Source: a virus. Taken from it: DNA of 64,000 bases. The notes below the pieces were generated by a model, which saw only the letters and a list, made by a program, of their open reading frames with translations, made no database searches and was not told the DNA's origin. Made by a program: the position numbers and the translations under genes. This document shows positions 1 to 64,000 of this stretch, piece after piece. How positions within the stretch are numbered: position 1 is the first letter of the stretch; every line of letters starts with the position of its first letter. The stretch lies in the IMG/VR virus record IMGVR_UViG_3300008448_000049, positions 1 through 64,000 of that record, one strand, 5' to 3'.

Positions 1-1
1 T

Positions 2-3000
2 GTTGTTAAATGGCAGTCTGTAGAATACCCAACAAATTATTACAGAAATGGTGGTAACAAGACTAACTACATGCGTGATGAGGTTTATCCCTTCTTTATC
101 CGTTGGGTATATGACACCGGAGACAAATCATCAGCATACCATATTCCTGGTAGAGGAGCTATACCATCTGAATTAGCTCCAACAACTTCTAATGCTTTAG
201 AAGATGAAATTAGCGGGCTTATTAATTATAAATGGCTAGTTGAAAATACAGCAATAATTACAGGTTTTCCTAATACTGTATTATCAGATGGAGGTGTAGT
301 TGTTGGTGAAGGTCTTATGGGATACTGGGAATCTACAGAATTATATCCTGATAAGAAACCACAAGTTTGGAATTCAGTGACTAATCCGTTAGGCTTGATT
401 AATAACATTCCTAACACAGGAGGTTTTAACACATCAGTTAATCCTTATGATTTAGTTGCTGCTGGTATTAGTATTCCATTAACCACTTTAGATCTTTGTG
501 GTACACCTATTAGACATCATAGATTTCCTGATCTACCTTTAGGGTCTATACCACCACCAAATCAAGTAGTAGGACCTATAGAATATTTGAATGCAACAAA
601 AGATAAAATAAGAATAATGGGTGTTAAGTTTGAGAATATCAAATACCCATTAATGAATGATGGTGTAACAGCTATACCTGGTGTTGTTGGTTATGAAATA
701 TTAAGAGGTACGCGTAACGGTAATAAAACAATATTAGCCAAAGGTCTCATCTCAAACATGAGAACTTATGATATACCTAACAGTAACATAAATGGTTTAT
801 ACCCTAACTATCCATATAATGATTTATATGATGATCCTTTTTTATCAACCAGTGAAATAACACCTCAGGTTTGTTCTCCTTTTAATGGAACCAATAGCCC
901 ATCTACAAATTATAATGCTGTAGGTTATGGTAATACTTCAAAACAATATCTTACTTTTCACAGCCCTGATACTAATTTTAAAGATCCTTATCTATCAAGT
1001 AGTGAATTAAAACTGCATGGTGAAATGAATGGAGGTGTTATTGGACAATTTCAAAAATCTGAAGAGCATCCTAAACATAAGCTTATAACTAATTTTACAT
1101 TTGTTATATCTGCTATTGCTGGATTAGGTATTGGTCTATTAGCTATGAATGGTAAAAGAAGTGCTAAGTATACTCTACCAACAAGTGTACAAGCGAATGT
1201 GTCACCGGTTGGTCAAGGTAGTATTACTTCACCACTTGATCAATTTGCTCAAATCATAAACTCAATATTTGGACAAATTCAAAGTGTAGCATCTCAAGCA
1301 TTTTGGACAACGGGTGGAATCCGTATACCTTTATTTTTAGCTGGTCAATCTCCATCAAATCTTAATGTTGTTACTACGACTGCTATAGGTTCTCCAGCTT
1401 CAGGAGATGTTGCATTAGGTATTGCTAACTTAATAGGTATTTCTTCACGAGGTGTTCAAAAATATTTAAAAAGCATGGATCAAGAAGATGGTCCGTTAAA
1501 TGCTATGGGATCTGGTATGGGTCTTGCTGGTAATATACCTTTATTTTTAAATTACTGGACTCAAGGTACTGATTCAACTTTAGAGCTTATAAGAACTTTT
1601 GTATCTTATAAAGATTATGCATTAAGATATCAATCACACTGTTATTATGATAGCTATTTACCTCCAGCACCTAGTAGCCAAATAAGATACAGTATAGAAA
1701 ATTCTTTATATATAGGTCCTCAAGTTACAAACTTTGATTTAACAAGTAGAGTTAATAATTTATACAGAGCAAAAACTGTTGGAATTAAATTAGAAATAAA
1801 TTCTTTACAATCAGGACTTGCTCAAGATCCTACACTTGTAGAAAGAACTAGAATATTAGCTACACAATGTTTAGATTTACTTGAAGTAGATCCTACAATA
1901 TCTGGTAATACTACACCTGTACCAAGAGATCCTACAAAAATTGAAATTGGTTTACAAAATAGTTATACCAATTTAGGTAGTGGTGGAACTCCTCAAAGAG
2001 CTTCCTCATTTTATGGATCACTTAAACAACGTATTAGAAATCAGTATGGTCAAATCACAGGTGTAATAATAGTACCTGCTTCTTATTGCTCTTTCCCTGC
2101 TCCTGCCAGAAATCCATTGGGATCAACAACTTCATCAGATGTTGTATTTGGAGGAGATACTTATATAGGAAGATACACGGAGAAGAATACATTTTATTAT
2201 TTCTTTAATTGGTTATATGGTCAGCCTGATGGTGCTCAATTTGATTATACAAGAAATCAAATGGTAGCGTGGCCTAGATTTTGGGGGAACTTTAATCAGT
2301 TTGAAACCGGAGATTTTATGTCTTCATTAGGTTCAGCTTTAGGTAGTGCTTCATTTTCTAATAATTTAGTTTTACCAAGTAGTTTTTACAGTTTAGACGG
2401 TGACTCTTGTCCACCATTGCCTTTTAGTGTTTCTTCTGCGTTTAATAATTTCAGATTATCAATTAAAAATGCTTGGTTTTATTTATTTAATTCAGGAGTT
2501 AAAGACTTTTATGTTGAGTCAGATTATAATATTGATTTAAGAGATTGGGGAGAAACAATAGAGCAACAACATTATGATCCATATAGATTTACTGATTTAA
2601 AATCAATGTTTAGCACTGATGTTATTAAAGCAGGTAACTATTATAAGTATGATGACTCTTTAAGTATTTCTAAAATATTTTTAAATTATGTTAGCTGGGC
2701 TACAACTCAAAGATATAATTATGATCCTTTTTTAGCAGAGACCTGTTATGTGTATAAAGATTCTCGCGTAATTTATTCTTTACCTGTACAGTATGAAAAT
2801 TTACATGATTACTGGAGAGACTTCTTACCAAATAACTATTATGACTTTGATTCTATAGTAACCAATGTTAAGAATATAAACAAGAGTGGAGCTATGTTCT
2901 TCTTTGACTCACAAAGTCCTATAATGTTTCAAGGTCTTGATCAGTTACAAACAGGAACTGGTACTGCACTTACTATTGGTGATGGTCAGTTATTTTCACA

Positions 3001-4156
3001 ACCACAACAAGCAATTGTAAATGCTGATAGACCTTATGAGTATGCCTCATGTCAGGATAGACTGAGTGTAATTAATACTCCGATCGGGCCATACTGGATG
3101 AGTCAAAATCAAGGAAAGATATTTAGTTACTCTGGCGGATTAACTGAAATATCCATGCAAGATTTAAAATGGTGGTTGATTATGTACCTGCCTTATAAGC
3201 TTACAGAAACATATCCAAATTTTGAGTTAACTGACAATCCTGTAATTGGTATAGGCTGTCAATCAATGTTTGATAATCAGAATGGTTTAATCTATTTTAC
3301 CAAAAAAGATTATGTTGTTAAAACAGATTTACCTGCAGGAACTACCTTGGATTATGTAACTTCAAATATATTCAACGTGCTTAATAATGATCGAGTATCA
3401 TTCCAAGTGTTACTAGGAGATGAGAGATTTTTTGAAGACGCGTCTTGGACAATAAGCTATGATCCTAAAACTAAGAACTGGATATCTTACCATGACTGGC
3501 ACCCTAGCTTAATGATGCCAGGTAAAAACACTTTCCTTACAGTTAAAGATTCAGGTATATGGATTCATAATTCTGTAACAGCTAATACCTATTGTAACTT
3601 CTATGGTAAAGATTATCCATTTGAAGTTGAGTATATGGTTGACACAGTACAGACAATAAACACTGTAAGAAGTATTGAGTACCAACTTGAGTGTTTCAAA
3701 TATGCACCTAACAACTATGACCGGTTCCATGTATTAGATTTTAACTTTGATCAAGCTGTGGTTTATAATACAGAGCAGGTCTCAGGTATGTTAAACTTAA
3801 ACCTTGCTCCCAAGAATAAGCCAATGGAGATGATCAAGTATCCAATCATACATTTAAACATGATTGATATACTTTACTCAAAGGTTGAGAACAAGTACAG
3901 ATTCAACCAGTTCTGGGATATCACAGATAACAGAGGTGAATATAATCCTAATGCTCAACGTATGATTTGGAACACAGGAGCAAATGGTTATAACAGAACT
4001 CTGAACCCTAACAACTTAAATTACAACAAGCCTTCATTCCAAAGAAAGAAATTCAGACATTACACCAACACAGTGTTCTTAAGAAAAAAAGTTTGTGGTG
4101 ATAAAAAAATGCTTGTAATATTGACAAATAATAAAGAACTTTACTCTCCAAGATAA
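2..4156 (+). CDS. Large tail/virion structural protein, 5' end outside window
   Basis: The frame is open from base 2 with no stop before the first ATG at 71, so this is the 3' part of a longer gene; about 1384 residues are visible. Near the left edge are the motif RDEVYPFFIRW and, slightly further on, HIPGR, a pair I associate with a conserved tail protein of crAss-like phages. The protein is rich in Asn, Tyr, Gly and Ser, as expected of a beta-rich structural protein. One hydrophobic glycine-rich stretch (FVISAIAGLGIGLLAM, about bases 1097-1150) could be a membrane or hydrophobic packing segment. The C-terminus is basic. Its place directly before the cargo-like giants suggests a distal tail (muzzle-like) component; that is inference from gene order. 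The next gene overlaps its stop by one base (TAATG). Confidence 0.72.
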   Translation, partial: VVKWQSVEYPTNYYRNGGNKTNYMRDEVYPFFIRWVYDTGDKSSAYHIPGRGAIPSELAPTTSNALEDEISGLINYKWLVENTAIITGFPNTVLSDGGVVVGEGLMGYWESTELYPDKKPQVWNSVTNPLGLINNIPNTGGFNTSVNPYDLVAAGISIPLTTLDLCGTPIRHHRFPDLPLGSIPPPNQVVGPIEYLNATKDKIRIMGVKFENIKYPLMNDGVTAIPGVVGYEILRGTRNGNKTILAKGLISNMRTYDIPNSNINGLYPNYPYNDLYDDPFLSTSEITPQVCSPFNGTNSPSTNYNAVGYGNTSKQYLTFHSPDTNFKDPYLSSSELKLHGEMNGGVIGQFQKSEEHPKHKLITNFTFVISAIAGLGIGLLAMNGKRSAKYTLPTSVQANVSPVGQGSITSPLDQFAQIINSIFGQIQSVASQAFWTTGGIRIPLFLAGQSPSNLNVVTTTAIGSPASGDVALGIANLIGISSRGVQKYLKSMDQEDGPLNAMGSGMGLAGNIPLFLNYWTQGTDSTLELIRTFVSYKDYALRYQSHCYYDSYLPPAPSSQIRYSIENSLYIGPQVTNFDLTSRVNNLYRAKTVGIKLEINSLQSGLAQDPTLVERTRILATQCLDLLEVDPTISGNTTPVPRDPTKIEIGLQNSYTNLGSGGTPQRASSFYGSLKQRIRNQYGQITGVIIVPASYCSFPAPARNPLGSTTSSDVVFGGDTYIGRYTEKNTFYYFFNWLYGQPDGAQFDYTRNQMVAWPRFWGNFNQFETGDFMSSLGSALGSASFSNNLVLPSSFYSLDGDSCPPLPFSVSSAFNNFRLSIKNAWFYLFNSGVKDFYVESDYNIDLRDWGETIEQQHYDPYRFTDLKSMFSTDVIKAGNYYKYDDSLSISKIFLNYVSWATTQRYNYDPFLAETCYVYKDSRVIYSLPVQYENLHDYWRDFLPNNYYDFDSIVTNVKNINKSGAMFFFDSQSPIMFQGLDQLQTGTGTALTIGDGQLFSQPQQAIVNADRPYEYASCQDRLSVINTPIGPYWMSQNQGKIFSYSGGLTEISMQDLKWWLIMYLPYKLTETYPNFELTDNPVIGIGCQSMFDNQNGLIYFTKKDYVVKTDLPAGTTLDYVTSNIFNVLNNDRVSFQVLLGDERFFEDASWTISYDPKTKNWISYHDWHPSLMMPGKNTFLTVKDSGIWIHNSVTANTYCNFYGKDYPFEVEYMVDTVQTINTVRSIEYQLECFKYAPNNYDRFHVLDFNFDQAVVYNTEQVSGMLNLNLAPKNKPMEMIKYPIIHLNMIDILYSKVENKYRFNQFWDITDNRGEYNPNAQRMIWNTGANGYNRTLNPNNLNYNKPSFQRKKFRHYTNTVFLRKKVCGDKKMLVILTNNKELYSPR

Positions 4157-6978
4157 TGGGCAATTCAAATACTTTTTCCAGAGACGTTAGAGCAGCTAAA
4201 TCTAACAAGGGTGTAGCAAAACCTAAAGATAAAATTATTGGTAGGTCTTCAACAGAAGACTGGCTAGATGCTTTTGATGATGACTTAAGTATGATGGGTT
4301 ATAGAGATGACTCACCATACAGAGAGAGAAGCTCAATTGACATTCATACTCCAAACGGTATGATTGATATGTCACAGACTGGAATACCTTTGATGGCCAA
4401 CGGGCAGTACTTACCACCTTACTCCGGTATCCATAATATGGGTACACCTTATGTAAGAGAAGAACGTATGGCTAAGTATGGAGGATGGTTAGATGAGTAT
4501 CAAGTTGGTGGCAGATTTGGAGACCTAAGACCTACTCAAGATAATACTAGAGTAGTTATACCTAACCTTCCTAAAAAGCCTTTAACAAAAGCTGAGCAAC
4601 AAGAAGCAAAACAATATGCTGTAAAGCAAGCTTCTAGAGATTTACAAAAGGCTAATGAGAAGTTAGCTAAGATTCAAAGAATAAGAGCTTCTGATAAAGC
4701 TCAAAAAGAACAAGGCTTTCCTACAACTAGACAAGAATGGGCTGATCAAACTCAAGCTACGGGTGACAAGTTAAGTTTACAAAACTTACCTGGTATTGGA
4801 CAGTATGTACCAGACATTTTAGATGTTACCGGAGGAATAGGTAGTATGGCATCTTCTTTAGGTTCTGCTCCACTAAGAGCACAACAAGAAGATTCTTACA
4901 TGCCTTATCTTAAAGCTATAGGTGCTCCATTATTTCAAGGAGCTCTGGCTGGTGTTGGTGCTAAAAATACAGGTCAGTTTTTAAACAATGTTTTTAATCC
5001 TTTTGCAGGAATGAGTTTAAAAGGCTTACGCGGAAAACCTGTACAGAATGCAGAGTTTGATCCTAATCATTATGAATTCTCAAATCCTGAGATGACTGAC
5101 TACTTTGCTCAACAACCTAAAAGAGATTTAGCTGAAGCAAGGATTTATGAAAAGAAAGCAGCTGAAGACGAACAGTGGTTACAACAACTTGAACAAGATC
5201 GTTTAGATGCTTTAGCTAGTCAATATAGTGATGATGAACTTGAAGGTGGTATAGAACTTTTTGGTGACAGTGATGATTTCTTTGGCGCATACAGAGATGC
5301 TGTTGGTACACAACCACCTTCTAATATACCAAACACTACAGAAGGTATACGCGAACAAGCTATGGCTAATTTAGTTCAAAGAGATATGCCTAATATTCAA
5401 CCGTTGAATATTACACCTCCTTCTTCAATACCTCCTCCACCAACATATGAACAATATCTTGATAATGCTTCATATATAGGTACAACACCGCTATCACGTG
5501 AACAGTATGAGTATATAAATAATACACCAACACCTCCTTTACAATCAACTCCACCACGATATGAGTCAACTTGGGGAACAGATCAATGGGGTAATTCTAA
5601 TGAACCTGATTGGATAAGAAACGCTCCAGGATTATTTGGTACACCACAAACATCACCTACAGGTGGTTATCAAAGTGGGTCATATGTTGGTACTACACCA
5701 AACGTACAACCAACACCTAGAATTATTGGTCAAATAGATCTTAGTGGAATAACCAGACTTAGAGATGGAATTAGAACATCCCGACAAGCAGCTTCTGCAC
5801 CAGTAGGTTATTCACAAACTGATATAGATGAAGCAAGGAGAGTTTATTGGGATAACAGTAACCCGTTTGCAGGACCTTCTCCAGAACAAGTTACTCTTTT
5901 AGAAAAGCATGGTTATGGTAGTCGGCCAGATCCTTGGGATGAGATTACTGAAAACTTAAAACAAAGTAAAGAGAGTACTGATATACTCAGTGATATTAAA
6001 AAACAATTAGAAAAAGATAAAACTGTAACTGGTAGAATTAACTACAGTGATGTTGCTAATACAACAAATCAAACACTTATAGATAAAAGTGCTATACCTT
6101 CTTCTGATAACCTAAATAGTCTTATTGAAGGTTTTGAAAAAGTAATTAGTAATACACCTCAAAATCATAAATTAAGACAGAAACTTATTACACAACTTGA
6201 AGACTTAAAAGCTACAAAGTGGTTAAGAGAAGAATATACTAAAGAGGTTAAAACAAAAGGGGGAAAGGCTAAAGAAAACTTATCTATTGTTTCAAGTAAT
6301 CCTGAAAGCAGTTATAGTCTAAAACATTTAGTTGATCAAGACGGTAACATTCTAGGAAGTATTGATATAGACAGTAAAGGATATGTTGGAAGTTCTGGAC
6401 TTGCTCATAAATATCACGGTGTTAATTTTGATAGATTAAACCTTGAAAATACAGATGCTGCTCAAACATTTCTTGAACAAAGATTATTAAAAAGAAATGA
6501 AGAAGCTCTTCAGAATTCATTAGACAGAGGTCTGTTTAATGCAAATGATTTTGAAAGATATAAAATTGGTACTCAAGAAGCTGCTAAAAAAGAAGCTTCT
6601 GAAATCATGAAAAGATTACAAGAGAACAATGATAATAAATTTGGTGAAGCTTTGTATAGAGGTATTCACCATGGTATTAAAGATACTAGAGGTGGTCTTA
6701 AATCAGATAAACATTTTGTAGAAACAGTTCTTGAAAATCCTATAACTGGCATTGATGAAAGAGCTAGACGTGGTCAATTAGGTTGGCAAAACTGGGCTAA
6801 AACTAAAGGTAAAAATAATACACCTATTGATCCAAAAGCAATAGATGAAGTTGATGCTAATGGAAGGGAACAATTCAGAATGATAAGAAGCTTATTCCCA
6901 TATCTTGGAGCAGGTTATCTGGGATCAAAAGCTTTAGAAGAACAAAAGTACGGAGGGTGGCTAGACAGCTATAAATAA
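4156..6978 (+). CDS. Putative virion cargo protein with KYGGWLD motifs at both ends (940 aa)
   Basis: No enzymatic domain is recognised. The start overlaps the upstream stop (TAATG). The protein has a charged, probably coiled-coil stretch (about residues 145-200), a Gly/Ala-rich hydrophobic region (about 225-285) and a proline-rich low-complexity middle (about 415-540). The motif KYGGWLDEY is at residues 107-115, and KYGGWLDSY recurs at the extreme C-terminus (931-939, followed by the final Lys), after a hydrophobic stretch LFPYLGAGYLG. Related YGG motifs occur in the next two proteins. Position between a tail gene and the RNA-polymerase giants suggests a protein packaged in the head or tail and ejected. 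The role is inference; the gene itself is certain. Confidence 0.7.
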   Translation: MGNSNTFSRDVRAAKSNKGVAKPKDKIIGRSSTEDWLDAFDDDLSMMGYRDDSPYRERSSIDIHTPNGMIDMSQTGIPLMANGQYLPPYSGIHNMGTPYVREERMAKYGGWLDEYQVGGRFGDLRPTQDNTRVVIPNLPKKPLTKAEQQEAKQYAVKQASRDLQKANEKLAKIQRIRASDKAQKEQGFPTTRQEWADQTQATGDKLSLQNLPGIGQYVPDILDVTGGIGSMASSLGSAPLRAQQEDSYMPYLKAIGAPLFQGALAGVGAKNTGQFLNNVFNPFAGMSLKGLRGKPVQNAEFDPNHYEFSNPEMTDYFAQQPKRDLAEARIYEKKAAEDEQWLQQLEQDRLDALASQYSDDELEGGIELFGDSDDFFGAYRDAVGTQPPSNIPNTTEGIREQAMANLVQRDMPNIQPLNITPPSSIPPPPTYEQYLDNASYIGTTPLSREQYEYINNTPTPPLQSTPPRYESTWGTDQWGNSNEPDWIRNAPGLFGTPQTSPTGGYQSGSYVGTTPNVQPTPRIIGQIDLSGITRLRDGIRTSRQAASAPVGYSQTDIDEARRVYWDNSNPFAGPSPEQVTLLEKHGYGSRPDPWDEITENLKQSKESTDILSDIKKQLEKDKTVTGRINYSDVANTTNQTLIDKSAIPSSDNLNSLIEGFEKVISNTPQNHKLRQKLITQLEDLKATKWLREEYTKEVKTKGGKAKENLSIVSSNPESSYSLKHLVDQDGNILGSIDIDSKGYVGSSGLAHKYHGVNFDRLNLENTDAAQTFLEQRLLKRNEEALQNSLDRGLFNANDFERYKIGTQEAAKKEASEIMKRLQENNDNKFGEALYRGIHHGIKDTRGGLKSDKHFVETVLENPITGIDERARRGQLGWQNWAKTKGKNNTPIDPKAIDEVDANGREQFRMIRSLFPYLGAGYLGSKALEEQKYGGWLDSYK

Positions 6979-6997
6979 TAACCAAATAAACATTATA

Positions 6998-7021
6998 AGT
7001 TTAAATAATTTTTTGTATATT
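6998..7021 (+). promoter_or_regulatory. Candidate phage promoter motif, copy 1
   Basis: AGTTTAAAT, nine bases ending in TTG, then TATATT, lying in the 63-base gap before the 899-aa gene. The same arrangement with identical spacing occurs at 62225-62248, also on the plus strand just before a gene. Neither copy is coding. The recurrence of both halves at the same spacing supports a promoter-like element. The distance from TATATT to the ATG here is 20 bases. It does not match the TAnnTTTG host box (TATATTAA instead), so a phage polymerase or activator may read it. Confidence 0.4.
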
Positions 7022-7041
7022 AACAGCATAAAACAACTACA

Positions 7042-9741
7042 ATGAACGCAGCACAAATGTTGGCCGCAGCAGGTGAGCCTAATACCACAGCAGGAAGAGC
7101 AAAATTCCATCAAAGATTTACAAGTAAAGCAGCATTTGATGCTTGGTATAATTCAAAAAAAGAATACGGCGGAGGCCTTACTGATGGGATAGCATTTCCG
7201 CAACAACCTGATGCGTCATCTAATAAAGCGCCGTATTACGAGAAGGGTGGTTTCTTTGCTCCTAATGTAATGCCATGGAATGGACCAATAGGTTTTTATG
7301 AGCATGGTGGTATGACAGATGAAATAGCATTTCCTCAACAACCAACGGAGCGTATTAATTTTAGTGCCTTCCCTTGGCAACCTAAATATGATATGGGAGG
7401 ATTACCTGGTGGTTCTAATGACATGCCTTGTTTAGAGTGTGGTGGTAATATGGCTTATGGTGGTTATATGCAACCTGGTGGTTATGTACAAGAACCTGAT
7501 GCTGATGCTTATTTTGCTGCTCAAGATGCTGCTGCAAATTATCCAGCTCAAGGTACTAATATAAATTATGATTATTCTAAAGTAACTAATCCTAATACAG
7601 CTTTATTAAATAATTATACTGCTGATGAGTTAAATATGATGGGTGCAAATCTTCCTGTAGCTAATCCAGTACAAGATGCTAGGTTTAAAAAAATAAATGA
7701 TTATAATAAAGAACATCCAATTATTCCAGCTGGTGGTGGTTTGTTTAAATATTCAAGCCCAAAAAGTGGTCAAGAAGGTGAAAGGCTTCAATATGCAAAT
7801 GGTAAATATCAACTTTATACACCACCTCCTAATCAACCATTAGTTCATAATGCTTATGGTGGAGGTTTAAAAAAATATCAAGGAGATAAACAAGGAAGTC
7901 AAGTCAATCCTTGGCAAACACCTGGTTCAACTCATCCTGATGATCCTAATTTTATACATTCTACAACTCCTGGTTCTACAAGATGGGTAACTAAAGAAGG
8001 AAAAACACCATTTCAAGAACTTCTTAGCAAACCTAAAATGTATGGTAGTGGTAAATGGACAGGTCAAGATACTTTAATACATAATGATCCTAGACTTTTT
8101 GATATTGAAAAAGCTATTTCAGAAAAACCAGAATATAAATCAGGTTATTGGGGAGCTCCTATACTAAGAGATTTAGATGAAGGAGACAGAGCTAAAGCTT
8201 ATGAAATGACTTATGGTGCACCTAATAGTTTAATAAATAGAACCGGTACAGCAAAAGGAACTACCCCTGATCCATATGATCAAATGTATTATGATGCTAT
8301 TAAAGGAAATGATAGTGGTACAGCTAAACCTGTTTCAAAAGAATTAGAACAAAAATTAAGATATTATTCTAAAGCTAAAAAATATGGTGGTTATATGCAA
8401 ACAGGTGGTACAACAGAAATGGATCAAGGTCAGTATACAAATGGAATGGCTCAAGATTATATGAAGAGTCTTGCTGATTTTAACATGTCTGCTCAACCTA
8501 TGCCAATGGGCAATGTACAAGAAGCTGGTTATGCTAATTACGGTACTGAAGTTAATAATAACTTTAATACTCTTGACATGAATGCTGTTGATCAAATGTC
8601 ATCAATGCAAGATAGAATTGATGCTCTTAAAAATAAACAAACAAGTATTTTTGACTTAGGAAGAAACATGACTAATATAGGTAGTTCTATTTATCAAAAG
8701 CCTATGTCTTATAAAACTAAAACTGTTGGATCAGGTATGATGGGACCTGCAGCTTCTCCAGTTGGTACATCTAATAACTGGGCAGATACTCGTTCTAACA
8801 TGGCAGCTAAACAAGCTGCAGGTAATATGTTTAAAGAATATGGTGGTGACTTTTTTCAAAATGGCGGATCTGAAAATAAAATGAATTACCAAAACCGAGT
8901 TCAAGATATTTTAATGAAAGGTCAAGCTCGTCCTACTTTTGGACAAAGTAGTGCTCAATCTTATAAAGGTAATGCAGCTCAAGCAGCTGCAAATACTCAA
9001 GGTGTTCAAAACATGACTCAGTTACCACAATCAAGTCAGGGAAAATATACACCGGAGCAAATTGCAGCATTTCAACAAATGATGCAAAGTTTCTATAATC
9101 AAAATGCTTACGCTCCTAGTTATCAAGCTTATGATCCAAAAGGTCAGTTTCCTATGTCACAGTTTTTAAATAATAGTGCTTTAAAAGATATAGCTTGGAA
9201 AGGTTATGGAAGAAAAGGTAAAGCTACCTTCAGAACAGTGTATGATCCTAGTACTGGTAAAACAGTACAAATACCTACAGACCAAAGTAAACAGGCTAGA
9301 AATTATGATTCTACAAAAACTGGTCAAGAAGCTAAAGGTCCAGGCTTTATTAAAAACTTAATAGCTAAAAACAAACAACGTAAGGCTGGTAAGCAAGCAA
9401 CTAAAGATAACACACAACCTCCAACTACTAATCAACAAGCATTTACTAGTGGTTATCCTTCTGTTCATATAGCTCCTACAAATCCTAATTCTATTTTTCC
9501 ACAAAAGTATCCTGCAAGTCCTTATGATGCTAATATGCCTCAACATTTTTTACCAACCTCTAATATGAATCCTGCTGGATTTCCTGTTTGGAATAATGTT
9601 AATTTAGAACCTGCTAAAGGTTATGGTCCAGGGTTAGCTTTTGGAGGAACGCCTTATGAAGAAGGTGCTGAATTAGAAATGGATGAAGAAGCTATTGCAA
9701 ATTACTTAGCAATGGGTGGTACACTAGAATACTTAGACTAA
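7042..9741 (+). CDS. Putative virion cargo protein rich in YGG/GG motifs (899 aa)
   Basis: No known catalytic domain seen. The protein is Gln-, Asn-, Tyr-, Met- and Gly-rich and largely low complexity. It carries many copies of a short motif of the type (K/A/E)YGG or xGG: KEYGGGL, YEKGGFF, YEHGGMT, YDMGGLP, AYGGYMQPGGY, AYGGGLKKYQ, KKYGGYMQTGG, KEYGGDF and LAFGGTP. A nine-residue element DGIAFPQQP/DEIAFPQQP occurs twice in the first 105 residues. It shares NVMPW and GGLK(K/R)YQ with the following protein. The C-terminal tail is acidic. A 63-base gap with a promoter-like motif precedes it, and the next gene starts 7 bases after its stop. A disordered packaged or ejected protein is the best guess. 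Confidence 0.68.
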   Translation: MNAAQMLAAAGEPNTTAGRAKFHQRFTSKAAFDAWYNSKKEYGGGLTDGIAFPQQPDASSNKAPYYEKGGFFAPNVMPWNGPIGFYEHGGMTDEIAFPQQPTERINFSAFPWQPKYDMGGLPGGSNDMPCLECGGNMAYGGYMQPGGYVQEPDADAYFAAQDAAANYPAQGTNINYDYSKVTNPNTALLNNYTADELNMMGANLPVANPVQDARFKKINDYNKEHPIIPAGGGLFKYSSPKSGQEGERLQYANGKYQLYTPPPNQPLVHNAYGGGLKKYQGDKQGSQVNPWQTPGSTHPDDPNFIHSTTPGSTRWVTKEGKTPFQELLSKPKMYGSGKWTGQDTLIHNDPRLFDIEKAISEKPEYKSGYWGAPILRDLDEGDRAKAYEMTYGAPNSLINRTGTAKGTTPDPYDQMYYDAIKGNDSGTAKPVSKELEQKLRYYSKAKKYGGYMQTGGTTEMDQGQYTNGMAQDYMKSLADFNMSAQPMPMGNVQEAGYANYGTEVNNNFNTLDMNAVDQMSSMQDRIDALKNKQTSIFDLGRNMTNIGSSIYQKPMSYKTKTVGSGMMGPAASPVGTSNNWADTRSNMAAKQAAGNMFKEYGGDFFQNGGSENKMNYQNRVQDILMKGQARPTFGQSSAQSYKGNAAQAAANTQGVQNMTQLPQSSQGKYTPEQIAAFQQMMQSFYNQNAYAPSYQAYDPKGQFPMSQFLNNSALKDIAWKGYGRKGKATFRTVYDPSTGKTVQIPTDQSKQARNYDSTKTGQEAKGPGFIKNLIAKNKQRKAGKQATKDNTQPPTTNQQAFTSGYPSVHIAPTNPNSIFPQKYPASPYDANMPQHFLPTSNMNPAGFPVWNNVNLEPAKGYGPGLAFGGTPYEEGAELEMDEEAIANYLAMGGTLEYLD

Positions 9742-9748
9742 TTAGAAC

Positions 9749-12700
9749 ATGAAAAAAAAAGTTAGAATAACAGGATTACCTACGGGGCAATCAGGACTTG
9801 AGGTAAAAATGGATCACTTAAGAGCCGGTCTAGGATTTAACTCTAATGTAATGCCTTGGCCAATCATGGCAGGTAAGATGTCTGCACCTCCTATAAAAGT
9901 AAACTCTAAACTAAAACCTATACCAAGAGAAGAGGCTAACCTTGAAGCTGAAAAAGATGAGGTAGCTATGATACCTGGTCAAGGTAGTATTCCTGATACT
10001 TACACTATTGGTGGTAAGCGTCATACACAGGGAGGAACACCATTGAACCTACCTGAGAATTCTTTTATATTTAGTGACACTGCTAAGATGAGGATTAAAG
10101 ATCCTGCTGTCTTAGCTCAGTTTGGTTTGTCCCCTAAAAAGAATGGCTACACACCAGCAGAGATTGCTAAAAAATATAACACAGCTCCGTATAAAAAAAT
10201 ACTAGCTGATAAAAACACTGATGACTTACAACGTGAAACAGCAGAGCTAATGTTGTCTAACTTTAATTTAAAGTTGGGTAAGCTTGCTTTGATTCAAGAG
10301 TCAATGAAAGGCTTTCCTCAAGGTATTCCAGAAATTGCTATGCCTTATTTAGAAGCAATGGAGATTAACCCTGAAGACTTAATGCAACAGAATCCAGGTG
10401 CGCCACAAGAAGGAGAAGATGCAGCAGGTCAGGAAAGTGCTATGGAAATTGGTGGGCCTGTAATGGCTCAGCAACCAGGCGCTCCTCTTCAGTATCTACA
10501 AGACGGTGGACCAGATTACTTTGCCATGGGTGGCTTAAAAAGATATCAAACTGCTGGAGCTGTTAAAGAAGAACCTAACCGTTATAAAGATATAAGCAAT
10601 TGGGATAATTACCAAATTGACAATCCTTATGATTTTTATAATATACAAGAACGTATTTGGGATTCTTATAAAGGTACTGATAAACGTCTTGGGCAAGTTG
10701 ATGATGATGCTATTAAAAAATTAGATGAGCAAATTGCATTAATCAATTCTTATAAAGAAACACAACCTGAAGTTTATAAAAATCTTTTACCTAGACTTGA
10801 CAGATTAATTAAATCAAAACAGCAAGGTTCTGAACTAGGACTTAAAGGAAGTGGAGATAGAAATGAATTTGAGTTAGGAGAACCTTATGTACATCCTGAC
10901 ATACAAGCTGCTAGTGATGCATATCCTGTAATGCCAGCAAAAGAACCTACACCAGGTTTTGGTGGAGGCTTTGGTGTTGATGATGAAGATGATGAACAAG
11001 AATTTGCAGGTACTTATAAAGATGATTATGAGGCTTACATGGATGCATTAAAAAGCAATGATCCAAAAAAGATGGCTACCGTAGCAGATCAACTTATCAG
11101 CCGTGCTAGTTCAGCAACACCTTGGTATTCTGCAAAATGGTATCCTAATTCAAATGCTGATAAGTTTCAAGACTTAGCTAACATATTATATGAAAAAGCT
11201 TATCCAAAAGCTAAACCTAAAACGTCAACAAAAAATATAGAAGCTGCAAAAAGTGCAAAAGAGGTTTATCAAAAAGTTTATGATGAATATGCAAAGTTAC
11301 CAGCTGGTCCAGCTAAACAAGAATTAAGAGGTAGACTGGATACATTATCTGCATTACATCCTGATTATTTAAAAAAACATGTCTCATCTGGGGTTAGTGG
11401 TGGACCATCAATAATGGGTACAGTTTCTTATGATGCAAATGAGTTTACTCCTGATTTTTATAATGCTAAAGACTATGATTTAATAAATAAATATAAACAA
11501 GCTTATTTACAACCTAAAAAAGATACAGTAACTAAAGTAGCTCCTAAAACAAATACAGTTCAAGAAGCTGGTTTTAAACCTAAATGGACTTTAGCTCAAT
11601 TAGATTCAGCAATTGCAGCAGATGAAGCAAAGCCTAAAAAAAGATATGGTGGCGCAACTAAGAAAGTAAGAATAACTGGTTTACCTAGTAGTTTACAAAA
11701 AGCTCAGTATGGAAGTACTATACCAGTCAACAGTCCTTTAATGCAACCAGGGGTTCAACTTGATTTTAATAATCCTAATTATGCTGCTCAGGCTGCTATT
11801 AATACTAACTATAGTTTAGATGCAACAATCCCTGAAACAAGTCCTCTAAAGAAACCTGCAACTAAATTAGATTTTACAGCTTCAGACGCTACCAAACCTA
11901 CTAATACTGAAAATAAAAATTTAGCATATAAGGATACTCAAATTAAATGGGGTCCAAAATATGGTGTGTCAGGACCAGCTACTGCTCAAGGTATTATAAG
12001 TGGTATGGATTTTATATCATCTCTTGGTAGAAATAAAGAGATGTTAGCATTAGAGCAAAAAATGAAAGAAAAACAATTTAGTATGTTTACTCCTGAAGCT
12101 GGTAATAAAGGTAGTTGGGTACAAAGCGGTATGGCTTACGGATTACAAAATCCTAATAGCAATATTGTACAACAACCTGGTTACATGACTATGCGTAGAA
12201 ATACATTTGGTTATGGTAAAAGTGAATTTGGCGGAGCAATGGATCAATATAAACTAGGAGGTTTTACTACAGTAAATGGTCAAACAGGTGCTTATGATGA
12301 CAGGTATCCTAATATATTTATCCCATTAACTCGTGCTGACTATGATTCTCGTATAGCTAAAGAAAATGCAGCAGCTGGTGCAAAAGCTCAACCGAGTTCT
12401 GGATCTTCATCTGGTTCTGGTGCCTCAAAGAAAGGTCAAAGTGTAGCCTCGACTATTGGTGTGTATACTCCTGAGTGGACCGCGTATTTAACAGAACTTG
12501 CTAAGTCATCTGGTATGTCAATTGATGATCCTAGATTTAAAGCTAAGTTGCCATCATATTTCTTTGATGATGCTACAGGTAGGTTAAAATCAAAAGCGGA
12601 ACTAGAAAAATTAACAAGGACTGATGCTACACAAAAAGCTTTAAAATCAGGAGCATTTGGTGATGAGTATTGGGAAGGTGCTTACAAAGATGATTTTGTA

Positions 12701-13834
12701 AGAAGACATAAAAAACTAATTGAAAAATTTGAAGCTGAACACCCTGGTGAAACATTTAATCCTACTAAAAAGGATTTAAAAGGTGGTTCTGAAAGTAGCC
12801 ATATGAAATGGTTCCAAGAAGAGTATAACAAAATGGCTAAAGAAAAAGGAGCTCCTACTTATGATTTTGGAGCACCTAATAGATTTGGCCGTTTAAGTTA
12901 CAGTGTTCCTTCCTTTGAAGATTTTGAAGAACCTACTAAAGCACCTGGTGAAAAACCTGCTGAAACTCAAACAGACAAGAAAACAAGTATGCCTGCTGAA
13001 GCGCTTAAGTATAAACATTTAGCTGAACCACGTATTAACACTCCAGCTTTTGGTTGGACTATGCAAGATATGAACAATATGGGAAGAGCTGTTTCAAGTT
13101 ACTTTAGTACTAAAAAACAAATGCCATGGGAAGCAACACCAAATTTCTATCAAGCTGATACGGTATTTGATGATCCTACAAGAAGAATTGCAGCTATGAA
13201 TGAGCAACGTAATATCGGTGCTCAAAACATGGCGGCCTTTACTAATCCTCAAGCTTACATGTCTAACTTCTTAGCTGCTAATAATCTTGGTGATGTAGCT
13301 AATGCTATATCAGATGTACATAGTAGAAACATAAATATAGCTAATCAACGTGATGCTTATAATGCTCAAGCTTTAAATGCTTTTGATGCAGAAAGAGCCA
13401 ACCGTGAAACAAGATTATACGATAAATCTAATTTAGCTCAAGCGGCTTATGATGCTGAAAGAGAAGCTAAGAAAGATGTAATGAGTCAAGTATTTAATAC
13501 AGGTATGAAGAATGCTGCTGATATTTATAATCTTAATCAGATGCGCCCTCAGTTTGCTGTTACTCCTTTTACTCAGACTATGTTCCACAGTAATCCACGT
13601 GATCTTAAACCTAATTATACGCAAGAGAAAAATCTTGCTGATGTTTATAATGAGATTCTTGCATCACATGATAATCTTAATGCTACAGCAGAAGGAAGGA
13701 AAGTAGCATTAGAAGCAGCTAAGCAACAATTAAGAATTCCTCTTACTCAGGAAGATCCTTACTTGGAATACCAAAGGTCAAGAGCTCAAAGTCAGATACC
13801 TCAAGTAAACCCATATGCAGATCAGGAAAGTTAA
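9749..13834 (+). CDS. Putative virion cargo protein with internal KKVRITGLP duplication (1361 aa)
   Basis: The N-terminus begins with KKVRITGLP (residues 3-11), followed by a NVMPW motif and a well-ordered looking domain (about 70-205) containing GGKRHTQGG and TPLNLP. The KKVRITGLP motif recurs exactly at residues 638-646, directly after a KRYGGA motif, as though a second protein began there. Between and after are acidic, Pro/Lys-rich and glycine-rich linkers, with GGLKRYQ near residue 265. The C-terminal part (about 1070-1361) is helical and Ala/Asn/Gln-rich. This suggests two formerly separate or duplicated proteins fused into one. I know of no enzymatic function; an internal virion protein is inferred from position and composition. 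Confidence 0.68.
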   Translation: MKKKVRITGLPTGQSGLEVKMDHLRAGLGFNSNVMPWPIMAGKMSAPPIKVNSKLKPIPREEANLEAEKDEVAMIPGQGSIPDTYTIGGKRHTQGGTPLNLPENSFIFSDTAKMRIKDPAVLAQFGLSPKKNGYTPAEIAKKYNTAPYKKILADKNTDDLQRETAELMLSNFNLKLGKLALIQESMKGFPQGIPEIAMPYLEAMEINPEDLMQQNPGAPQEGEDAAGQESAMEIGGPVMAQQPGAPLQYLQDGGPDYFAMGGLKRYQTAGAVKEEPNRYKDISNWDNYQIDNPYDFYNIQERIWDSYKGTDKRLGQVDDDAIKKLDEQIALINSYKETQPEVYKNLLPRLDRLIKSKQQGSELGLKGSGDRNEFELGEPYVHPDIQAASDAYPVMPAKEPTPGFGGGFGVDDEDDEQEFAGTYKDDYEAYMDALKSNDPKKMATVADQLISRASSATPWYSAKWYPNSNADKFQDLANILYEKAYPKAKPKTSTKNIEAAKSAKEVYQKVYDEYAKLPAGPAKQELRGRLDTLSALHPDYLKKHVSSGVSGGPSIMGTVSYDANEFTPDFYNAKDYDLINKYKQAYLQPKKDTVTKVAPKTNTVQEAGFKPKWTLAQLDSAIAADEAKPKKRYGGATKKVRITGLPSSLQKAQYGSTIPVNSPLMQPGVQLDFNNPNYAAQAAINTNYSLDATIPETSPLKKPATKLDFTASDATKPTNTENKNLAYKDTQIKWGPKYGVSGPATAQGIISGMDFISSLGRNKEMLALEQKMKEKQFSMFTPEAGNKGSWVQSGMAYGLQNPNSNIVQQPGYMTMRRNTFGYGKSEFGGAMDQYKLGGFTTVNGQTGAYDDRYPNIFIPLTRADYDSRIAKENAAAGAKAQPSSGSSSGSGASKKGQSVASTIGVYTPEWTAYLTELAKSSGMSIDDPRFKAKLPSYFFDDATGRLKSKAELEKLTRTDATQKALKSGAFGDEYWEGAYKDDFVRRHKKLIEKFEAEHPGETFNPTKKDLKGGSESSHMKWFQEEYNKMAKEKGAPTYDFGAPNRFGRLSYSVPSFEDFEEPTKAPGEKPAETQTDKKTSMPAEALKYKHLAEPRINTPAFGWTMQDMNNMGRAVSSYFSTKKQMPWEATPNFYQADTVFDDPTRRIAAMNEQRNIGAQNMAAFTNPQAYMSNFLAANNLGDVANAISDVHSRNINIANQRDAYNAQALNAFDAERANRETRLYDKSNLAQAAYDAEREAKKDVMSQVFNTGMKNAADIYNLNQMRPQFAVTPFTQTMFHSNPRDLKPNYTQEKNLADVYNEILASHDNLNATAEGRKVALEAAKQQLRIPLTQEDPYLEYQRSRAQSQIPQVNPYADQES

Positions 13835-13849
13835 ACTTTAAAAGTTTAA
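13831..13849. repeat. Inverted repeat spanning the stop codon, in the 56-base gap
   Basis: TTAAACTT-3 bases-AAGTTTAA, a perfect 8-bp palindrome that includes the stop codon of the 1361-aa gene. It has no U-run and is very AT-rich, so it is a weak terminator at best. The rest of the gap (to 13890) is AT-rich leader sequence ending in an A-run before the ATG. The AGTTTAA half resembles the first half of the promoter-like motif at 6998, but no TATATT follows at the same spacing. Confidence 0.35.
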
Positions 13850-13890
13850 GTATAAACAATAAAAATTTTATTAAATTTACAGATAAAAAA

Positions 13891-16881
13891 ATGGCATCTT
13901 ATTTAAACGGGGCACCCCAGTATATTCCTCAGATACAACCGTATCAACCGGACTTAAACTTTTTAAATAATCTATTGCAGACTAAACAATCTGCATATGA
14001 TAAAAACTATGATGCTTTAAGTAAAAGATATGGTTCATTGTTGAACTCACCAATGATGCGTCAAGATAATATTGAGAAGAGACAAGAGTTCTTTAATGTG
14101 ATTGATAATGACATTAAAAGAATATCAGGTATGGATTTATCTTTACAGCAAAATGCGGATGCTGCAGACAGCGTGTTTGATTCATTCCTCCAGAACAAAG
14201 ACATTGTACATGACATGTCTTATACAAAAACATATCAAAATCAATTGCAAAAAGGTGAGAGTTTAAAACTTTGTATAGATCAAGAACAATGCGGTGGTAA
14301 ATATTCTGATGTAGCATTAAGAGCTTTAAACTATAAAGCTGATGAATACAAGAAAGCTTCTAAGGAAGATGCCATGACTATGTCTCCTGGTGAGTTTGTA
14401 CCTTTTATCAATGTTCAAGAGAAGATGAACAAACAACTTGAAAAGATGTTAGGTAAAGATGGTTTAGGTACATTTGGTGTACAGCAAGTTATAAGAAGTA
14501 AGGATGGTAGATACAATATCAAGCTTACTAATGGTGAATTACTTGCAACTCCTTTAAGAGATATGATGTTAAATCAGTTTTCTCAAGACCCTGGTTTTAA
14601 AGCAATGTATGAAACAGAGTCTTATGTAAACAGAAAAGACTGGATAGCTAGTAACAAACAAGGTTATAACAATGATGATGATCTAGCTGAAGATGCTTAC
14701 TTCTCATTAGTTGATGCTCAAATACAACAAGCTAGGTCTGAATTACAAAAAGCTCAAGATAATAAAGTTGGTACAGATGCTAAGAAGAAAGTAATAGAAA
14801 AACAAATTAAAGAGACTGGTAGTACAGGTTCTGATGGTATAGCAAATGCTTTTGTAGCAGCAAGTTTTGATGATGCTTCTGCACAAAAAGCTTTAGAACA
14901 TCATGAGCAAACAATCAAGGTAGCTAATTCTATATTTGAAGCTGGTGATAACAGAGCTATGAAACGTCAACGTGTTGATGGGTTTATATCTAAAAACAAG
15001 ATGACTAATGATATTACTAAAGCTTCTATCCTTGCTGCAAATCTTACAGGAAGAATGGATCAAGAAGAAGATAAATATAAACTTCATGAGACCAATGCTT
15101 ATTTAGATTTCTCACTTGCTATGAAAAAACAAGATGCTGAATATTTATTAAAGAATGAGCATGAAAAATTTAAAACAGGTTTAGAGTTAAACAAATTTCA
15201 AATCATTGAAGAGTATAAAAAACGTGGTCCAGCTACTGGTACAGATAACAAACCCGTAGTTGTACAAAACTGGTTAGGAGCTACAACTGGAGAAGCTGGT
15301 GTAGATGAGATTGCTGAAATGCGTCAGACTACAGGTTCTTCTGCTCAAGGTTATGTTGAAAGTATGAATGCTTTTTCTAGCGGATACGGTCAACAGATGA
15401 TGGATATTGTTAGTAGTCAGACAGACCAGTCAGCTAAAACACAAGCTGAAAATACACTTATTGGTATTTATGGTAAAGCTCAATATGATGATAAAGGAAC
15501 TTTACTTTCTGCAGGCTATGATCCTATAAGTAAATCTTTTGTTGATACAAAAGGTAATAAATCTAAAATGGCAAGTTCTGTTGTTACTGAGACTAACTCT
15601 AAATTGTTATATCAAAACGCATTGGTTGAAGCTGATAAGAATAAAGACATATTATCTCACAGTTCATTTTTAAATAAACAGGGTGCTGTCTATAAAAGAA
15701 ATGTAGAAACCAATTTAGATCTGCACGCCGCTAGTAGTAAAATATTTGCTCAAAATAACAAGGTAGTAAAAAACCTTGGACAATTCTCAGATGTTAATGA
15801 TCAAGTTGCTTGGAATGCAATGTTTGCTTCTGACAATAGTCTTAACAACTATATTCAGTTTTCTAAGAATTATAAATCAGCATATACAGCTAATAACTTT
15901 GGAGCTCAAGCTAGTGATGATGAGGTAGCTGAAAAGTTTGCACAGATGGGTAAAGAGTACAATAAGATATATTCATCAAGTCCTAAAGGTGTTACAGCTT
16001 TAAATGGAAGTTCTATCTTTGGTAATGCTGGTGGTGGTAAAACTGCAGGTAATGCTTATATGTACACTTACAATTCTAATAGTCCAGCAAGTGAAGGTAC
16101 AAGAGGATTAATAGGTATTTATGAAGATGCTTTAAACGGTGGATTTTTTACAGCTGGTCACCAGATGGATTTAGAAGGTGCTCAAAAAGCATCTAGTGAA
16201 AATGCTAAGAAAGCACTTGCTACATTAGTTACAGATTTTAAATCAGGTAACCTATCAGAGGATGAAAAGAAAGCTGTAGCAGGTCAGTTGTTTTATTCAG
16301 ACATTGCTTTAACTGATCCTAAGTTTGCAGGAGCTTATATTACATTTCCTGAGACTTGGTTAGCTAAATACAAAGGTTCAACAAAAGAAGCTGATGATGA
16401 TACGTGGGCTGACTCTGAAGAATTAACAAACGGTATAGGTGTTTACTTTAATAAATCCACAGCTAAAAATGATTTGACAACAGCGTTTAAGTCTCAGCCA
16501 TATGATATTATTTTAAATCATGCATCTAAAACAATCTCTTCACCTAACGGTGGTGAGATCACAATCAATAAAAGAAATGCTGATCAATCTATTGATGTAA
16601 CAGGTTACTTAAAAAGTTGGGATCCTGTTGATAAAAAATACATACCGGTACCTATTTCACAACCCTATGGTCCAGAGACAGGTGGTCAAAGTATTTACAG
16701 TGGTATAAACTATATCATTTCTGAAATGGAGAAAAAAAATAACGCAGCTATACAAAGTGGTGCAAGAACATTTGATGTTAACTCATTGAATGAAGTTAAA
16801 ATGACTCTAGATAAAATTTCAGGTAATCAACAAGACGTTGATTTAGCTCAAATATTTTATCAACAAACTCAGAATTATTAA
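13891..16881 (+). CDS. Conserved crAss-like virion cargo protein, alpha-helical (996 aa)
   Basis: The start is preceded by a run of seven A's, typical of the leaders in this genome. The N-terminus reads like a conserved module (IPQIQPYQPDLNFLNNLLQ, then a helical segment with LLNSPMMRQDNIEKRQEFF and ISGMDLSLQQN in the first 100 residues), which I recall from crAss-like genomes next to the RNA polymerase genes. The remainder is mostly charged helix with long Lys/Glu/Gln/Ala stretches and no recognised catalytic motif. Its stop is two bases before the next ATG, so it is translated in series with the 1816-aa protein. Likely packaged with the polymerase; function unknown. Confidence 0.7.
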   Translation: MASYLNGAPQYIPQIQPYQPDLNFLNNLLQTKQSAYDKNYDALSKRYGSLLNSPMMRQDNIEKRQEFFNVIDNDIKRISGMDLSLQQNADAADSVFDSFLQNKDIVHDMSYTKTYQNQLQKGESLKLCIDQEQCGGKYSDVALRALNYKADEYKKASKEDAMTMSPGEFVPFINVQEKMNKQLEKMLGKDGLGTFGVQQVIRSKDGRYNIKLTNGELLATPLRDMMLNQFSQDPGFKAMYETESYVNRKDWIASNKQGYNNDDDLAEDAYFSLVDAQIQQARSELQKAQDNKVGTDAKKKVIEKQIKETGSTGSDGIANAFVAASFDDASAQKALEHHEQTIKVANSIFEAGDNRAMKRQRVDGFISKNKMTNDITKASILAANLTGRMDQEEDKYKLHETNAYLDFSLAMKKQDAEYLLKNEHEKFKTGLELNKFQIIEEYKKRGPATGTDNKPVVVQNWLGATTGEAGVDEIAEMRQTTGSSAQGYVESMNAFSSGYGQQMMDIVSSQTDQSAKTQAENTLIGIYGKAQYDDKGTLLSAGYDPISKSFVDTKGNKSKMASSVVTETNSKLLYQNALVEADKNKDILSHSSFLNKQGAVYKRNVETNLDLHAASSKIFAQNNKVVKNLGQFSDVNDQVAWNAMFASDNSLNNYIQFSKNYKSAYTANNFGAQASDDEVAEKFAQMGKEYNKIYSSSPKGVTALNGSSIFGNAGGGKTAGNAYMYTYNSNSPASEGTRGLIGIYEDALNGGFFTAGHQMDLEGAQKASSENAKKALATLVTDFKSGNLSEDEKKAVAGQLFYSDIALTDPKFAGAYITFPETWLAKYKGSTKEADDDTWADSEELTNGIGVYFNKSTAKNDLTTAFKSQPYDIILNHASKTISSPNGGEITINKRNADQSIDVTGYLKSWDPVDKKYIPVPISQPYGPETGGQSIYSGINYIISEMEKKNNAAIQSGARTFDVNSLNEVKMTLDKISGNQQDVDLAQIFYQQTQNY

Positions 16882-16883
16882 TT

Positions 16884-19800
16884 ATGGCAGAAGAAGTTAC
16901 ACCACAACCCACAGAACCAGTATTACAATCCGCGCCAATAACACCTGGATTACCTGAGCAAGGTTCATCAACAGATCCTTTAGCAATACTAAGAGCTGAG
17001 ATGCCTGTTGTAAATTCACTTATACCACAAGGCCTTCCTCCTAGTATAAATGCTAATCTTAATATTCAAGGTAGTTATCAAACAGGTCCTAACCCTGGTG
17101 CTAAAAAAGCCGGGACTATGGATTATGCATTAGCTCTTAGAGATATGATGCAAGATCCTAATTGGTCCCAAGATAAGTATAAGTATGGACGTACTTACTC
17201 TTATGGTGCTGGTAGCAAGAACATGAACTTTGATAGATATTATAATCATCCAAAGTTTAAAGAATTAGGATTTTCTCCATACCGTGATAATGAAACTCAC
17301 TATAATGAGAACTCATCTTGGTGGGATGACTTTAATAGAATGAAAGGTCAATGGGCCGGCTTAGCTTGGGGCGGTGCTAAATCTGTATGGGGTGATGAAA
17401 AAGAAGCTCATGAGAATATGGAGAAAGGTTTAGCTATTGGTTCATCTACAAGAGGTGGTGTTGGTGGTTGGGTAACAAACTTTGGTATTAACAGTGCTTA
17501 CACTGTAGGTATCATGGGTGAGTTAATAGTAGAAGATGCCGCATTAGCCGCTGTTGAAGTAGCTTCATTTGGTACAGCAACTCCTGAGGTAGCTTATTTA
17601 GCAGCAACTAGAAACGCTATGGGTATTGGCAAAATTGCTAAAGCTTTAAAAGGTACAGCTAATTTTATCAAAGAACTTAAGAATGTAGATAAAGCTAAAG
17701 ACTTTTTTACTGCCGCAAAAGCTTGGGATACAACTAAAGATATTGCTAAATGGGCCAATCCTTTAGAACGTAGTATGGAGACAACCAGTCACTTGCTAAA
17801 CAACACTCATGGTTTTAATAATTTAAAGTCTAGTGCTAAGATTAGTAAAAGCTTTGGTAGTTTTTATAGAGATATGCGTGAGTTAAATGTAGCTCACTCA
17901 GAAGCTAAGCTAGAAGGTGAAGGCGCTGCTAGTGAGTTTCAAGATAATATGATTGATAAGTTTTATGCTGAGAATGGCAGAATGCCAGAAGGTGATGAAG
18001 CTAAACGTATATTTGACACAGCACAATCTTTAAAGGCTTCTGTTATTGGAGCTAATGATTTAACAATCTATTTTACAAACAAGTTGGCCTTTGAAGATTT
18101 ATTTGAAGGTATACGTCCTGGCGCTCAATTAGCAAAAGCTTTTACAGAAGTAGGCACAGAAGGATTTTTAAAAGTTGCAGGTAAAGCTTTTAAGAAAGCT
18201 ACAGCAGCTACAGCAGGAAACGCGTTGTTACAAGAAGGAAAAAGAACAGGTGCTCAAAGAGTTGCTAACTTTTTAACTAAGTCACCTTACTTACCTTGGA
18301 GCCGTAAGTACATGGTTGGTAATATTGGTGAGGCTTTACAAGAAAATGCTCAAGAAGTTATTACTCAAGGTTACTCTAGTTACTATGATAAGATATACAG
18401 TGATCCTGTTAGTGCTGTACATGCAAGTGTACTTTCTGAAATAGGTAAAGGTATTGGTGATCAGTTTTCACTAAAAGGTCTTGACACTTTTGCTCAAGGT
18501 TACTTAATGGGATCTCTTATTCAAGGAGGTGGAGCTGCTATAAAAAATAGTAAGAACTTAGGAGTGCGTGGTACTAAAGCTGCAGCTTATGGTGTAACAG
18601 GTGGTAAGGTAGGTGCTGAATGGAATTCTGAAACAGAAGCTGACCGTGTAAAACAACAACGTGAAAAAAATAAGAATGAGGTAATGAATGCCGGCAATAC
18701 TATTGCTGAACATGCATTGACTTATGGAGCTGGAGATGAGAGATCATCTTTTGCTGCAGCTATAAAATTAACAAATCAAGAAAAGAAAAACAGACTTGCG
18801 GAAGGAGATAAAGTAGGAGCTCATGACATGGGTGATGAAACTCAAATTAATCACTTTGAGATTCTTGCCAAAACAGGAAACATGAAACTGATTACAGATC
18901 ATGTTGATGATATGCTTAGTCTTGAAGATAAAGATTTAGCAGACGCTTATAATCTTGATGAATCTCAAGCAGGTGATGCTAGAAAAAAGTTACAGACTTT
19001 AAAAAGTAGAGCTGAAACATATCAAGCTAGATATGATAAAGCTAAAAAGATTAATCCTAATCCACACAACCCGTGGATGTTTGATCCTAAAAAATATCCT
19101 GATGCCTATGAAGATGAATACTTTAAATACATGGCTCATGAACAAGCTGTATCTGATATCTTATTTGCTACAGAAGACTTTGATAGAACTGGTGAGAGAA
19201 TGGTTGGTATTGCCAACAAGCTTGCTGGTGTAGATTCAGCTTATCAAAATATATTAAACACTAGTCGTGGTGGTATTCCTATGGCTAATGTTACAGCTGT
19301 TGACTTAACTGCGTTGATAGATCCTATACAATCTATTGATACTAAAACAAGTTTACAAAATCAGATTACAGCTATGGAGCTTGGCACACCTGAACAGAAA
19401 GCTAAAGCTGTTGAGTTAAAAGAACAACTTGATTTTTTAGAAACTTGGCAAGGAGATGTTGAAACTTATCTTTTACATCTAGACTCAGATCATAAAGCTA
19501 ATATATCTGAGGAAGAAAGAATGCTCAGAAAAGAAAGAGCTAGAATGTTACCCGGCGCTACAATTATTGAGAAATACAGTGGTCAAGAATTTAAAATTGA
19601 GACTGACGCTAAAGGTGAATTGTACATCAATAAAAATGGTAAACTTAAAAAGTTTAACAAAAATAATTACACTGTAAGTAAAGATGCTCCTGGTGTAAGT
19701 CCTGAATATTTAGAGGTAGAAGGTGATGAGTTAAATAATGCTATAGCCAGATTACATGGGTCATTTCAAAAATACATAAAGAATGTAGCTAAGATGAATA

Positions 19801-22334
19801 AGGGTTACACCTTTGATGATCAGTTGAATGAAGCTTTTGTGGACATTAAAGACTTCTTGCGTTTAGGCAGAGACAAAATGCGTATTGTTAATACAATAAA
19901 CACTTTGAGTAATCCTGATATGTTTGAGTACTATAAAGGTATTCAGTATGAAGTTCAAAAAATGAGACAAGCTCAAAAACTTGAGAAGCGTAAAGAAGCA
20001 TTGGAGACATTTGAAAAAATGAAAGATGACAATGACATGCTTAATGAGATTTTTGATAATCAAGCTTTTGTTAATCCAGAAGACATTGATAAACTAAAAG
20101 AGTTTAACATTGTGGATTTTTATGACGCTTCCTCCAATAACCTAGAACTTATAAAACCAGGTACAGAAAAATATAATACGTTACTTGAGATTGTTGAAAG
20201 ATATGCCCGCTTAGCTAATAAAACTACAAAGGGTAAAGAGATTAAAGAAGCTGGTACATCTGCTGAAGCTAGAGAGATGAGTAAGTACAACGCATCATCT
20301 AGAAAAAAATATGAAAGAGATAAGCGCTCTTATGAAGATCATGCTAAAGAATTTGGGTTTGATCCTACAGCTGACAAATCAAATGTACCAGCACATGATG
20401 TATTAAGAGCAATAATAAATGGTAAGTATTCTACACCAAGAGAGAAAGCTTTAGCTAGACGTATGCTTACTGTGGTTAAGCCAGACACCAAAGTCACTTT
20501 TGTTAACAACCATTCTACACCAGGATCTTATAATGGAGCAACTGATGAGACTGTAGTAGATGCACGTTACTCATCTGATGATTATAGACAAGGTGAAAAA
20601 GGACACCCAATTGAGCATGTTATCTTGCATGAATTAGTACATCAAGTTACAGTAAAAGGTTTAAATACAGACCCTAAGTTCAAAGCTGATATTGAAAAGT
20701 TATTAGCGGAAGTTAAAAACTATATAAGAACACCTGAAGCTCAACAACAATTTGGTGCAAAACCTTTATACGGTTCAATGAATGCTGAAGAGTTTGTGGC
20801 TGAAGCGTTGTCTAATGATACGTTCCAGGCTATGCTTAGTAACATTCCTTACGCCGCTACAGGGAAATCTATATGGGAAGAGTTTACTGACACGGTTAAA
20901 CGTTTTTTAACAAAGATATTTGGCCCTAGAGTTGATTCATCTTTATTGGATGAAGCAATGTATTTGATAACAAATAAGCTAGAAGCTGATATAGCTGGGC
21001 CTGCTGCATCTACTACAGGTGCTATAGGGGGAACAGCAACTACCACAATAACTCGTAGTACTCCTATTAGTATAATCCAGAAAGATGCTTCTGTATTATT
21101 TAAAAACTTAGCTGCTGATTACCGCGCCTATTATAAGGTAAATAAAGGTGGTACTTTAGGATTAACAGATGATGAACTAGTAGACTCTCAAGAGTTTGAA
21201 GATTATGTTCAAACATCAGACAGAGCTGGTAAAATTATTGATGACTACAATGGTGGTAAACCTGCAACTAGAACTACAACAACTACACCAGCAGCTTCTA
21301 CTAAGAAGACCACAGCTCCGGCAAACAAATGGTCCGCCGGTAAACGGTATAGCTTTACAGGAACCGTACAAAGAAAAGACGGTACCTCAATTGATCTTAC
21401 TAAAGTTGATATGGAGGTTGTTGAAGACCAGGGTGCTAATGTAGATCCTGACACAGGTATAGCAGAACGTATCATTGTATTAAAAGATTTAGCTACAAAT
21501 GAAGAATATATTATTGACTTAGGCACACCAGCAGGTAAAGCTGTTGTTGTGGAAGATATAGCTGCTGCTCCTGTGACAGATCCTCATTTTGAAAAGTGGT
21601 CTAACATAATTAAAAATGCTGTAAGTGCTAAAGAGCTTTATAAAATAACTCAGCAGATTGATGCTACAACGGAAGGAATGAGTCCAGAACTAATGGATTT
21701 ATTAGGTATGAGAAGAGCAGAACTTCCTCAGATAGATGAACCTGTAGGTGATGACTTATCTGAACTTTATAATGAGATTAAATCCGGTGAACAACTTGAA
21801 GAGTTTATGGATAAGGCCCGTGAGGTTTTAGCTACAGGAACCATTGGTCAGAAGAACTATTACAGCTCTGTATTCGGTGAGAACTTTAACTCTGCTTTAC
21901 TTGATAAACTAGAGCAGAACAAAAAAGTAGAACTGGCAAACAAGTTAGAATTTACTGATTTAATTCCTGACACAATTGTGTTATTAAATAACGGATATAC
22001 TAATATGATTGTTGGGAAAATGGATGGAAATACTGTATATTTGCTAACCCCTCAAGACAAACAAACTAACAATATGGCAAACGCAATTAAGGTGAACCCT
22101 GATGATTATAAAAATATAATCAAGTACATTGTGGGTGACTTTGTAGCTGATGTAACAACAGCTCCAGATCTTACTGAAGATGAAAAAGCTGATGTTGAAT
22201 CAGAAGGTAAAGCTTTAAAAGATAAAATTGATCCTGCTGAGGCTTTAGCAAGAGCTAAAAAAAGTGCTGAAACACCTACTGAGCAAAGAAAAAAAGATAT
22301 AAGTAATAAATTCAAATCTTGTAAAATTAGTTAA
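16884..22334 (+). CDS. Giant virion-associated polyvalent protein with a zincin-like domain (1816 aa)
   Basis: The main recognisable feature is a zinc metallopeptidase-like motif: H1249-E-L-V-H1253 in a hydrophobic helix (EHVILHELVHQV), followed about 50 residues later by a glutamate-rich helix EEFVAEAL (1302-1309) that could give the third ligand. The N-terminal third has Trp-rich and Gly/Ala-rich hydrophobic stretches (about 145-250) that could touch membrane. The middle (about 600-1150) is Lys/Glu-rich helix. A Thr/Ala/Pro linker lies near 1455-1480. It sits directly before the RNA-polymerase giant, two bases apart. Known polyvalent phage proteins combine proteases with other domains and are injected with DNA; a processing or host-attacking protease role is inference. 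Confidence 0.72.
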   Translation: MAEEVTPQPTEPVLQSAPITPGLPEQGSSTDPLAILRAEMPVVNSLIPQGLPPSINANLNIQGSYQTGPNPGAKKAGTMDYALALRDMMQDPNWSQDKYKYGRTYSYGAGSKNMNFDRYYNHPKFKELGFSPYRDNETHYNENSSWWDDFNRMKGQWAGLAWGGAKSVWGDEKEAHENMEKGLAIGSSTRGGVGGWVTNFGINSAYTVGIMGELIVEDAALAAVEVASFGTATPEVAYLAATRNAMGIGKIAKALKGTANFIKELKNVDKAKDFFTAAKAWDTTKDIAKWANPLERSMETTSHLLNNTHGFNNLKSSAKISKSFGSFYRDMRELNVAHSEAKLEGEGAASEFQDNMIDKFYAENGRMPEGDEAKRIFDTAQSLKASVIGANDLTIYFTNKLAFEDLFEGIRPGAQLAKAFTEVGTEGFLKVAGKAFKKATAATAGNALLQEGKRTGAQRVANFLTKSPYLPWSRKYMVGNIGEALQENAQEVITQGYSSYYDKIYSDPVSAVHASVLSEIGKGIGDQFSLKGLDTFAQGYLMGSLIQGGGAAIKNSKNLGVRGTKAAAYGVTGGKVGAEWNSETEADRVKQQREKNKNEVMNAGNTIAEHALTYGAGDERSSFAAAIKLTNQEKKNRLAEGDKVGAHDMGDETQINHFEILAKTGNMKLITDHVDDMLSLEDKDLADAYNLDESQAGDARKKLQTLKSRAETYQARYDKAKKINPNPHNPWMFDPKKYPDAYEDEYFKYMAHEQAVSDILFATEDFDRTGERMVGIANKLAGVDSAYQNILNTSRGGIPMANVTAVDLTALIDPIQSIDTKTSLQNQITAMELGTPEQKAKAVELKEQLDFLETWQGDVETYLLHLDSDHKANISEEERMLRKERARMLPGATIIEKYSGQEFKIETDAKGELYINKNGKLKKFNKNNYTVSKDAPGVSPEYLEVEGDELNNAIARLHGSFQKYIKNVAKMNKGYTFDDQLNEAFVDIKDFLRLGRDKMRIVNTINTLSNPDMFEYYKGIQYEVQKMRQAQKLEKRKEALETFEKMKDDNDMLNEIFDNQAFVNPEDIDKLKEFNIVDFYDASSNNLELIKPGTEKYNTLLEIVERYARLANKTTKGKEIKEAGTSAEAREMSKYNASSRKKYERDKRSYEDHAKEFGFDPTADKSNVPAHDVLRAIINGKYSTPREKALARRMLTVVKPDTKVTFVNNHSTPGSYNGATDETVVDARYSSDDYRQGEKGHPIEHVILHELVHQVTVKGLNTDPKFKADIEKLLAEVKNYIRTPEAQQQFGAKPLYGSMNAEEFVAEALSNDTFQAMLSNIPYAATGKSIWEEFTDTVKRFLTKIFGPRVDSSLLDEAMYLITNKLEADIAGPAASTTGAIGGTATTTITRSTPISIIQKDASVLFKNLAADYRAYYKVNKGGTLGLTDDELVDSQEFEDYVQTSDRAGKIIDDYNGGKPATRTTTTTPAASTKKTTAPANKWSAGKRYSFTGTVQRKDGTSIDLTKVDMEVVEDQGANVDPDTGIAERIIVLKDLATNEEYIIDLGTPAGKAVVVEDIAAAPVTDPHFEKWSNIIKNAVSAKELYKITQQIDATTEGMSPELMDLLGMRRAELPQIDEPVGDDLSELYNEIKSGEQLEEFMDKAREVLATGTIGQKNYYSSVFGENFNSALLDKLEQNKKVELANKLEFTDLIPDTIVLLNNGYTNMIVGKMDGNTVYLLTPQDKQTNNMANAIKVNPDDYKNIIKYIVGDFVADVTTAPDLTEDEKADVESEGKALKDKIDPAEALARAKKSAETPTEQRKKDISNKFKSCKIS

Positions 22335-22336
22335 AA

Positions 22337-25300
22337 ATGAGTTGTTTATCACAAGAAGAAATAAGAGATGCCCTATTTGATTTAGTAGCTGGTGATTTAT
22401 ATGATAAAGCTAAAGAAGATCAGGTAATTGATTTACCCGCATATATAAAAGAAGTATATGAGTTTGTTAAAGAATCATCAGAAGATGAAGCTACAGCTAT
22501 TAGTGCTGCAGCAATGGCACCAACAATAGTTAAATTAATTCTTGCTTTAGATACTGAATTAGTTGATAAAATTGAAACAAAAAATCCAGATCTTGAAAGT
22601 GATAACCTGGCATTAATAAAAAAATTTAAGAACAATACAGATGCTGTAAGAGAAACTGTTGGTGCAACTAAACCTGTTGCTATTGATGATTCAACTCTTA
22701 AGTCTTCCGCTTCTATAAAAGTTACAGATGAAAGACCTACTTCAAAAATCAAAGAGAGTTTTAATAGATTTATGACTTGGGCCTTCCAGACTTTCCGTGT
22801 AGATATAAAAAATTATGAGAATCCAAAAGATAATGATTGGATGAAGTCAAAAGTTGAAGAAGCTTTAAACTTTACAGTACAGAAAAAGATTAACCAAGCT
22901 TTATTTGAACAAGGTATCAATGACAGTTCTGAGATGAAACTTGATGGTGTTGAAGGTGGTGTGTACTTAAGAGCTATGAACGGTGATACCTTAAGATTAA
23001 ATTATGCACCATTGATTCCTAAAACTGAAAAAGGTTGGACACCATTCTTATCTAAGTATGATATTTACATGGTCCTTACCAATGAAGCAGGTGTGCCTAT
23101 ACAATTTGATCCAGAAGGAACCGTAGTTAAAGATGGTCAACTCTCTTACTTAAGAGCTAAGAGTAAAGCTCCAATGGACGCTAAAGGTAATTACATAAGT
23201 CATGAAGATAAAGAGGCTTTAGAAAAATACATTAATAAAAATGTAAATAATGATCCTTATTACAGCAGTGCTATATCTAAAAAAACTGGTAGTGAGGCAG
23301 TAAAAGTAATTGCTAAAAGTATTCAAGAGCAGCTTGAGATGATGGCTAAAAGCTATAATCCTCTGTATGGCACTAAAAAGTTAACGGATAAGGAAAATGA
23401 AGAACTTAAAAATAGAGCTACTGATGAATTAAAAAAAGAGTATGCTGTACTAGAAAAGATGCGTGATTATGTTATAGCTAATTCTAGTAACCCTGATAAA
23501 TTTTTATTGTCTGTAATGACAGGTACTTCTGAAGGGTTTGTTCCATACTCACCTTATGTAACAACGCCACTTAAAGATATTAATTTTGAACAAGGTTTCC
23601 AACCACGTGTTATAAAAGAAATTCAATCAGCAACATCTAATGTATATCAGTCTGGTGTTTATTTTGATTATCCAAATATTGATGAGCCAATATCTATTAA
23701 TAAAAAACCTTTAGTACAACAAGATGACATTCTTAACAGTGTTATTGATTTATTCACAAAAGATTTGTGGATGACTATTAACGGTGTGCTACAGCCTGTT
23801 CCTATTGGTAGAAGAGAAGAACTGATTAATCAGTTTATTGTGAATGATTTACACCATGTGTATTTCATGGCAGATAGAAAAAGTGGTACTATTAATTATG
23901 AAGATAAAGATGGTACTATAAACATAATGGTTGACGGAACACGTTACCCTTTAAAGTTTGATGGATCTAAGTCTGGTCAAGAAGCTGCAGCTGCTGCTAT
24001 AAGAAAACAGTTAAGTACAGGCATGATTGTTTATGATGAGAACGGTAGATATCCTGAAGACAAATCAATTAATACTAAACCAAAAGCATTGAAAGCTGCT
24101 AGTGCTTTAAATACTCAAATTGTATATGCTGAGTATGAAACTGATGAGAATGGTATAAAAACTATAAAGCCTAATGATTTAGAAAGAGTTAATAAACCTG
24201 GTGTGTATGCAATACAAAAAGGTACTAATTATGATTTTGTAGGAACTAATGGACAACCTGAGTATGATTATTTTCATGCAAATGTACCATCAATTGTTAT
24301 TGTTGACAAACTTATTGAGCCAGGCTATGATGAAATCTCTTTTACACAAGAGGGTGATAAAGTTATTTTAAATACAAAAAATGCATCATACAAAGACTTT
24401 CTTAAAAATAATTTCACAACTAATGCTGTTCCTTACAACTATAATAACACAGATGAGAAAGGAAAGATTGAGGTTGTAAATTCATCAGTTACTTTTTCAC
24501 CTACTGCTGAGTCTATGATTAAGTTGGCAGGAGGAGAAAAAAACTCAGGAGCTGTAGATAACCAAGAAGAAATTGCTAGATTAAGAGCAGAAGAGCAAGA
24601 GTTACTAAAAAGAGAAATACCTAACATAGATGCTTATAAAGTAGATGGTAAAGTAAATCCTTTCTTAATTCCAACTACGGAAGAACGGGAGAAGTATGAA
24701 AAGATTTGGGAAGACTATGATAAAAAAATAAGCCCTTTATTAAAGTTTGCACCAGCAGAACCAAAAGCTGCAGAGACTAAACCGGCTGAGCCAACTATTG
24801 AACCATTAACTACAAAGACTACAGCATCATTATCTCCAGAGGATATATTAAATAGCCTTAATGACATGAGTAATGAATCTGACTTTGAAAGAAATTCAAG
24901 GTTAAAGTTATCAGGTGCTCGTGGTTCTAAAGAACAATTAGATGCTGCTGCAGAGTGGTATGCTAAAAGTCCATTAAAAGAACACTTTCCATTCAAAGTT
25001 GTACTAGCTGCATTGAATGCGCAAAAACCTGGACCAGCTGCTAGGTGGGCCGTTAATGGTATTACACTATTTAGATACTTTAATAACCCAGATGTTAGCG
25101 GTGACTATACGGATTTATACCATGAAGCATGGCACGGATTTACTCAGACATTCCTTACACCTGAAGAGAGAGAAGCAATGTATGAAGAAGCGCGTAAGAA
25201 AAAAGGTTCTTTTACAGACTACAATGGTAAGCGCGTAGCTTTTGCTGATGCTAAATGGAAACAACTAGAAGAATATTTAGCTGAAGACTTTAGAGCATAC

Positions 25301-28300
25301 ATGATGTCTGGCGGTAAGATCAAAGACAAAACGTCATCAACTAAGAACGGTATCTTTACAAGAATCATGAACTTCTTGAAGGAGCTTTTCTCCGGTGTAA
25401 ACATCAATGATGTTAATTATAGTCCACTAGGTATTCCTAAAATACAAGCAATGTATGAGAACTTAAAGCTTGGTAATCTTTCTGGATACAACTTCAATGT
25501 TGAGAATAGAGATAAGACTATAGGTGCTTTAGATCATGCTATGATTGCTAGTAAGAATGATGAAAACATGCCTGAGCTTGATTTTGAGACTACTAATAAA
25601 ATAATGAGTAGTGTTAACTCAATCATATCTTCATATACTAATACAAGAAATTTAAAAGAAGATACAAGAGTACATAGACAAGTATATAGTTACACAACTA
25701 CCTTGATGAAAGATAAAACAAGAGCTCTTGAAGTTTATAAGTATATTAAATCTATTTTTGAAAATGAGGTATTGTCTAATTTGAATAGAGATTTAGCTGC
25801 TGCAAAAGCTAAGCCGGATAATGAGTATGAAGTTATAGCTCTTGAACAAGATATTACAGGTATACAATGGGCAATTAATAACTTTGGTGATCTTACAAAC
25901 TTAGCAAATAACAAAGATGGCAAAGATGTAATAGGTTACCACTTAAAAACATCCAGGTTGTTGACAGAGGAGGATAGAGCAGAGTTACTTGACGAGGTTA
26001 GTGAAGTTGATGCTTTAATAAAAGCTAGTGAAAAGTTTGACAGACCAGGTAATGATGTTGGTTCATATGATATGGCACCGCCTGAGGTTAAGTATGTACT
26101 AAGTACAATTCACAAGTGGGAAGGTACAAAGCCTGTTATGAACAGTTTTGGTATTCAAGAGCTTAGTGATCCTTCTATTGTATGGAATAGAATATCTAGA
26201 ACACTTAAAGGTACAATGAGTGCTTCAGAGATGTATGAAAAATTACAAGCTGCAGCAGGTAAAGATCCTATTATCGCAGACCTGTTAAAAAAATTAGGAC
26301 CTGTTAAAACTCACACAGCAGCTGAAACAGATTTATGGATTAAGTTCTGGACCGTGTTTAACAAAGCTGAGATTCCTTTAATGCAGATGACTGTGTTTAG
26401 AGAAAAAGATATTGAGGGTCGTGAGCTTGATGAGTACTCAATCAAGATTGGATCTAATAACTCAGTGTCTCGTATAGCTCAAACACGTTGGACAAATACA
26501 TTTAGTACAGTAACTTCTGATTATAGAAAGAGAGATCCTCAAAAAGCTAATGAGATTTATCTTGATGTGAAAAAAGTAATTGAACAGTTTGGTGTAAAAG
26601 ACCGTACTGGTAAATATATTTTTGAAGATGCTAAAAATTCTTATGAGTTTTTTAGAGCAATTGGTATAGAGCTTAGTGATTCTGATGAACTAAGAGATAT
26701 AGTTAATAAAGGTAAAGGTAAAGCCACTAGGATATTTGATAGATTAAACAATATCTTAAACAGAGGTACTGATAAGATTTATAATCTTAAAGACATATTT
26801 AAAGAGTATCCAGCTGTTGATAAGATTGCGGCTTTAAGTTCTGAAACAACATTAACTGACCTAGCTAATGAAGAAGTTAAATTTGCAGACTACGCGTCTA
26901 ACTATGCTGTAAATAATGCTGAAGGTAATATCCAATTTGAACAAAGCTTACACAACAGTATAAGTATTATGATCAGTGCCATAAACAGTTCAAAAGATTA
27001 TGCTGATCTAATTAGTAAACCTTTTATGGCTCACTTAGATATTGATAAGAACCCGTTTGCAAAAGCTTCTGTCTGGTTGAATTCCATATATAAAATGGAT
27101 GAATATAAGAAAGGCAGTACTACTGAGGTTGGGGTTAAGCGTGATCAAAAATCTGATATCAATCTTAAGGCTGCAATCAACATGTCTAATCTATCTGGTG
27201 TGTCAATTGTAAGTGATAAGAGAGATGAAGGTGTTGCCTCAGCAAGTGCTGATGAATTTACAAAATTAATTCTTGACTTTCACGTGAGTAATGTGATAGG
27301 TCGTCCAGAGTTAATGCGTCATGCTGATAAGGGTACTTCCTTCTCTTTATGGTTAAGTGATATAATAACGCCAGGATCATCAGATAATAAATCTTATGTA
27401 GATACAATTGATTTTATTAATCAGCCTTTAGATAATGGTAGTCAATACGTGCCGGGTTATGGTAATGCATCACGTGTTTTAAAAAAATATATTGATGCTG
27501 AGATGCAAAGGATAACTAAGTTAAAAGCTCTTAAAGATCAAAAGGATTTAATATATGACGCTAAATATTTAAAGGAGGGTCAAAACTTTGTGATTTTTGA
27601 AGATGTACTTAGTCCTAAGACACGTGCATTCTTATCTAATTATCCTACTTTAGCAGAAGCTGCAGCAGTTGATCCAGATATTAGTAATGATATTGATAGA
27701 GAAATAGCCAAGTACTTTGATAATCAATCCAAACAAGTTGGTAGGATGATGAACAGTGCTAATTATATTAGTAAGAGTTTAATGGTTAAAACAGCAACTG
27801 ATGCTAATAAAGCTAATAAAGCAAACGTAACTAATAAAACTGTTAAAAATGCTTTAATAAAATCTTTTGTTGTAAACAGCTGGATACACAATATTGAGTC
27901 AATGGCTGTTATCTATGGAGACATTGCACAATACAAATTAGAAAAAGAAGAGTTCCATAAGCGTAATGCAGGTGCTGGTTCTACTGGTGGATTAATTGCA
28001 AGTGATCCAGTATTTATTGAGTATGTAAATAATAAAAGCCGGTTATCTAATATTCCTGGTCGGTCAAATACATATGCCGAGAAAATGAAAATCTTTGGCA
28101 AGGATGGTCAAACAAAGAAATTAGCTAGTGATGGTTCATTCCAGTCAGCTATACTTGAAGATAACAATATACGTTCTGAGTACTTTGAAGACATTGCTAA
28201 TGCTTTAATAGACTCTGAAGAAAAAAAACTAGGTAGCAGAGAAAAAGCTATTAAGAAAGTTTTAGGTTTTGAAGTTGACAAGGAAGGAAAAGAAACAGGT

Positions 28301-31300
28301 AAGCTAGGTACAATAGATGAGCCATTTAAAAATGGTAGTGTATATGCTTTTACTGAGATGAATGAAGGTGATGCTCAAGGCTGGATTACTTTTGACTTTT
28401 ACAAAGCTACTGCAATATTAGAAGGATCATGGACACCAGCTCAAGAAAAACTTTATAATAAAATCATAAATGAAGAACCTGTTGATTACAGTGAAGTGCT
28501 TAACTTCTTCCCTACTAAAAAGTATCAGTACTGGGGCCCTGTCCAACATAAAGACAAAGATGGTAAAGCTATTGACGGCCCGCCGTTAACAGCTTTTTAT
28601 AAGTTTTCTTTATTCCCATTAATACCTAATGTAGTTAAAGGTAAAAATCTAGGTGCTTTACATACACGGATGATGGAAAAAGGTATTGACTTTGCTATGT
28701 TTGAGTCAGGATCTAAGATATCAAACTTTACAAGAATCAACGCTGATGGTAAAGCTGATAAAGATAAATTTTATTCTAGTGTTGATGGTCAAGATAGAAC
28801 AGTAGATGCTACAGGAGATATGGTACCTAATACTGTGTTCTTACAATTCTTAAAAAAGCAATTAGAGATAGCTCCATACTTTAAAGGTAAGGTTACATTC
28901 CCAACTCAAATGCGTAAGTTAATTGAGAATGGTTTAATGGAAGCTGGTGTACCTACAGATTATGAAATGCACTTGCCTGTTAAGCAAAGAGAAAAACTTT
29001 GGAGATCACTTTCTCTAGAAAAAAAATTAGAAAATTCTCAGTTTTATAGACTTGTTAAAAACTATGAGAAAGATCTTTCTGATTTAACTAAGCTTAAGAT
29101 GAAAAAGCTTGAGGCTGAAGCTAGCATTAAACGTGATGAAGATGGTAATGTTATATTCAATGAAAAACTTGCTGAGTTCATTATAAAAGAATTAGACAGA
29201 CAAGACTTAGCTGAGCATGAGATAGGATTTATTAAATCAGGAACAAACAATACACTTGCTCATGATTTATCTTATTCATTATCTGCAGAGAAGATTGAGA
29301 AGATCTTAAACTCTATTGTAGTTAAACGTCTTGTCAAACAGAAGTTTAAAGGGGAAGGTCTGATCCAAGTATCAGGTGCTGGTTTTGAAGATACTCTGCG
29401 CGGCAAACTTACTGATGAAGAAAAGGCTAAGTACGGTACTAATGGATTAGCTTTTTATAAAAGAAAAGGTGGGCCAAATGGAACAACCTCAGCAATGAAA
29501 GTTAAGATTGCTTTACAAGGTAGCTTTGAGAACTTGCTTTACTTGAAAGATAAAGATGGTAAAGAGATTGGTACTATTGAAAGATTAAATCAACTGCTTA
29601 AAGATGAGTCTTGGTTAGATATAGGTGATCACCGTAAAATGGTTAGCATCACTGGACCACGTATTCCTACTCAAGAGAATAACTCTATGGAGTTTGCTGA
29701 GGTTTATGAGTTCTTACCTAGAGAAGCTGGTAACATTGTTATACTTCCTTCTGAGATTGTAGCTAAATCTGGTGGTGACTTTGATATTGATAAGATCACA
29801 TTCATGATGCCTAACATTTCCTCCGGTATAAATTGGGCTAGCTGGTTAGAAGAAGGATCTGGTAAACGTGAAGAGTTACAAAAATCTACTACCCTAGATC
29901 TATCAGCAGAGAATGTTAAACGTGTTATTGATAACAGAAAAGCAGATGAACTATCTGTTGAAGATCAAGCTGTATTAAGAATACTAGCTGAAAACTCTGA
30001 TAAAAATGTAAAGTTTCCATTTGACAGTAAAACTGAAGAGGGTCTTGAGAACAGAATATTAGATGATATGAAAAACATATTGTCTCTTAAAGAGAACTAC
30101 GTGAGTCTTGTACGTCCTAATGGTACTGATATTGTTAAGCCTCTTGCTGATGAGCTTTCATCTAAGGTTATGGATTATAATCCTAAGAAGCGTTTATATG
30201 ATGCACCTAATAGTTCTCGTATTGCGGGTACCCGTTTGTTTGAGATTCCGTACAACATGTATAAGCATACATCAAACAGTATTGGTAAACAAACTTTAGG
30301 TCTTGGTGCTGTAGATAATACTTTTAATACAGTGTTTAACCGTATTGGTGCTAGAATGAACTACGAGTATTGGGGTAGCAGGAATGTTAAAAGACGTTTG
30401 GATTTATTATTTAATCACAATACTTTACAAGATGATCAAGGCCGTGATGTAATTTCATTATCTCACTTGATGGATGTTAATAATGATAACAGTATATCTT
30501 CAATAATTGGTCAGCTTATTAATGGCTGGGTGGATATTGCTAAGGATGCTTGGATCTTTAACTTACAAGGGAACAAAGAGATATCACCATCTTTATTATT
30601 TTTAGTTCAAGCTGGTGTACCTTTAAAACAAGCTGTGTATTTTGTATCTCAACCTATTATCAGAGAGTATGTAAAAGAAATGCAGCAAGCTAAAAGCACA
30701 TTTGCTGGACCTATGGGTAAAGGAACTGATAATCCTAACTTGTTTAGAGGTGAAGCGCGTAAAGTAATCTTTAAAAAACTAGGTTATGACGCATCTCAAA
30801 TGGCTGTCTTTAATGAGAATAATGAGAAGAAGCAAGAGTTTTTAGATAAACGTACCTTAGAACTTACTGATAAGAAAACAGGATCTGAGATTGATTTCTT
30901 TAATCCTGATAAAGTTGAAGCTAATTTAAAAAATAAAATTGATGCTTACGCTAATGCTGTTAAAGAGCAACAAGAATCATCAGATTCAGAAGCTCCATTG
31001 AATTACAATTATGACGTTAAAGATGAGGCTATATTCTTACACTTCCTTGAAGTAGAAGAGATGACTAATTCAGCAACTAAGTTTAAAATGGCTTTAAATG
31101 TTGATACAACTAAAACAAACAACATCTTTCAAGCTCAAAATAAAAATGAGATCATTAAAGATTTACAAACTGATGGTAAATTACCAGCAGAAATTGTAAA
31201 ACTTATCCAAGAGGAATCTCCAATAGGCAGCTTTTTTACACAAGACTTTCAAATTGGTTTATGGAAAAATCTATTTAAGTTGAGAAATGACGATGATCTT

Positions 31301-34300
31301 AACAAGTGGATCTTGAATAAGACTAGACAAATGGGCTTTAAAGATGAGGTTGATGAAACCTTTGGTGATGATGAGAGATTTGTAAACAACTTGAGAAATG
31401 ACTGGATAAGCTTTTTATTCCAAAATCAGATACGCAAATTTGATATAGATAAGGTTAAAGATTATAAAGGTCTTGTAATTCAGGATACTCTTGGTGTTAA
31501 GTTAGCACCTAGTATTAAGTATGGTGTGTTTGTAGCTCCGGATAAAACGGGAGCACTGACTGTTTATATGGATAAAGTAAAGTTGAGACAAGACTTTGCA
31601 AAACTATCTAACAGCACAAGCTTAGAAACTGCAACCCTTCTTCCTGACGGTACAATAATTAAACCGGCTGATGTTGATGCTGCAGCGTTCCCTACACCTG
31701 ATACCTATTACAAATTTGTAATTGAGAGAGAGTTATTAAGAGCTATGTATCCTGGTAAAACAAAATGGTCAGTATTATTAGAACGTGCTGATGTTTCCCG
31801 CAAATTGAAAGACGCATTAGAATCTGGGCCAACTTTTGAAGGTGAATCAAAACAGAAGAGAGAAGCTCGTATTAATACTGAAGTTTATGAAGAGACTCTA
31901 CGTGACATGGCTTTAGAGAATACTTATAACACTTGGAAGATGTTCCAAAGTCGTACCTCTATGGCTGATCAATTTAATGAGATTGCTGCATTATATCCAG
32001 AGCTTAGAAAAAACTACAGCTTAATGAATATACTTACAGGTACAATCCGTAATGATAAAAACAATTCCAACCGTATTGGTAACTTACAATTACTGGATTC
32101 TCTTTTAGATGGTACTAAGTTGAACTTGTTACATCAGAACTTAAAAGACATGTCTGATCCTACTAAGTTAAGAATCAATGTTAAGTCTGCTCAAGAGAGA
32201 ACTCGTATTGCTGAATTCTTTAACAAGTTTGGTCTATATGCGTTTTTACAATCAGGTTTAAATACTAGTGGAAGATTCTCATTAACAAGAGTAGTTCCTC
32301 AAGAGATGTTTACTGCAATGATGAGTGAATACATGGGTGACTTTATGAAGAACATGAATGAGCTTACCTTTGAACGTTACTATACAAAGTTTAAAGCTAT
32401 CAATAGTAGAGCTGGTTCAACATCATACCGTGATTACACAGTGCCTGAATTTGATATGGCTGCAGATAAAAATAAAGTTGTTGACAATCCTGTTGGAAGT
32501 GCCAAAGAATTAATGTTTAACGAAAAAAAATCAAGAATAGATAATTTTTATCTTGACAATGCTGGTAACAAACTTTATCATGCTAATGAGTTTAGCCTTA
32601 ATAAAGAAGATACTATGCAAGCTATAACTATGACTCAAGCTGCTGACATACTTGAAAGCAGACCTACAGAAGTAATTATCTTTAATGGTACTGATGGAAC
32701 TACGGCTGGTCAAGGTACAAAAGGTGAGGCTGCATTTGATGCTTCCCTATCTACACACAGTAATCTTATTGCATTCCCTGTTAAAAAGAGTTATGAAATG
32801 ATAAGTGGTAATATACCAAACAGCGCACTTATAACTGATATCTCAATAGAAGAAGCTGAAAGAATGAAAGCTGAGATTAAACAACAGGAAAAAATCATTA
32901 ATAACCTTGTTTCAGGTCCTAAACTAGAAGTGGGAGTATATGCTGAATACAAAGGTGATAATTACATTGTGACTAAAAAGCTTGATAATGGAACATGGCA
33001 ACTTTATAATCCTGACATAGGTAGTAAACTAGCAGTTAGTCCTAGCAACTTTGCATTACTTATGGATAAACCTATTTCTCTAACCAATAGAGATGTTAAG
33101 TACTGGGTAAGTCCATTACACAATAATGCTATTATATCTCAAGTAAGCAATAACAAAATGAACTGGCCTGATGAGAATGGTGTTAAAAGAGAAATAATGG
33201 CTAAGGTACAAAGTCAAAGTTCTAACAAAAATGCTGATCAACAAAACATTACTCAACCTGCTCAGAATACTTTTAAATTTGCTGACGGAACTATTATTGA
33301 TACGCCATTCAAACTTAATGAGCAACAGGAGAAAGCGTTGTTATCTCTTGAGAATTTTTATAACAAGCCAGGAGAGTATGATAATCAAATTACCTTGCTT
33401 GGTTATGCCGGTACAGGTAAGACTAGTATCATCACAATCTTTGATAACTATTTAAAAAAGAAATTTGTTAAACCTCTATACAGTTCTCCAACACACAGAG
33501 CTAATGCTGTAACTAAGATGAAGAATCCTAAAGCTGCAGTATATACTTTACATAAATTGTTTGGTTTAAAAGGTCAAATCAAATTTGAAGATGGTGATTA
33601 TGATTTAAGAGATTTGAATTTTGCAGCATTTGATAAAGATGGCAAGCTTAATAAAAACGCTAAAGTTCAAAAGGGTGATATCTTAATTGTTGATGAAGCA
33701 TCAATGGTTAATGACGCGCTTTATGATTTCTTAGAGAAGTTTAAACAGATTCTTAATCTTAAGATTATTTACATGGGTGATCCAGCTCAGTTAAAACCTG
33801 TTAAGCAAAAAGACTTGTCTAAAACTTTTGAGAAAGGAACACAGTTACAACTTACCAAAGTTGAAAGAACAGGTGACAATCCTATATTAGAAGAAGCGAC
33901 CAACTTGAGAAATGGTAAAGATTTTAATTACCAGACTAAAATGATTGGGGAGCAAGGTGTTGAATACTCTGATGAAGCTAATTTCACAAACAGAATAATT
34001 GGAGAAAACTACACAAGTGATGAGTTTAAAGATAACAAGCTTTATTTTAGAATTCTATCTGCAACCAATGCTGTTCTTCCAGGTATTAACAGAAGAGTAA
34101 GAGAGTTACTTTACGGTGATGAAGCTGATAAACAACTTGTGAAAGGTGATTTATTGATGGGTAATAATAACTTTGATATAGATTATAAGACCAAGCAACC
34201 ATTGATTATAAACAGTGGTGACTATATAGTTGATAGCATTGAGGAGTCTGTAAAAACATTACCTGTAGGTAACAAGACAATCAGCTTTAATGGTTTTCAA

Positions 34301-36262
34301 GTTAGACTTAAGAATGTATTAGATCCAGAAGAGTCTGCTAAGAGTGTATTTATTGTAAGCAATAATGAGTCAGATGAGAAGTTAAAAGATTTCATGAATG
34401 AGATTGACCGTTTAAATAAACAAGCTGAAGATTTTAGAAATCGCGGACAGTTTAGTGCTTCTGCTCAACTTTTTGCTGAGGCAAATGAACTTCAGTCTAG
34501 TCTTGCATTTATGAAAGATCTAGTATCTGATAACAACAAAGTAAAAGTTAAAAAGACTTTAGACTATGGTTATGCTCACACTATCCACAAGTCACAGGGA
34601 GGAACCTATAACAAAGTACTAATACTTGCTGATACTATTGATAGTCATAGAGATCCAGAAACACGTCAACAACTTAAGTATGTTGCAATGTCAAGAGCTT
34701 CTGAAAAGGTATATGTATCTACTAGTCATGAGTTAGGTACACCAATCATACGTGATGGCCTTGTCGCTCCTGGTGACGTAGCTCCAACTGTAGAGCCTGT
34801 TGAAAGTAAGCAACCACAAGCTTCTACAAGTACTAAACCTGATATTATTTTACCAATTGGTACTTCAGGCAGTGGTAAATCTACTTGGATAAAATCTTTA
34901 CCTAAAGGGCAATTTACTTTAATATCTCCTGATGAAATGAGAGTGGAGTTTACCGGAGATATGAATGATAAATCTAAAGATGATGAAATATATAAGGCTG
35001 TAACAGAAAGAGCTATAAAAGCTGTAAAAAGTGGCAAGCAAGTAATCATTGATACTACTAATCTTAAGAAGGAAAGAAGAAGACCATTCATAGAAGCTGT
35101 CAAAAAAGCAATGCCTAATGCAAATATTCAGTATAAGCTTATGCCATTGAATGCAGAATTAGCTAAACAAAGAATAAAAGCAGATATTGCTGCAGGAGTT
35201 AATAGAGCAAATGTATCAGATGAAACCATAGATAGACATGCTGCATCATATAAAGAGATGTTAGAAGATATTAAATCTGAAGATATGTCTAATTATGATA
35301 CTCAGCCACAAGCTTCTATAACTACTGATAAGTTTGCTAAGAAGAATATATTTACTGTAAAGCCTATACAAACAGCTGATACAAAAGCTATTATTAAAGC
35401 AAGTATAGCTACTCAGTTTATAGGATTTGGTGAAGGTATTGAAAGAAGCTCAACAGAAAGTTATAGACAACAAGTAGGAGCATTAGCTAATACAGGTAAC
35501 TACTCAAAGGATGATGTTATATTTGTGTCTATTGGTGGTAAAAGACCTGCTAACAATTTAGAACTCAGGAAAGCTCAACAAGATAGAACTATTAGAGAAG
35601 CTTTAAAAGCTATTGAAGCAGGTGCTACTATACTTACTGATAATATAAATTACATACATACTGATAATAAAGGTAATCTTCAAAATGTAAATATGAGTGT
35701 AGAAGAATTTACTAAAACACAAGGTTTGTATAATGAAGGTGAAAAAAGACTTGCTAAAAATCTTGAATCTAAAGGATATAACTACTCTGAAATAACAGTA
35801 GATGGTCAGCTTATTGGTACATGGAGTAAGCCACAAGAAAGTAACATACCACAAGATACGCGTAATGGTGAGGACGTGCAGGATGATAGTAAAACTCCCC
35901 GTCCAATTAACGGTATGGTCATGGACCCCTTCTTTAAAAAGAAAATTGATAAGACTATACAGTCTATGCAACAGAAAAAGAATGCGGGTATGACGCTTGA
36001 CTTTCCTGTTAATGGTATTGGACAGCACATGATTGGAGCTGACCCTAACACTGGAAAATTAATTGGTGATATTAAGCCTATTGCATTATCAAGTTTCGTA
36101 TATTTGTCTGAGCAGCTATTTGAGAAATTTGGGTATGTTAATCCTAACTATGAAAAGGTACTTGGATACATTGGGGAACAGAGCCCGATCCAAGCTGCTT
36201 CTGAAGTTACTGATGACATGCTTGACACAGCCCTTAGCTTTTGCTTTAACAATATAGTATAA
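22337..36262 (+). CDS. Giant multi-domain virion RNA polymerase with zincin, SF1 helicase and kinase domains (4641 aa)
   Basis: Domains in order: (1) zincin-like H929-E-A-W-H933 plus EEYLAED (978-984); (2) RNA polymerase, with GPRIPTQ at 2440-2446 and GGDFDID at 2479-2485. The spacing and sequence recall NRAPT...NADFDGD of cellular beta' subunits, and DFDID is the catalytic motif of the virion RNA polymerase of phi14:2. (3) SF1 helicase (about 3670-4130): Walker A GYAGTGKT 3689-3696, DEAS 3786-3789, GDPAQ 3814-3818, HTIHKSQGG 4081-4089 and a following AMSRA. (4) Polynucleotide-kinase-like P-loop GTSGSGKST 4175-4183 with DTTNL 4239-4243. (5) An unassigned domain (about 4355-4510). All motif residues are intact. 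It is probably packaged and injected to transcribe early genes. Whether it is cleaved into parts is unknown. Confidence 0.88.
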   Translation: MSCLSQEEIRDALFDLVAGDLYDKAKEDQVIDLPAYIKEVYEFVKESSEDEATAISAAAMAPTIVKLILALDTELVDKIETKNPDLESDNLALIKKFKNNTDAVRETVGATKPVAIDDSTLKSSASIKVTDERPTSKIKESFNRFMTWAFQTFRVDIKNYENPKDNDWMKSKVEEALNFTVQKKINQALFEQGINDSSEMKLDGVEGGVYLRAMNGDTLRLNYAPLIPKTEKGWTPFLSKYDIYMVLTNEAGVPIQFDPEGTVVKDGQLSYLRAKSKAPMDAKGNYISHEDKEALEKYINKNVNNDPYYSSAISKKTGSEAVKVIAKSIQEQLEMMAKSYNPLYGTKKLTDKENEELKNRATDELKKEYAVLEKMRDYVIANSSNPDKFLLSVMTGTSEGFVPYSPYVTTPLKDINFEQGFQPRVIKEIQSATSNVYQSGVYFDYPNIDEPISINKKPLVQQDDILNSVIDLFTKDLWMTINGVLQPVPIGRREELINQFIVNDLHHVYFMADRKSGTINYEDKDGTINIMVDGTRYPLKFDGSKSGQEAAAAAIRKQLSTGMIVYDENGRYPEDKSINTKPKALKAASALNTQIVYAEYETDENGIKTIKPNDLERVNKPGVYAIQKGTNYDFVGTNGQPEYDYFHANVPSIVIVDKLIEPGYDEISFTQEGDKVILNTKNASYKDFLKNNFTTNAVPYNYNNTDEKGKIEVVNSSVTFSPTAESMIKLAGGEKNSGAVDNQEEIARLRAEEQELLKREIPNIDAYKVDGKVNPFLIPTTEEREKYEKIWEDYDKKISPLLKFAPAEPKAAETKPAEPTIEPLTTKTTASLSPEDILNSLNDMSNESDFERNSRLKLSGARGSKEQLDAAAEWYAKSPLKEHFPFKVVLAALNAQKPGPAARWAVNGITLFRYFNNPDVSGDYTDLYHEAWHGFTQTFLTPEEREAMYEEARKKKGSFTDYNGKRVAFADAKWKQLEEYLAEDFRAYMMSGGKIKDKTSSTKNGIFTRIMNFLKELFSGVNINDVNYSPLGIPKIQAMYENLKLGNLSGYNFNVENRDKTIGALDHAMIASKNDENMPELDFETTNKIMSSVNSIISSYTNTRNLKEDTRVHRQVYSYTTTLMKDKTRALEVYKYIKSIFENEVLSNLNRDLAAAKAKPDNEYEVIALEQDITGIQWAINNFGDLTNLANNKDGKDVIGYHLKTSRLLTEEDRAELLDEVSEVDALIKASEKFDRPGNDVGSYDMAPPEVKYVLSTIHKWEGTKPVMNSFGIQELSDPSIVWNRISRTLKGTMSASEMYEKLQAAAGKDPIIADLLKKLGPVKTHTAAETDLWIKFWTVFNKAEIPLMQMTVFREKDIEGRELDEYSIKIGSNNSVSRIAQTRWTNTFSTVTSDYRKRDPQKANEIYLDVKKVIEQFGVKDRTGKYIFEDAKNSYEFFRAIGIELSDSDELRDIVNKGKGKATRIFDRLNNILNRGTDKIYNLKDIFKEYPAVDKIAALSSETTLTDLANEEVKFADYASNYAVNNAEGNIQFEQSLHNSISIMISAINSSKDYADLISKPFMAHLDIDKNPFAKASVWLNSIYKMDEYKKGSTTEVGVKRDQKSDINLKAAINMSNLSGVSIVSDKRDEGVASASADEFTKLILDFHVSNVIGRPELMRHADKGTSFSLWLSDIITPGSSDNKSYVDTIDFINQPLDNGSQYVPGYGNASRVLKKYIDAEMQRITKLKALKDQKDLIYDAKYLKEGQNFVIFEDVLSPKTRAFLSNYPTLAEAAAVDPDISNDIDREIAKYFDNQSKQVGRMMNSANYISKSLMVKTATDANKANKANVTNKTVKNALIKSFVVNSWIHNIESMAVIYGDIAQYKLEKEEFHKRNAGAGSTGGLIASDPVFIEYVNNKSRLSNIPGRSNTYAEKMKIFGKDGQTKKLASDGSFQSAILEDNNIRSEYFEDIANALIDSEEKKLGSREKAIKKVLGFEVDKEGKETGKLGTIDEPFKNGSVYAFTEMNEGDAQGWITFDFYKATAILEGSWTPAQEKLYNKIINEEPVDYSEVLNFFPTKKYQYWGPVQHKDKDGKAIDGPPLTAFYKFSLFPLIPNVVKGKNLGALHTRMMEKGIDFAMFESGSKISNFTRINADGKADKDKFYSSVDGQDRTVDATGDMVPNTVFLQFLKKQLEIAPYFKGKVTFPTQMRKLIENGLMEAGVPTDYEMHLPVKQREKLWRSLSLEKKLENSQFYRLVKNYEKDLSDLTKLKMKKLEAEASIKRDEDGNVIFNEKLAEFIIKELDRQDLAEHEIGFIKSGTNNTLAHDLSYSLSAEKIEKILNSIVVKRLVKQKFKGEGLIQVSGAGFEDTLRGKLTDEEKAKYGTNGLAFYKRKGGPNGTTSAMKVKIALQGSFENLLYLKDKDGKEIGTIERLNQLLKDESWLDIGDHRKMVSITGPRIPTQENNSMEFAEVYEFLPREAGNIVILPSEIVAKSGGDFDIDKITFMMPNISSGINWASWLEEGSGKREELQKSTTLDLSAENVKRVIDNRKADELSVEDQAVLRILAENSDKNVKFPFDSKTEEGLENRILDDMKNILSLKENYVSLVRPNGTDIVKPLADELSSKVMDYNPKKRLYDAPNSSRIAGTRLFEIPYNMYKHTSNSIGKQTLGLGAVDNTFNTVFNRIGARMNYEYWGSRNVKRRLDLLFNHNTLQDDQGRDVISLSHLMDVNNDNSISSIIGQLINGWVDIAKDAWIFNLQGNKEISPSLLFLVQAGVPLKQAVYFVSQPIIREYVKEMQQAKSTFAGPMGKGTDNPNLFRGEARKVIFKKLGYDASQMAVFNENNEKKQEFLDKRTLELTDKKTGSEIDFFNPDKVEANLKNKIDAYANAVKEQQESSDSEAPLNYNYDVKDEAIFLHFLEVEEMTNSATKFKMALNVDTTKTNNIFQAQNKNEIIKDLQTDGKLPAEIVKLIQEESPIGSFFTQDFQIGLWKNLFKLRNDDDLNKWILNKTRQMGFKDEVDETFGDDERFVNNLRNDWISFLFQNQIRKFDIDKVKDYKGLVIQDTLGVKLAPSIKYGVFVAPDKTGALTVYMDKVKLRQDFAKLSNSTSLETATLLPDGTIIKPADVDAAAFPTPDTYYKFVIERELLRAMYPGKTKWSVLLERADVSRKLKDALESGPTFEGESKQKREARINTEVYEETLRDMALENTYNTWKMFQSRTSMADQFNEIAALYPELRKNYSLMNILTGTIRNDKNNSNRIGNLQLLDSLLDGTKLNLLHQNLKDMSDPTKLRINVKSAQERTRIAEFFNKFGLYAFLQSGLNTSGRFSLTRVVPQEMFTAMMSEYMGDFMKNMNELTFERYYTKFKAINSRAGSTSYRDYTVPEFDMAADKNKVVDNPVGSAKELMFNEKKSRIDNFYLDNAGNKLYHANEFSLNKEDTMQAITMTQAADILESRPTEVIIFNGTDGTTAGQGTKGEAAFDASLSTHSNLIAFPVKKSYEMISGNIPNSALITDISIEEAERMKAEIKQQEKIINNLVSGPKLEVGVYAEYKGDNYIVTKKLDNGTWQLYNPDIGSKLAVSPSNFALLMDKPISLTNRDVKYWVSPLHNNAIISQVSNNKMNWPDENGVKREIMAKVQSQSSNKNADQQNITQPAQNTFKFADGTIIDTPFKLNEQQEKALLSLENFYNKPGEYDNQITLLGYAGTGKTSIITIFDNYLKKKFVKPLYSSPTHRANAVTKMKNPKAAVYTLHKLFGLKGQIKFEDGDYDLRDLNFAAFDKDGKLNKNAKVQKGDILIVDEASMVNDALYDFLEKFKQILNLKIIYMGDPAQLKPVKQKDLSKTFEKGTQLQLTKVERTGDNPILEEATNLRNGKDFNYQTKMIGEQGVEYSDEANFTNRIIGENYTSDEFKDNKLYFRILSATNAVLPGINRRVRELLYGDEADKQLVKGDLLMGNNNFDIDYKTKQPLIINSGDYIVDSIEESVKTLPVGNKTISFNGFQVRLKNVLDPEESAKSVFIVSNNESDEKLKDFMNEIDRLNKQAEDFRNRGQFSASAQLFAEANELQSSLAFMKDLVSDNNKVKVKKTLDYGYAHTIHKSQGGTYNKVLILADTIDSHRDPETRQQLKYVAMSRASEKVYVSTSHELGTPIIRDGLVAPGDVAPTVEPVESKQPQASTSTKPDIILPIGTSGSGKSTWIKSLPKGQFTLISPDEMRVEFTGDMNDKSKDDEIYKAVTERAIKAVKSGKQVIIDTTNLKKERRRPFIEAVKKAMPNANIQYKLMPLNAELAKQRIKADIAAGVNRANVSDETIDRHAASYKEMLEDIKSEDMSNYDTQPQASITTDKFAKKNIFTVKPIQTADTKAIIKASIATQFIGFGEGIERSSTESYRQQVGALANTGNYSKDDVIFVSIGGKRPANNLELRKAQQDRTIREALKAIEAGATILTDNINYIHTDNKGNLQNVNMSVEEFTKTQGLYNEGEKRLAKNLESKGYNYSEITVDGQLIGTWSKPQESNIPQDTRNGEDVQDDSKTPRPINGMVMDPFFKKKIDKTIQSMQQKKNAGMTLDFPVNGIGQHMIGADPNTGKLIGDIKPIALSSFVYLSEQLFEKFGYVNPNYEKVLGYIGEQSPIQAASEVTDDMLDTALSFCFNNIV

Positions 36263-36267
36263 CCAAT

Positions 36268-39200
36268 ATGATAACATGTCCTAATCTTAGTAATCCTACT
36301 GTGAAAGCACAGTGGGATGCTATTGCTAATAACCCTGCTCTAGGTAATAGAGAAGCCATGCGTGAATTCATGGAAGCTGAAATGAATAACAGGCCTATTG
36401 GTACACCTGAACAGGTGATGGCTAAACTTGAAGCTAGGGAAGTAGTAAACCCTATAGCAAGTCATGACAAGTTTGTTGCAGATATGAAAAATATTATAGC
36501 TGCTAAGTCTAATGACCCTGTACTTACTGACCCAGATACACTCTACGGCTTTGCTTCCGTAGTACAACCTATTAATACTAAATCATTATCTGTTACTGAT
36601 AACAGTAACGGCCGTGCTATGGAAGTCTTAAACAAGCTTTCTGAGGCAACAGGCATTAATTACTCTTTCATTACACCGGAGGAAGCAGTAATCATCACTG
36701 CTAATTCCAAGAACCCATACACTATAGGTAGAGCACCCGCATTTTTCCACGGGGGCACTGTATACTTCATTAATGGTATGGTTAATACAGAACTTGCTTT
36801 CCATGAATTTGCTCACCCAATTGTTCGCACTATACAACAGGACAACCCTGTTCTATTTGAAAAACTATATATGGACGCTATTAGAGCTGACCAGACTCTT
36901 TTGGATGAAGCTATTGCAGAGTATCAAGATTTACAAAAGGCACTTGACAATGCTGTTGAAGATGAAGAGAAAGATGCTATCAGACTTAAGTTACAGAAAG
37001 CTGTTGCGGAAGAAGTAATTGTTAAAGCACTTACTAGAGGAGCAATGCTTAAAGAAGCGGGTATTAAACCAAGCACTGGATTAGCTAAAGCACTTAACAA
37101 TATATTAGCTGCTATTAAAAAGATGCTGAGGAGCGTCTTTGGCAATAAAGTAAATGTAGCCAAGTTGGATGAAACTACTTCACTTGACAAGCTTGCCGAG
37201 ATGTTACATGCCGGCGGGAACTTTGTTATAAACACTGAGACTGTAAGCCAGGCGGATGTTGTTGCGTATAATCAAGACTTTCAAAATTATGTGAATGATT
37301 TAAAGCAAGCTACTGAAGGTGACAAAGGCCAAGCTGTGATGGCTATGGCTAGAAGAATTTATGAAGGTGCTACTGATCAAATTGAAATGATTATGAAGAA
37401 CAAGAATTATCAGGAGATGATTAACTTGTTTGCCGATCAATACAACCGTGGTGACTTACAGGAGATGCGTGCTAATGTATCCCGTTATGCCCGTGAGCTT
37501 GAGACCAAAGCTGAATCAATGATTGAAGATATCCAAAAGACTCAGAGTCAGGTACAATCTGTTGTAGGCGCTATGCTCCGTTTAAAAGTCATGATGACTA
37601 AAATGGAAGAGCACTTGAATGAATTAAGAAAGGACGCTACTAATAGAGACAACGTACACAGAGCTTACTACTATGCACGAGTACTTGAGTATTGGCAAAA
37701 GTATATTTCTGAAGCTCAAGATATGATGATTAAAGCAGGTGCCAAATCTGATTCTCCAATGAATCAATTGCTTGGTAGTATAGAAACTTCTATGAAAACT
37801 TCTGCTAAACACATCAACCAGATGAACAATGAAGGTATCTCTGATATCTTATGGGAACAATGGGAGAGCATGTCTAATAGAGCTGAAGAGTTATTTAAAG
37901 ATAAGATTAAAAGATTAGAAGACCGGAACGCTAGCCAAGCTGCAATAAATAAAGAGTACGTTAAATTCTACGGTATGAATAAAGCTGATTATGAGCGTTA
38001 CAAAATGCTTCAGGCTAAACAAGAATCAGGTCAGGATTTAACTTATGAAGAGAGTAAGGATTTAGAGATTGGTAAGAAAGCCAGCTTTGATGGTATAGTT
38101 ATGTCTCGTGAAAAAGTTGCCCGTGCTATTCGTGGTGAGGGAGCAGATGCTAGATACATTGAGTCTTATTTTGAAGGATACCTTTATAGTAGTGACCCCG
38201 TAATTGGTGGCTTTGCTTTGTACTTTAAAAACAACATGACTGAGATGGAAGCTAGAGTACAATCTAGAGTTAGCGGCATGTCGGGAGCACTTAAAGAATT
38301 AATTGATGATGCTGGCATAAACTTTTTAAAACCAGGAGAGCTTGGTAAAAAGATAGGCTTTGTGGATAAGTTTGGATACATTGATAAGAATGGGACTTTC
38401 CAACAAAAAGAAGTATGGGCAATGCTTAATCCTTACAAGGATTATAGATATGATGTTGATAGGTTTAACAATGAGTTAAAAGGTTTACGTGACCGTTATA
38501 ACAGAGACCGTAGTAAAGAGAACCAGGAAGCGTTTGCTGCTAAGCTTGCAGAGAAGAATGCTCACATGCGTAAATGGATGCAACAAGAATACGTTGATGA
38601 GTACTATGAAAAAGATGACTTACTTGGTAAAGATGCATCAGATACTGTAGGACAAAGAGCTAAGTTCTTGAGAGATGAAATCTTTAATAGAATGGAGATT
38701 ATTAATCTTGCAGCTAATAGAGATGACCAGTTAGTAGATAACACTAAAGAGATGGACGATCTGTGGAAAGAGTACAATCAACTGTATTCCTCCTATTACT
38801 TAAACGGACAAAAGAAAACAGGTGTTGATCTTGAAGTTGCCCAACGTTTACAACAACATAGAGATCTTACTCGCAAGTTCCATGAGTATAAACCTAGAAC
38901 TGGTGTATATGAGAATGAACTAGCTAAGAAGGAACAACAGATCCGTGACAACTTAATCTCATTACAATATGAAGAAGGTACTGAAGAGTTTGATGATCAG
39001 TTTGAAGCTTACCGTGATATGTGGATTAAAGCAAATACAGTTACTAAAATTAAACCTGAGTTTTATGAAATACGTTCAAAACTAATTGAGAATCTTAAAG
39101 AGATATTAGGAAGACCTGCAGCTAGACTTAGACAACAATTAAAAGATCTTGAGGCTAAAGGTATTAAAACCGCAGCTGACAGAGCGTTAAAAAAAGACTT

Positions 39201-42084
39201 AGAAGATAAATTAGTCTCTGCTGATACTAAGGCTAAGAAGACTGATTTTACTGAATCATTTAAAACTATCTTGGACATTGCTTCTGGTTACAGAGACAGT
39301 GATGGACAACCTATTGGTTCAGATATGCTTGATGAACGTAAGGCTGTTATCAAAGAAGCTCAAGAGGAGATGGAGAATGCACGTAATGAATGGGCTGGCT
39401 ACTCAGGATTAACTCGTGACGAGATGGAGCTTTTAATTGATTTGTCTAAAAAGAAAAAAGAGAATGGTGAATTAGAACCAAATGAGTTTGAGAAGTTTAA
39501 AGAATTACTAAACAGGCAAGATTCACTAGGACTTACTAAGAATGAACGTGCTGAGATTACAGGCTTGTTTGGAGATCTTAGAGAGCTACAAACTAAAGAC
39601 CCGACTACTTATTATGTTGATGCTATTAATCACTGGATGGATATAATAGACTCACAAGAAGTGTATGATGAATTAAACTTCAATGAGTTTAATGCAAGCA
39701 ACATGGATAAGCTTTATAATCCGAGTGTATTAAGCAAGATGTTTGCTAAGAGTCCTGAGTTTGAAAAATGGTTTAAAGCAAATCACCTTGAGAAAAATTA
39801 TAGAGACAAAGATGCAAAGTCTGTAACAAGCTATGAAAGATTATATGTATGGAACATTATTAAACCTAATGACCCAAACATGTATGAGACAAAGCCGTCT
39901 CTTAAATACTTTACAAGAGTTGTAAAAAAAGAGTACAAGAATGGTTATGATAAAAACACAGGTGAAGTCAAATTAATAATAGGTGTACATAAAGATAACA
40001 GAGGAGAGTGGTTACCTAAGCAAGATGTTAATTCACCTTATTACAACCAAGCTTACTTTGACTTACAAAAAAATGATCCTAAATTATTTAAACTTCTTGA
40101 GTTTCTTAAAGAAGAACATTTAAAATCACAGGACGGTCTTTCAAAACGTGGTAAGTTGTATTATGATTTCCCCCGCTACGGAATGAGTGGTTTAGAAGCT
40201 GCCCAAGCAAAAGGTATAAAAGGAACAGCTGCAGAAAAGCTTAGTCCTATTTCAGCTATGCTCACAAAGATTAAGCAATTTTTTACGGGAGCAATGGATG
40301 AGCAGGGTAGTATTTATAACGCGGATATGGCTAACGAGTTGGTTAGAGCTGATGGTTTTAATGACCAGATAGAGAACATACCAATGCAAGGCTTATTTAA
40401 TCTAGAACTTAAAGATACTTCAACAGATGTTATAAGTGGTATACTACGTTATATCTATAACGCTGAACACCACAAACAGTTGGTTAAAATGAATCCTATT
40501 GCTCAAGGTTTAAAGAACTTGCTTGAAGATCCTAATAATAAACTTAAGGAACTAGATAAAATTAACCGTTCAAACTTTATAAACTTTGGTGCTACAACTT
40601 ACGCTAACAAGAAAGGTAAGTATATCCGTAAGGATGCAATTGCCCAGTATTATGAACGTGACTTTCAGGGCCAGTCTATAACAGGATTTGGTAAAGATAT
40701 ACCATGGATACAGAATGTACAGAGACACTTGTTTGGTAAAGCAGCGTTTTCCTTCTTTGCCTTTAACATACCATCTGCTTTGAAGAACATGTTTACTAAA
40801 AAGTTTCAGAGTTTAATACTTGCTTCAGCAGGTAATGATCTTACAGTAAGTACCTTGTTTAAGGGAGAATCTTGGTCAATGAAATACATGATGAAGCTTA
40901 GTGGTTCTGATATCTATGCTAAGGGGCCTAAGTCACTGGAGCATCAGATAGGTGAGATATTTGATCCAAGCCCTAATAGATTTCAAGAAAAGTTTCATGA
41001 GTCAATCACAAGAACATTTGCAAAAGATGTAGTGAGTACGGGTTGGTTTTATAACTTCCGTAAATGGACTGAGGTACAAGCAACCATGCAAACATTTGCT
41101 GGCATGATGTTCAAGAAGAAAATACCTATGGGTAATCAGATGATTGATTATATGGATGCATGGGAACTTAATGCTCAGGGTAAGATACAACTTAAAGCGG
41201 GTATTGATCCTACGTGGGGTATTACGTATGATGAAGAAGGTAACATGAGTGTAGGTGCTGAATTTAAAGCATTTAAAAATAAAGTTGGTGCTGTTAATAC
41301 AAAACTGGATGGAGCTTTTGCTAAGCTTGATCAGCCTTTGATGCAACGTCTTATAGCATTTAGATTTGTGCAGTTCCTTAAAAAGCATATGATCACAATG
41401 AGTATTAACAGGTTTGGAAGAAACCGTATGGCTCCAGGATATGGTCAGGAAGATGAAGGTTACTATGTGCAAGCTGTTAAGTCTTTACTTGGGGCTATTA
41501 AGAATAGAAACATAAATGATATGACTAGAGAAGATAGAGCAGCTTGGATGAGAATTATTACTGAAGTTGGTGTGCTTTATTTAATGGGTCTATTAATGGG
41601 ACCTTTATTTGGATGGGATGAAGACGATGAAGATAGATACAAGAAGCTACGTGAAAAGAGTGGTAAAATGACAATACCTTTCTTAGCTGATGAAGAGCCT
41701 GGACAAGAATTTAACTTAGCAGGTTTCATGGAACTGCATGCTATGAATCAAATGCTTCAGATCCGTTCAGAGAATGAGCAGTTTATTCCATGGCCAGGTA
41801 TGGGTCTTGATAACTTATCAACTGTTGTGGATCTTAAGTCATTAGCCTTTGGACCAACAACAGATACATGGCAACGTATAGGAACTGACCTGGTTAATAT
41901 ATGGGAAGGTAATGAACGTCAGTTTTATAAACGCCGTAGTGGTCCATTCAACTGGTCACAACAAGGCGGTCGTCAGATATGGGCCCATATAGGTAAGATG
42001 TTTGGTGTAACAGGTTCTAACATCTCACCAGGTGATATGATTACAAACTGGGATAAGGCACAAAACATGTCTGCCAAGAGATAA
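36268..42084 (+). CDS. Giant polyvalent virion protein with N-terminal zincin-like domain (1938 aa)
   Basis: An N-terminal zincin-like domain has H179-E-F-A-H183 after a hydrophobic strand (ELAFHEFAHPIV) and a candidate third ligand in AEEVIVKAL (about 247-255). A very long charged region (about 330-1300) is predicted by eye to be coiled coil, rich in Lys, Glu, Gln and Arg. The C-terminal third is more globular. A hydrophobic segment LYLMGLLMGPLFGW near 1770 is followed by an acidic run DEDDED, resembling a membrane-facing element. It is the last gene of the rightward block, five bases after the polymerase giant, and ends 17 bases before an A-tract and hairpin that terminate the opposite strand. 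Likely ejected together with its neighbours; exact role unknown. Confidence 0.72.
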   Translation: MITCPNLSNPTVKAQWDAIANNPALGNREAMREFMEAEMNNRPIGTPEQVMAKLEAREVVNPIASHDKFVADMKNIIAAKSNDPVLTDPDTLYGFASVVQPINTKSLSVTDNSNGRAMEVLNKLSEATGINYSFITPEEAVIITANSKNPYTIGRAPAFFHGGTVYFINGMVNTELAFHEFAHPIVRTIQQDNPVLFEKLYMDAIRADQTLLDEAIAEYQDLQKALDNAVEDEEKDAIRLKLQKAVAEEVIVKALTRGAMLKEAGIKPSTGLAKALNNILAAIKKMLRSVFGNKVNVAKLDETTSLDKLAEMLHAGGNFVINTETVSQADVVAYNQDFQNYVNDLKQATEGDKGQAVMAMARRIYEGATDQIEMIMKNKNYQEMINLFADQYNRGDLQEMRANVSRYARELETKAESMIEDIQKTQSQVQSVVGAMLRLKVMMTKMEEHLNELRKDATNRDNVHRAYYYARVLEYWQKYISEAQDMMIKAGAKSDSPMNQLLGSIETSMKTSAKHINQMNNEGISDILWEQWESMSNRAEELFKDKIKRLEDRNASQAAINKEYVKFYGMNKADYERYKMLQAKQESGQDLTYEESKDLEIGKKASFDGIVMSREKVARAIRGEGADARYIESYFEGYLYSSDPVIGGFALYFKNNMTEMEARVQSRVSGMSGALKELIDDAGINFLKPGELGKKIGFVDKFGYIDKNGTFQQKEVWAMLNPYKDYRYDVDRFNNELKGLRDRYNRDRSKENQEAFAAKLAEKNAHMRKWMQQEYVDEYYEKDDLLGKDASDTVGQRAKFLRDEIFNRMEIINLAANRDDQLVDNTKEMDDLWKEYNQLYSSYYLNGQKKTGVDLEVAQRLQQHRDLTRKFHEYKPRTGVYENELAKKEQQIRDNLISLQYEEGTEEFDDQFEAYRDMWIKANTVTKIKPEFYEIRSKLIENLKEILGRPAARLRQQLKDLEAKGIKTAADRALKKDLEDKLVSADTKAKKTDFTESFKTILDIASGYRDSDGQPIGSDMLDERKAVIKEAQEEMENARNEWAGYSGLTRDEMELLIDLSKKKKENGELEPNEFEKFKELLNRQDSLGLTKNERAEITGLFGDLRELQTKDPTTYYVDAINHWMDIIDSQEVYDELNFNEFNASNMDKLYNPSVLSKMFAKSPEFEKWFKANHLEKNYRDKDAKSVTSYERLYVWNIIKPNDPNMYETKPSLKYFTRVVKKEYKNGYDKNTGEVKLIIGVHKDNRGEWLPKQDVNSPYYNQAYFDLQKNDPKLFKLLEFLKEEHLKSQDGLSKRGKLYYDFPRYGMSGLEAAQAKGIKGTAAEKLSPISAMLTKIKQFFTGAMDEQGSIYNADMANELVRADGFNDQIENIPMQGLFNLELKDTSTDVISGILRYIYNAEHHKQLVKMNPIAQGLKNLLEDPNNKLKELDKINRSNFINFGATTYANKKGKYIRKDAIAQYYERDFQGQSITGFGKDIPWIQNVQRHLFGKAAFSFFAFNIPSALKNMFTKKFQSLILASAGNDLTVSTLFKGESWSMKYMMKLSGSDIYAKGPKSLEHQIGEIFDPSPNRFQEKFHESITRTFAKDVVSTGWFYNFRKWTEVQATMQTFAGMMFKKKIPMGNQMIDYMDAWELNAQGKIQLKAGIDPTWGITYDEEGNMSVGAEFKAFKNKVGAVNTKLDGAFAKLDQPLMQRLIAFRFVQFLKKHMITMSINRFGRNRMAPGYGQEDEGYYVQAVKSLLGAIKNRNINDMTREDRAAWMRIITEVGVLYLMGLLMGPLFGWDEDDEDRYKKLREKSGKMTIPFLADEEPGQEFNLAGFMELHAMNQMLQIRSENEQFIPWPGMGLDNLSTVVDLKSLAFGPTTDTWQRIGTDLVNIWEGNERQFYKRRSGPFNWSQQGGRQIWAHIGKMFGVTGSNISPGDMITNWDKAQNMSAKR

Positions 42085-42100
42085 CTCAACATCTAGTTGG

Positions 42101-42132
42101 AAAAAAAAAGGAGAACCCCGTAAGGTTCTCCT
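42101..42132 (-). terminator. Intrinsic terminator of the leftward gene block
   Basis: A perfect 9-bp stem AGGAGAACC/GGTTCTCCT (42109-42117 with 42124-42132) has a 6-base loop and, read leftward, is followed by nine T's (the plus-strand A-run at 42101-42109, which shares one base with the stem). It lies 22 bases beyond the stop of the leftward 211-aa gene. The plus-strand side lacks a U-run, so it acts mainly on leftward transcripts, although the hairpin could also slow rightward ones. Confidence 0.85.
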
Positions 42133-42154
42133 CTATAATCTAACTTTGTACCCC

Positions 42155-42790
42155 TCAACTTGTCCGAGAGGATAGGTCTTGATTAATAATCCACAACAGA
42201 GTTTTCTTGTTCTGCGGCTTCAATATCTTATCAAGTGTTAGCATTGCATTATTTGATACAGCGGGACAACCCCAACCTTCAGGTACACCATTTGGGTACA
42301 CTTCATTGTCTGGTACATCATCCCAACTATGTAATACTATAGTTCTCTTTTCTGCATTCCGGTTTGTGTTTTCTAAACCCTGCAGAGTATACTTTATATG
42401 TATTCCCCAATTACTATAACCGCGTTCATTTATATAGTACTTACCTATAGATGAACAGTGACTATCAAACGCATTGCTAACTGTGGCATTGGTTTTTGAT
42501 TGGTCTAAACCCCATGGATTGTTTGCACAACCATGGCTAACCGTGAAGCTGTGAGTTACTTCATTTTTATTAAAGTCCCAAACATATAATCTATTAAGAC
42601 CTGAGTGTATACTCAGATCTATTAAGATATAAAAGTCAGTGTTGACTTTATGTTTGGTACAATAATCTTTGGCTTTTTGTGAATAAGCTCTAGTGTTGTC
42701 ATTATGTTTAGCCACTTCTGTTTTCACAGGAGCATTGCAATTTACCATAAACATAACACACACTATGCTCAGATAAATCTTTCTTAGCAT
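42155..42790 (-). CDS. L,D-transpeptidase-like (YkuD_2 type) lipoprotein, possible lysis enzyme
   Basis: The 211-aa protein has a short basic start and a hydrophobic stretch ending in Cys18 (MFMVNC), consistent with a lipoprotein signal peptide. The catalytic region fits the murein L,D-transpeptidase YkuD_2 type: His154 in VLHSWDD and Cys175 in GWGCPAVSN, with supporting motifs SHGCANNPWG (85-94) and a GIHI strand. Such enzymes act on peptidoglycan stem peptides in the periplasm. As no other lysin or holin is seen in the window and this is the last gene before the terminator, it may serve cell lysis or wall remodelling. It follows the pyrophosphohydrolase gene by 2 bases. Confidence 0.8.
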   Translation of the reverse strand: MLRKIYLSIVCVMFMVNCNAPVKTEVAKHNDNTRAYSQKAKDYCTKHKVNTDFYILIDLSIHSGLNRLYVWDFNKNEVTHSFTVSHGCANNPWGLDQSKTNATVSNAFDSHCSSIGKYYINERGYSNWGIHIKYTLQGLENTNRNAEKRTIVLHSWDDVPDNEVYPNGVPEGWGCPAVSNNAMLTLDKILKPQNKKTLLWIINQDLSSRTS

Positions 42791-42792
42791 AA

Positions 42793-43185
42793 TTAACTTT
42801 TATTAGTAGAGAGTATTTTATTAATATCAGGCTGGGAGTATCCCGGGCCCTTTTGGATCTTGCCATCTTCTCTAAAGATAGGCTTACCGTCTGATCCTAA
42901 CTTGCTCATGTTGCTACGTTGAATCTCACTAAAGACTTCTTCAATCTTGTGTTGAAGACCGTGCTTTAATATAGTTCCACATAGAATGTATAACTGATCA
43001 CCTAGTGCATCAGCTATCTCAACTAAGTCTCCGTTCCAACAAGCTTCCTTGTATTCATCATTTTCTTCAGCCATTAAATTATACCGGAGCAAAAATTCAT
43101 TCTCAGGTAATAATCTTGGCTCTGTTCCATTCTCTTGTAAGAATACTTTGTGAAATTCTTCCACGGCTTTTAATTGTTCTTGCAT
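42793..43185 (-). CDS. MazG-like all-alpha NTP pyrophosphohydrolase
   Basis: The 130-aa all-helical protein has the EExxE...ExxD metal-binding pattern of the MazG/PRA-PH superfamily: AEENDEYKEA then VEIADALGDQLYI. A tail NMSKLGSDGKPIFREDGKI resembles the C-terminus of phage nucleotide pyrophosphohydrolases. It hydrolyses nucleoside triphosphates (or a similar substrate) to monophosphate and pyrophosphate, and fits the neighbouring dNMP kinase as part of nucleotide-pool control. Its start ATG shares a base with the stop of the kinase gene, indicating translational coupling. Substrate cannot be read from sequence. Confidence 0.85.
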   Translation of the reverse strand: MQEQLKAVEEFHKVFLQENGTEPRLLPENEFLLRYNLMAEENDEYKEACWNGDLVEIADALGDQLYILCGTILKHGLQHKIEEVFSEIQRSNMSKLGSDGKPIFREDGKIQKGPGYSQPDINKILSTNKS

Positions 43186-43907
43186 TATATTATGTTGTTT
43201 AGGGTTAATATGTCTTTTACTTTGTCTATCAAATCTGATATACTACCATTGTTGTCTATCACATAATCAAATTCATGATTGTCAAGAGCTGTTTCTGAAG
43301 GGTGTTCTGTGAAAGCATCCCTACTTAACAAGTGAGTTTCTCCAGTTTTAGAGTGAGTAATAGGAAATCCTTTTCTATTAACTCTAATAGTGATACCACC
43401 TTTAGATTTTACAGCATCCATCTCATTAGGAAATCTCATGTCTGTGATAATCCAATTAGGAAGTTTATAATGTATCTCTGATTTATTATTTAAAAAGTGT
43501 TCATTGAAAAGCTCATCCATGCTTTTATTAGGAGTAAGATGATAATCAGCCATCAAAGCATTAACCCATACATTTTCATGTAAACCATTTCTCATAGCCT
43601 CTGTACCTAGTTTTTGAAGTAACTCTCTATAAGTTATTCCCCATTCTGGGCCCATCTCTCGTTTCTTAAAATCTTGGTCTTCTAGTTGCTCTAAGGTTGC
43701 TCCTGTTAGTATAGAAGCAATCTGTTTAAGCTTACCTGCAAACTTCTTAATTTCCCAGTTACTGTGAGTATCTAATAAGTAATGTTCTTTATTTATCCAG
43801 TCTTGAACAAAGTATTTTGTAGTATTCTCATCTAACATTAAATATTGAATGATTCTACCTACTGTATCTTTACCAGAGCCTATTTTTCCATTAATCCCTA
43901 TTATCAT
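43185..43907 (-). CDS. Deoxynucleoside monophosphate kinase
   Basis: The 240-aa P-loop kinase has GINGKIGSGKDT at residues 4-15, then TYRELLQKLGTEAMRNGLHENVW-type sequence in the middle and a TDMRFPNE motif, the pattern of phage dNMP kinases (T5 type). It phosphorylates deoxynucleoside monophosphates for DNA synthesis. It overlaps the downstream pyrophosphohydrolase by one base and the upstream zinc-ribbon gene by four (ATGA). No missing catalytic residue was seen. Confidence 0.87.
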   Translation of the reverse strand: MIIGINGKIGSGKDTVGRIIQYLMLDENTTKYFVQDWINKEHYLLDTHSNWEIKKFAGKLKQIASILTGATLEQLEDQDFKKREMGPEWGITYRELLQKLGTEAMRNGLHENVWVNALMADYHLTPNKSMDELFNEHFLNNKSEIHYKLPNWIITDMRFPNEMDAVKSKGGITIRVNRKGFPITHSKTGETHLLSRDAFTEHPSETALDNHEFDYVIDNNGSISDLIDKVKDILTLNNII

Positions 43908-44146
43908 AATTCTTTTTTCTTTCTAAGTGAATTAATCATTCCTTCAATTTCAATTAACAACTCAGCGGGCATACCTTCCTTTTCTTCTGTGGTTAATTCA
44001 ACCAACTGAATTTGCTCATCATACTTACATAATGATAAACAGTTTATACATATCATCAAGTTCCCTGGAGAGGGTATATCTCCAGGGTCTTTCATTGATG
44101 TGTAATTTGCTATTACTGCTTTGCAGTGTGGGCACGTTACTTCCAT
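43904..44146 (-). CDS. Small zinc-ribbon protein (80 aa)
   Basis: Residues CPHC near the N-terminus and CINC about 27 residues later can form a four-cysteine zinc ribbon, followed by an acidic helical tail (TTEEKEGMPAELLIEIEGMI) and a short Lys-rich end. It overlaps both neighbours by 1-4 bases, so it is translated within the leftward operon. A nucleic-acid or protein-binding accessory role is likely, but nothing more specific can be supported. Confidence 0.72.
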   Translation of the reverse strand: MEVTCPHCKAVIANYTSMKDPGDIPSPGNLMICINCLSLCKYDEQIQLVELTTEEKEGMPAELLIEIEGMINSLRKKKEL

Positions 44147-45264
44147 TATAAATCTAAATTGATATTAGTAATCATTGATGCATCAGCACACTTGCTACAC
44201 AATTGGCCATCATTCCATACAGCCTCTGCTCCTTGCATCTCGTTACAAGATACACAAGGCCAACCTTCATCTTCTGAATCATCTTCTCCTACTAAAGCTG
44301 AAAACAATTCAATAACAGTTCCTGATACAAGCTCTTCTTCTAATCCAACAACGTCTTCTTGAGCAACTCTAATCTCTAAAGGTTCATTAAATACAGCTTG
44401 GATTTCTGCAGTCTTTGGTTCATCATCCCAAGGCGCTGGTTCTACAACTTGTTCTGCTTCAACTTCTGCTATTACATCTAGTATAGTGATTTGATTACTT
44501 ATTACTTCCGGTTCATTTTCATTTAAAACGTCATCCTGTTTTGTATTAACAAGCATGAACTCTTTTTCTAAGAAGTTGTGAGATATAATCTGCTGATCCA
44601 TCCAAGTCCTAGGGTGTGCTTTTTGTAAAGCGATCAGTATTGCATGGTACATATACCATACAGTATTTGATTCACCATTGATAGCATAGCTAGACTTCTT
44701 ATATTGAGTTCCGATTATTGACATCTGCTCACTTGTAAACAACTCGTGTTCAAAATACATCCTGCCTGTTAACTCAGCACGTATCTTACTAGTCAATACT
44801 AGGTTTAACATTTTGTCTTTCTGAATAAGCAAATCTTTAAAATACTCCTCAGCGTTTATTAACTGATTATCAATTGTACTTAGTACATCACTGTCAGCAT
44901 CACCCGTATGCTTACGGGCATAAGTACCCATGTTACCACTAATAATAGATGCTAGTGATTCATGTACATAACCACCAACACAGCATTTGAATCTCATGCT
45001 CTTATCATAAGAATTACTCCATGTAAACAACATGCCGATATCCGGATCATCACCATATTTCAGGTGATAAATACCTTGTGCAATCTTTGCGTCTAAGTTG
45101 CACTTATAGAACTCACGTTCTATTTCAAATCCCATCTTCTCAAGGGTTTGCTCTGTTCTTTCTATTACATCTTTGTGAGGAACCACAGTATATGTATCTG
45201 TGGTCTCAGGTAAAGGAGCATTGATTAAATACTCCTTTGTTGTCATGCTTGGTCTTTTACTCAT
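44146..45264 (-). CDS. DUF932-like phage protein with C-terminal zinc finger (372 aa)
   Basis: The N-terminal 260 residues have the pattern of DUF932-type phage/plasmid proteins, including a FTWSNSYDKSMRF strand and a VGGYVHES element. An acidic linker (about 260-325) leads to a CVSC...CSKC four-cysteine finger near the C-terminus. It lies four bases after the DNA polymerase gene and overlaps the small zinc-ribbon gene by one base. The DUF932 resemblance is by eye and moderate. Function is unknown; a DNA-processing role is suggested by the neighbours only. Confidence 0.6.
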   Translation of the reverse strand: MSKRPSMTTKEYLINAPLPETTDTYTVVPHKDVIERTEQTLEKMGFEIEREFYKCNLDAKIAQGIYHLKYGDDPDIGMLFTWSNSYDKSMRFKCCVGGYVHESLASIISGNMGTYARKHTGDADSDVLSTIDNQLINAEEYFKDLLIQKDKMLNLVLTSKIRAELTGRMYFEHELFTSEQMSIIGTQYKKSSYAINGESNTVWYMYHAILIALQKAHPRTWMDQQIISHNFLEKEFMLVNTKQDDVLNENEPEVISNQITILDVIAEVEAEQVVEPAPWDDEPKTAEIQAVFNEPLEIRVAQEDVVGLEEELVSGTVIELFSALVGEDDSEDEGWPCVSCNEMQGAEAVWNDGQLCSKCADASMITNINLDL

Positions 45265-45267
45265 ATC

Positions 45268-47163
45268 TTAAAATAATGTTATTTGTTTTGGGCATATGTT
45301 ATCTATCTCCTTGTATATCTTATCCAGATAGTACCTCTCATTAATAAAATAATGTGACCACGGTTTTTCTTGAAACTTACTCATATCTTCCTGCATCCAC
45401 TTACCTGACTCAAGTTGTATTTCTCTCTTGTCATATTTATTAACTTTCATAATCTTACAGCCCTTCTCTGATATATAATACCGGATAGTCTTTTGCAATG
45501 TGTCAGTGGTTAATATACCTTTCTTCAAGCATCTTCTTTGGAATTCCCAATTGCCTTTAATCTTTACACCAGCACAATAGTCTAGTATATTTTTATTTTC
45601 CATCAGGCTTTTCTCAGGAGGAATGTCCTTTACAAAATAATTGAACAAGGCTTTAGGTATTACTAAGAAGCTTTTATTCTTGTGAAGAGCTAAGTTCTCA
45701 AACTCAAATCTGCCTTTGCACTTATACTTACCGGCAGTGTTTACTGCAATGTAGTTATTAACGTCAGCTAGAATCAATCTGCTATACTCGTCATGCTCTA
45801 ATTGCAGATTAGTTATCTTCTCCCACTCAGCACATATAGCTAAGTATTTGTCCTTGTAGTTCTCCGGTATCATCATCTCTATACCGTCAGTGTTTTGCAT
45901 TAACGGTACACAATCTGGTATACCTTCTGCTAGCATCTCATACAACATCATCAGCGTTAACTGACCATTGATTGTGATCTGCATACCAAACTGAGGATCA
46001 TACAAGAAACTATTTTCATCTATACTCAGACCAAATGTAGAATTCAGTATAATCTTAAAGACATAGTTCTTTGGATCTTTCTTAGGTATCTTTTTTCTCT
46101 CTTCAAAGAACCACTCATACAGATCACAGAATTCTTGTGCGGGTAGATGAGCGGGCGCCCAGCCATTTCTAATAGCCAGATTAGGATAAAAACTTGTAAC
46201 ATCCGAGGACATTATAATCATACCATCACCTGCTTTATAGATCCCACTCTTTCTTGCACCATGAACACCGCCTAAACCAAAGTCAGTCTTAACTCCTTTA
46301 TATTGCATTGAATACTTAAACCCGCCTTTTGTATTAGCTGCGTTTATTGTGACCATTTTGAAATTATCAAGCAAGTCTTGAAACACGGGTGTACTAAACT
46401 TAAGATAAGGGACAAGAATATCTTTGATGTTAATGAGGTTCCTCTGAGTCCTATACTGTTTTAAATCATACTTACTTATACCAGTCTTCTTAGATAGGAA
46501 TAGCAAGAACAACTCTTTAGAGATCCTAGGTTCAGATGCACTGTATAAAGATATACCATACTCTGCAGTAAGATTAGCTCTAAGATTAATTTGATCCTTA
46601 CTAAGCTCCATGATTCTTTTAGTGGAGCCCACATCATTCTTACAATAATCTATGATCATTGGAATTTGTTGCGCCGTTATTACAGTGCTATGATGAAGCG
46701 GCATCTCTTGGATATTATTCCAGTCCATTGAATACTGTATCCATTTCAGGCTAGAGCTTTTAGCTGCATTATCCCAATGGTTAAGTTTAAAAACATCTAC
46801 CTGTCTAATAGGTATATCCTTTTCACTAAACTCTTGGAACGCGCCATCATTAGACCTGGTGATACAGTCCTGAGCTTTTACATAAACCAGTGTTGCAATT
46901 TCTGCTGCTGTCAGTGTAACTAACTCTTTCTTCTTTTTAAGAATCATATTAGTAATCTGAGCATCAAACGCAAGACCGTTGTATGAGATATGCCATTCAT
47001 TGTTTTTGATATTGCTTTCCAAGAATTCTATTAACTCTTGGATATCATTTTGTGACTCATGTACAATAAATACTTTAGTAGTATCTTCTTTGTGATGCTG
47101 AAACACTGCGATAAAACAATTGGATAGGGTTTCATAATCCATTACCCAGTGACTTTTACTCAT
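45268..47163 (-). CDS. Family B DNA polymerase with 3'-5' exonuclease
   Basis: At 631 aa it is short for the family. Exonuclease motifs: D9-Y-E11 (Exo I), N62-GLAF-D67 (Exo II), Y173-CKN-D177 (Exo III). Polymerase motifs: A is D321-VTSFYPN, B is K370-IIL-N374-S-T-F-G378, and C is N424-T-D426-G. The first acidic residue of the usual DTD in motif C is Asn here, while the second, essential Asp is kept. This is the replicative polymerase of the phage and shares its operon with a DnaB-like helicase and primase. Its start overlaps the stop of the upstream 118-aa gene (ATGA). Confidence 0.93.
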   Translation of the reverse strand: MSKSHWVMDYETLSNCFIAVFQHHKEDTTKVFIVHESQNDIQELIEFLESNIKNNEWHISYNGLAFDAQITNMILKKKKELVTLTAAEIATLVYVKAQDCITRSNDGAFQEFSEKDIPIRQVDVFKLNHWDNAAKSSSLKWIQYSMDWNNIQEMPLHHSTVITAQQIPMIIDYCKNDVGSTKRIMELSKDQINLRANLTAEYGISLYSASEPRISKELFLLFLSKKTGISKYDLKQYRTQRNLINIKDILVPYLKFSTPVFQDLLDNFKMVTINAANTKGGFKYSMQYKGVKTDFGLGGVHGARKSGIYKAGDGMIIMSSDVTSFYPNLAIRNGWAPAHLPAQEFCDLYEWFFEERKKIPKKDPKNYVFKIILNSTFGLSIDENSFLYDPQFGMQITINGQLTLMMLYEMLAEGIPDCVPLMQNTDGIEMMIPENYKDKYLAICAEWEKITNLQLEHDEYSRLILADVNNYIAVNTAGKYKCKGRFEFENLALHKNKSFLVIPKALFNYFVKDIPPEKSLMENKNILDYCAGVKIKGNWEFQRRCLKKGILTTDTLQKTIRYYISEKGCKIMKVNKYDKREIQLESGKWMQEDMSKFQEKPWSHYFINERYYLDKIYKEIDNICPKQITLF

Positions 47164-47516
47164 ACATCATCTTTTTTAGTTAATTCTTTAATCCTCTTAG
47201 ATAAAGCTGTTTTAAATCTATCATTAAGATCTTCTTTTTCTGTTAACCATATTAAATAAGATAAATGAGTACAAGTACTAATCTTATCACCTTTATATTT
47301 ACCAAAAGGAAATACTGTTACAGGTGCTGCTATTGTTGAAGAATTATCCATTTTAGACTTTCTTTCTACAAACTTGTACTTTTTTTTATTTGCTTCCAAT
47401 ACAAGATTTGATTTTATACTTGCTGTAACAACTGTTGTAGGTATATTAAAATATTCAGCGGCAAGTTTTTTACTTTCAAAACTTTGACCTGATATTACTT
47501 CAGTTACTTTGATCAT
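47160..47516 (-). CDS. Small protein with NUMOD-like N-terminus and DUF3820-like C-terminus (118 aa)
   Basis: Residues 1-50 (ISGQSFESKKLAAEYFNIP and following) resemble the NUMOD1-type DNA-binding helix module found beside homing endonucleases. Residues 68-95 contain FPFGKYKG and YLIWL, the signature of the DUF3820/exonuclease-X C-terminal type. It precedes and overlaps the DNA polymerase by four bases (ATGA), so coupling with polymerase production is likely. Function unknown; DNA binding is inferred. It is preceded by an 86-base gap containing a terminator. Confidence 0.65.
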   Translation of the reverse strand: MIKVTEVISGQSFESKKLAAEYFNIPTTVVTASIKSNLVLEANKKKYKFVERKSKMDNSSTIAAPVTVFPFGKYKGDKISTCTHLSYLIWLTEKEDLNDRFKTALSKRIKELTKKDDV

Positions 47517-47556
47517 AATGTTTTATTCAGTTCAGCTGTCTCCCCTTATATGACAC

Positions 47557-47581
47557 AAAAAGGAGAGTGATTAGCTCTCCT
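47557..47581 (-). terminator. Intrinsic terminator between the 138-aa gene and the polymerase genes
   Basis: Stem AGGAGAG/CTCTCCT (47561-47567 with 47575-47581) has a 7-base loop and, read leftward, is followed by five T's. It lies 22 bases beyond the stop of the 138-aa gene and 41 bases before the ATG of the 118-aa gene. No clear TAnnTTTG promoter follows, so partial read-through into the polymerase genes is probable. Confidence 0.7.
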
Positions 47582-47602
47582 CCTGTGTGTATGTATGTAT
47601 TA

Positions 47603-48019
47603 TTATTTAATTAATTCAATTTTAGGTTTCTCAGGTGTCACTAATAACGTGTCATCTAAATGCCCCATAAAATTAAACGTATCAGCATTAACTGCAACAC
47701 GCTTAATTAAATCAATAATCTCTGTTTTCTCTAAAATGTAATGCTCTGTATATGTATCAATGTGTAATCTTTGTTCCTTGAATGTTTTACCATTTTTACG
47801 TGGCGCTTTAGTCATAACGGGGTCTCCGTTCTCATCAAGCCTAGGTAGCATGTGTACTGTTTCTTTTGTCTCTTTGGACATCATGATTAATATTTTACCT
47901 TCTGGTTCATAGATGCCTTCTGTAAAGGGACACTCATTAGTAATTGGCATTAGTTTAAATGCTTTTCGCCCCTGCCATGCAGAGGTTACTAATAACATTG
48001 TTGGTTGTGTTGCTGACAT
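47603..48019 (-). CDS. Conserved hypothetical phage protein (138 aa)
   Basis: No family recognised. The sequence is mixed alpha/beta with a basic central loop (TKAPRKNGKTFKEQR), a hydrophobic strand GKILIMMSK and a C-terminal Pro/Lys tail (TPEKPKIELIK) that recalls the flexible tails of ssDNA-binding partners. It has an A/T-rich leader (ATTTTAAAATAAAAAAT) directly before the ATG and an intrinsic terminator after the stop. Its place among replication genes suggests a DNA-metabolism accessory. Confidence 0.6.
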   Translation of the reverse strand: MSATQPTMLLVTSAWQGRKAFKLMPITNECPFTEGIYEPEGKILIMMSKETKETVHMLPRLDENGDPVMTKAPRKNGKTFKEQRLHIDTYTEHYILEKTEIIDLIKRVAVNADTFNFMGHLDDTLLVTPEKPKIELIK

Positions 48020-48049
48020 ATTTTTTATTTTAAAATTAAGGTTACTAAG

Positions 48050-48616
48050 TTAATGTTTTTCTTTCACAATGTCTAAATTCATTATAGAAATATTAAGAGT
48101 CTCGTGTTTCATATCTGGTAATGAACACAACTCTCCTACTTCTTTAAGAACAGACTCATTTACACCCATCATCTCAGCATAGATTTTAAAATATCTGTCT
48201 GGAAATAAGAATGAATCAATATAGGGTAAGTTGGGATTACTTAAACCAATGTAGTGTCTAATACGTCTCTTGAAATCAGGAGTCAGTTTAGAGTACTTAC
48301 CATTAATTACATTGTCCCATTCAGACTTCATTGAACTAAAATCAAAAACATACACACCGCGATTGTCTTCAACTTGTTTAAAGTCATGGAATAACTTGTT
48401 ACCTATAAGTTTTTGTTTCTCAAATTGTTTGAACTCATCATCCCCACGTAAATAATACAGGCAGCTAAGTTTAGCATCCTCAGCTTTATGATTATTACTC
48501 CAGGCGATGTATGTTTCAATTGGGGTTACGCTAACCCCACGCTTTATGTCCAAAGAAGGATAGAGAAAGATCCTACTTTTTTGGACATAATCTTTGTACA
48601 GAGACTTTATTTGCAT
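48050..48616 (-). CDS. Hypothetical phage protein (188 aa)
   Basis: No family recognised. It has no signal peptide or membrane segment. It is rich in Tyr, Lys, Asp and Phe, with YVFDFSSMKSEWDNV and FKRRIRHYIGL in the middle. The ATG is preceded by TAAAATAAAACACAT and no Shine-Dalgarno. It lies 12 bases after the PD-(D/E)XK nuclease gene in the same orientation, so co-expression with the nuclease is expected. Confidence 0.58.
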   Translation of the reverse strand: MQIKSLYKDYVQKSRIFLYPSLDIKRGVSVTPIETYIAWSNNHKAEDAKLSCLYYLRGDDEFKQFEKQKLIGNKLFHDFKQVEDNRGVYVFDFSSMKSEWDNVINGKYSKLTPDFKRRIRHYIGLSNPNLPYIDSFLFPDRYFKIYAEMMGVNESVLKEVGELCSLPDMKHETLNISIMNLDIVKEKH

Positions 48617-48628
48617 ATGTGTTTTATT

Positions 48629-49651
48629 TTATAAGATTACTTTTGTTTTTGCAAATTTGTATGGCAAGTTATAATTCTTCTCATTATAATGCCACGCCGC
48701 TTCAGTCAACTTCTCTTCTAGTTTAATTTGCCAATCAGCTAAAGTATCTTTACTTACTTCAAATACATACACCTGTTGATATCTATCAATAACTACAAAG
48801 TTGAATACAATTTTATAATCCTGCATGATTAATTCAGCATACTGATATGCAGCTAACCTTTCATAAACAGCAGCCTGGGCCCAATAGTTATAAAAGTCTA
48901 CGGTTTCAGGAAAATCTACAATGGTCTTACCTGTAGTCTTTAAGTCATTGACGTAGATAATTCTAGCATCATGGTCAATTTTTACATTGTCCACAACACC
49001 TTTTAATCCAAAGGGTTTATCTGTATGATCAACAGCCATGAAGATCTCATTATAAACATCTATGTTATCCATCTCAGATCTCATTAATCCAAGTAGCTCA
49101 CGTACTTCATCATGATTGCGTAAAACTTCTACAGCTTCTGTACAACGCTGCATGGTAACAGAGTCTAGTAGATCTTTGTTACCTTTAATCTTCAGAAATT
49201 CAAAGTATGACTTTGCATCCTCAGTCAATATTTTCTCTAATCTTTTTTCATCTCCCGTTTTAAATGGAGCTTTCTTGTCATCCGCTAGAGCCTGGTGTAA
49301 CTTTATCTCTTTTAAATAATCCAATATCTCTACTGAATAATTTTCAAGAAGTGTTGGTTCTCCGGACACTCTTTCATAGATAGCATCTACTAATCTGCGA
49401 GTATTCTCTGTAGGTAGTGTGCTTGGCATAAGTATGAACTGGTTGTTGAATGAACCATCATCTAGTAATAAACAGTGTATTACTTTTCCATCTATAAGAT
49501 AGCTGTCTAACTTTTCCTCTTGCTCCTGTAACACATAGTGTTTATAATACAGGGAAGGAGAGTAAAGCATTTTGTTTAGTCCTGAATAACTCAGGAGCAA
49601 AGGCCGAGCATAAAACTCAGCCTCTAGTTCTTGTTTTGTTTTTTTGGTCAT
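48629..49651 (-). CDS. PD-(D/E)XK superfamily nuclease (RecB/Cas4/exonuclease-like)
   Basis: In this 340-aa protein the N-terminal helix contains LSYSGLNKMLYSPSLYYKHY, the start typical of PDDEXK_1 proteins. Catalytic-type residues lie around 215-235: GLKGVVDNVKI (Asp) followed by YVNDLKTTGKT (D-x-K), then a helix NYWAQAAVYER that matches the QxxxY motif. It probably processes DNA ends and may supply single strands for the RecT-like annealing protein encoded at 57792. Its start overlaps the stop of the upstream 392-aa gene (ATGA). Confidence 0.82.
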   Translation of the reverse strand: MTKKTKQELEAEFYARPLLLSYSGLNKMLYSPSLYYKHYVLQEQEEKLDSYLIDGKVIHCLLLDDGSFNNQFILMPSTLPTENTRRLVDAIYERVSGEPTLLENYSVEILDYLKEIKLHQALADDKKAPFKTGDEKRLEKILTEDAKSYFEFLKIKGNKDLLDSVTMQRCTEAVEVLRNHDEVRELLGLMRSEMDNIDVYNEIFMAVDHTDKPFGLKGVVDNVKIDHDARIIYVNDLKTTGKTIVDFPETVDFYNYWAQAAVYERLAAYQYAELIMQDYKIVFNFVVIDRYQQVYVFEVSKDTLADWQIKLEEKLTEAAWHYNEKNYNLPYKFAKTKVIL

Positions 49652-50826
49652 ACTTCATCATTTATTAAGGCATTTATATTTAAACCTTTCAGTTGCAACT
49701 CTTCTTCTGGTTCATCATATAGCTCAGTGTTAAAGTTTACATCTAAGATATTGTTAGCTAAGCCTTCTACAATCTTATCAGACCAAATCAGTTTATCAAT
49801 TGTATAATAATCACCTGATAATCTTGACTCAGCCTCCTCTGTTAACAAAGGTCTAAGCACATCAAGATTAGTTTGATTTAACAAATTGCGTTTTAACAAT
49901 GCATCTATTAAATTATCATAGCTGTAATGATACCTGAGGTTGTCTACATTAAAGAACTTCATAAAAGATTTAAAATTCACATGATTTCTATTAGGTGTGT
50001 TATACATTTTATCATGATACTCATGCACTAATAGTAGCAAGTAAACAGCGCTTCTTTCAAAATCACAATTAGCTATGGCTTCCATAGCTAAAGTACAGTT
50101 AGAAGTATCACTACTCTCAAACAAACGCTTAATACTTTCATACTGTACAGCGTCCATTATTCCACCAGTGTTTAGTTTCTTTAATAGAGTTGTCTCAGGA
50201 TATATGTTGGGATCATTAATGATCTCTACAAGTTTCTTGTAAGCATCTTCATCTTTAATATAAGCACCGTTTATGTCATCATAATGTTCATCAGTAGCAT
50301 CATCTAATTCTTTTTCTGTAAAAGCTTTTGATAACATGTTTGTACTAAAACTTGTTGTTAAAATACGGTTTATATGATAATCATGATGAACAAGCTCAGA
50401 TGTTTGATTTTCTAAACTATCAATAGCTTTCTTAATAAAGTCATTATTAGTATTACCATACTTATATAAATGGTCAAGTAACTCAGTACGGACATAACAA
50501 GAATGATAAAAATGTTTTAAAATATCTTTACCATAATTCTCACCTATGATTTTTACATTGGCTTTATCAGGATACTTTACTAGAGCTACCTTGTACTTTT
50601 CACAAAATGTTTTTATTTTAAATCTTGGAATAGTTGAGCCTGGATAAATATAAATCTTATCACCTTTTACTGGTGTGTAATCTTTATCTTGCAGAACAGA
50701 GTTGATCAAATTAGATGAGCTTATATGACTGTCTTCTATAACATAAACTGTTTCTACAATAAATTTTGAATTATTGCTATCAGACCTTAAACTGGTTCTT
50801 GTTTTTATTTTGTTAATCATTGTCAT
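49648..50826 (-). CDS. Hypothetical phage protein (392 aa)
   Basis: No family recognised. The N-terminal 100 residues look alpha/beta (VYVIEDSHISSSNL, GDKIYIYPGSTIPRFKI) and the rest is helical, with a cluster of acidic residues near 180-195 and an acidic segment YDEPEEELQ close to the C-terminus. It overlaps the upstream 166-aa gene by 14 bases and the downstream nuclease gene by four, a coupled set with the nuclease. Operon position is the only hint of function. Confidence 0.58.
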   Translation of the reverse strand: MTMINKIKTRTSLRSDSNNSKFIVETVYVIEDSHISSSNLINSVLQDKDYTPVKGDKIYIYPGSTIPRFKIKTFCEKYKVALVKYPDKANVKIIGENYGKDILKHFYHSCYVRTELLDHLYKYGNTNNDFIKKAIDSLENQTSELVHHDYHINRILTTSFSTNMLSKAFTEKELDDATDEHYDDINGAYIKDEDAYKKLVEIINDPNIYPETTLLKKLNTGGIMDAVQYESIKRLFESSDTSNCTLAMEAIANCDFERSAVYLLLLVHEYHDKMYNTPNRNHVNFKSFMKFFNVDNLRYHYSYDNLIDALLKRNLLNQTNLDVLRPLLTEEAESRLSGDYYTIDKLIWSDKIVEGLANNILDVNFNTELYDEPEEELQLKGLNINALINDEV

Positions 50827-51313
50827 AAATTACTGGTTTTAGTTTGTCTTCTGGATTAAGGTGTTTGAATTCAGGCTTCAGCTCCATTGTAAAGTTATAG
50901 AACTTGGAACAGGTTATACCGTTTAATCTAAACACAATATCTGAATTCAATTTAGTCATCAGTTTTTGGAAAATCTCTGGGGTTAGCCAACCTTTTTTAT
51001 TAATATGTTCTATAAAGCTAGACTCTCCCATAGTTGATAAACTAAATAAAGATGTATCATCTCTGAATTGTCTACTTGCCTTTGTTCTAAGATTAACCAT
51101 TCTTTGTGTAATCCACCAACCTTTTCTAGCCAATTGCCATAACCAGTAAATTGAAAGTTGTATGTTTACTTGGTTTAAGATAAGCTGTGCCATCTTGTGA
51201 TCACCTTCATCGGTGCTTGCTAACATTTGAGAAATTCTCTCATATGTCTGTTCATTAAGAACAGTAGTGCCGGCTATTACCGGCACTGTCTGTGTTCCTA
51301 CTAATTCATCCAT
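50813..51313 (-). CDS. Hypothetical phage protein (166 aa)
   Basis: No family recognised. It is helical with two Trp-containing stretches (IYWLWQLARKGWWITQR) that could pack against another protein. The first ATG at 51313 overlaps the last base of the MoxR-type ATPase stop codon, so its translation probably depends on the spliced ATPase message. It may belong to the MoxR/VWA functional group, but this rests on position only. Confidence 0.58.
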   Translation of the reverse strand: MDELVGTQTVPVIAGTTVLNEQTYERISQMLASTDEGDHKMAQLILNQVNIQLSIYWLWQLARKGWWITQRMVNLRTKASRQFRDDTSLFSLSTMGESSFIEHINKKGWLTPEIFQKLMTKLNSDIVFRLNGITCSKFYNFTMELKPEFKHLNPEDKLKPVIYDND

Positions 51314-52033
51314 TATTTCATTGTCATTTTCATTACAGACTCATTCATCAAAAGCTTTTGAAACTTCTGCTTGTTACCGTTAAGTATCTTCTTAATAACT
51401 ATATACTTCAAGTCATCAGTAAATGCTTCTTCAGTACCCAATTTGATTAATCTGTCAATGTGCTTTTGTGTAATTGAGTTCTTCTCAGAGTAATTAATTG
51501 TAAAGTTAATTAACCTTGTTGCTAATACACTTGCAATATCAGCACGGTAGTTATGGTCTTTACCAATACATCCGCGTAACTCACCCATGATATAATCTCC
51601 ATTGTCATGGCATAAAATATCTTGAGGTCTAACTAACTTATCCAACTTGTTGTTGATAAACGTAGTGAATATAGTAGTGAACTCAGGCCCCACTGAACCT
51701 TCACCAATCATTTGGATTAAAGGTAACTCAGCAGAGAAATCTTCAATAGAACTAATACAGTTAAAGAAGGTAGTGATACTTCTAGCATTCACACGAGTAC
51801 TTACTAGTTCCTCATGCATCAACAAGAAGTTAATACAACGACCATCAATACCTTGAGTCTCTGCCCAACGTGCCCATACATCTTTGTCAAACTTTAAATT
51901 CACACTTACAAAACGAGTACGTTGTGCTGAGTCAATTGATTGTACTAAATATTCTCCATTGTCTGGATTAGCTGTCAATAAAATATGCCAGTCCTTTGGT
52001 AACTTCCATGAGATATACTCTTGTCTATCCACA
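51313..52033 (-). CDS. MoxR-type AAA+ ATPase, exon 2
   Basis: This is the second exon of the ATPase begun at 53856. It starts in the middle of a codon: T at 52033 completes CT from exon 1, giving the junction MEL-VDRQEY. It carries sensor 1 (ILLTANPDN) and an arginine-finger region (DSAQRTRF), then a helical lid. The exons total 716 + 721 = 1437 bases, i.e. 478 residues plus stop with an intact frame. Read alone, this segment would have to begin at a GTG and would lack the P-loop. It works with the VWA protein encoded at 53866-55086. Confidence 0.83.
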
Positions 52034-52307
52034 CATTATTGTTATCGCTAAGTTTTTTATCTTAGCTTCTGTATATCTCTATACAGGTCAGCATATATCT
52101 TCATACATTAGTATGCCGGGCACTCTTGGGTATATTATATTCTACAATGTAGTTTCAATACCTATGCGTTGAACCTTCCCAAATCTTTTAGATTTAAGCT
52201 TGGCTGCTGATTGTCTTATAATACTAAACTTTTCAAGCATTCACACTCACCGTTTCCAGTCATGTTGTAGCATTAGTATTTTCAAGATATCCCAGCAATT
52301 CACCCGG

Positions 52308-53096
52308 TTAGGAGCCCGTGAATAGACTCAAGTTATGAGTATCAGCTTTAACATAAGATGCTAAATACTTTCCTCTCACTTTTCTTGTTTGTGGTTTTTG
52401 TAAAACATAAGCAAGATTACTTCTTATTATTTTCCAGTCACCTTGGTAATTAATATCTGCTGCAATGTATCTTGCACAATCAGATAAAGAGTTAAAAGAC
52501 ATATAGAACTCTCCTCTCAAGTTATATAAATATACAGTTCTAGTTTCTAAATTAGAACCTGTATTACACATATATTTTCCAGGAGATATTTTTTCATAAG
52601 ACCATTGAAATCCATGAGCTGATTTAGAAGCTTCTACAGAAGGATTAGCACAAGCATGTATTGCATTGTAAGAAACATTAAGTATTCTTGCAGCAACCAT
52701 AGCTGATTTCCATTCTTTAATAAAAACACCTTCAAGATCAAACTGATATACAGTTTTTTCATGAAAACCTCCTATACCTTGTATAGGATCATCTAAATTT
52801 AACTCAGCATTAAGTTTTTCAACCCACTGCTTTTCTTTATTTCTAAGTTCTAAAAACTTTATAAGAAAATCACATTCTTCAAGTATTCTATATTCACAGT
52901 TTTTGTATTTGTTATACAGGTTCTGTAGATACTTGTTATCATGCTTGTTGTTCCTTAAAAGAGTTCTGTGTCTTCTTAGTCTTTTCTTTATGTTGACACT
53001 ACTGCCTACATATTGTTTACCATTAATTTTCAAGAGATAAACACCACATGGATTTTTACCTCTTAATTCATCAAGCTGTTTAAATAAATCTTTCAT
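52308..53096 (-). CDS. GIY-YIG homing endonuclease with NUMOD-like repeats (intron-encoded)
   Basis: The 262-aa protein has an N-terminal GIY-YIG nuclease domain: GVYLLKINGKQYVGSSVN (GIY as GVY, YIG as YVG), then KKRLRRHRTLL and a glutamate in ILEEC. Two C-terminal DNA-binding repeats resemble NUMOD1: VYQFDLEGVFIKEWKS with AARILNVSYNAI, and VYLYNLRGEFYMSFNS with CARYI. It spreads its intron by cutting intron-less alleles of the ATPase gene. Its last codons (GGC TCC TAA) contain the intron's internal guide sequence. It has its own promoter 5 bases before the ATG. Confidence 0.9.
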   Translation of the reverse strand: MKDLFKQLDELRGKNPCGVYLLKINGKQYVGSSVNIKKRLRRHRTLLRNNKHDNKYLQNLYNKYKNCEYRILEECDFLIKFLELRNKEKQWVEKLNAELNLDDPIQGIGGFHEKTVYQFDLEGVFIKEWKSAMVAARILNVSYNAIHACANPSVEASKSAHGFQWSYEKISPGKYMCNTGSNLETRTVYLYNLRGEFYMSFNSLSDCARYIAADINYQGDWKIIRSNLAYVLQKPQTRKVRGKYLASYVKADTHNLSLFTGS

Positions 53097-53100
53097 ACTA

Positions 53101-53132
53101 CAAACATATGTAATATAAATAAGTTATCCAAA
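53101..53132 (-). promoter_or_regulatory. Bacteroidota-type promoter of the intron endonuclease gene
   Basis: Read leftward: TTTG (53129-53132), 20-base spacer, TATGTTTG (53101-53108), matching TTTG-N~20-TAnnTTTG. The box ends 4 bases before the ATG at 53096, so transcription would start close to the start codon and give a leaderless message. It lies inside the intron. Confidence 0.55.
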
Positions 53133-53140
53133 ATTATTTG

Positions 53141-53856
53141 AGCTCCATTACAGCTTGTATGAATCTTGTATCGGACCTGTTCCAGTCATCTAAGATTAAG
53201 AAACCACCGCCTTGCTTGTCAGCAATCCACTCAGGAGGACAATAAGACATACGCTTGTTTCCCGTAAAGTCATATCCACGCTTTACATATTCATTCACGG
53301 CATTCTCATCCACCCAGATGCACTCACCTTCAGAATAAGATAATACAACTTCAGAAGATACAGGTACAATTTCTTCCTCTGTAACTTGTTTCTCAACAGG
53401 AACTTCTACTTCCTTCTCAACTTTAACAGCTACTGTTACATCACGAAGAACAAGCTTGCCATCTGGACCCATTACTTGTTTCTTAACTGTTTTGTTTTCT
53501 GTTACAGTTTGCATTTGCTTTTCCATAACAGTAATTGTTTTAGTTACAAAACGCTTTTCTGTAGTTGGAATACCAGGTAAAGGTTTACCATCTTTGCATA
53601 ACTGGAACTGTCTGATTGGAAAACCAACCAAGTCACCCAACTCTTCTATCTGAGCTAAGTTTAACTTCACTACATTCATCCCAGTCTCGTTGGCTAACTG
53701 TAATACAGAACTTGTCTTACCAATACCTGATTCACCAACAATCTCCACAGCTACTGGTGGCTTACCGCCTGACTGTAAGAAGCGATTGTTATTCATGATG
53801 TGAGTTAAGAATCCTTTTACCTCATCAATATTTAAGTTTACTTGTGCGTTGCTCAT
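53141..53856 (-). CDS. MoxR-type AAA+ ATPase, exon 1
   Basis: This exon codes for the first 238 residues of a MoxR-family AAA+ ATPase, then two bases of the next codon. Walker A is GESGIGKT (41-48), followed by an ELGDLVGFP motif. Walker B is FLILDD (219-224) with the following WNRSD. Between them is an unusual Val/Lys/Glu-rich insert (about 95-180) full of short repeats such as KEVEVPVEKQVTEEE. Unspliced reading stops three bases into the intron (ELK then TAA at 53134-53136). MoxR proteins are chaperone-like ATPases that act with VWA-domain partners, and the partner gene is directly upstream. Confidence 0.85.
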
Positions 53857-53865
53857 AATTTGTTT

Positions 53866-55086
53866 TTAATTTAATTTAATTTGTGGACCTACTAAATCTG
53901 GGTTTAACGGGGACTGACTACTCAATACCCAAAGCATTCTTCCGCGTGCAGGTGTTGGCGCGGATGCTTCACCGTCTGTAAAATAAATCAGACAGGTAAA
54001 TTTATGTGTGTTCTCGTTATAATAATCTATAACCGGTTGGAAGCTTGTGCCTCCTCTACCATGAACTTTGAATTCAGCTCTATGATTAAACTTGCTTATG
54101 TCACTGATGGCTGTATCAGCTTGTATTACTGTAATCTCAGTACCAGTCTTGTGAATATGATACAACTCTTGTACACACTCATTTAATTCATTAGTACTTA
54201 CAGAACCTGAGGTATCAATTGCAAACAAGATATGACGGCGAGGCTTGATCTTCAGACCAGGATTCTCTTCATATCTCTTATTGAATTTCCTACGTATTTT
54301 CTTTGTATAAACTTTAGTTGATCCACCTGTGAATCTTCTAAGATATCCTTTCCAATCAAACTTGGGAGGCTCTGTTTTATTTATGTTATCAAGGATCTCG
54401 GCAAACTCTCCAGGTATATGACCTTGAGATTTCTTAACTTGATCAGCAACTTCTTTAAGAATATGCTCAGTTTGTTTACGGATTAACTTCTGTGTTGCTT
54501 CTGGTAGCGCATCCATATCACCCCAACCAGAATGATCAGGAAGATTAACTTTAATATTTCCGTCACCATCTACAGAGATTGTTACCTCGCACTGACCTTG
54601 CCTCATTCCTTCTAGTATCTTATCCAGGTTAGGACAAGTACCAGGTTGCTTAGCAGCTTTACCTAGTTTATCATAATAGTACTGAGTACCTTTTCTTGAT
54701 TCAAGATTTAGTTCAGGAAATTTATCAAGGGTCATACCACCAGGAGGAAGGAAGTCTTCATGAATGAACTGGTTAATCTCCAAGTCCATTGCTATGTTGG
54801 CTATCTCATGATCAGTCAGATGTTTAAAGTCTGTGATGTGAAACAAGCCTATGTGCAGTAGCTCATGCTTAAGTAAACCTATCCTATGCTTAGGAGTTAA
54901 ATTATCCCAAAATTTTGGGCCTATATCTAGTTGATAGTTAATTCCATTTAAACTTACACAAGCTGTAGAAACTCTATCACTCCACCTCTTATTCAGCATT
55001 ATCAGGAACATCCCATAAAATGCTTCCGTCAGCATTAGTTCCTTGGAGGTCATTGCCAACTGTTCCGGTCTTGTAGTCATAGTCAT
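53866..55086 (-). CDS. VWA-domain protein with metallopeptidase-like domain (DUF2201 type), MoxR partner
   Basis: In this 406-aa protein the N-terminal metallopeptidase-like domain has H74-E-L-L-H78 (GLLKHELLHIG) and a following AMDLEINQ helix. The C-terminal VWA-like domain has the MIDAS motif DTSGS (FAIDTSGSVS), a downstream GRGGTSF and TDGEA, all needed to bind a metal. This matches the DUF2201/VWA-like family that pairs with MoxR ATPases. The first ATG gives a 98-base overlap with the upstream gene; a later Met (residue 12 or 18) would shorten it. The following ATPase gene starts 9 bases after its stop. Confidence 0.87.
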   Translation of the reverse strand: MTMTTRPEQLAMTSKELMLTEAFYGMFLIMLNKRWSDRVSTACVSLNGINYQLDIGPKFWDNLTPKHRIGLLKHELLHIGLFHITDFKHLTDHEIANIAMDLEINQFIHEDFLPPGGMTLDKFPELNLESRKGTQYYYDKLGKAAKQPGTCPNLDKILEGMRQGQCEVTISVDGDGNIKVNLPDHSGWGDMDALPEATQKLIRKQTEHILKEVADQVKKSQGHIPGEFAEILDNINKTEPPKFDWKGYLRRFTGGSTKVYTKKIRRKFNKRYEENPGLKIKPRRHILFAIDTSGSVSTNELNECVQELYHIHKTGTEITVIQADTAISDISKFNHRAEFKVHGRGGTSFQPVIDYYNENTHKFTCLIYFTDGEASAPTPARGRMLWVLSSQSPLNPDLVGPQIKLN

Positions 55087-55480
55087 TAATTTTAATTGTT
55101 AGTTTATTGATTGGGTTATCTTTTAAACCCAATGTATAGTTGAGATAATCTCTCATTTTATCTGCATATTTATCCATAATAAATTGGATATCATGCAAGG
55201 GTGCGTTATATGTCTTAGCCATTTTTAAGACTGTGTCAAATGTGATAGGCTTGTCTAGGTTTATACCTAGTTGAATAAACATATGGTGCATTGTTGGTGC
55301 ATTATCATGCCACATGTTGTCGTATTTAACATTAGCTTCTTTGGCCATAAGTAATACATACAAGAAATTATCTTTAAAGTCTGTTGTATCCATTGCAGAT
55401 ATTCCAAGTACTATATCCTCTTTGTCAAGAGATTCTAACATCATCTTTACTCTGTCAAATGTTTCACTGTTCAATTTCAT
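54989..55480 (-). CDS. Hypothetical phage protein (163 aa), overlapping the VWA gene
   Basis: No family recognised. The N-terminal half is helical (SETFDRVKMMLESLDKEDIV) and the middle resembles small helical adaptor proteins. The C-terminus ends in a strand-rich segment (LTIKINDYDYKTG) and an acidic tail. Its last 98 bases overlap the start of the VWA gene in another frame, a longer overlap than elsewhere in this operon, which suggests tight coupling or a later start of the VWA gene. Confidence 0.6.
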   Translation of the reverse strand: MKLNSETFDRVKMMLESLDKEDIVLGISAMDTTDFKDNFLYVLLMAKEANVKYDNMWHDNAPTMHHMFIQLGINLDKPITFDTVLKMAKTYNAPLHDIQFIMDKYADKMRDYLNYTLGLKDNPINKLTIKINDYDYKTGTVGNDLQGTNADGSILWDVPDNAE

Positions 55481-55484
55481 TTTA

Positions 55485-55907
55485 TCAAATTTTATTTTTA
55501 TAGAAGCGCCCTAGTATATTACCATTTAGGTACATGTCATCTTCCAATACGCTCAGTAAGAACTGATGCTTTACCTCTTGGTAAGTCAATTCATTCTTGC
55601 TATAACATATTCTTAAGATTTCTCTTTTAATTTTTATCCCATCTTTATGGGCTTGCTTTAATGTTTCATTACTACTAAAATAGTTCTGGTAAGATGTTTT
55701 AGTTACACGTTTGTATGTCTTGAGTCTCTTATCAGTAGGCATAGATTTCTTGCTCAGCTTTGTTTTAATACTTGCATAAAAGTTTTTCTTTCCTATATAA
55801 CTAACAACTTTACCATCAATGATAGCTGACATTTGATATATGAATCCTACAGCACCATCTGGTATATGTTCATCTGTGAACAAAATTCCTTTATATGACC
55901 AACTCAT
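55485..55907 (-). CDS. GIY-YIG-like putative endonuclease (SegE/T4-like), 140 aa
   Basis: GFIYQM early in the protein and SYIGKKNF about 25 residues later correspond to the GIY and YIG elements, followed by a basic stretch (KLSKKSMPTDKRLKTYKRV) and a SYQNYFSSNETL motif typical of a phage group related to SegE. It is free-standing rather than intron-borne. The ATG shares ATGA with the stop of a 46-aa gene upstream. It may be a homing endonuclease or a domesticated DNA-processing protein. Confidence 0.65.
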   Translation of the reverse strand: MSWSYKGILFTDEHIPDGAVGFIYQMSAIIDGKVVSYIGKKNFYASIKTKLSKKSMPTDKRLKTYKRVTKTSYQNYFSSNETLKQAHKDGIKIKREILRICYSKNELTYQEVKHQFLLSVLEDDMYLNGNILGRFYKNKI

Positions 55908-56044
55908 TTTCCACTCATGTTTCTTAACATTTCTACTAATTCTGATTGTATCATAGCATTTACTTCAGAGAGTATTTCTATTTTTAATTCATCAGTTAAT
56001 GTCTGCACTGGCAGGGTCATTAACCAGTCTTCAAACTCATTCAT
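55904..56044 (-). CDS. Small acidic helical protein (46 aa)
   Basis: A short frame starts MNEFEDWLMTLPVQ and ends LRNMSGK. The sequence is consistent with two amphipathic helices (LTDELKIEILSEVNAMIQSELVEMLRN). The ATG overlaps the stop of the primase gene (ATGA), and the stop overlaps the ATG of the 140-aa gene (ATGA). Two four-base overlaps at both ends are strong evidence for a translated gene in this coupled operon. Function unknown; it may bind a neighbouring replication protein. Confidence 0.72.
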   Translation of the reverse strand: MNEFEDWLMTLPVQTLTDELKIEILSEVNAMIQSELVEMLRNMSGK

Positions 56045-57033
56045 TGTAATGCTTGTTTTAAGATTGGGGTTAATACTTGTTTTACTTTTAGGATACCATG
56101 ATCTCTACCTGAGTCACTTAAGTCTTTGGATAACGGGAGCAATACGCCTTTAATCCCATAGGTCTTCTCATAATTCTCCATAGCTTTTATGCCGGCGGGA
56201 TCATTATCAAACAGTGTAGCTATACCTTTATACTTAAGCTTAAGTGAATTGATCACATGCGGTAGTATAAGCGTGTTCTCACTATCCGGTGCAATGGTCT
56301 CTGCCTCCGAGTATCCTAGTTTATCAAAGAACATTACATCTTTAAGAGAGCTGTTGATTATAAGATAAGGTTTGGTATAAGTCAATTGGTCCATACCTTG
56401 TATGTAATCTCTAACCTTTATGAATTTACTTTCCATAATCATAGGCTGATAGATCTTATACAGTGTACCATCTTCTCTAAAATAACCATACATAAAATGT
56501 CTATCCTTAATTACAATCTCTTGCAATTGACCGTCATCTTCTCTACTCATTGTATATGTACTAAGAGGAAACACGTAATACTTATTAAGCAAGGTGGTTC
56601 CAATATGGAACTTAGTCCAGAACTTCTGATCTAAGGTAGTCCAATTTCTTTTTGCAAAGCTTGTTACTTTATACCTCTCAACTACTTTAAAGTTTACAGA
56701 AGAGTGATCAGCGTCTTTATTGTTTAACCAGGCTTCATAGTCCTGTAGTATTTTTTTAACAGCCTCATTCCTAGAGCCAAGCTTAAATAAAGTTTCTACA
56801 AAACAGATAGCGTCTCCTGATTGATTTGTGGAAAAACATTTAAACCTATAACTATCTTTATACTTAAGACTAACAAATAGACTCAAGGAAGGTCTTTTAT
56901 CATTAGGGTTAAATGGAGAGAGCACCATTATGTTCTGACCACCTAATCTTTCTGGTAAAGTTATATACTGTTCAAAGATCCATTCCGGAGATACATCTGA
57001 TAATACCGGTTTAAATTTAGTTGTACTTATCAT
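56041..57033 (-). CDS. dnaG: DnaG-like primase with TOPRIM domain
   Basis: In this 330-aa protein the N-terminal 85 residues follow the CHC2 zinc-binding domain plan (SPFNPNDKRPSLSLFV then FKCFSTNQSGDAICFV), but only one of the usual zinc ligands remains. The TOPRIM domain is C-terminal: YLIINSSLKDVMFF, a Glu-containing turn, and ATLFDNDPAGIKAME with its DxD. It would make RNA primers for the phage replisome. It lies downstream of the ssDNA-binding gene, with a terminator-like hairpin between them, so it may be made at a lower level. Loss of the zinc ligands suggests altered template recognition. Confidence 0.85.
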   Translation of the reverse strand: MISTTKFKPVLSDVSPEWIFEQYITLPERLGGQNIMVLSPFNPNDKRPSLSLFVSLKYKDSYRFKCFSTNQSGDAICFVETLFKLGSRNEAVKKILQDYEAWLNNKDADHSSVNFKVVERYKVTSFAKRNWTTLDQKFWTKFHIGTTLLNKYYVFPLSTYTMSREDDGQLQEIVIKDRHFMYGYFREDGTLYKIYQPMIMESKFIKVRDYIQGMDQLTYTKPYLIINSSLKDVMFFDKLGYSEAETIAPDSENTLILPHVINSLKLKYKGIATLFDNDPAGIKAMENYEKTYGIKGVLLPLSKDLSDSGRDHGILKVKQVLTPILKQALQ

Positions 57034-57048
57034 GACTTGTTTAAATGG

Positions 57049-57073
57049 AAAAGGAGGATTACTCCCCCTTTTT
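57049..57073 (-). terminator. Terminator or attenuator between the ssDNA-binding gene and the primase
   Basis: Read leftward, AAAAGGGGG and CCTCCTTTT pair over 9 bp including one G.U (57064-57072 with 57049-57057), with a 6-base loop. The U-run is only four bases and lies inside the stem, so it may work as a partial terminator. It follows the stop of the 226-aa gene by about 19 bases and precedes the primase ATG by 15 bases. Confidence 0.6.
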
Positions 57074-57091
57074 ATTCCATATTTTTAGTGA

Positions 57092-57772
57092 TTATAAACT
57101 AAAATCTGCACCTGCTGGACCACTCAAATTGATGTCCTCACCAGATTCAAATTCACTAATTTCCTCTGTCTTCTTCTTCTTGATATGATCAATAGGATCA
57201 AACGTTACAACCTTAGCACCATAAGCTGCACCAGCTTTGCTATACTTAGGTAAGAATAAATCATAAGCTGTGTAGCCATTTCTGTTGGTATACTCTTTAC
57301 CACCAATACAGAAGTCAATAAACTTCTCTTTAAAAGGACGGTCTTTACTAAACGCCGCTATAAGAGATTCAATTGTATCATGTTTGTCATCCTGAGCATC
57401 TAACCAATCAGTGCAACCAAATGCAATACATAAGTTCTTCATAACTTTTAAGATCTCAGCATCTCTGCTAATCTCAATACCGCTTTTAGTTTTACCGTCA
57501 GCATAAGCCCATTCACTTGCTTTTACATCACCAACTTGACCGGCGTGCTTACCAAGAGACTCATCATTCTTGTCTATCCAAAAACCTTCAAAGTCTTTTT
57601 CAATAGGAGCACCTTCTAAACTTAATACTAGATGATAACCACCTGGTATAAATTTGAATTCTTCTAAACGCGCTCCGTTTAATTTACATTTCTGATTACC
57701 TGGTTGTAGCGTCTTAGGTACACCACCATCTCCACCGACTTTGATGTCTTTTGTGTTTAATTTTCCACTCAT
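57092..57772 (-). CDS. Probable single-stranded DNA-binding protein (226 aa)
   Basis: The N-terminal part is beta-rich (YHLVLSLEGAP, EGFWID) as in an OB fold. The C-terminus is an acidic tail ending GPAGADFSL, similar in nature to the acidic hydrophobic tips of phage and bacterial SSBs that bind partner proteins. It sits between the RecT-like annealing gene and the primase, where an SSB is expected, and is followed by a terminator-like hairpin, suggesting high independent expression. There is no diagnostic motif, so the assignment rests on composition, tail and context. Confidence 0.58.
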   Translation of the reverse strand: MSGKLNTKDIKVGGDGGVPKTLQPGNQKCKLNGARLEEFKFIPGGYHLVLSLEGAPIEKDFEGFWIDKNDESLGKHAGQVGDVKASEWAYADGKTKSGIEISRDAEILKVMKNLCIAFGCTDWLDAQDDKHDTIESLIAAFSKDRPFKEKFIDFCIGGKEYTNRNGYTAYDLFLPKYSKAGAAYGAKVVTFDPIDHIKKKKTEEISEFESGEDINLSGPAGADFSL

Positions 57773-57791
57773 GTTTTTATTTTTTATAGGG

Positions 57792-58412
57792 TTATTTTAC
57801 TTCTGTTGCTGTTACATTAATGATCTCAGCTATTGTTCCATCATCATTTCTCCTTACGTCTGACTCTTTCAAGAATGTATCAGCCATTTCCTCCGCTGTA
57901 TATAATCCTAATAATAAATCAGCACCTATTCTGTTTGCACCTTTAGCTAAACAGCGAGCGTATAACATTTCCTTTGGCATACGCTTCCAGTTATCCTTAG
58001 TAGTTAAACCTTGTAACTCAGCATCTCTCCAAGTGAATGAACAAATTTCTTCCATACCATCTCTTACAAACTTAATAGTAGTTCTTCTACCATCAGGTTT
58101 CTGATCAGGGCTAGTAGGTTCTGTCCTATTACCATAGGTGAATACACCATCTTCTACAGTTACAAAAGCGATACCGCCTTTTCTCAATAAAGCATTTGTT
58201 GCTTTAGCAGATAAGCTTAGCTTGCCTTGAATAGGTATGATGTAATGAAAGGCCTGCATTGTTGGGAAGCCTAACTCTTTACCCATCTGTGCAATAGTAA
58301 ACGCATCTTCTACAGTTTTAATGTGGGTTGGTAGTTTCTTTGATTCTATCAAAGTACTTAAGAATTGCTTAAGAGCATCTTCTGTTGTGGTTGTTACTTG
58401 GTTGTTTTCCAT
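57792..58412 (-). CDS. RecT-like single-strand annealing protein
   Basis: The pattern matches phage RecT/Bet-type annealing proteins: AQMGKELGFPTMQAF, IPIQGKLSLSAKATNALL, FTWRDAELQGLTTKDNWKRM, PKEMLYARCLAKGANR and LGLYTAEEM. Such proteins bind ssDNA and promote annealing during recombination-dependent replication. I chose the Met at 58412, two bases after the upstream stop (TAG at 58414-58416), over one eight codons earlier at 58436, which would overlap it. Domain content is unaffected. The nuclease at 48629 may be its partner. Confidence 0.78.
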   Translation of the reverse strand: MENNQVTTTTEDALKQFLSTLIESKKLPTHIKTVEDAFTIAQMGKELGFPTMQAFHYIIPIQGKLSLSAKATNALLRKGGIAFVTVEDGVFTYGNRTEPTSPDQKPDGRRTTIKFVRDGMEEICSFTWRDAELQGLTTKDNWKRMPKEMLYARCLAKGANRIGADLLLGLYTAEEMADTFLKESDVRRNDDGTIAEIINVTATEVK

Positions 58413-58413
58413 T

Positions 58414-58962
58414 CTATGATTGTTTAATGATTTCATTTAACCACGGCTTTTGACTTACTGGTCTCTTTAACATAATTGCTGCTAAATCTCTAATAGTTAA
58501 TTGATCTAATGGCAAGTCTGTATTAGCATCTACTAATTCAAATTCCATTTGTTCAATTGGTTCTACTACAGGAGCTGATGTTTCATTCTCCGGAGCTTTA
58601 ACATAAGTTAATTCCTCTGTTGGAACAAGATATCTGATATGACCAGTAACCGGATGAGGTTCCGTCTTATCATATTCTTCTTCAAAGTGAGGATTAAAAC
58701 GCCATTTGTATAAGCGTCTTTCAGGATCTTCAGGTACTAATTCTTTACTAGTGAATTCTACGTATACGTCTTCACCCTTGTTAATCTCACTTGCAAAAAA
58801 TGCAATGTGCTGTTCTGTTTTTCCATATGGTCTATATGCCATCTTAGGAATAAACAAAGCGTCTGATACACCTATAGCATCAAGAGTTTTTTGATGATAC
58901 TCTCTCAACTTTTTAAGTCTATCACGCTTGTCTTCTGGTTTGTCTGTTGTTGATATGCTCAT
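58414..58962 (-). CDS. Hypothetical protein in the recombination/helicase operon (182 aa)
   Basis: No family recognised. The N-terminus is a basic coiled segment (DKRDRLKKLREYHQKTL). The middle has aromatic and charged strands (YVEFTSKELVPEDPERR, LYKWRFNPHF). An acidic linker (about 130-155) leads to a small C-terminal helical motif (LTIRDLAAIMLKRPVSQKPW). It overlaps the helicase gene by four bases (ATGA) and lies directly before the RecT-like gene. A link to the helicase or annealing protein is likely, but the role is unknown. Confidence 0.6.
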   Translation of the reverse strand: MSISTTDKPEDKRDRLKKLREYHQKTLDAIGVSDALFIPKMAYRPYGKTEQHIAFFASEINKGEDVYVEFTSKELVPEDPERRLYKWRFNPHFEEEYDKTEPHPVTGHIRYLVPTEELTYVKAPENETSAPVVEPIEQMEFELVDANTDLPLDQLTIRDLAAIMLKRPVSQKPWLNEIIKQS

Positions 58963-59954
58963 GTCTTTAATCTTCTTTCTTGTGTTGGCGGCGTATCCAT
59001 TTCCACAATCTGCATCTTACCAAATTCAGTTTTAAAGAAACTCATTCTTGTGTCTCCATTTCTGCACTTAAGAAAATGCATAACCATTATATCTTTTTCA
59101 GCTATGATGTACCTATCAGGTCCATAATATCTAATGTTTTGTTTACCGGGTTTGTTAATCCCAATAAGTAAATCAGCATGTTGTAGTAACGCGTCTGCTC
59201 CAAATAGATCTGATTCTAGTACGTAGTTTCCATACTTACCATCTTCAGCTCTTTCAGGATTATCAATGTTCCTATTCAACTGGCTTAGTATGATAAAAGC
59301 AATTGGGTATTTTCTCTTTAAATAAGTAAGAGCTTCACCTAATGAGTTTAACATATCATGCTTATCTTTTTCATAAGCAGCTTTCTTCAGCAGAAGACTA
59401 TGGTCTAGTGTAATAATGGTTTTAGTATACACTTTCTTTTCATCTTCTCCTATTGTGGAATACTCTTCCATGTATGCGGCGATGATGTCTTTAAACTCAC
59501 CAACCGTACAAGGTTCTTCTACAATGTCTATAGGGTATGTCACCCTAACTTTTGCATAATTGTAACATGCAACAAGCTCTTCATTTGTTAATTTACCATC
59601 CGCGCTACACAAGTGTTTGTAAGTCTTACCAAGTAGACTTGAGTACTCTCTGATAGCTGATGTTCTAGCTAGCATCTCGAGCTGAAACTCTAATACCCTA
59701 AACTTCTGACCGGTGTTTAGTTTAAAAGCTTCACGTACAATCTGATCTTTAATCAAAGTCTTACCACTTGCAGGCCTTCCTCCAATTACAGTAGTGGAAT
59801 GCCATTCTAGCCCGTCAGTACCAGCATCATTAAACTTGGGCCAAGGAGTTTGAATACTCTTTATCTCCCCTTTCATTCTTCCTTGCAAGTAATGCAAAGA
59901 TTCCTGAAATCCGTGACGCTGGTCTTTCCAAGCTTTATTCTTTTTTAGATTCAT
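58959..59954 (-). CDS. dnaB: DnaB-like replicative helicase (ATPase domain)
   Basis: This 331-aa protein is essentially only the RecA-like C-terminal domain of DnaB. Walker A is GGRPASGKT (58-66). Next comes FRVLEFQLEM, in the position of the DnaB FSLEM motif, then the Walker B region TIITLDHSLLL, sensor ILSQLNRNI and a C-terminal FLKCRNGDTRMSFF with the arginine finger region. The usual N-terminal domain is absent, as in other compact phage helicases. It is the first gene after a strong promoter and a structured leader, so it heads the replication operon. Overlap with the next gene is ATGA. Confidence 0.9.
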   Translation of the reverse strand: MNLKKNKAWKDQRHGFQESLHYLQGRMKGEIKSIQTPWPKFNDAGTDGLEWHSTTVIGGRPASGKTLIKDQIVREAFKLNTGQKFRVLEFQLEMLARTSAIREYSSLLGKTYKHLCSADGKLTNEELVACYNYAKVRVTYPIDIVEEPCTVGEFKDIIAAYMEEYSTIGEDEKKVYTKTIITLDHSLLLKKAAYEKDKHDMLNSLGEALTYLKRKYPIAFIILSQLNRNIDNPERAEDGKYGNYVLESDLFGADALLQHADLLIGINKPGKQNIRYYGPDRYIIAEKDIMVMHFLKCRNGDTRMSFFKTEFGKMQIVEMDTPPTQERRLKT

Positions 59955-60038
59955 TGGTATAATTAAGGGGATAGCTTTCCCTGGTTGTTTCCAACCTTCA
60001 AATTACTGTATTTGAATTGAGGGGGATGCTTGACTTCC
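59955..60038 (-). promoter_or_regulatory. Structured 5' leader of the helicase operon
   Basis: Read leftward from the predicted start site, three hairpins follow one another: TTCAAAT/ATTTGAA with a 6-base loop (59997-60003 and 60010-60016); GGTTG-GAAA-CAACC, a GNRA tetraloop (59983-59996); and GGGA/TCCC (59968-59971 and 59978-59981). A further C-rich block (60021-60028) could compete for the GGGA strand. Such dense structure in an AT-rich genome is unusual and suggests control of helicase translation, or mRNA protection. Confidence 0.45.
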
Positions 60039-60044
60039 TTGTTA

Positions 60045-60076
60045 CAAATATAATATATCTGTAGTAAAAAAGCAAA
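60045..60076 (-). promoter_or_regulatory. Bacteroidota-type promoter of the DnaB-like helicase operon
   Basis: Read leftward: TTTG (60073-60076), 20-base spacer, TATATTTG (60045-60052). It matches the host consensus TTTG-N~20-TAnnTTTG and sits in the 123-base gap between the 207-aa gene and the helicase gene, the only sizeable intergenic gap of this part of the block. Confidence 0.72.
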
Positions 60077-60077
60077 C

Positions 60078-60701
60078 TCAAATAACCTTTTCTGAAAAAT
60101 ATTTCTGATCATTATCAGTAGATCCATTCTCCGCTTGAGCGCACCAATTAGCTAGTTCAGAAGCCCAGCTTTTATCAGGATTCTGTTTCCGGATAAAGTA
60201 TTGGGATGTCTGCATATACTTGTAGTTGGCCCGTTCATACTCATCAACATACATTTTAGTAGCGTTGAGTATTATAGTCCAGTCATAAGAATAAGTTTGT
60301 ATAAACCATCTCAGTGCCATCTCAATATTCTTCTTATCAGATCTTGCAAACTTACCGCTAGGCAATTTCATTTTAGGGAATATATCAAGAAATTCTAGCA
60401 CTTTGCTGGCATAGTCCTGACCCATGATCTGGTTATTAGTTTTCTTCTTAGTTATACTGAATAAAGCTTCTAACTGATTAACAAATGTGATAGCTTCAAC
60501 ACTAAGCTTATAGTTTACTTTATGTTCATCTTCTGTTATCCAACCATCTGTAACCAAACTTCTCAATTCTTGATGGACATTAATAAACTTAGATGCTTCA
60601 TTCTCTTTTAGACAACACAGTAAATAAAACTGATTAGGGGAGAGTTCTTTTTCACGGATGAGATGAAACATCTCCATCATTTCTAAACTTTTTTTTACCA
60701 T
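60078..60701 (-). CDS. Hypothetical replication-associated protein with winged-helix-like N-terminus (207 aa)
   Basis: Residues 1-80 have a helix-turn-helix/winged-helix look (LSPNQFYLLCCLKE, then LRSLVTDGWITEDEHKVNYKLS). Residues 100-190 form a helical module with conserved Trp and Tyr (ALRWFIQTYSYDWTIIL and TSQYFIRKQN). The arrangement resembles helicase-loader or replication-initiation accessory proteins, and the gene lies directly before the DnaB-like helicase. This is an inference from fold impression and position. The start overlaps the stop of the uracil-DNA glycosylase gene by 7 bases. Confidence 0.6.
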   Translation of the reverse strand: MVKKSLEMMEMFHLIREKELSPNQFYLLCCLKENEASKFINVHQELRSLVTDGWITEDEHKVNYKLSVEAITFVNQLEALFSITKKKTNNQIMGQDYASKVLEFLDIFPKMKLPSGKFARSDKKNIEMALRWFIQTYSYDWTIILNATKMYVDEYERANYKYMQTSQYFIRKQNPDKSWASELANWCAQAENGSTDNDQKYFSEKVI

Positions 60702-61165
60702 ACTATGTCATAATTAAATTGTTTTTTAACTGTCTTTGATATGTTGTTGAACATGTCATTTGAATCCCACTTTTCAAGTTTGTTATGGATGGCTGATGCC
60801 GGATGACTAACCACAATCTTGTAGTTATTATCAGGGATTGACTCTGCCCATTCCTCCGCTTTCTTACCTAAGAATACATACACGGTACCTGGATTGTTAT
60901 ACATAAGTATATCAAACAAGAATGCTATGAAGGGTTGCCAGAGTTTATAGTGCTGACCTACCTTATTAATTGTTGTAGTAAGAGCTGTGTTAAGCATTAG
61001 TATACCTTGATTAGACCATCTCTTTAGATCTGGATCTCGCGTAAATCCATTAGTGTAATGAGTATCTTCCAGTTCATTATACATAAACTTCAAGGAAGCC
61101 TCAATTTTTTGAGCATTACTACATGAAAAGGCTATACCGTCTGCTACACCTATGTATGGGTACGG
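60695..61165 (-). CDS. ung: Uracil-DNA glycosylase, exon 2
   Basis: This exon continues the family-1 glycosylase at the codon for Pro83: PYPYIGVADGIAFS completes the active-site motif begun by GQD in exon 1. It also carries GILMLNTALTT (uracil-pocket strand) and VSHPASA, in the place of the usual HPSP leucine-loop motif. The two exons total 246 + 471 = 717 bases, giving 238 residues, a normal length. Read alone, the segment would start at a GTG nine bases into the intron and lack the catalytic aspartate. It removes uracil from DNA. Confidence 0.9.
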   Translation of the reverse strand, partial: PYPYIGVADGIAFSCSNAQKIEASLKFMYNELEDTHYTNGFTRDPDLKRWSNQGILMLNTALTTTINKVGQHYKLWQPFIAFLFDILMYNNPGTVYVFLGKKAEEWAESIPDNNYKIVVSHPASAIHNKLEKWDSNDMFNNISKTVKKQFNYDIVW

Positions 61166-61968
61166 CTGTACCACATTTGTCTCATGTTTCCATGAGGATC
61201 GGACTATATCATCACTTATTTTTATTATAAGTGGAGGATGCTATGGGCTCACCGTAGTGTCCCTAGTCTCTGAACCTGCTTGAGTCTTCCCTCAAGATCG
61301 GCTGCTGATTGGCTTATCTTCACAGACTTAGCTTTCCAGCAATTCTTCCTCTTTATTCAGGACCCGTTTAAGATTATTAATAAGTAATTCTAGCTCTTCT
61401 AAAGTAAGATTGTTTTTAGCACAATTTGCTTTATGAGATATAACTTGTACATTACCTTTAATATACCCTTTTTCACAAATAATTCGGTCTATAGTAGGAC
61501 TATTTGGTCCTACTTTATCTTTTGTTACATGAAGAGGTATATTTAATAAAGGGCACATTTTAGGTACAATTACATCATCATATGTAATATTAAAATCCAA
61601 GTTTGCTTTTTTAGCTCTACGGCGAGCATGAATTAACATAACTTTTCTAGGATCTTTTTTATGTTGTTTTCTTCTAGCTTCAGGACTACAGTATTCAGCT
61701 GTATTCACTGTAGCAAGAGAACATTTTTTACAGTCACTTCTGTAGTAAAGAGTTGGAACTTTTTTACCTGAATCTTTTGTTGTAGGACTAGGCATTCTTA
61801 CTCTTGAACTAAATAGTGATATATCTAACCAACATTTACATTTTTTACATAATCTGGTGTTATTATCAGAGTTGTAATTTTTTAAAGGAGCTATTCTTTC
61901 ATGTACCATATACGATGTATTTATTGTCTAAGGTACTACTTATTTATTAATAATCCAAATACTTGTTA
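61166..61968 (-). ncRNA. Group I intron in the uracil-DNA glycosylase gene
   Basis: This 803-base intron has its 5' exon ending in T (61969) and ends in G (61166). P1 pairs exon CAGGAT with guide GTCCTG (61358-61363), with U.G at the splice site. Core motifs on the leftward strand: AATTGCTGG (61336-61344), CCAATCAGCAGCC (61300-61312), GGTTCAGAGACTA, and P7 formed by GACTA (61264-61268) with TAGTC (61202-61206) in a GATATAGTCC context. It interrupts the gene exactly between the catalytic Asp82 and Pro83 codons. The HNH gene lies in the P1 loop and runs into the core. Confidence 0.92.
61328..61909 (-). CDS. HNH homing endonuclease (intron-encoded)
   Basis: In this 193-aa protein the N-terminal part has two zinc-binding cysteine pairs (CKKC, CKKC near the CWLD segment and later SDCKKCS). 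The C-terminal HNH-type nuclease region contains CPLLNIPL, then SPTIDRI, GYIKGNVQVISHKANCAKNNLT, in which Asp, His and Asn occupy the expected places. It would cut intron-less glycosylase genes and copy the intron in. Its last codons contain the guide sequence of P1 and the start of P4, so coding and ribozyme sequence overlap. A Met very near the start is followed by a basic segment. Confidence 0.88.
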   Translation of the reverse strand: MVHERIAPLKNYNSDNNTRLCKKCKCWLDISLFSSRVRMPSPTTKDSGKKVPTLYYRSDCKKCSLATVNTAEYCSPEARRKQHKKDPRKVMLIHARRRAKKANLDFNITYDDVIVPKMCPLLNIPLHVTKDKVGPNSPTIDRIICEKGYIKGNVQVISHKANCAKNNLTLEELELLINNLKRVLNKEEELLES

Positions 61969-62214
61969 ATCCTGACCAATCATCACAACCTTCAATTGAT
62001 CATAAGGACATTCTTCAAAAGCCCTGAATACTTGCTTTAAAGGTGGTGTGAATCTGTTGTTCTGTTGGGCTTCTTTGAGTAGTTGTTTTAGGATCTTATC
62101 AAAGTCTTCACTCATGATAAATGTTTTAAGTTTATCTCCCCATCCTGAAGGTTTAAGTTTCTCATAAAGTTTTAACTTTACATCATCTAAATTTATAGTG
62201 TTTAAGACTGTCAT
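61969..62214 (-). CDS. ung: Uracil-DNA glycosylase, exon 1
   Basis: This exon codes for residues 1-82 of a family-1 uracil-DNA glycosylase. The N-terminus is helical (KLYEKLKPSGWGDKLKTF), then FTPPLKQVFRAFEECPYDQLKVVMIGQD: the stretch before the active site is typical of the family, and Asp82 is the catalytic base. Unspliced reading ends at TAA immediately after the aspartate codon. The gene is divergent from the plus-strand gene at 62255, with only 40 bases between the two starts. Confidence 0.9.
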
Positions 62215-62224
62215 AAATTTTTAA

Positions 62225-62250
62225 AGTTTAAATTTTTAATTGTATATTTG
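62225..62250 (+). promoter_or_regulatory. Candidate phage promoter motif, copy 2, with TATATTTG box
   Basis: AGTTTAAAT, nine bases ending in TTG, then TATATT (62225-62248), identical in layout to 6998-7021. Here the second half also reads TATATTTG (62243-62250), the host -7 consensus, but no TTTG lies about 20 bases upstream. It is 4 bases before the ATG at 62255, so the message would be nearly leaderless. The 40-base region is divergent and contains the start of the glycosylase gene on the other side. Confidence 0.5.
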
Positions 62251-62254
62251 AGTC

Positions 62255-62584
62255 ATGGAAAATAATCAACAACCTTCTGACAAAAATACAAGTGTGGTTT
62301 ATATACCACAAGATGCCATCATCAATGTGGAAATCTCCGGTAATTTTCTGGGTAAATGTCAATCTTTATTAGTAGGTGCTTGTACTAGTATTGGTAATGA
62401 CAAAGTAAAAGAGGCCTATGAAAAGTTTAAAGATGACAAAGAACCAGAAAATTTAGAAGAACATGTGATATTTATCATGACTTCTCTTGTACATGCTATT
62501 GAAACAGCAGCAAAAGAACAGTCAAAGACTGAAATAAAAGTCTTTACTGAAGATGAGATTAATCAGTTAAAAAAGAACAGCTAA
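62255..62584 (+). CDS. Small phage protein on the opposite strand to its neighbours (109 aa)
   Basis: No family recognised. The N-terminus is polar, followed by a strand (SVVYIPQDAIINVEISGNFLG), a helix pair with hydrophobic face (HVIFIMTSLVHAIETAAKEQ) and a basic end. It has its own upstream promoter-like motif. Its stop TAA (62582-62584) overlaps the stop of the convergent gene. No other plus-strand gene is found in the leftward block, so expression at another time is likely. Its motif matches the one before the virion cargo genes, which suggests shared timing with them. Confidence 0.7.
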   Translation: MENNQQPSDKNTSVVYIPQDAIINVEISGNFLGKCQSLLVGACTSIGNDKVKEAYEKFKDDKEPENLEEHVIFIMTSLVHAIETAAKEQSKTEIKVFTEDEINQLKKNS

Positions 62585-62985
62585 CGGAAGTTAATCCCTA
62601 CAGTATCACCTACTTGTATAATTGACTCAATTACCATCCCTAAATCTTCTTTGGAAGCATCTGCTAGAGATTTGCAGAATAGAACTTTTTCTCCTGCATG
62701 ATCTGTTATAAAACACATACCAGACATCTTTAATACTTCAAGTTTCATATCTTCAAACGTGTATCCAAGTTCTTTTGCAAGAACTCTGATATTAACGTGC
62801 ACCTTTGCCAATTGTGCAAGAGTTCCGTCATCTTTATTAGCTTCTAAAAAGATATCTATGGTTTGACCCACTTCAATATGCTTGACAAACTCTTCATACT
62901 TTGTTTTACTTGTAGCCACAGGCACTAGCTTGTTTTCTGCAGTTTTTGTAAACTTGCCATGAAATATGTTATGCTTTTGTGCCAT
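62581..62985 (-). CDS. Hypothetical protein, possibly NinB-like recombination accessory (134 aa)
   Basis: The middle (VGQTIDIFLEANKDDGTLAQLAKVHVNIRVLAKELGYTFEDMKLEVLK) has a layout resembling NinB/Orf-type phage recombination mediators: a strand pair, then LAQLA and a helix, with an aromatic turn. The C-terminus is strand-rich. The match is weak and made by eye. The stop codon overlaps the stop of the plus-strand gene (CTAA), and the gene's start overlaps the 46-aa gene by 17 bases. Confidence 0.5.
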   Translation of the reverse strand: MAQKHNIFHGKFTKTAENKLVPVATSKTKYEEFVKHIEVGQTIDIFLEANKDDGTLAQLAKVHVNIRVLAKELGYTFEDMKLEVLKMSGMCFITDHAGEKVLFCKSLADASKEDLGMVIESIIQVGDTVGINFR

Positions 62986-63109
62986 TCTTTCCGTATGCTT
63001 TTTTCCAAACAGCTTTAGCTTCTTTTAACTCAACTCTTTCTTGAGGAGTCTTTTTAAACTTTTCAGATTTAAGTCTGTTAATCTCTTTTTTTTGTTCTTC
63101 AGTTGTCAT
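62969..63109 (-). CDS. Small basic helical protein (46 aa)
   Basis: The frame begins MTTEEQKKEINRLKSEKF and is almost all Lys/Glu/Arg with a single Trp; it ends at TAA (62969-62971). It starts one base after the ClpS stop and its end overlaps the next gene by 17 bases. Such tight packing in the leftward operon favours a real gene. It probably forms one long helix; function unknown. Confidence 0.62.
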   Translation of the reverse strand: MTTEEQKKEINRLKSEKFKKTPQERVELKEAKAVWKKAYGKNGTKA

Positions 63110-63110
63110 G

Positions 63111-63389
63111 TTATTCTATTTTTGCGGTTAAATTATTTTCACACAGCGCCTCCTTGATGGGCTTGAGTGTTTTCATATCTCCTTCTTTTACGGAGCACTT
63201 ACCATTGTTGTGTATAATCAGAGCACATTGTTCAGCTTGAGACGGTTGATGACTGCAGTATTTTGTAAAGCAGTATATAACATGTTCAAACGTGTTGTGA
63301 TCATCATTGTATACAACAATGCTTTTTGATTTTGCTACTTGTTCTTCAACAAGCACGTCTTCTTCATCTATAAACGGATCAAATGTCAT
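63111..63389 (-). CDS. clpS: ClpS-like adaptor protein
   Basis: The 92-aa protein closely follows Bacteroidota ClpS: VVYNDDHNTFEHVIYCF, HQPSQAEQCALIIHNNGKC and LKPIKEAL are all in place. Residues that bind N-terminal degrons in ClpS are kept: N28, D29, D30, T33 and H60 (matching N34, D35, D36, T38 and H66 of E. coli). The N-terminal 20 residues are acidic (DPFIDEEDVLVEEQ). Known ClpS delivers N-degron proteins to ClpAP. Here it may redirect or block the host Clp protease. It overlaps the upstream gene by 11 bases. Confidence 0.92.
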   Translation of the reverse strand: MTFDPFIDEEDVLVEEQVAKSKSIVVYNDDHNTFEHVIYCFTKYCSHQPSQAEQCALIIHNNGKCSVKEGDMKTLKPIKEALCENNLTAKIE

Positions 63390-63642
63390 CTGATTTATTT
63401 AAAATGTTAAGCATCTTGTTTCTTTCAGCTATAGCTTCTAGCTTAGGCTTGTCTAGTTCTATAATAGATTCACCTCCGATTTCTAAATCAGATTCAATCT
63501 CATCATATAACTTAATAACCTCATCTAACTTTCTTGCTAAGCCTTTTGTTACGTCTTGTTCTCTAAGAATAGACTGTATGTATTTTACGGCTTCCTTAGT
63601 CTTCACTAGGTCCTTTAGGTTGATCTCCATTGTCTGTTTCAA
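63379..63642 (-). CDS. Hypothetical coiled-coil protein (87 aa)
   Basis: No family recognised. It is helical, with heptad-like Leu/Ile/Lys/Glu spacing (KTKEAVKYIQSILREQDV, KLDEVIKLYDEIESDLE). It overlaps the ClpS gene by 11 bases and the upstream 81-aa gene by 47 bases, so the three are a coupled group. Coupling to ClpS raises the possibility of a functional link, not supported by sequence. Confidence 0.58.
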   Translation of the reverse strand: MKQTMEINLKDLVKTKEAVKYIQSILREQDVTKGLARKLDEVIKLYDEIESDLEIGGESIIELDKPKLEAIAERNKMLNILNKSDDI

Positions 63643-63841
63643 ATAATTTGTTAAACATTGTGTGATTCCAGCATAGTTTTATCTGGCTGCTGTTATAGTG
63701 CTTTATCTCCCGTGTCTTCTCATTGCCGACAACCCAGATTGTATTCTCATGTGGACCATAGTCCATTAAGAATAATACTACACCATCTCCGTGAGGTGTC
63801 TCCACCCATAGCACTTGTTGTAATTCATGTATTACCGTCAT
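63596..63841 (-). CDS. Hypothetical protein (81 aa)
   Basis: No family recognised. It contains a strand-rich core (VLWVETPHGDGVVLFLMDYGPHENTIWVV), then a helix, and resembles small SH3-like beta-barrel proteins. The C-terminus is acidic and polar (ETDNGDQPKGPSED). It overlaps the next gene by 47 bases, longer than the typical four-base overlap. Its own start codon overlaps the stop of the upstream frame (ATGA). Confidence 0.58.
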   Translation of the reverse strand: MTVIHELQQVLWVETPHGDGVVLFLMDYGPHENTIWVVGNEKTREIKHYNSSQIKLCWNHTMFNKLFETDNGDQPKGPSED

Positions 63842-63999
63842 TCTAATGCTTTGGCTTTAAAGTTATTAATATATTCTTTCATCTCCTCAAGATACTTATA
63901 GGTAGAGGTATCTTCAATCTCTCCAGTCACCAGCCCGCTACCAACAAGTTTCTTGTGTATTTCTTTATACTGTTTTACCATAAGCTTAACAGTAATCAG
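63838..63999 (-). CDS. Gene cut by the right edge, C-terminal part of a small helical protein
   Basis: The frame is open to the edge of the window and ends at TGA (63838-63840), overlapping the ATG of the 81-aa gene (ATGA). The visible 53 residues contain a Met at about 63981 that could be the true start (MVKQYKEIHKKLVGSG), which would give 47 aa, so the gene may be complete. It is a basic helix followed by a Tyr/Glu/Lys helix. No family recognised. Confidence 0.55.
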   Translation of the reverse strand: MITVKLMVKQYKEIHKKLVGSGLVTGEIEDTSTYKYLEEMKEYINNFKAKALE

Positions 64000-64000
64000 A

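Follow-up and report, generated by a model that had tools for sequence, protein, structure and literature searches.

Facing terminal cysteines in the virion RNA polymerase cargo of a Crassvirales phage and its relatives point to a probable disulfide-linked protein chain

Main finding

The analyzed stretch of DNA (64,000 nucleotides, hereafter the window) is a part of a 74,132-base virus record and encodes a giant protein, B, which its sequence identifies as the central member of the three-part virion RNA polymerase cargo A-B-C of an uncultured Crassvirales phage. Among the viruses compared, the pattern of cysteines in these proteins tracks the number of polypeptides into which the cargo is split. 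As judged from the sequences, disulfides quite probably link the A, B and C proteins end to end, so that they can be injected as a single chain and released in the reducing cytoplasm of the host. It also seems probable that crassviruses and the phi17:2 group package their cargo as one covalent protein train with redox-switchable end-to-end disulfides, in which splitting, fusing and extra wagons are tolerated.

The giant protein and its gene neighborhood

The virion and cargo genes of the window are on its + strand; on the - strand lies a replication block, in which genes similar to those of DnaG and DnaB are found. The gene of B is flanked by cargo genes similar to those of crAss001 gp47 and gp49 and adjoins the oppositely oriented replication block. 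The features considered below are the following.

16884-22334, + strand: upstream cargo protein A, 1816 aa, crAss001 gp47-like; sole cysteine at residue 1813 (codon 22320-22322)
22337-36262, + strand: giant virion RNA polymerase protein B, 4641 aa, 523.5 kDa; cysteines solely at residues 3 and 4636
22343-22345, + strand: codon of Cys3 of B, the proposed partner of Cys1813 of A
24776-25525, + strand: zincin-like domain of B, with YHEAWH (aa 928-933) and distal EExLAEDFR; motif conserved without change in 33 relatives
28337-31262, + strand: RNA polymerase core of B (aa 2001-2975), with GPRIPTQ and GGDFDID; sequence and Foldseek matches to 6vr4
33014-34726, + strand: payload bay, SF1 Dda/RecD-like helicase (about aa 3560-4130); absent in L006
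34829-35266, + strand: payload bay, polynucleotide-kinase-like P-loop domain (about aa 4165-4310); missing from both L005 and L006
35384-35836, + strand: payload bay, STQFIGFG-type domain with no assigned function (about aa 4350-4500); N-terminal in L019 and L083
35849-36259, + strand: conserved C-terminal tail of B (about aa 4505-4641)
36242-36244, + strand: codon of Cys4636 of B, the proposed partner of Cys4 of C
36268-42084, + strand: downstream cargo protein C, 1938 aa, crAss001 gp49-like; sole cysteine at residue 4 (codon 36277-36279)

The frame of B is open from ATG to stop through 4641 codons with no internal stop, and its motifs start at aa 929 (HEAWH), 2442 (RIPTQ), 2481 (DFDID), 3689 (GYAGTGKT) and 4175 (GTSGSGKS), just as the initial annotation had described them, in a single uninterrupted frame. 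An artefact of assembly or frame reading was rejected as the source of this length, since the long frame is kept in the independent records L005 (4347 aa, truncated at the 5' end) and L006 (3755 aa) and is thus not peculiar to one contig. Profile comparisons served to check the orthology of the three cargo proteins between families, the A-family profile matching crAss001 gp47 with an E value of 1e-32 and the C-family profile matching gp49 with 2e-78.

Several other genes of the window were recognized. The cargo block is immediately followed by an L,D-transpeptidase gene (YkuD_2, 42155-42790); a GIY-YIG/NUMOD1 homing endonuclease (52308-53096) and a DUF2201 metallopeptidase-VWA protein (53866-55086) are encoded further on. 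A 996-aa protein (13891-16881) possesses Cys128 and Cys134 only, and similarly close cysteine pairs (spacing 8) occur in the channel-type cargo of crAss001 (gp45), cr111 (gp030) and DAC15.

Polymerase core and associated domains

The polymerase core of B matched the structure of phi14:2 gp66 (PDB 6vr4) in a profile search with an E value of 2.6e-59, which argues against a chance occurrence of the DFDID motif, while the middle region of B displayed 22-27% identity to Crassvirales RNA polymerases. The DxDxD catalytic motif, GGDFDID, lies around aa 2479-2485, within the homologous core. An AlphaFold2 model of the core (pLDDT 84) retrieved 6vr4 as the best Foldseek match (E 2e-25, TM 0.66 by query), followed by QDE-1; the agreement is at the level of the fold match. 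The profile match and the predicted fold thus uphold the earlier assignment of B to the crAss-like virion-type RNA polymerases, and the structure prediction proposed together with it came out in its favor at the level of the fold match. The phi14:2 enzyme is indeed a separate protein, gp66 being 2180 aa long. Delivery of B as injected cargo, also proposed earlier, is likely by homology to gp47, gp49 and gp50 of crAss001, whose presence in virions was shown by mass spectrometry (PMC10172136).

Apart from the polymerase, the single polypeptide of B contains other effector-type domains, an SF1 helicase and a polynucleotide-kinase-like one, both named in the initial annotation and both recovered by profile searches: the helicase (aa 3562-4127) by PHROG 325 (Dda-like SF1, E 1e-71), Pfam AAA_30 (E 1e-17) and UvrD_C_2 (E 2e-10), and the kinase-like domain (aa 4171-4307) by AAA_33 (E 8e-17) and PHROG 505 (polynucleotide kinase, E 1e-14). 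The zincin domain of the same annotation stood in part. Its motif, YHEAxH with a distal EExxAE, is invariant in 33 relatives, but the region had no sequence match in the PDB, nor did its predicted fold, so that the zincin label stays at the level of the motif.

This motif bears on one alternative to the disulfide chain, namely that B is a polyprotein, made and packaged as one chain, which the zincin would cut into polymerase, helicase and kinase after entry. Conservation of the motif in the clade fits it, and zincin processing was proposed for polyvalent proteins and N4-like RNA polymerases (PMC5512222). However, no cleavage site was found, and B of crAss001 lacks HExxH, which means that self-cutting by B is not general to the order. 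The polyprotein model, moreover, is compatible with the chain and not exclusive of it; as an explanation in its own right we consider it the least probable of those discussed, and very unlikely.

Payload bay of the polymerase protein

The first profile search of public viral contigs yielded 73 relatives, mostly environmental. In the B clade (over 100 environmental relatives), zincin and polymerase occur together in almost every case and form the constant core; the content of the region from the polymerase module to the C-terminal end differs among the relatives. L005, 97% identical to the window in the polymerase, retains the helicase and the STQFIGFG-type domain, with an AlkB-like dioxygenase in place of the kinase. 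From L006 (84% identical), helicase and kinase are both missing. The two relatives share the C-terminal tail with B of the window. Other relatives have NADAR, cpYpsA, ART-PolyVal (L042, L046), HD_4, RNase H or DUF7831 domains, or nothing recognizable. Since the helicase and the kinase vary between near-identical phages and are missing in most relatives, they look like exchangeable payload, and a view of them as integral to polymerase initiation is not supported; the helicase in particular, absent in L006 and most relatives, was rejected as a constitutive partner of the polymerase. By sequence comparison, then, the two domains are optional payload in a bay before the conserved tail, and the helicase lies outside the core polymerase machine.

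Many families of payload domains are linked to nucleic-acid repair or host conflict, and we infer that these domains may play a counter-defence role. NADAR, a domain related to NAD/ADP-ribose, is found in the bay of L022, L031 and L060 and is a candidate counter-defence cargo.

The 4946-aa gp14 of cr118_1, annotated in GenBank as 'exonuclease V', matches the zincin-RNAP profile and is thus probably a polymerase with a helicase payload. In cr108_1 the polymerase gene is split within GSD|FDID (21380-21671) by a gap of ~290 nt; the catalytic motif is probably interrupted by an intron here. Crass-like polymerase cargo blocks also occur inside long bacterial contigs of Chitinophaga sp. YR573 (L100, a contig of 4.83 Mb), Spirosoma oryzae (L108) and Spirosoma terrae (L109), which suggests integrated or lysogenic relatives.

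Cysteines at the ends of the cargo proteins

The cysteine pattern was first noticed on reading the C-terminal ends, as nearly every protein ended near a cysteine. It is absent from the initial annotation, yet of all features it has the most direct bearing on the idea, put forward there, of polymerase and helicase being injected as one chain. In the window, B possesses two cysteines (3 and 4636), A one (1813 of 1816) and C one (residue 4). Chance placement was rejected for B: two random cysteines would fall within its first 8 and last 12 residues with a probability of about 9e-6, calculated for this protein alone.

The first count was performed on 35 loci under 70% identity. A C-terminal cysteine was present in all 27 A proteins and in all 34 B proteins, an N-terminal one in 26 of 27 B proteins and in 34/34 C proteins, while none of 28 C proteins had a cysteine at the C-terminal end. 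The sole exception, B of L020, is a frameshift, with MVNC present in the other frame. In L028 the protein counted among the 27 is an insertion that carries the two cysteines, and it is preceded by the true A, which itself ends in cysteine. The interior of B contained 3 cysteines in 131,145 aa, as compared with 0.78% in control ORFs of the same loci, and the payload bays and tails of the relatives had none in 40,618 aa (317-536 expected), captured helicase, AlkB and NADAR modules included.

After the rule had been stated, 135 further loci were fetched. At the upstream joint both cysteines were found in 48 loci and neither in 60, with one discordant case; at the downstream joint the respective numbers were 115, 1 and 3. 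Profile-defined C proteins of these loci had the N-terminal cysteine in 70/70 cases and the C-terminal one in 0/55. On inspection, the discordant joints (L142, L143, L169, L186) can mostly be read as trivial (a cysteine just beyond the cut-off, a missing ATG start or a small unrelated neighbor), but in L143 no A gene is in view.

The rule holds in every Crassvirales group sampled, including cultured phages. In phi14:2, cysteine is the last residue of g067, residues 3 and 2179 (of 2180) of g066 and residue 3 of g065, with no further ones. In crAss001 it occupies position 2339 of 2341 in gp47, positions 5 and 2404 of 2412 (plus 1334) in gp50, and position 5 in gp49. DAC15 and cr111_1 have the same terminal cysteines plus a few extra internal ones, their number in some B proteins of crAss001 and DAC15 type being 1-3. 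Epsilon-group crAssE-Sib fits the rule as far as its broken annotation permits. In crAss002 (gp33, near 7270-7370), MSC occurs ~32 codons past the annotated start, restoring the N-terminal cysteine; the annotated start is probably that much too early. Translation coupling was rejected as the cause of the pattern, since in crAss001 and DAC15 the A gene is on the opposite strand, and gp47 of crAss001 still keeps its C-terminal cysteine.

Fused and inserted cargo proteins

Natural fusions and insertions show what happens to the cysteines when the number of polypeptides changes. Where A and B are in one gene (Suoliviridae; cr55_1, cr118_1, cr4_1, cr10_1, L101, L113), the A/B cysteine pair is lost; where B and C are in one gene (cr3_1, cr127_1, L102), it is the B/C pair. 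In the Chitinophaga contig, the A, B and C profiles all match one 5485-aa ORF with zero cysteines; another single ORF, of 4726 aa, comprises B and C and is likewise free of them (L069), and none were found in the 4206 aa seen of L187. In B proteins lacking the N-terminal cysteine, DxDxD is located ~850 residues further in, as A+B fusions should show. Proteins inserted between B and C or between A and B, on the other hand, possess cysteines at both ends. At each cargo joint the cysteines face each other, and the outward ends of A and C have none.

With a tree built from 181 polymerase cores, agreement was found for 145 of 147 loci. Four independent changes at the A/B joint could be paired on the tree and all four were concordant; the sign test gives p = 0.125 owing to the few independent events.

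These data also bear on the reading of B as an ordinary giant Crassvirales virion RNA polymerase with an accessory helicase and kinase, in which the cysteines would be left over from conserved terminal motifs and play no part in joining. Giant crAss-like RNA polymerases of up to about 6000 aa are indeed known (PMC10136315), and B and C show partial conservation in their terminal segments. Passive remnants, however, would not be expected to vanish at fused joints or in all-in-one proteins, nor to appear at both ends of inserted proteins while the unpaired ends of A and C go without. We regard this explanation as very unlikely.

A disulfide-linked chain as the probable form of the cargo

Cysteines facing each other at every break, with none at the free ends and none where there is no break, are what is expected if a disulfide replaces the peptide bond, and such a substitution at each cargo break is what we propose. 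In the oxidised virion the facing terminal cysteines would pair as disulfides, giving one chain, which for A-B-C of the window would comprise 8395 residues (about 0.95 MDa). This chain would be threaded in order through the narrow tail, and the cytoplasm of the new host would then reduce the links, so that the polymerase and the co-delivered helicase, kinase, AlkB-like and other enzymes could be freed and active at once. Removal of all other cysteines, those of the payload modules included, would prevent wrong bonds. Capsid assembly takes place in the reducing cytoplasm; oxidation would therefore have to come after lysis or be helped. Mature crAss001 virions possess inter-subunit disulfides in the tail, and the cargo of this phage must pass constrictions under 50 Å, partly unfolded (PMC10172136). 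N4 vRNAP and T7 gp15/gp16, which are delivered as free proteins, have no cysteines at all.

Alternatively, the terminal cysteines might pair the proteins non-covalently or in the infected cell, for example through a thiol or metal contact that brings A, B and C together as a polymerase complex, the virion then containing no covalent chain. The same pairing logic would fit any joint contact, and an association with the polymerase is common to the three proteins (PMC10172136). Against this, two thiols per joint are too few for a typical metal site, the phi14:2 vRNAP protein was reported to be active in vitro (PMC10136315), and near-total removal of other cysteines, in the payload as well, is a prediction of wrong-disulfide avoidance. 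Such non-covalent pairing appears unlikely. For the disulfide chain, the masses of the linked tryptic peptides that it predicts in crAss001 were computed: gp50-gp49, ICGANTLYEL-SS-CAIIPQVR (M 1992.017, 3+ 665.013), and gp47-gp50, CNS-SS-CITTNSTIEELAAK (M 1812.823, 3+ 605.282).

Relation to known systems

Giant crAss RNA polymerases, N4-like zincin-RNAP fusions and polyvalent proteins are already known (PMC10136315, PMC5512222). The window shares with phi14:2 gp66 (6vr4) and crAss001 gp47/gp50/gp49 the gene block, the polymerase core and fold, the A-B-C set and the terminal cysteines, but its B protein is about twice as long as gp66 or gp50, with an extra N-terminal zincin-like module and the C-terminal helicase/kinase payload bay. 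Polyvalent proteins (Iyer et al., 2017, PMC5512222) are multidomain and co-delivered with DNA; in them, RNA polymerase or helicase is combined with domains of the zincin, ADP-ribosyltransferase and repair types. B resembles them in joining several effector-type domains in one polypeptide, and ART-PolyVal is carried by its relatives L042 and L046; that study covers N4-like RNAP fusions and mentions neither crAss phages nor cysteines. The N4 virion RNA polymerase gp50 is, as predicted for B, a giant ejected enzyme fused to a zincin-like domain (PMC5512222), but its polymerase is of the T7 type, and it is a single free protein, Cys-free and hence with no terminal cysteines. The P23-45 vRNAP is a two-barrel enzyme inside a 5002-residue protein with a metallopeptidase domain, a layout comparable to the one predicted for B; unlike B, it is fused to the tape-measure protein, and no chain of separate proteins is described for it (PMC10770324).

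Cellulophaga phages phi17:2 and phi4:1 (Lightbulbvirus) are placed outside Crassvirales in the record taxonomy, and C alone is detectably related (E 5e-11). The same terminal-cysteine pattern is seen in phi17:2, with a C-end cysteine in gp039, cysteines at both ends of the inserted gp038 and an N-end one in gp036.

The terminal cysteines of crAss cargo are unmentioned in PMC10172136, PMC7886860 and PMC10136315; the words cysteine and disulfide are absent from the latter two, and in PMC10172136 disulfides come up solely in connection with the tail and gp57, the word cysteine not being used. Full-text literature searches returned no report of terminal cysteines in this cargo, though an earlier mention elsewhere is possible.

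Significance

Crassviruses are the most abundant viruses of the human gut, and the question addressed by the terminal-cysteine rule is how a near-megadalton polymerase cargo passes in order through a channel of <50 Å. The rule is cheaply testable on already cultured phages and possibly on existing mass-spectrometry data. If true, it would amount to a novel design for a protein delivery train, the payload bay being where evolution loads the wagons, and might offer a principle for engineered protein delivery.
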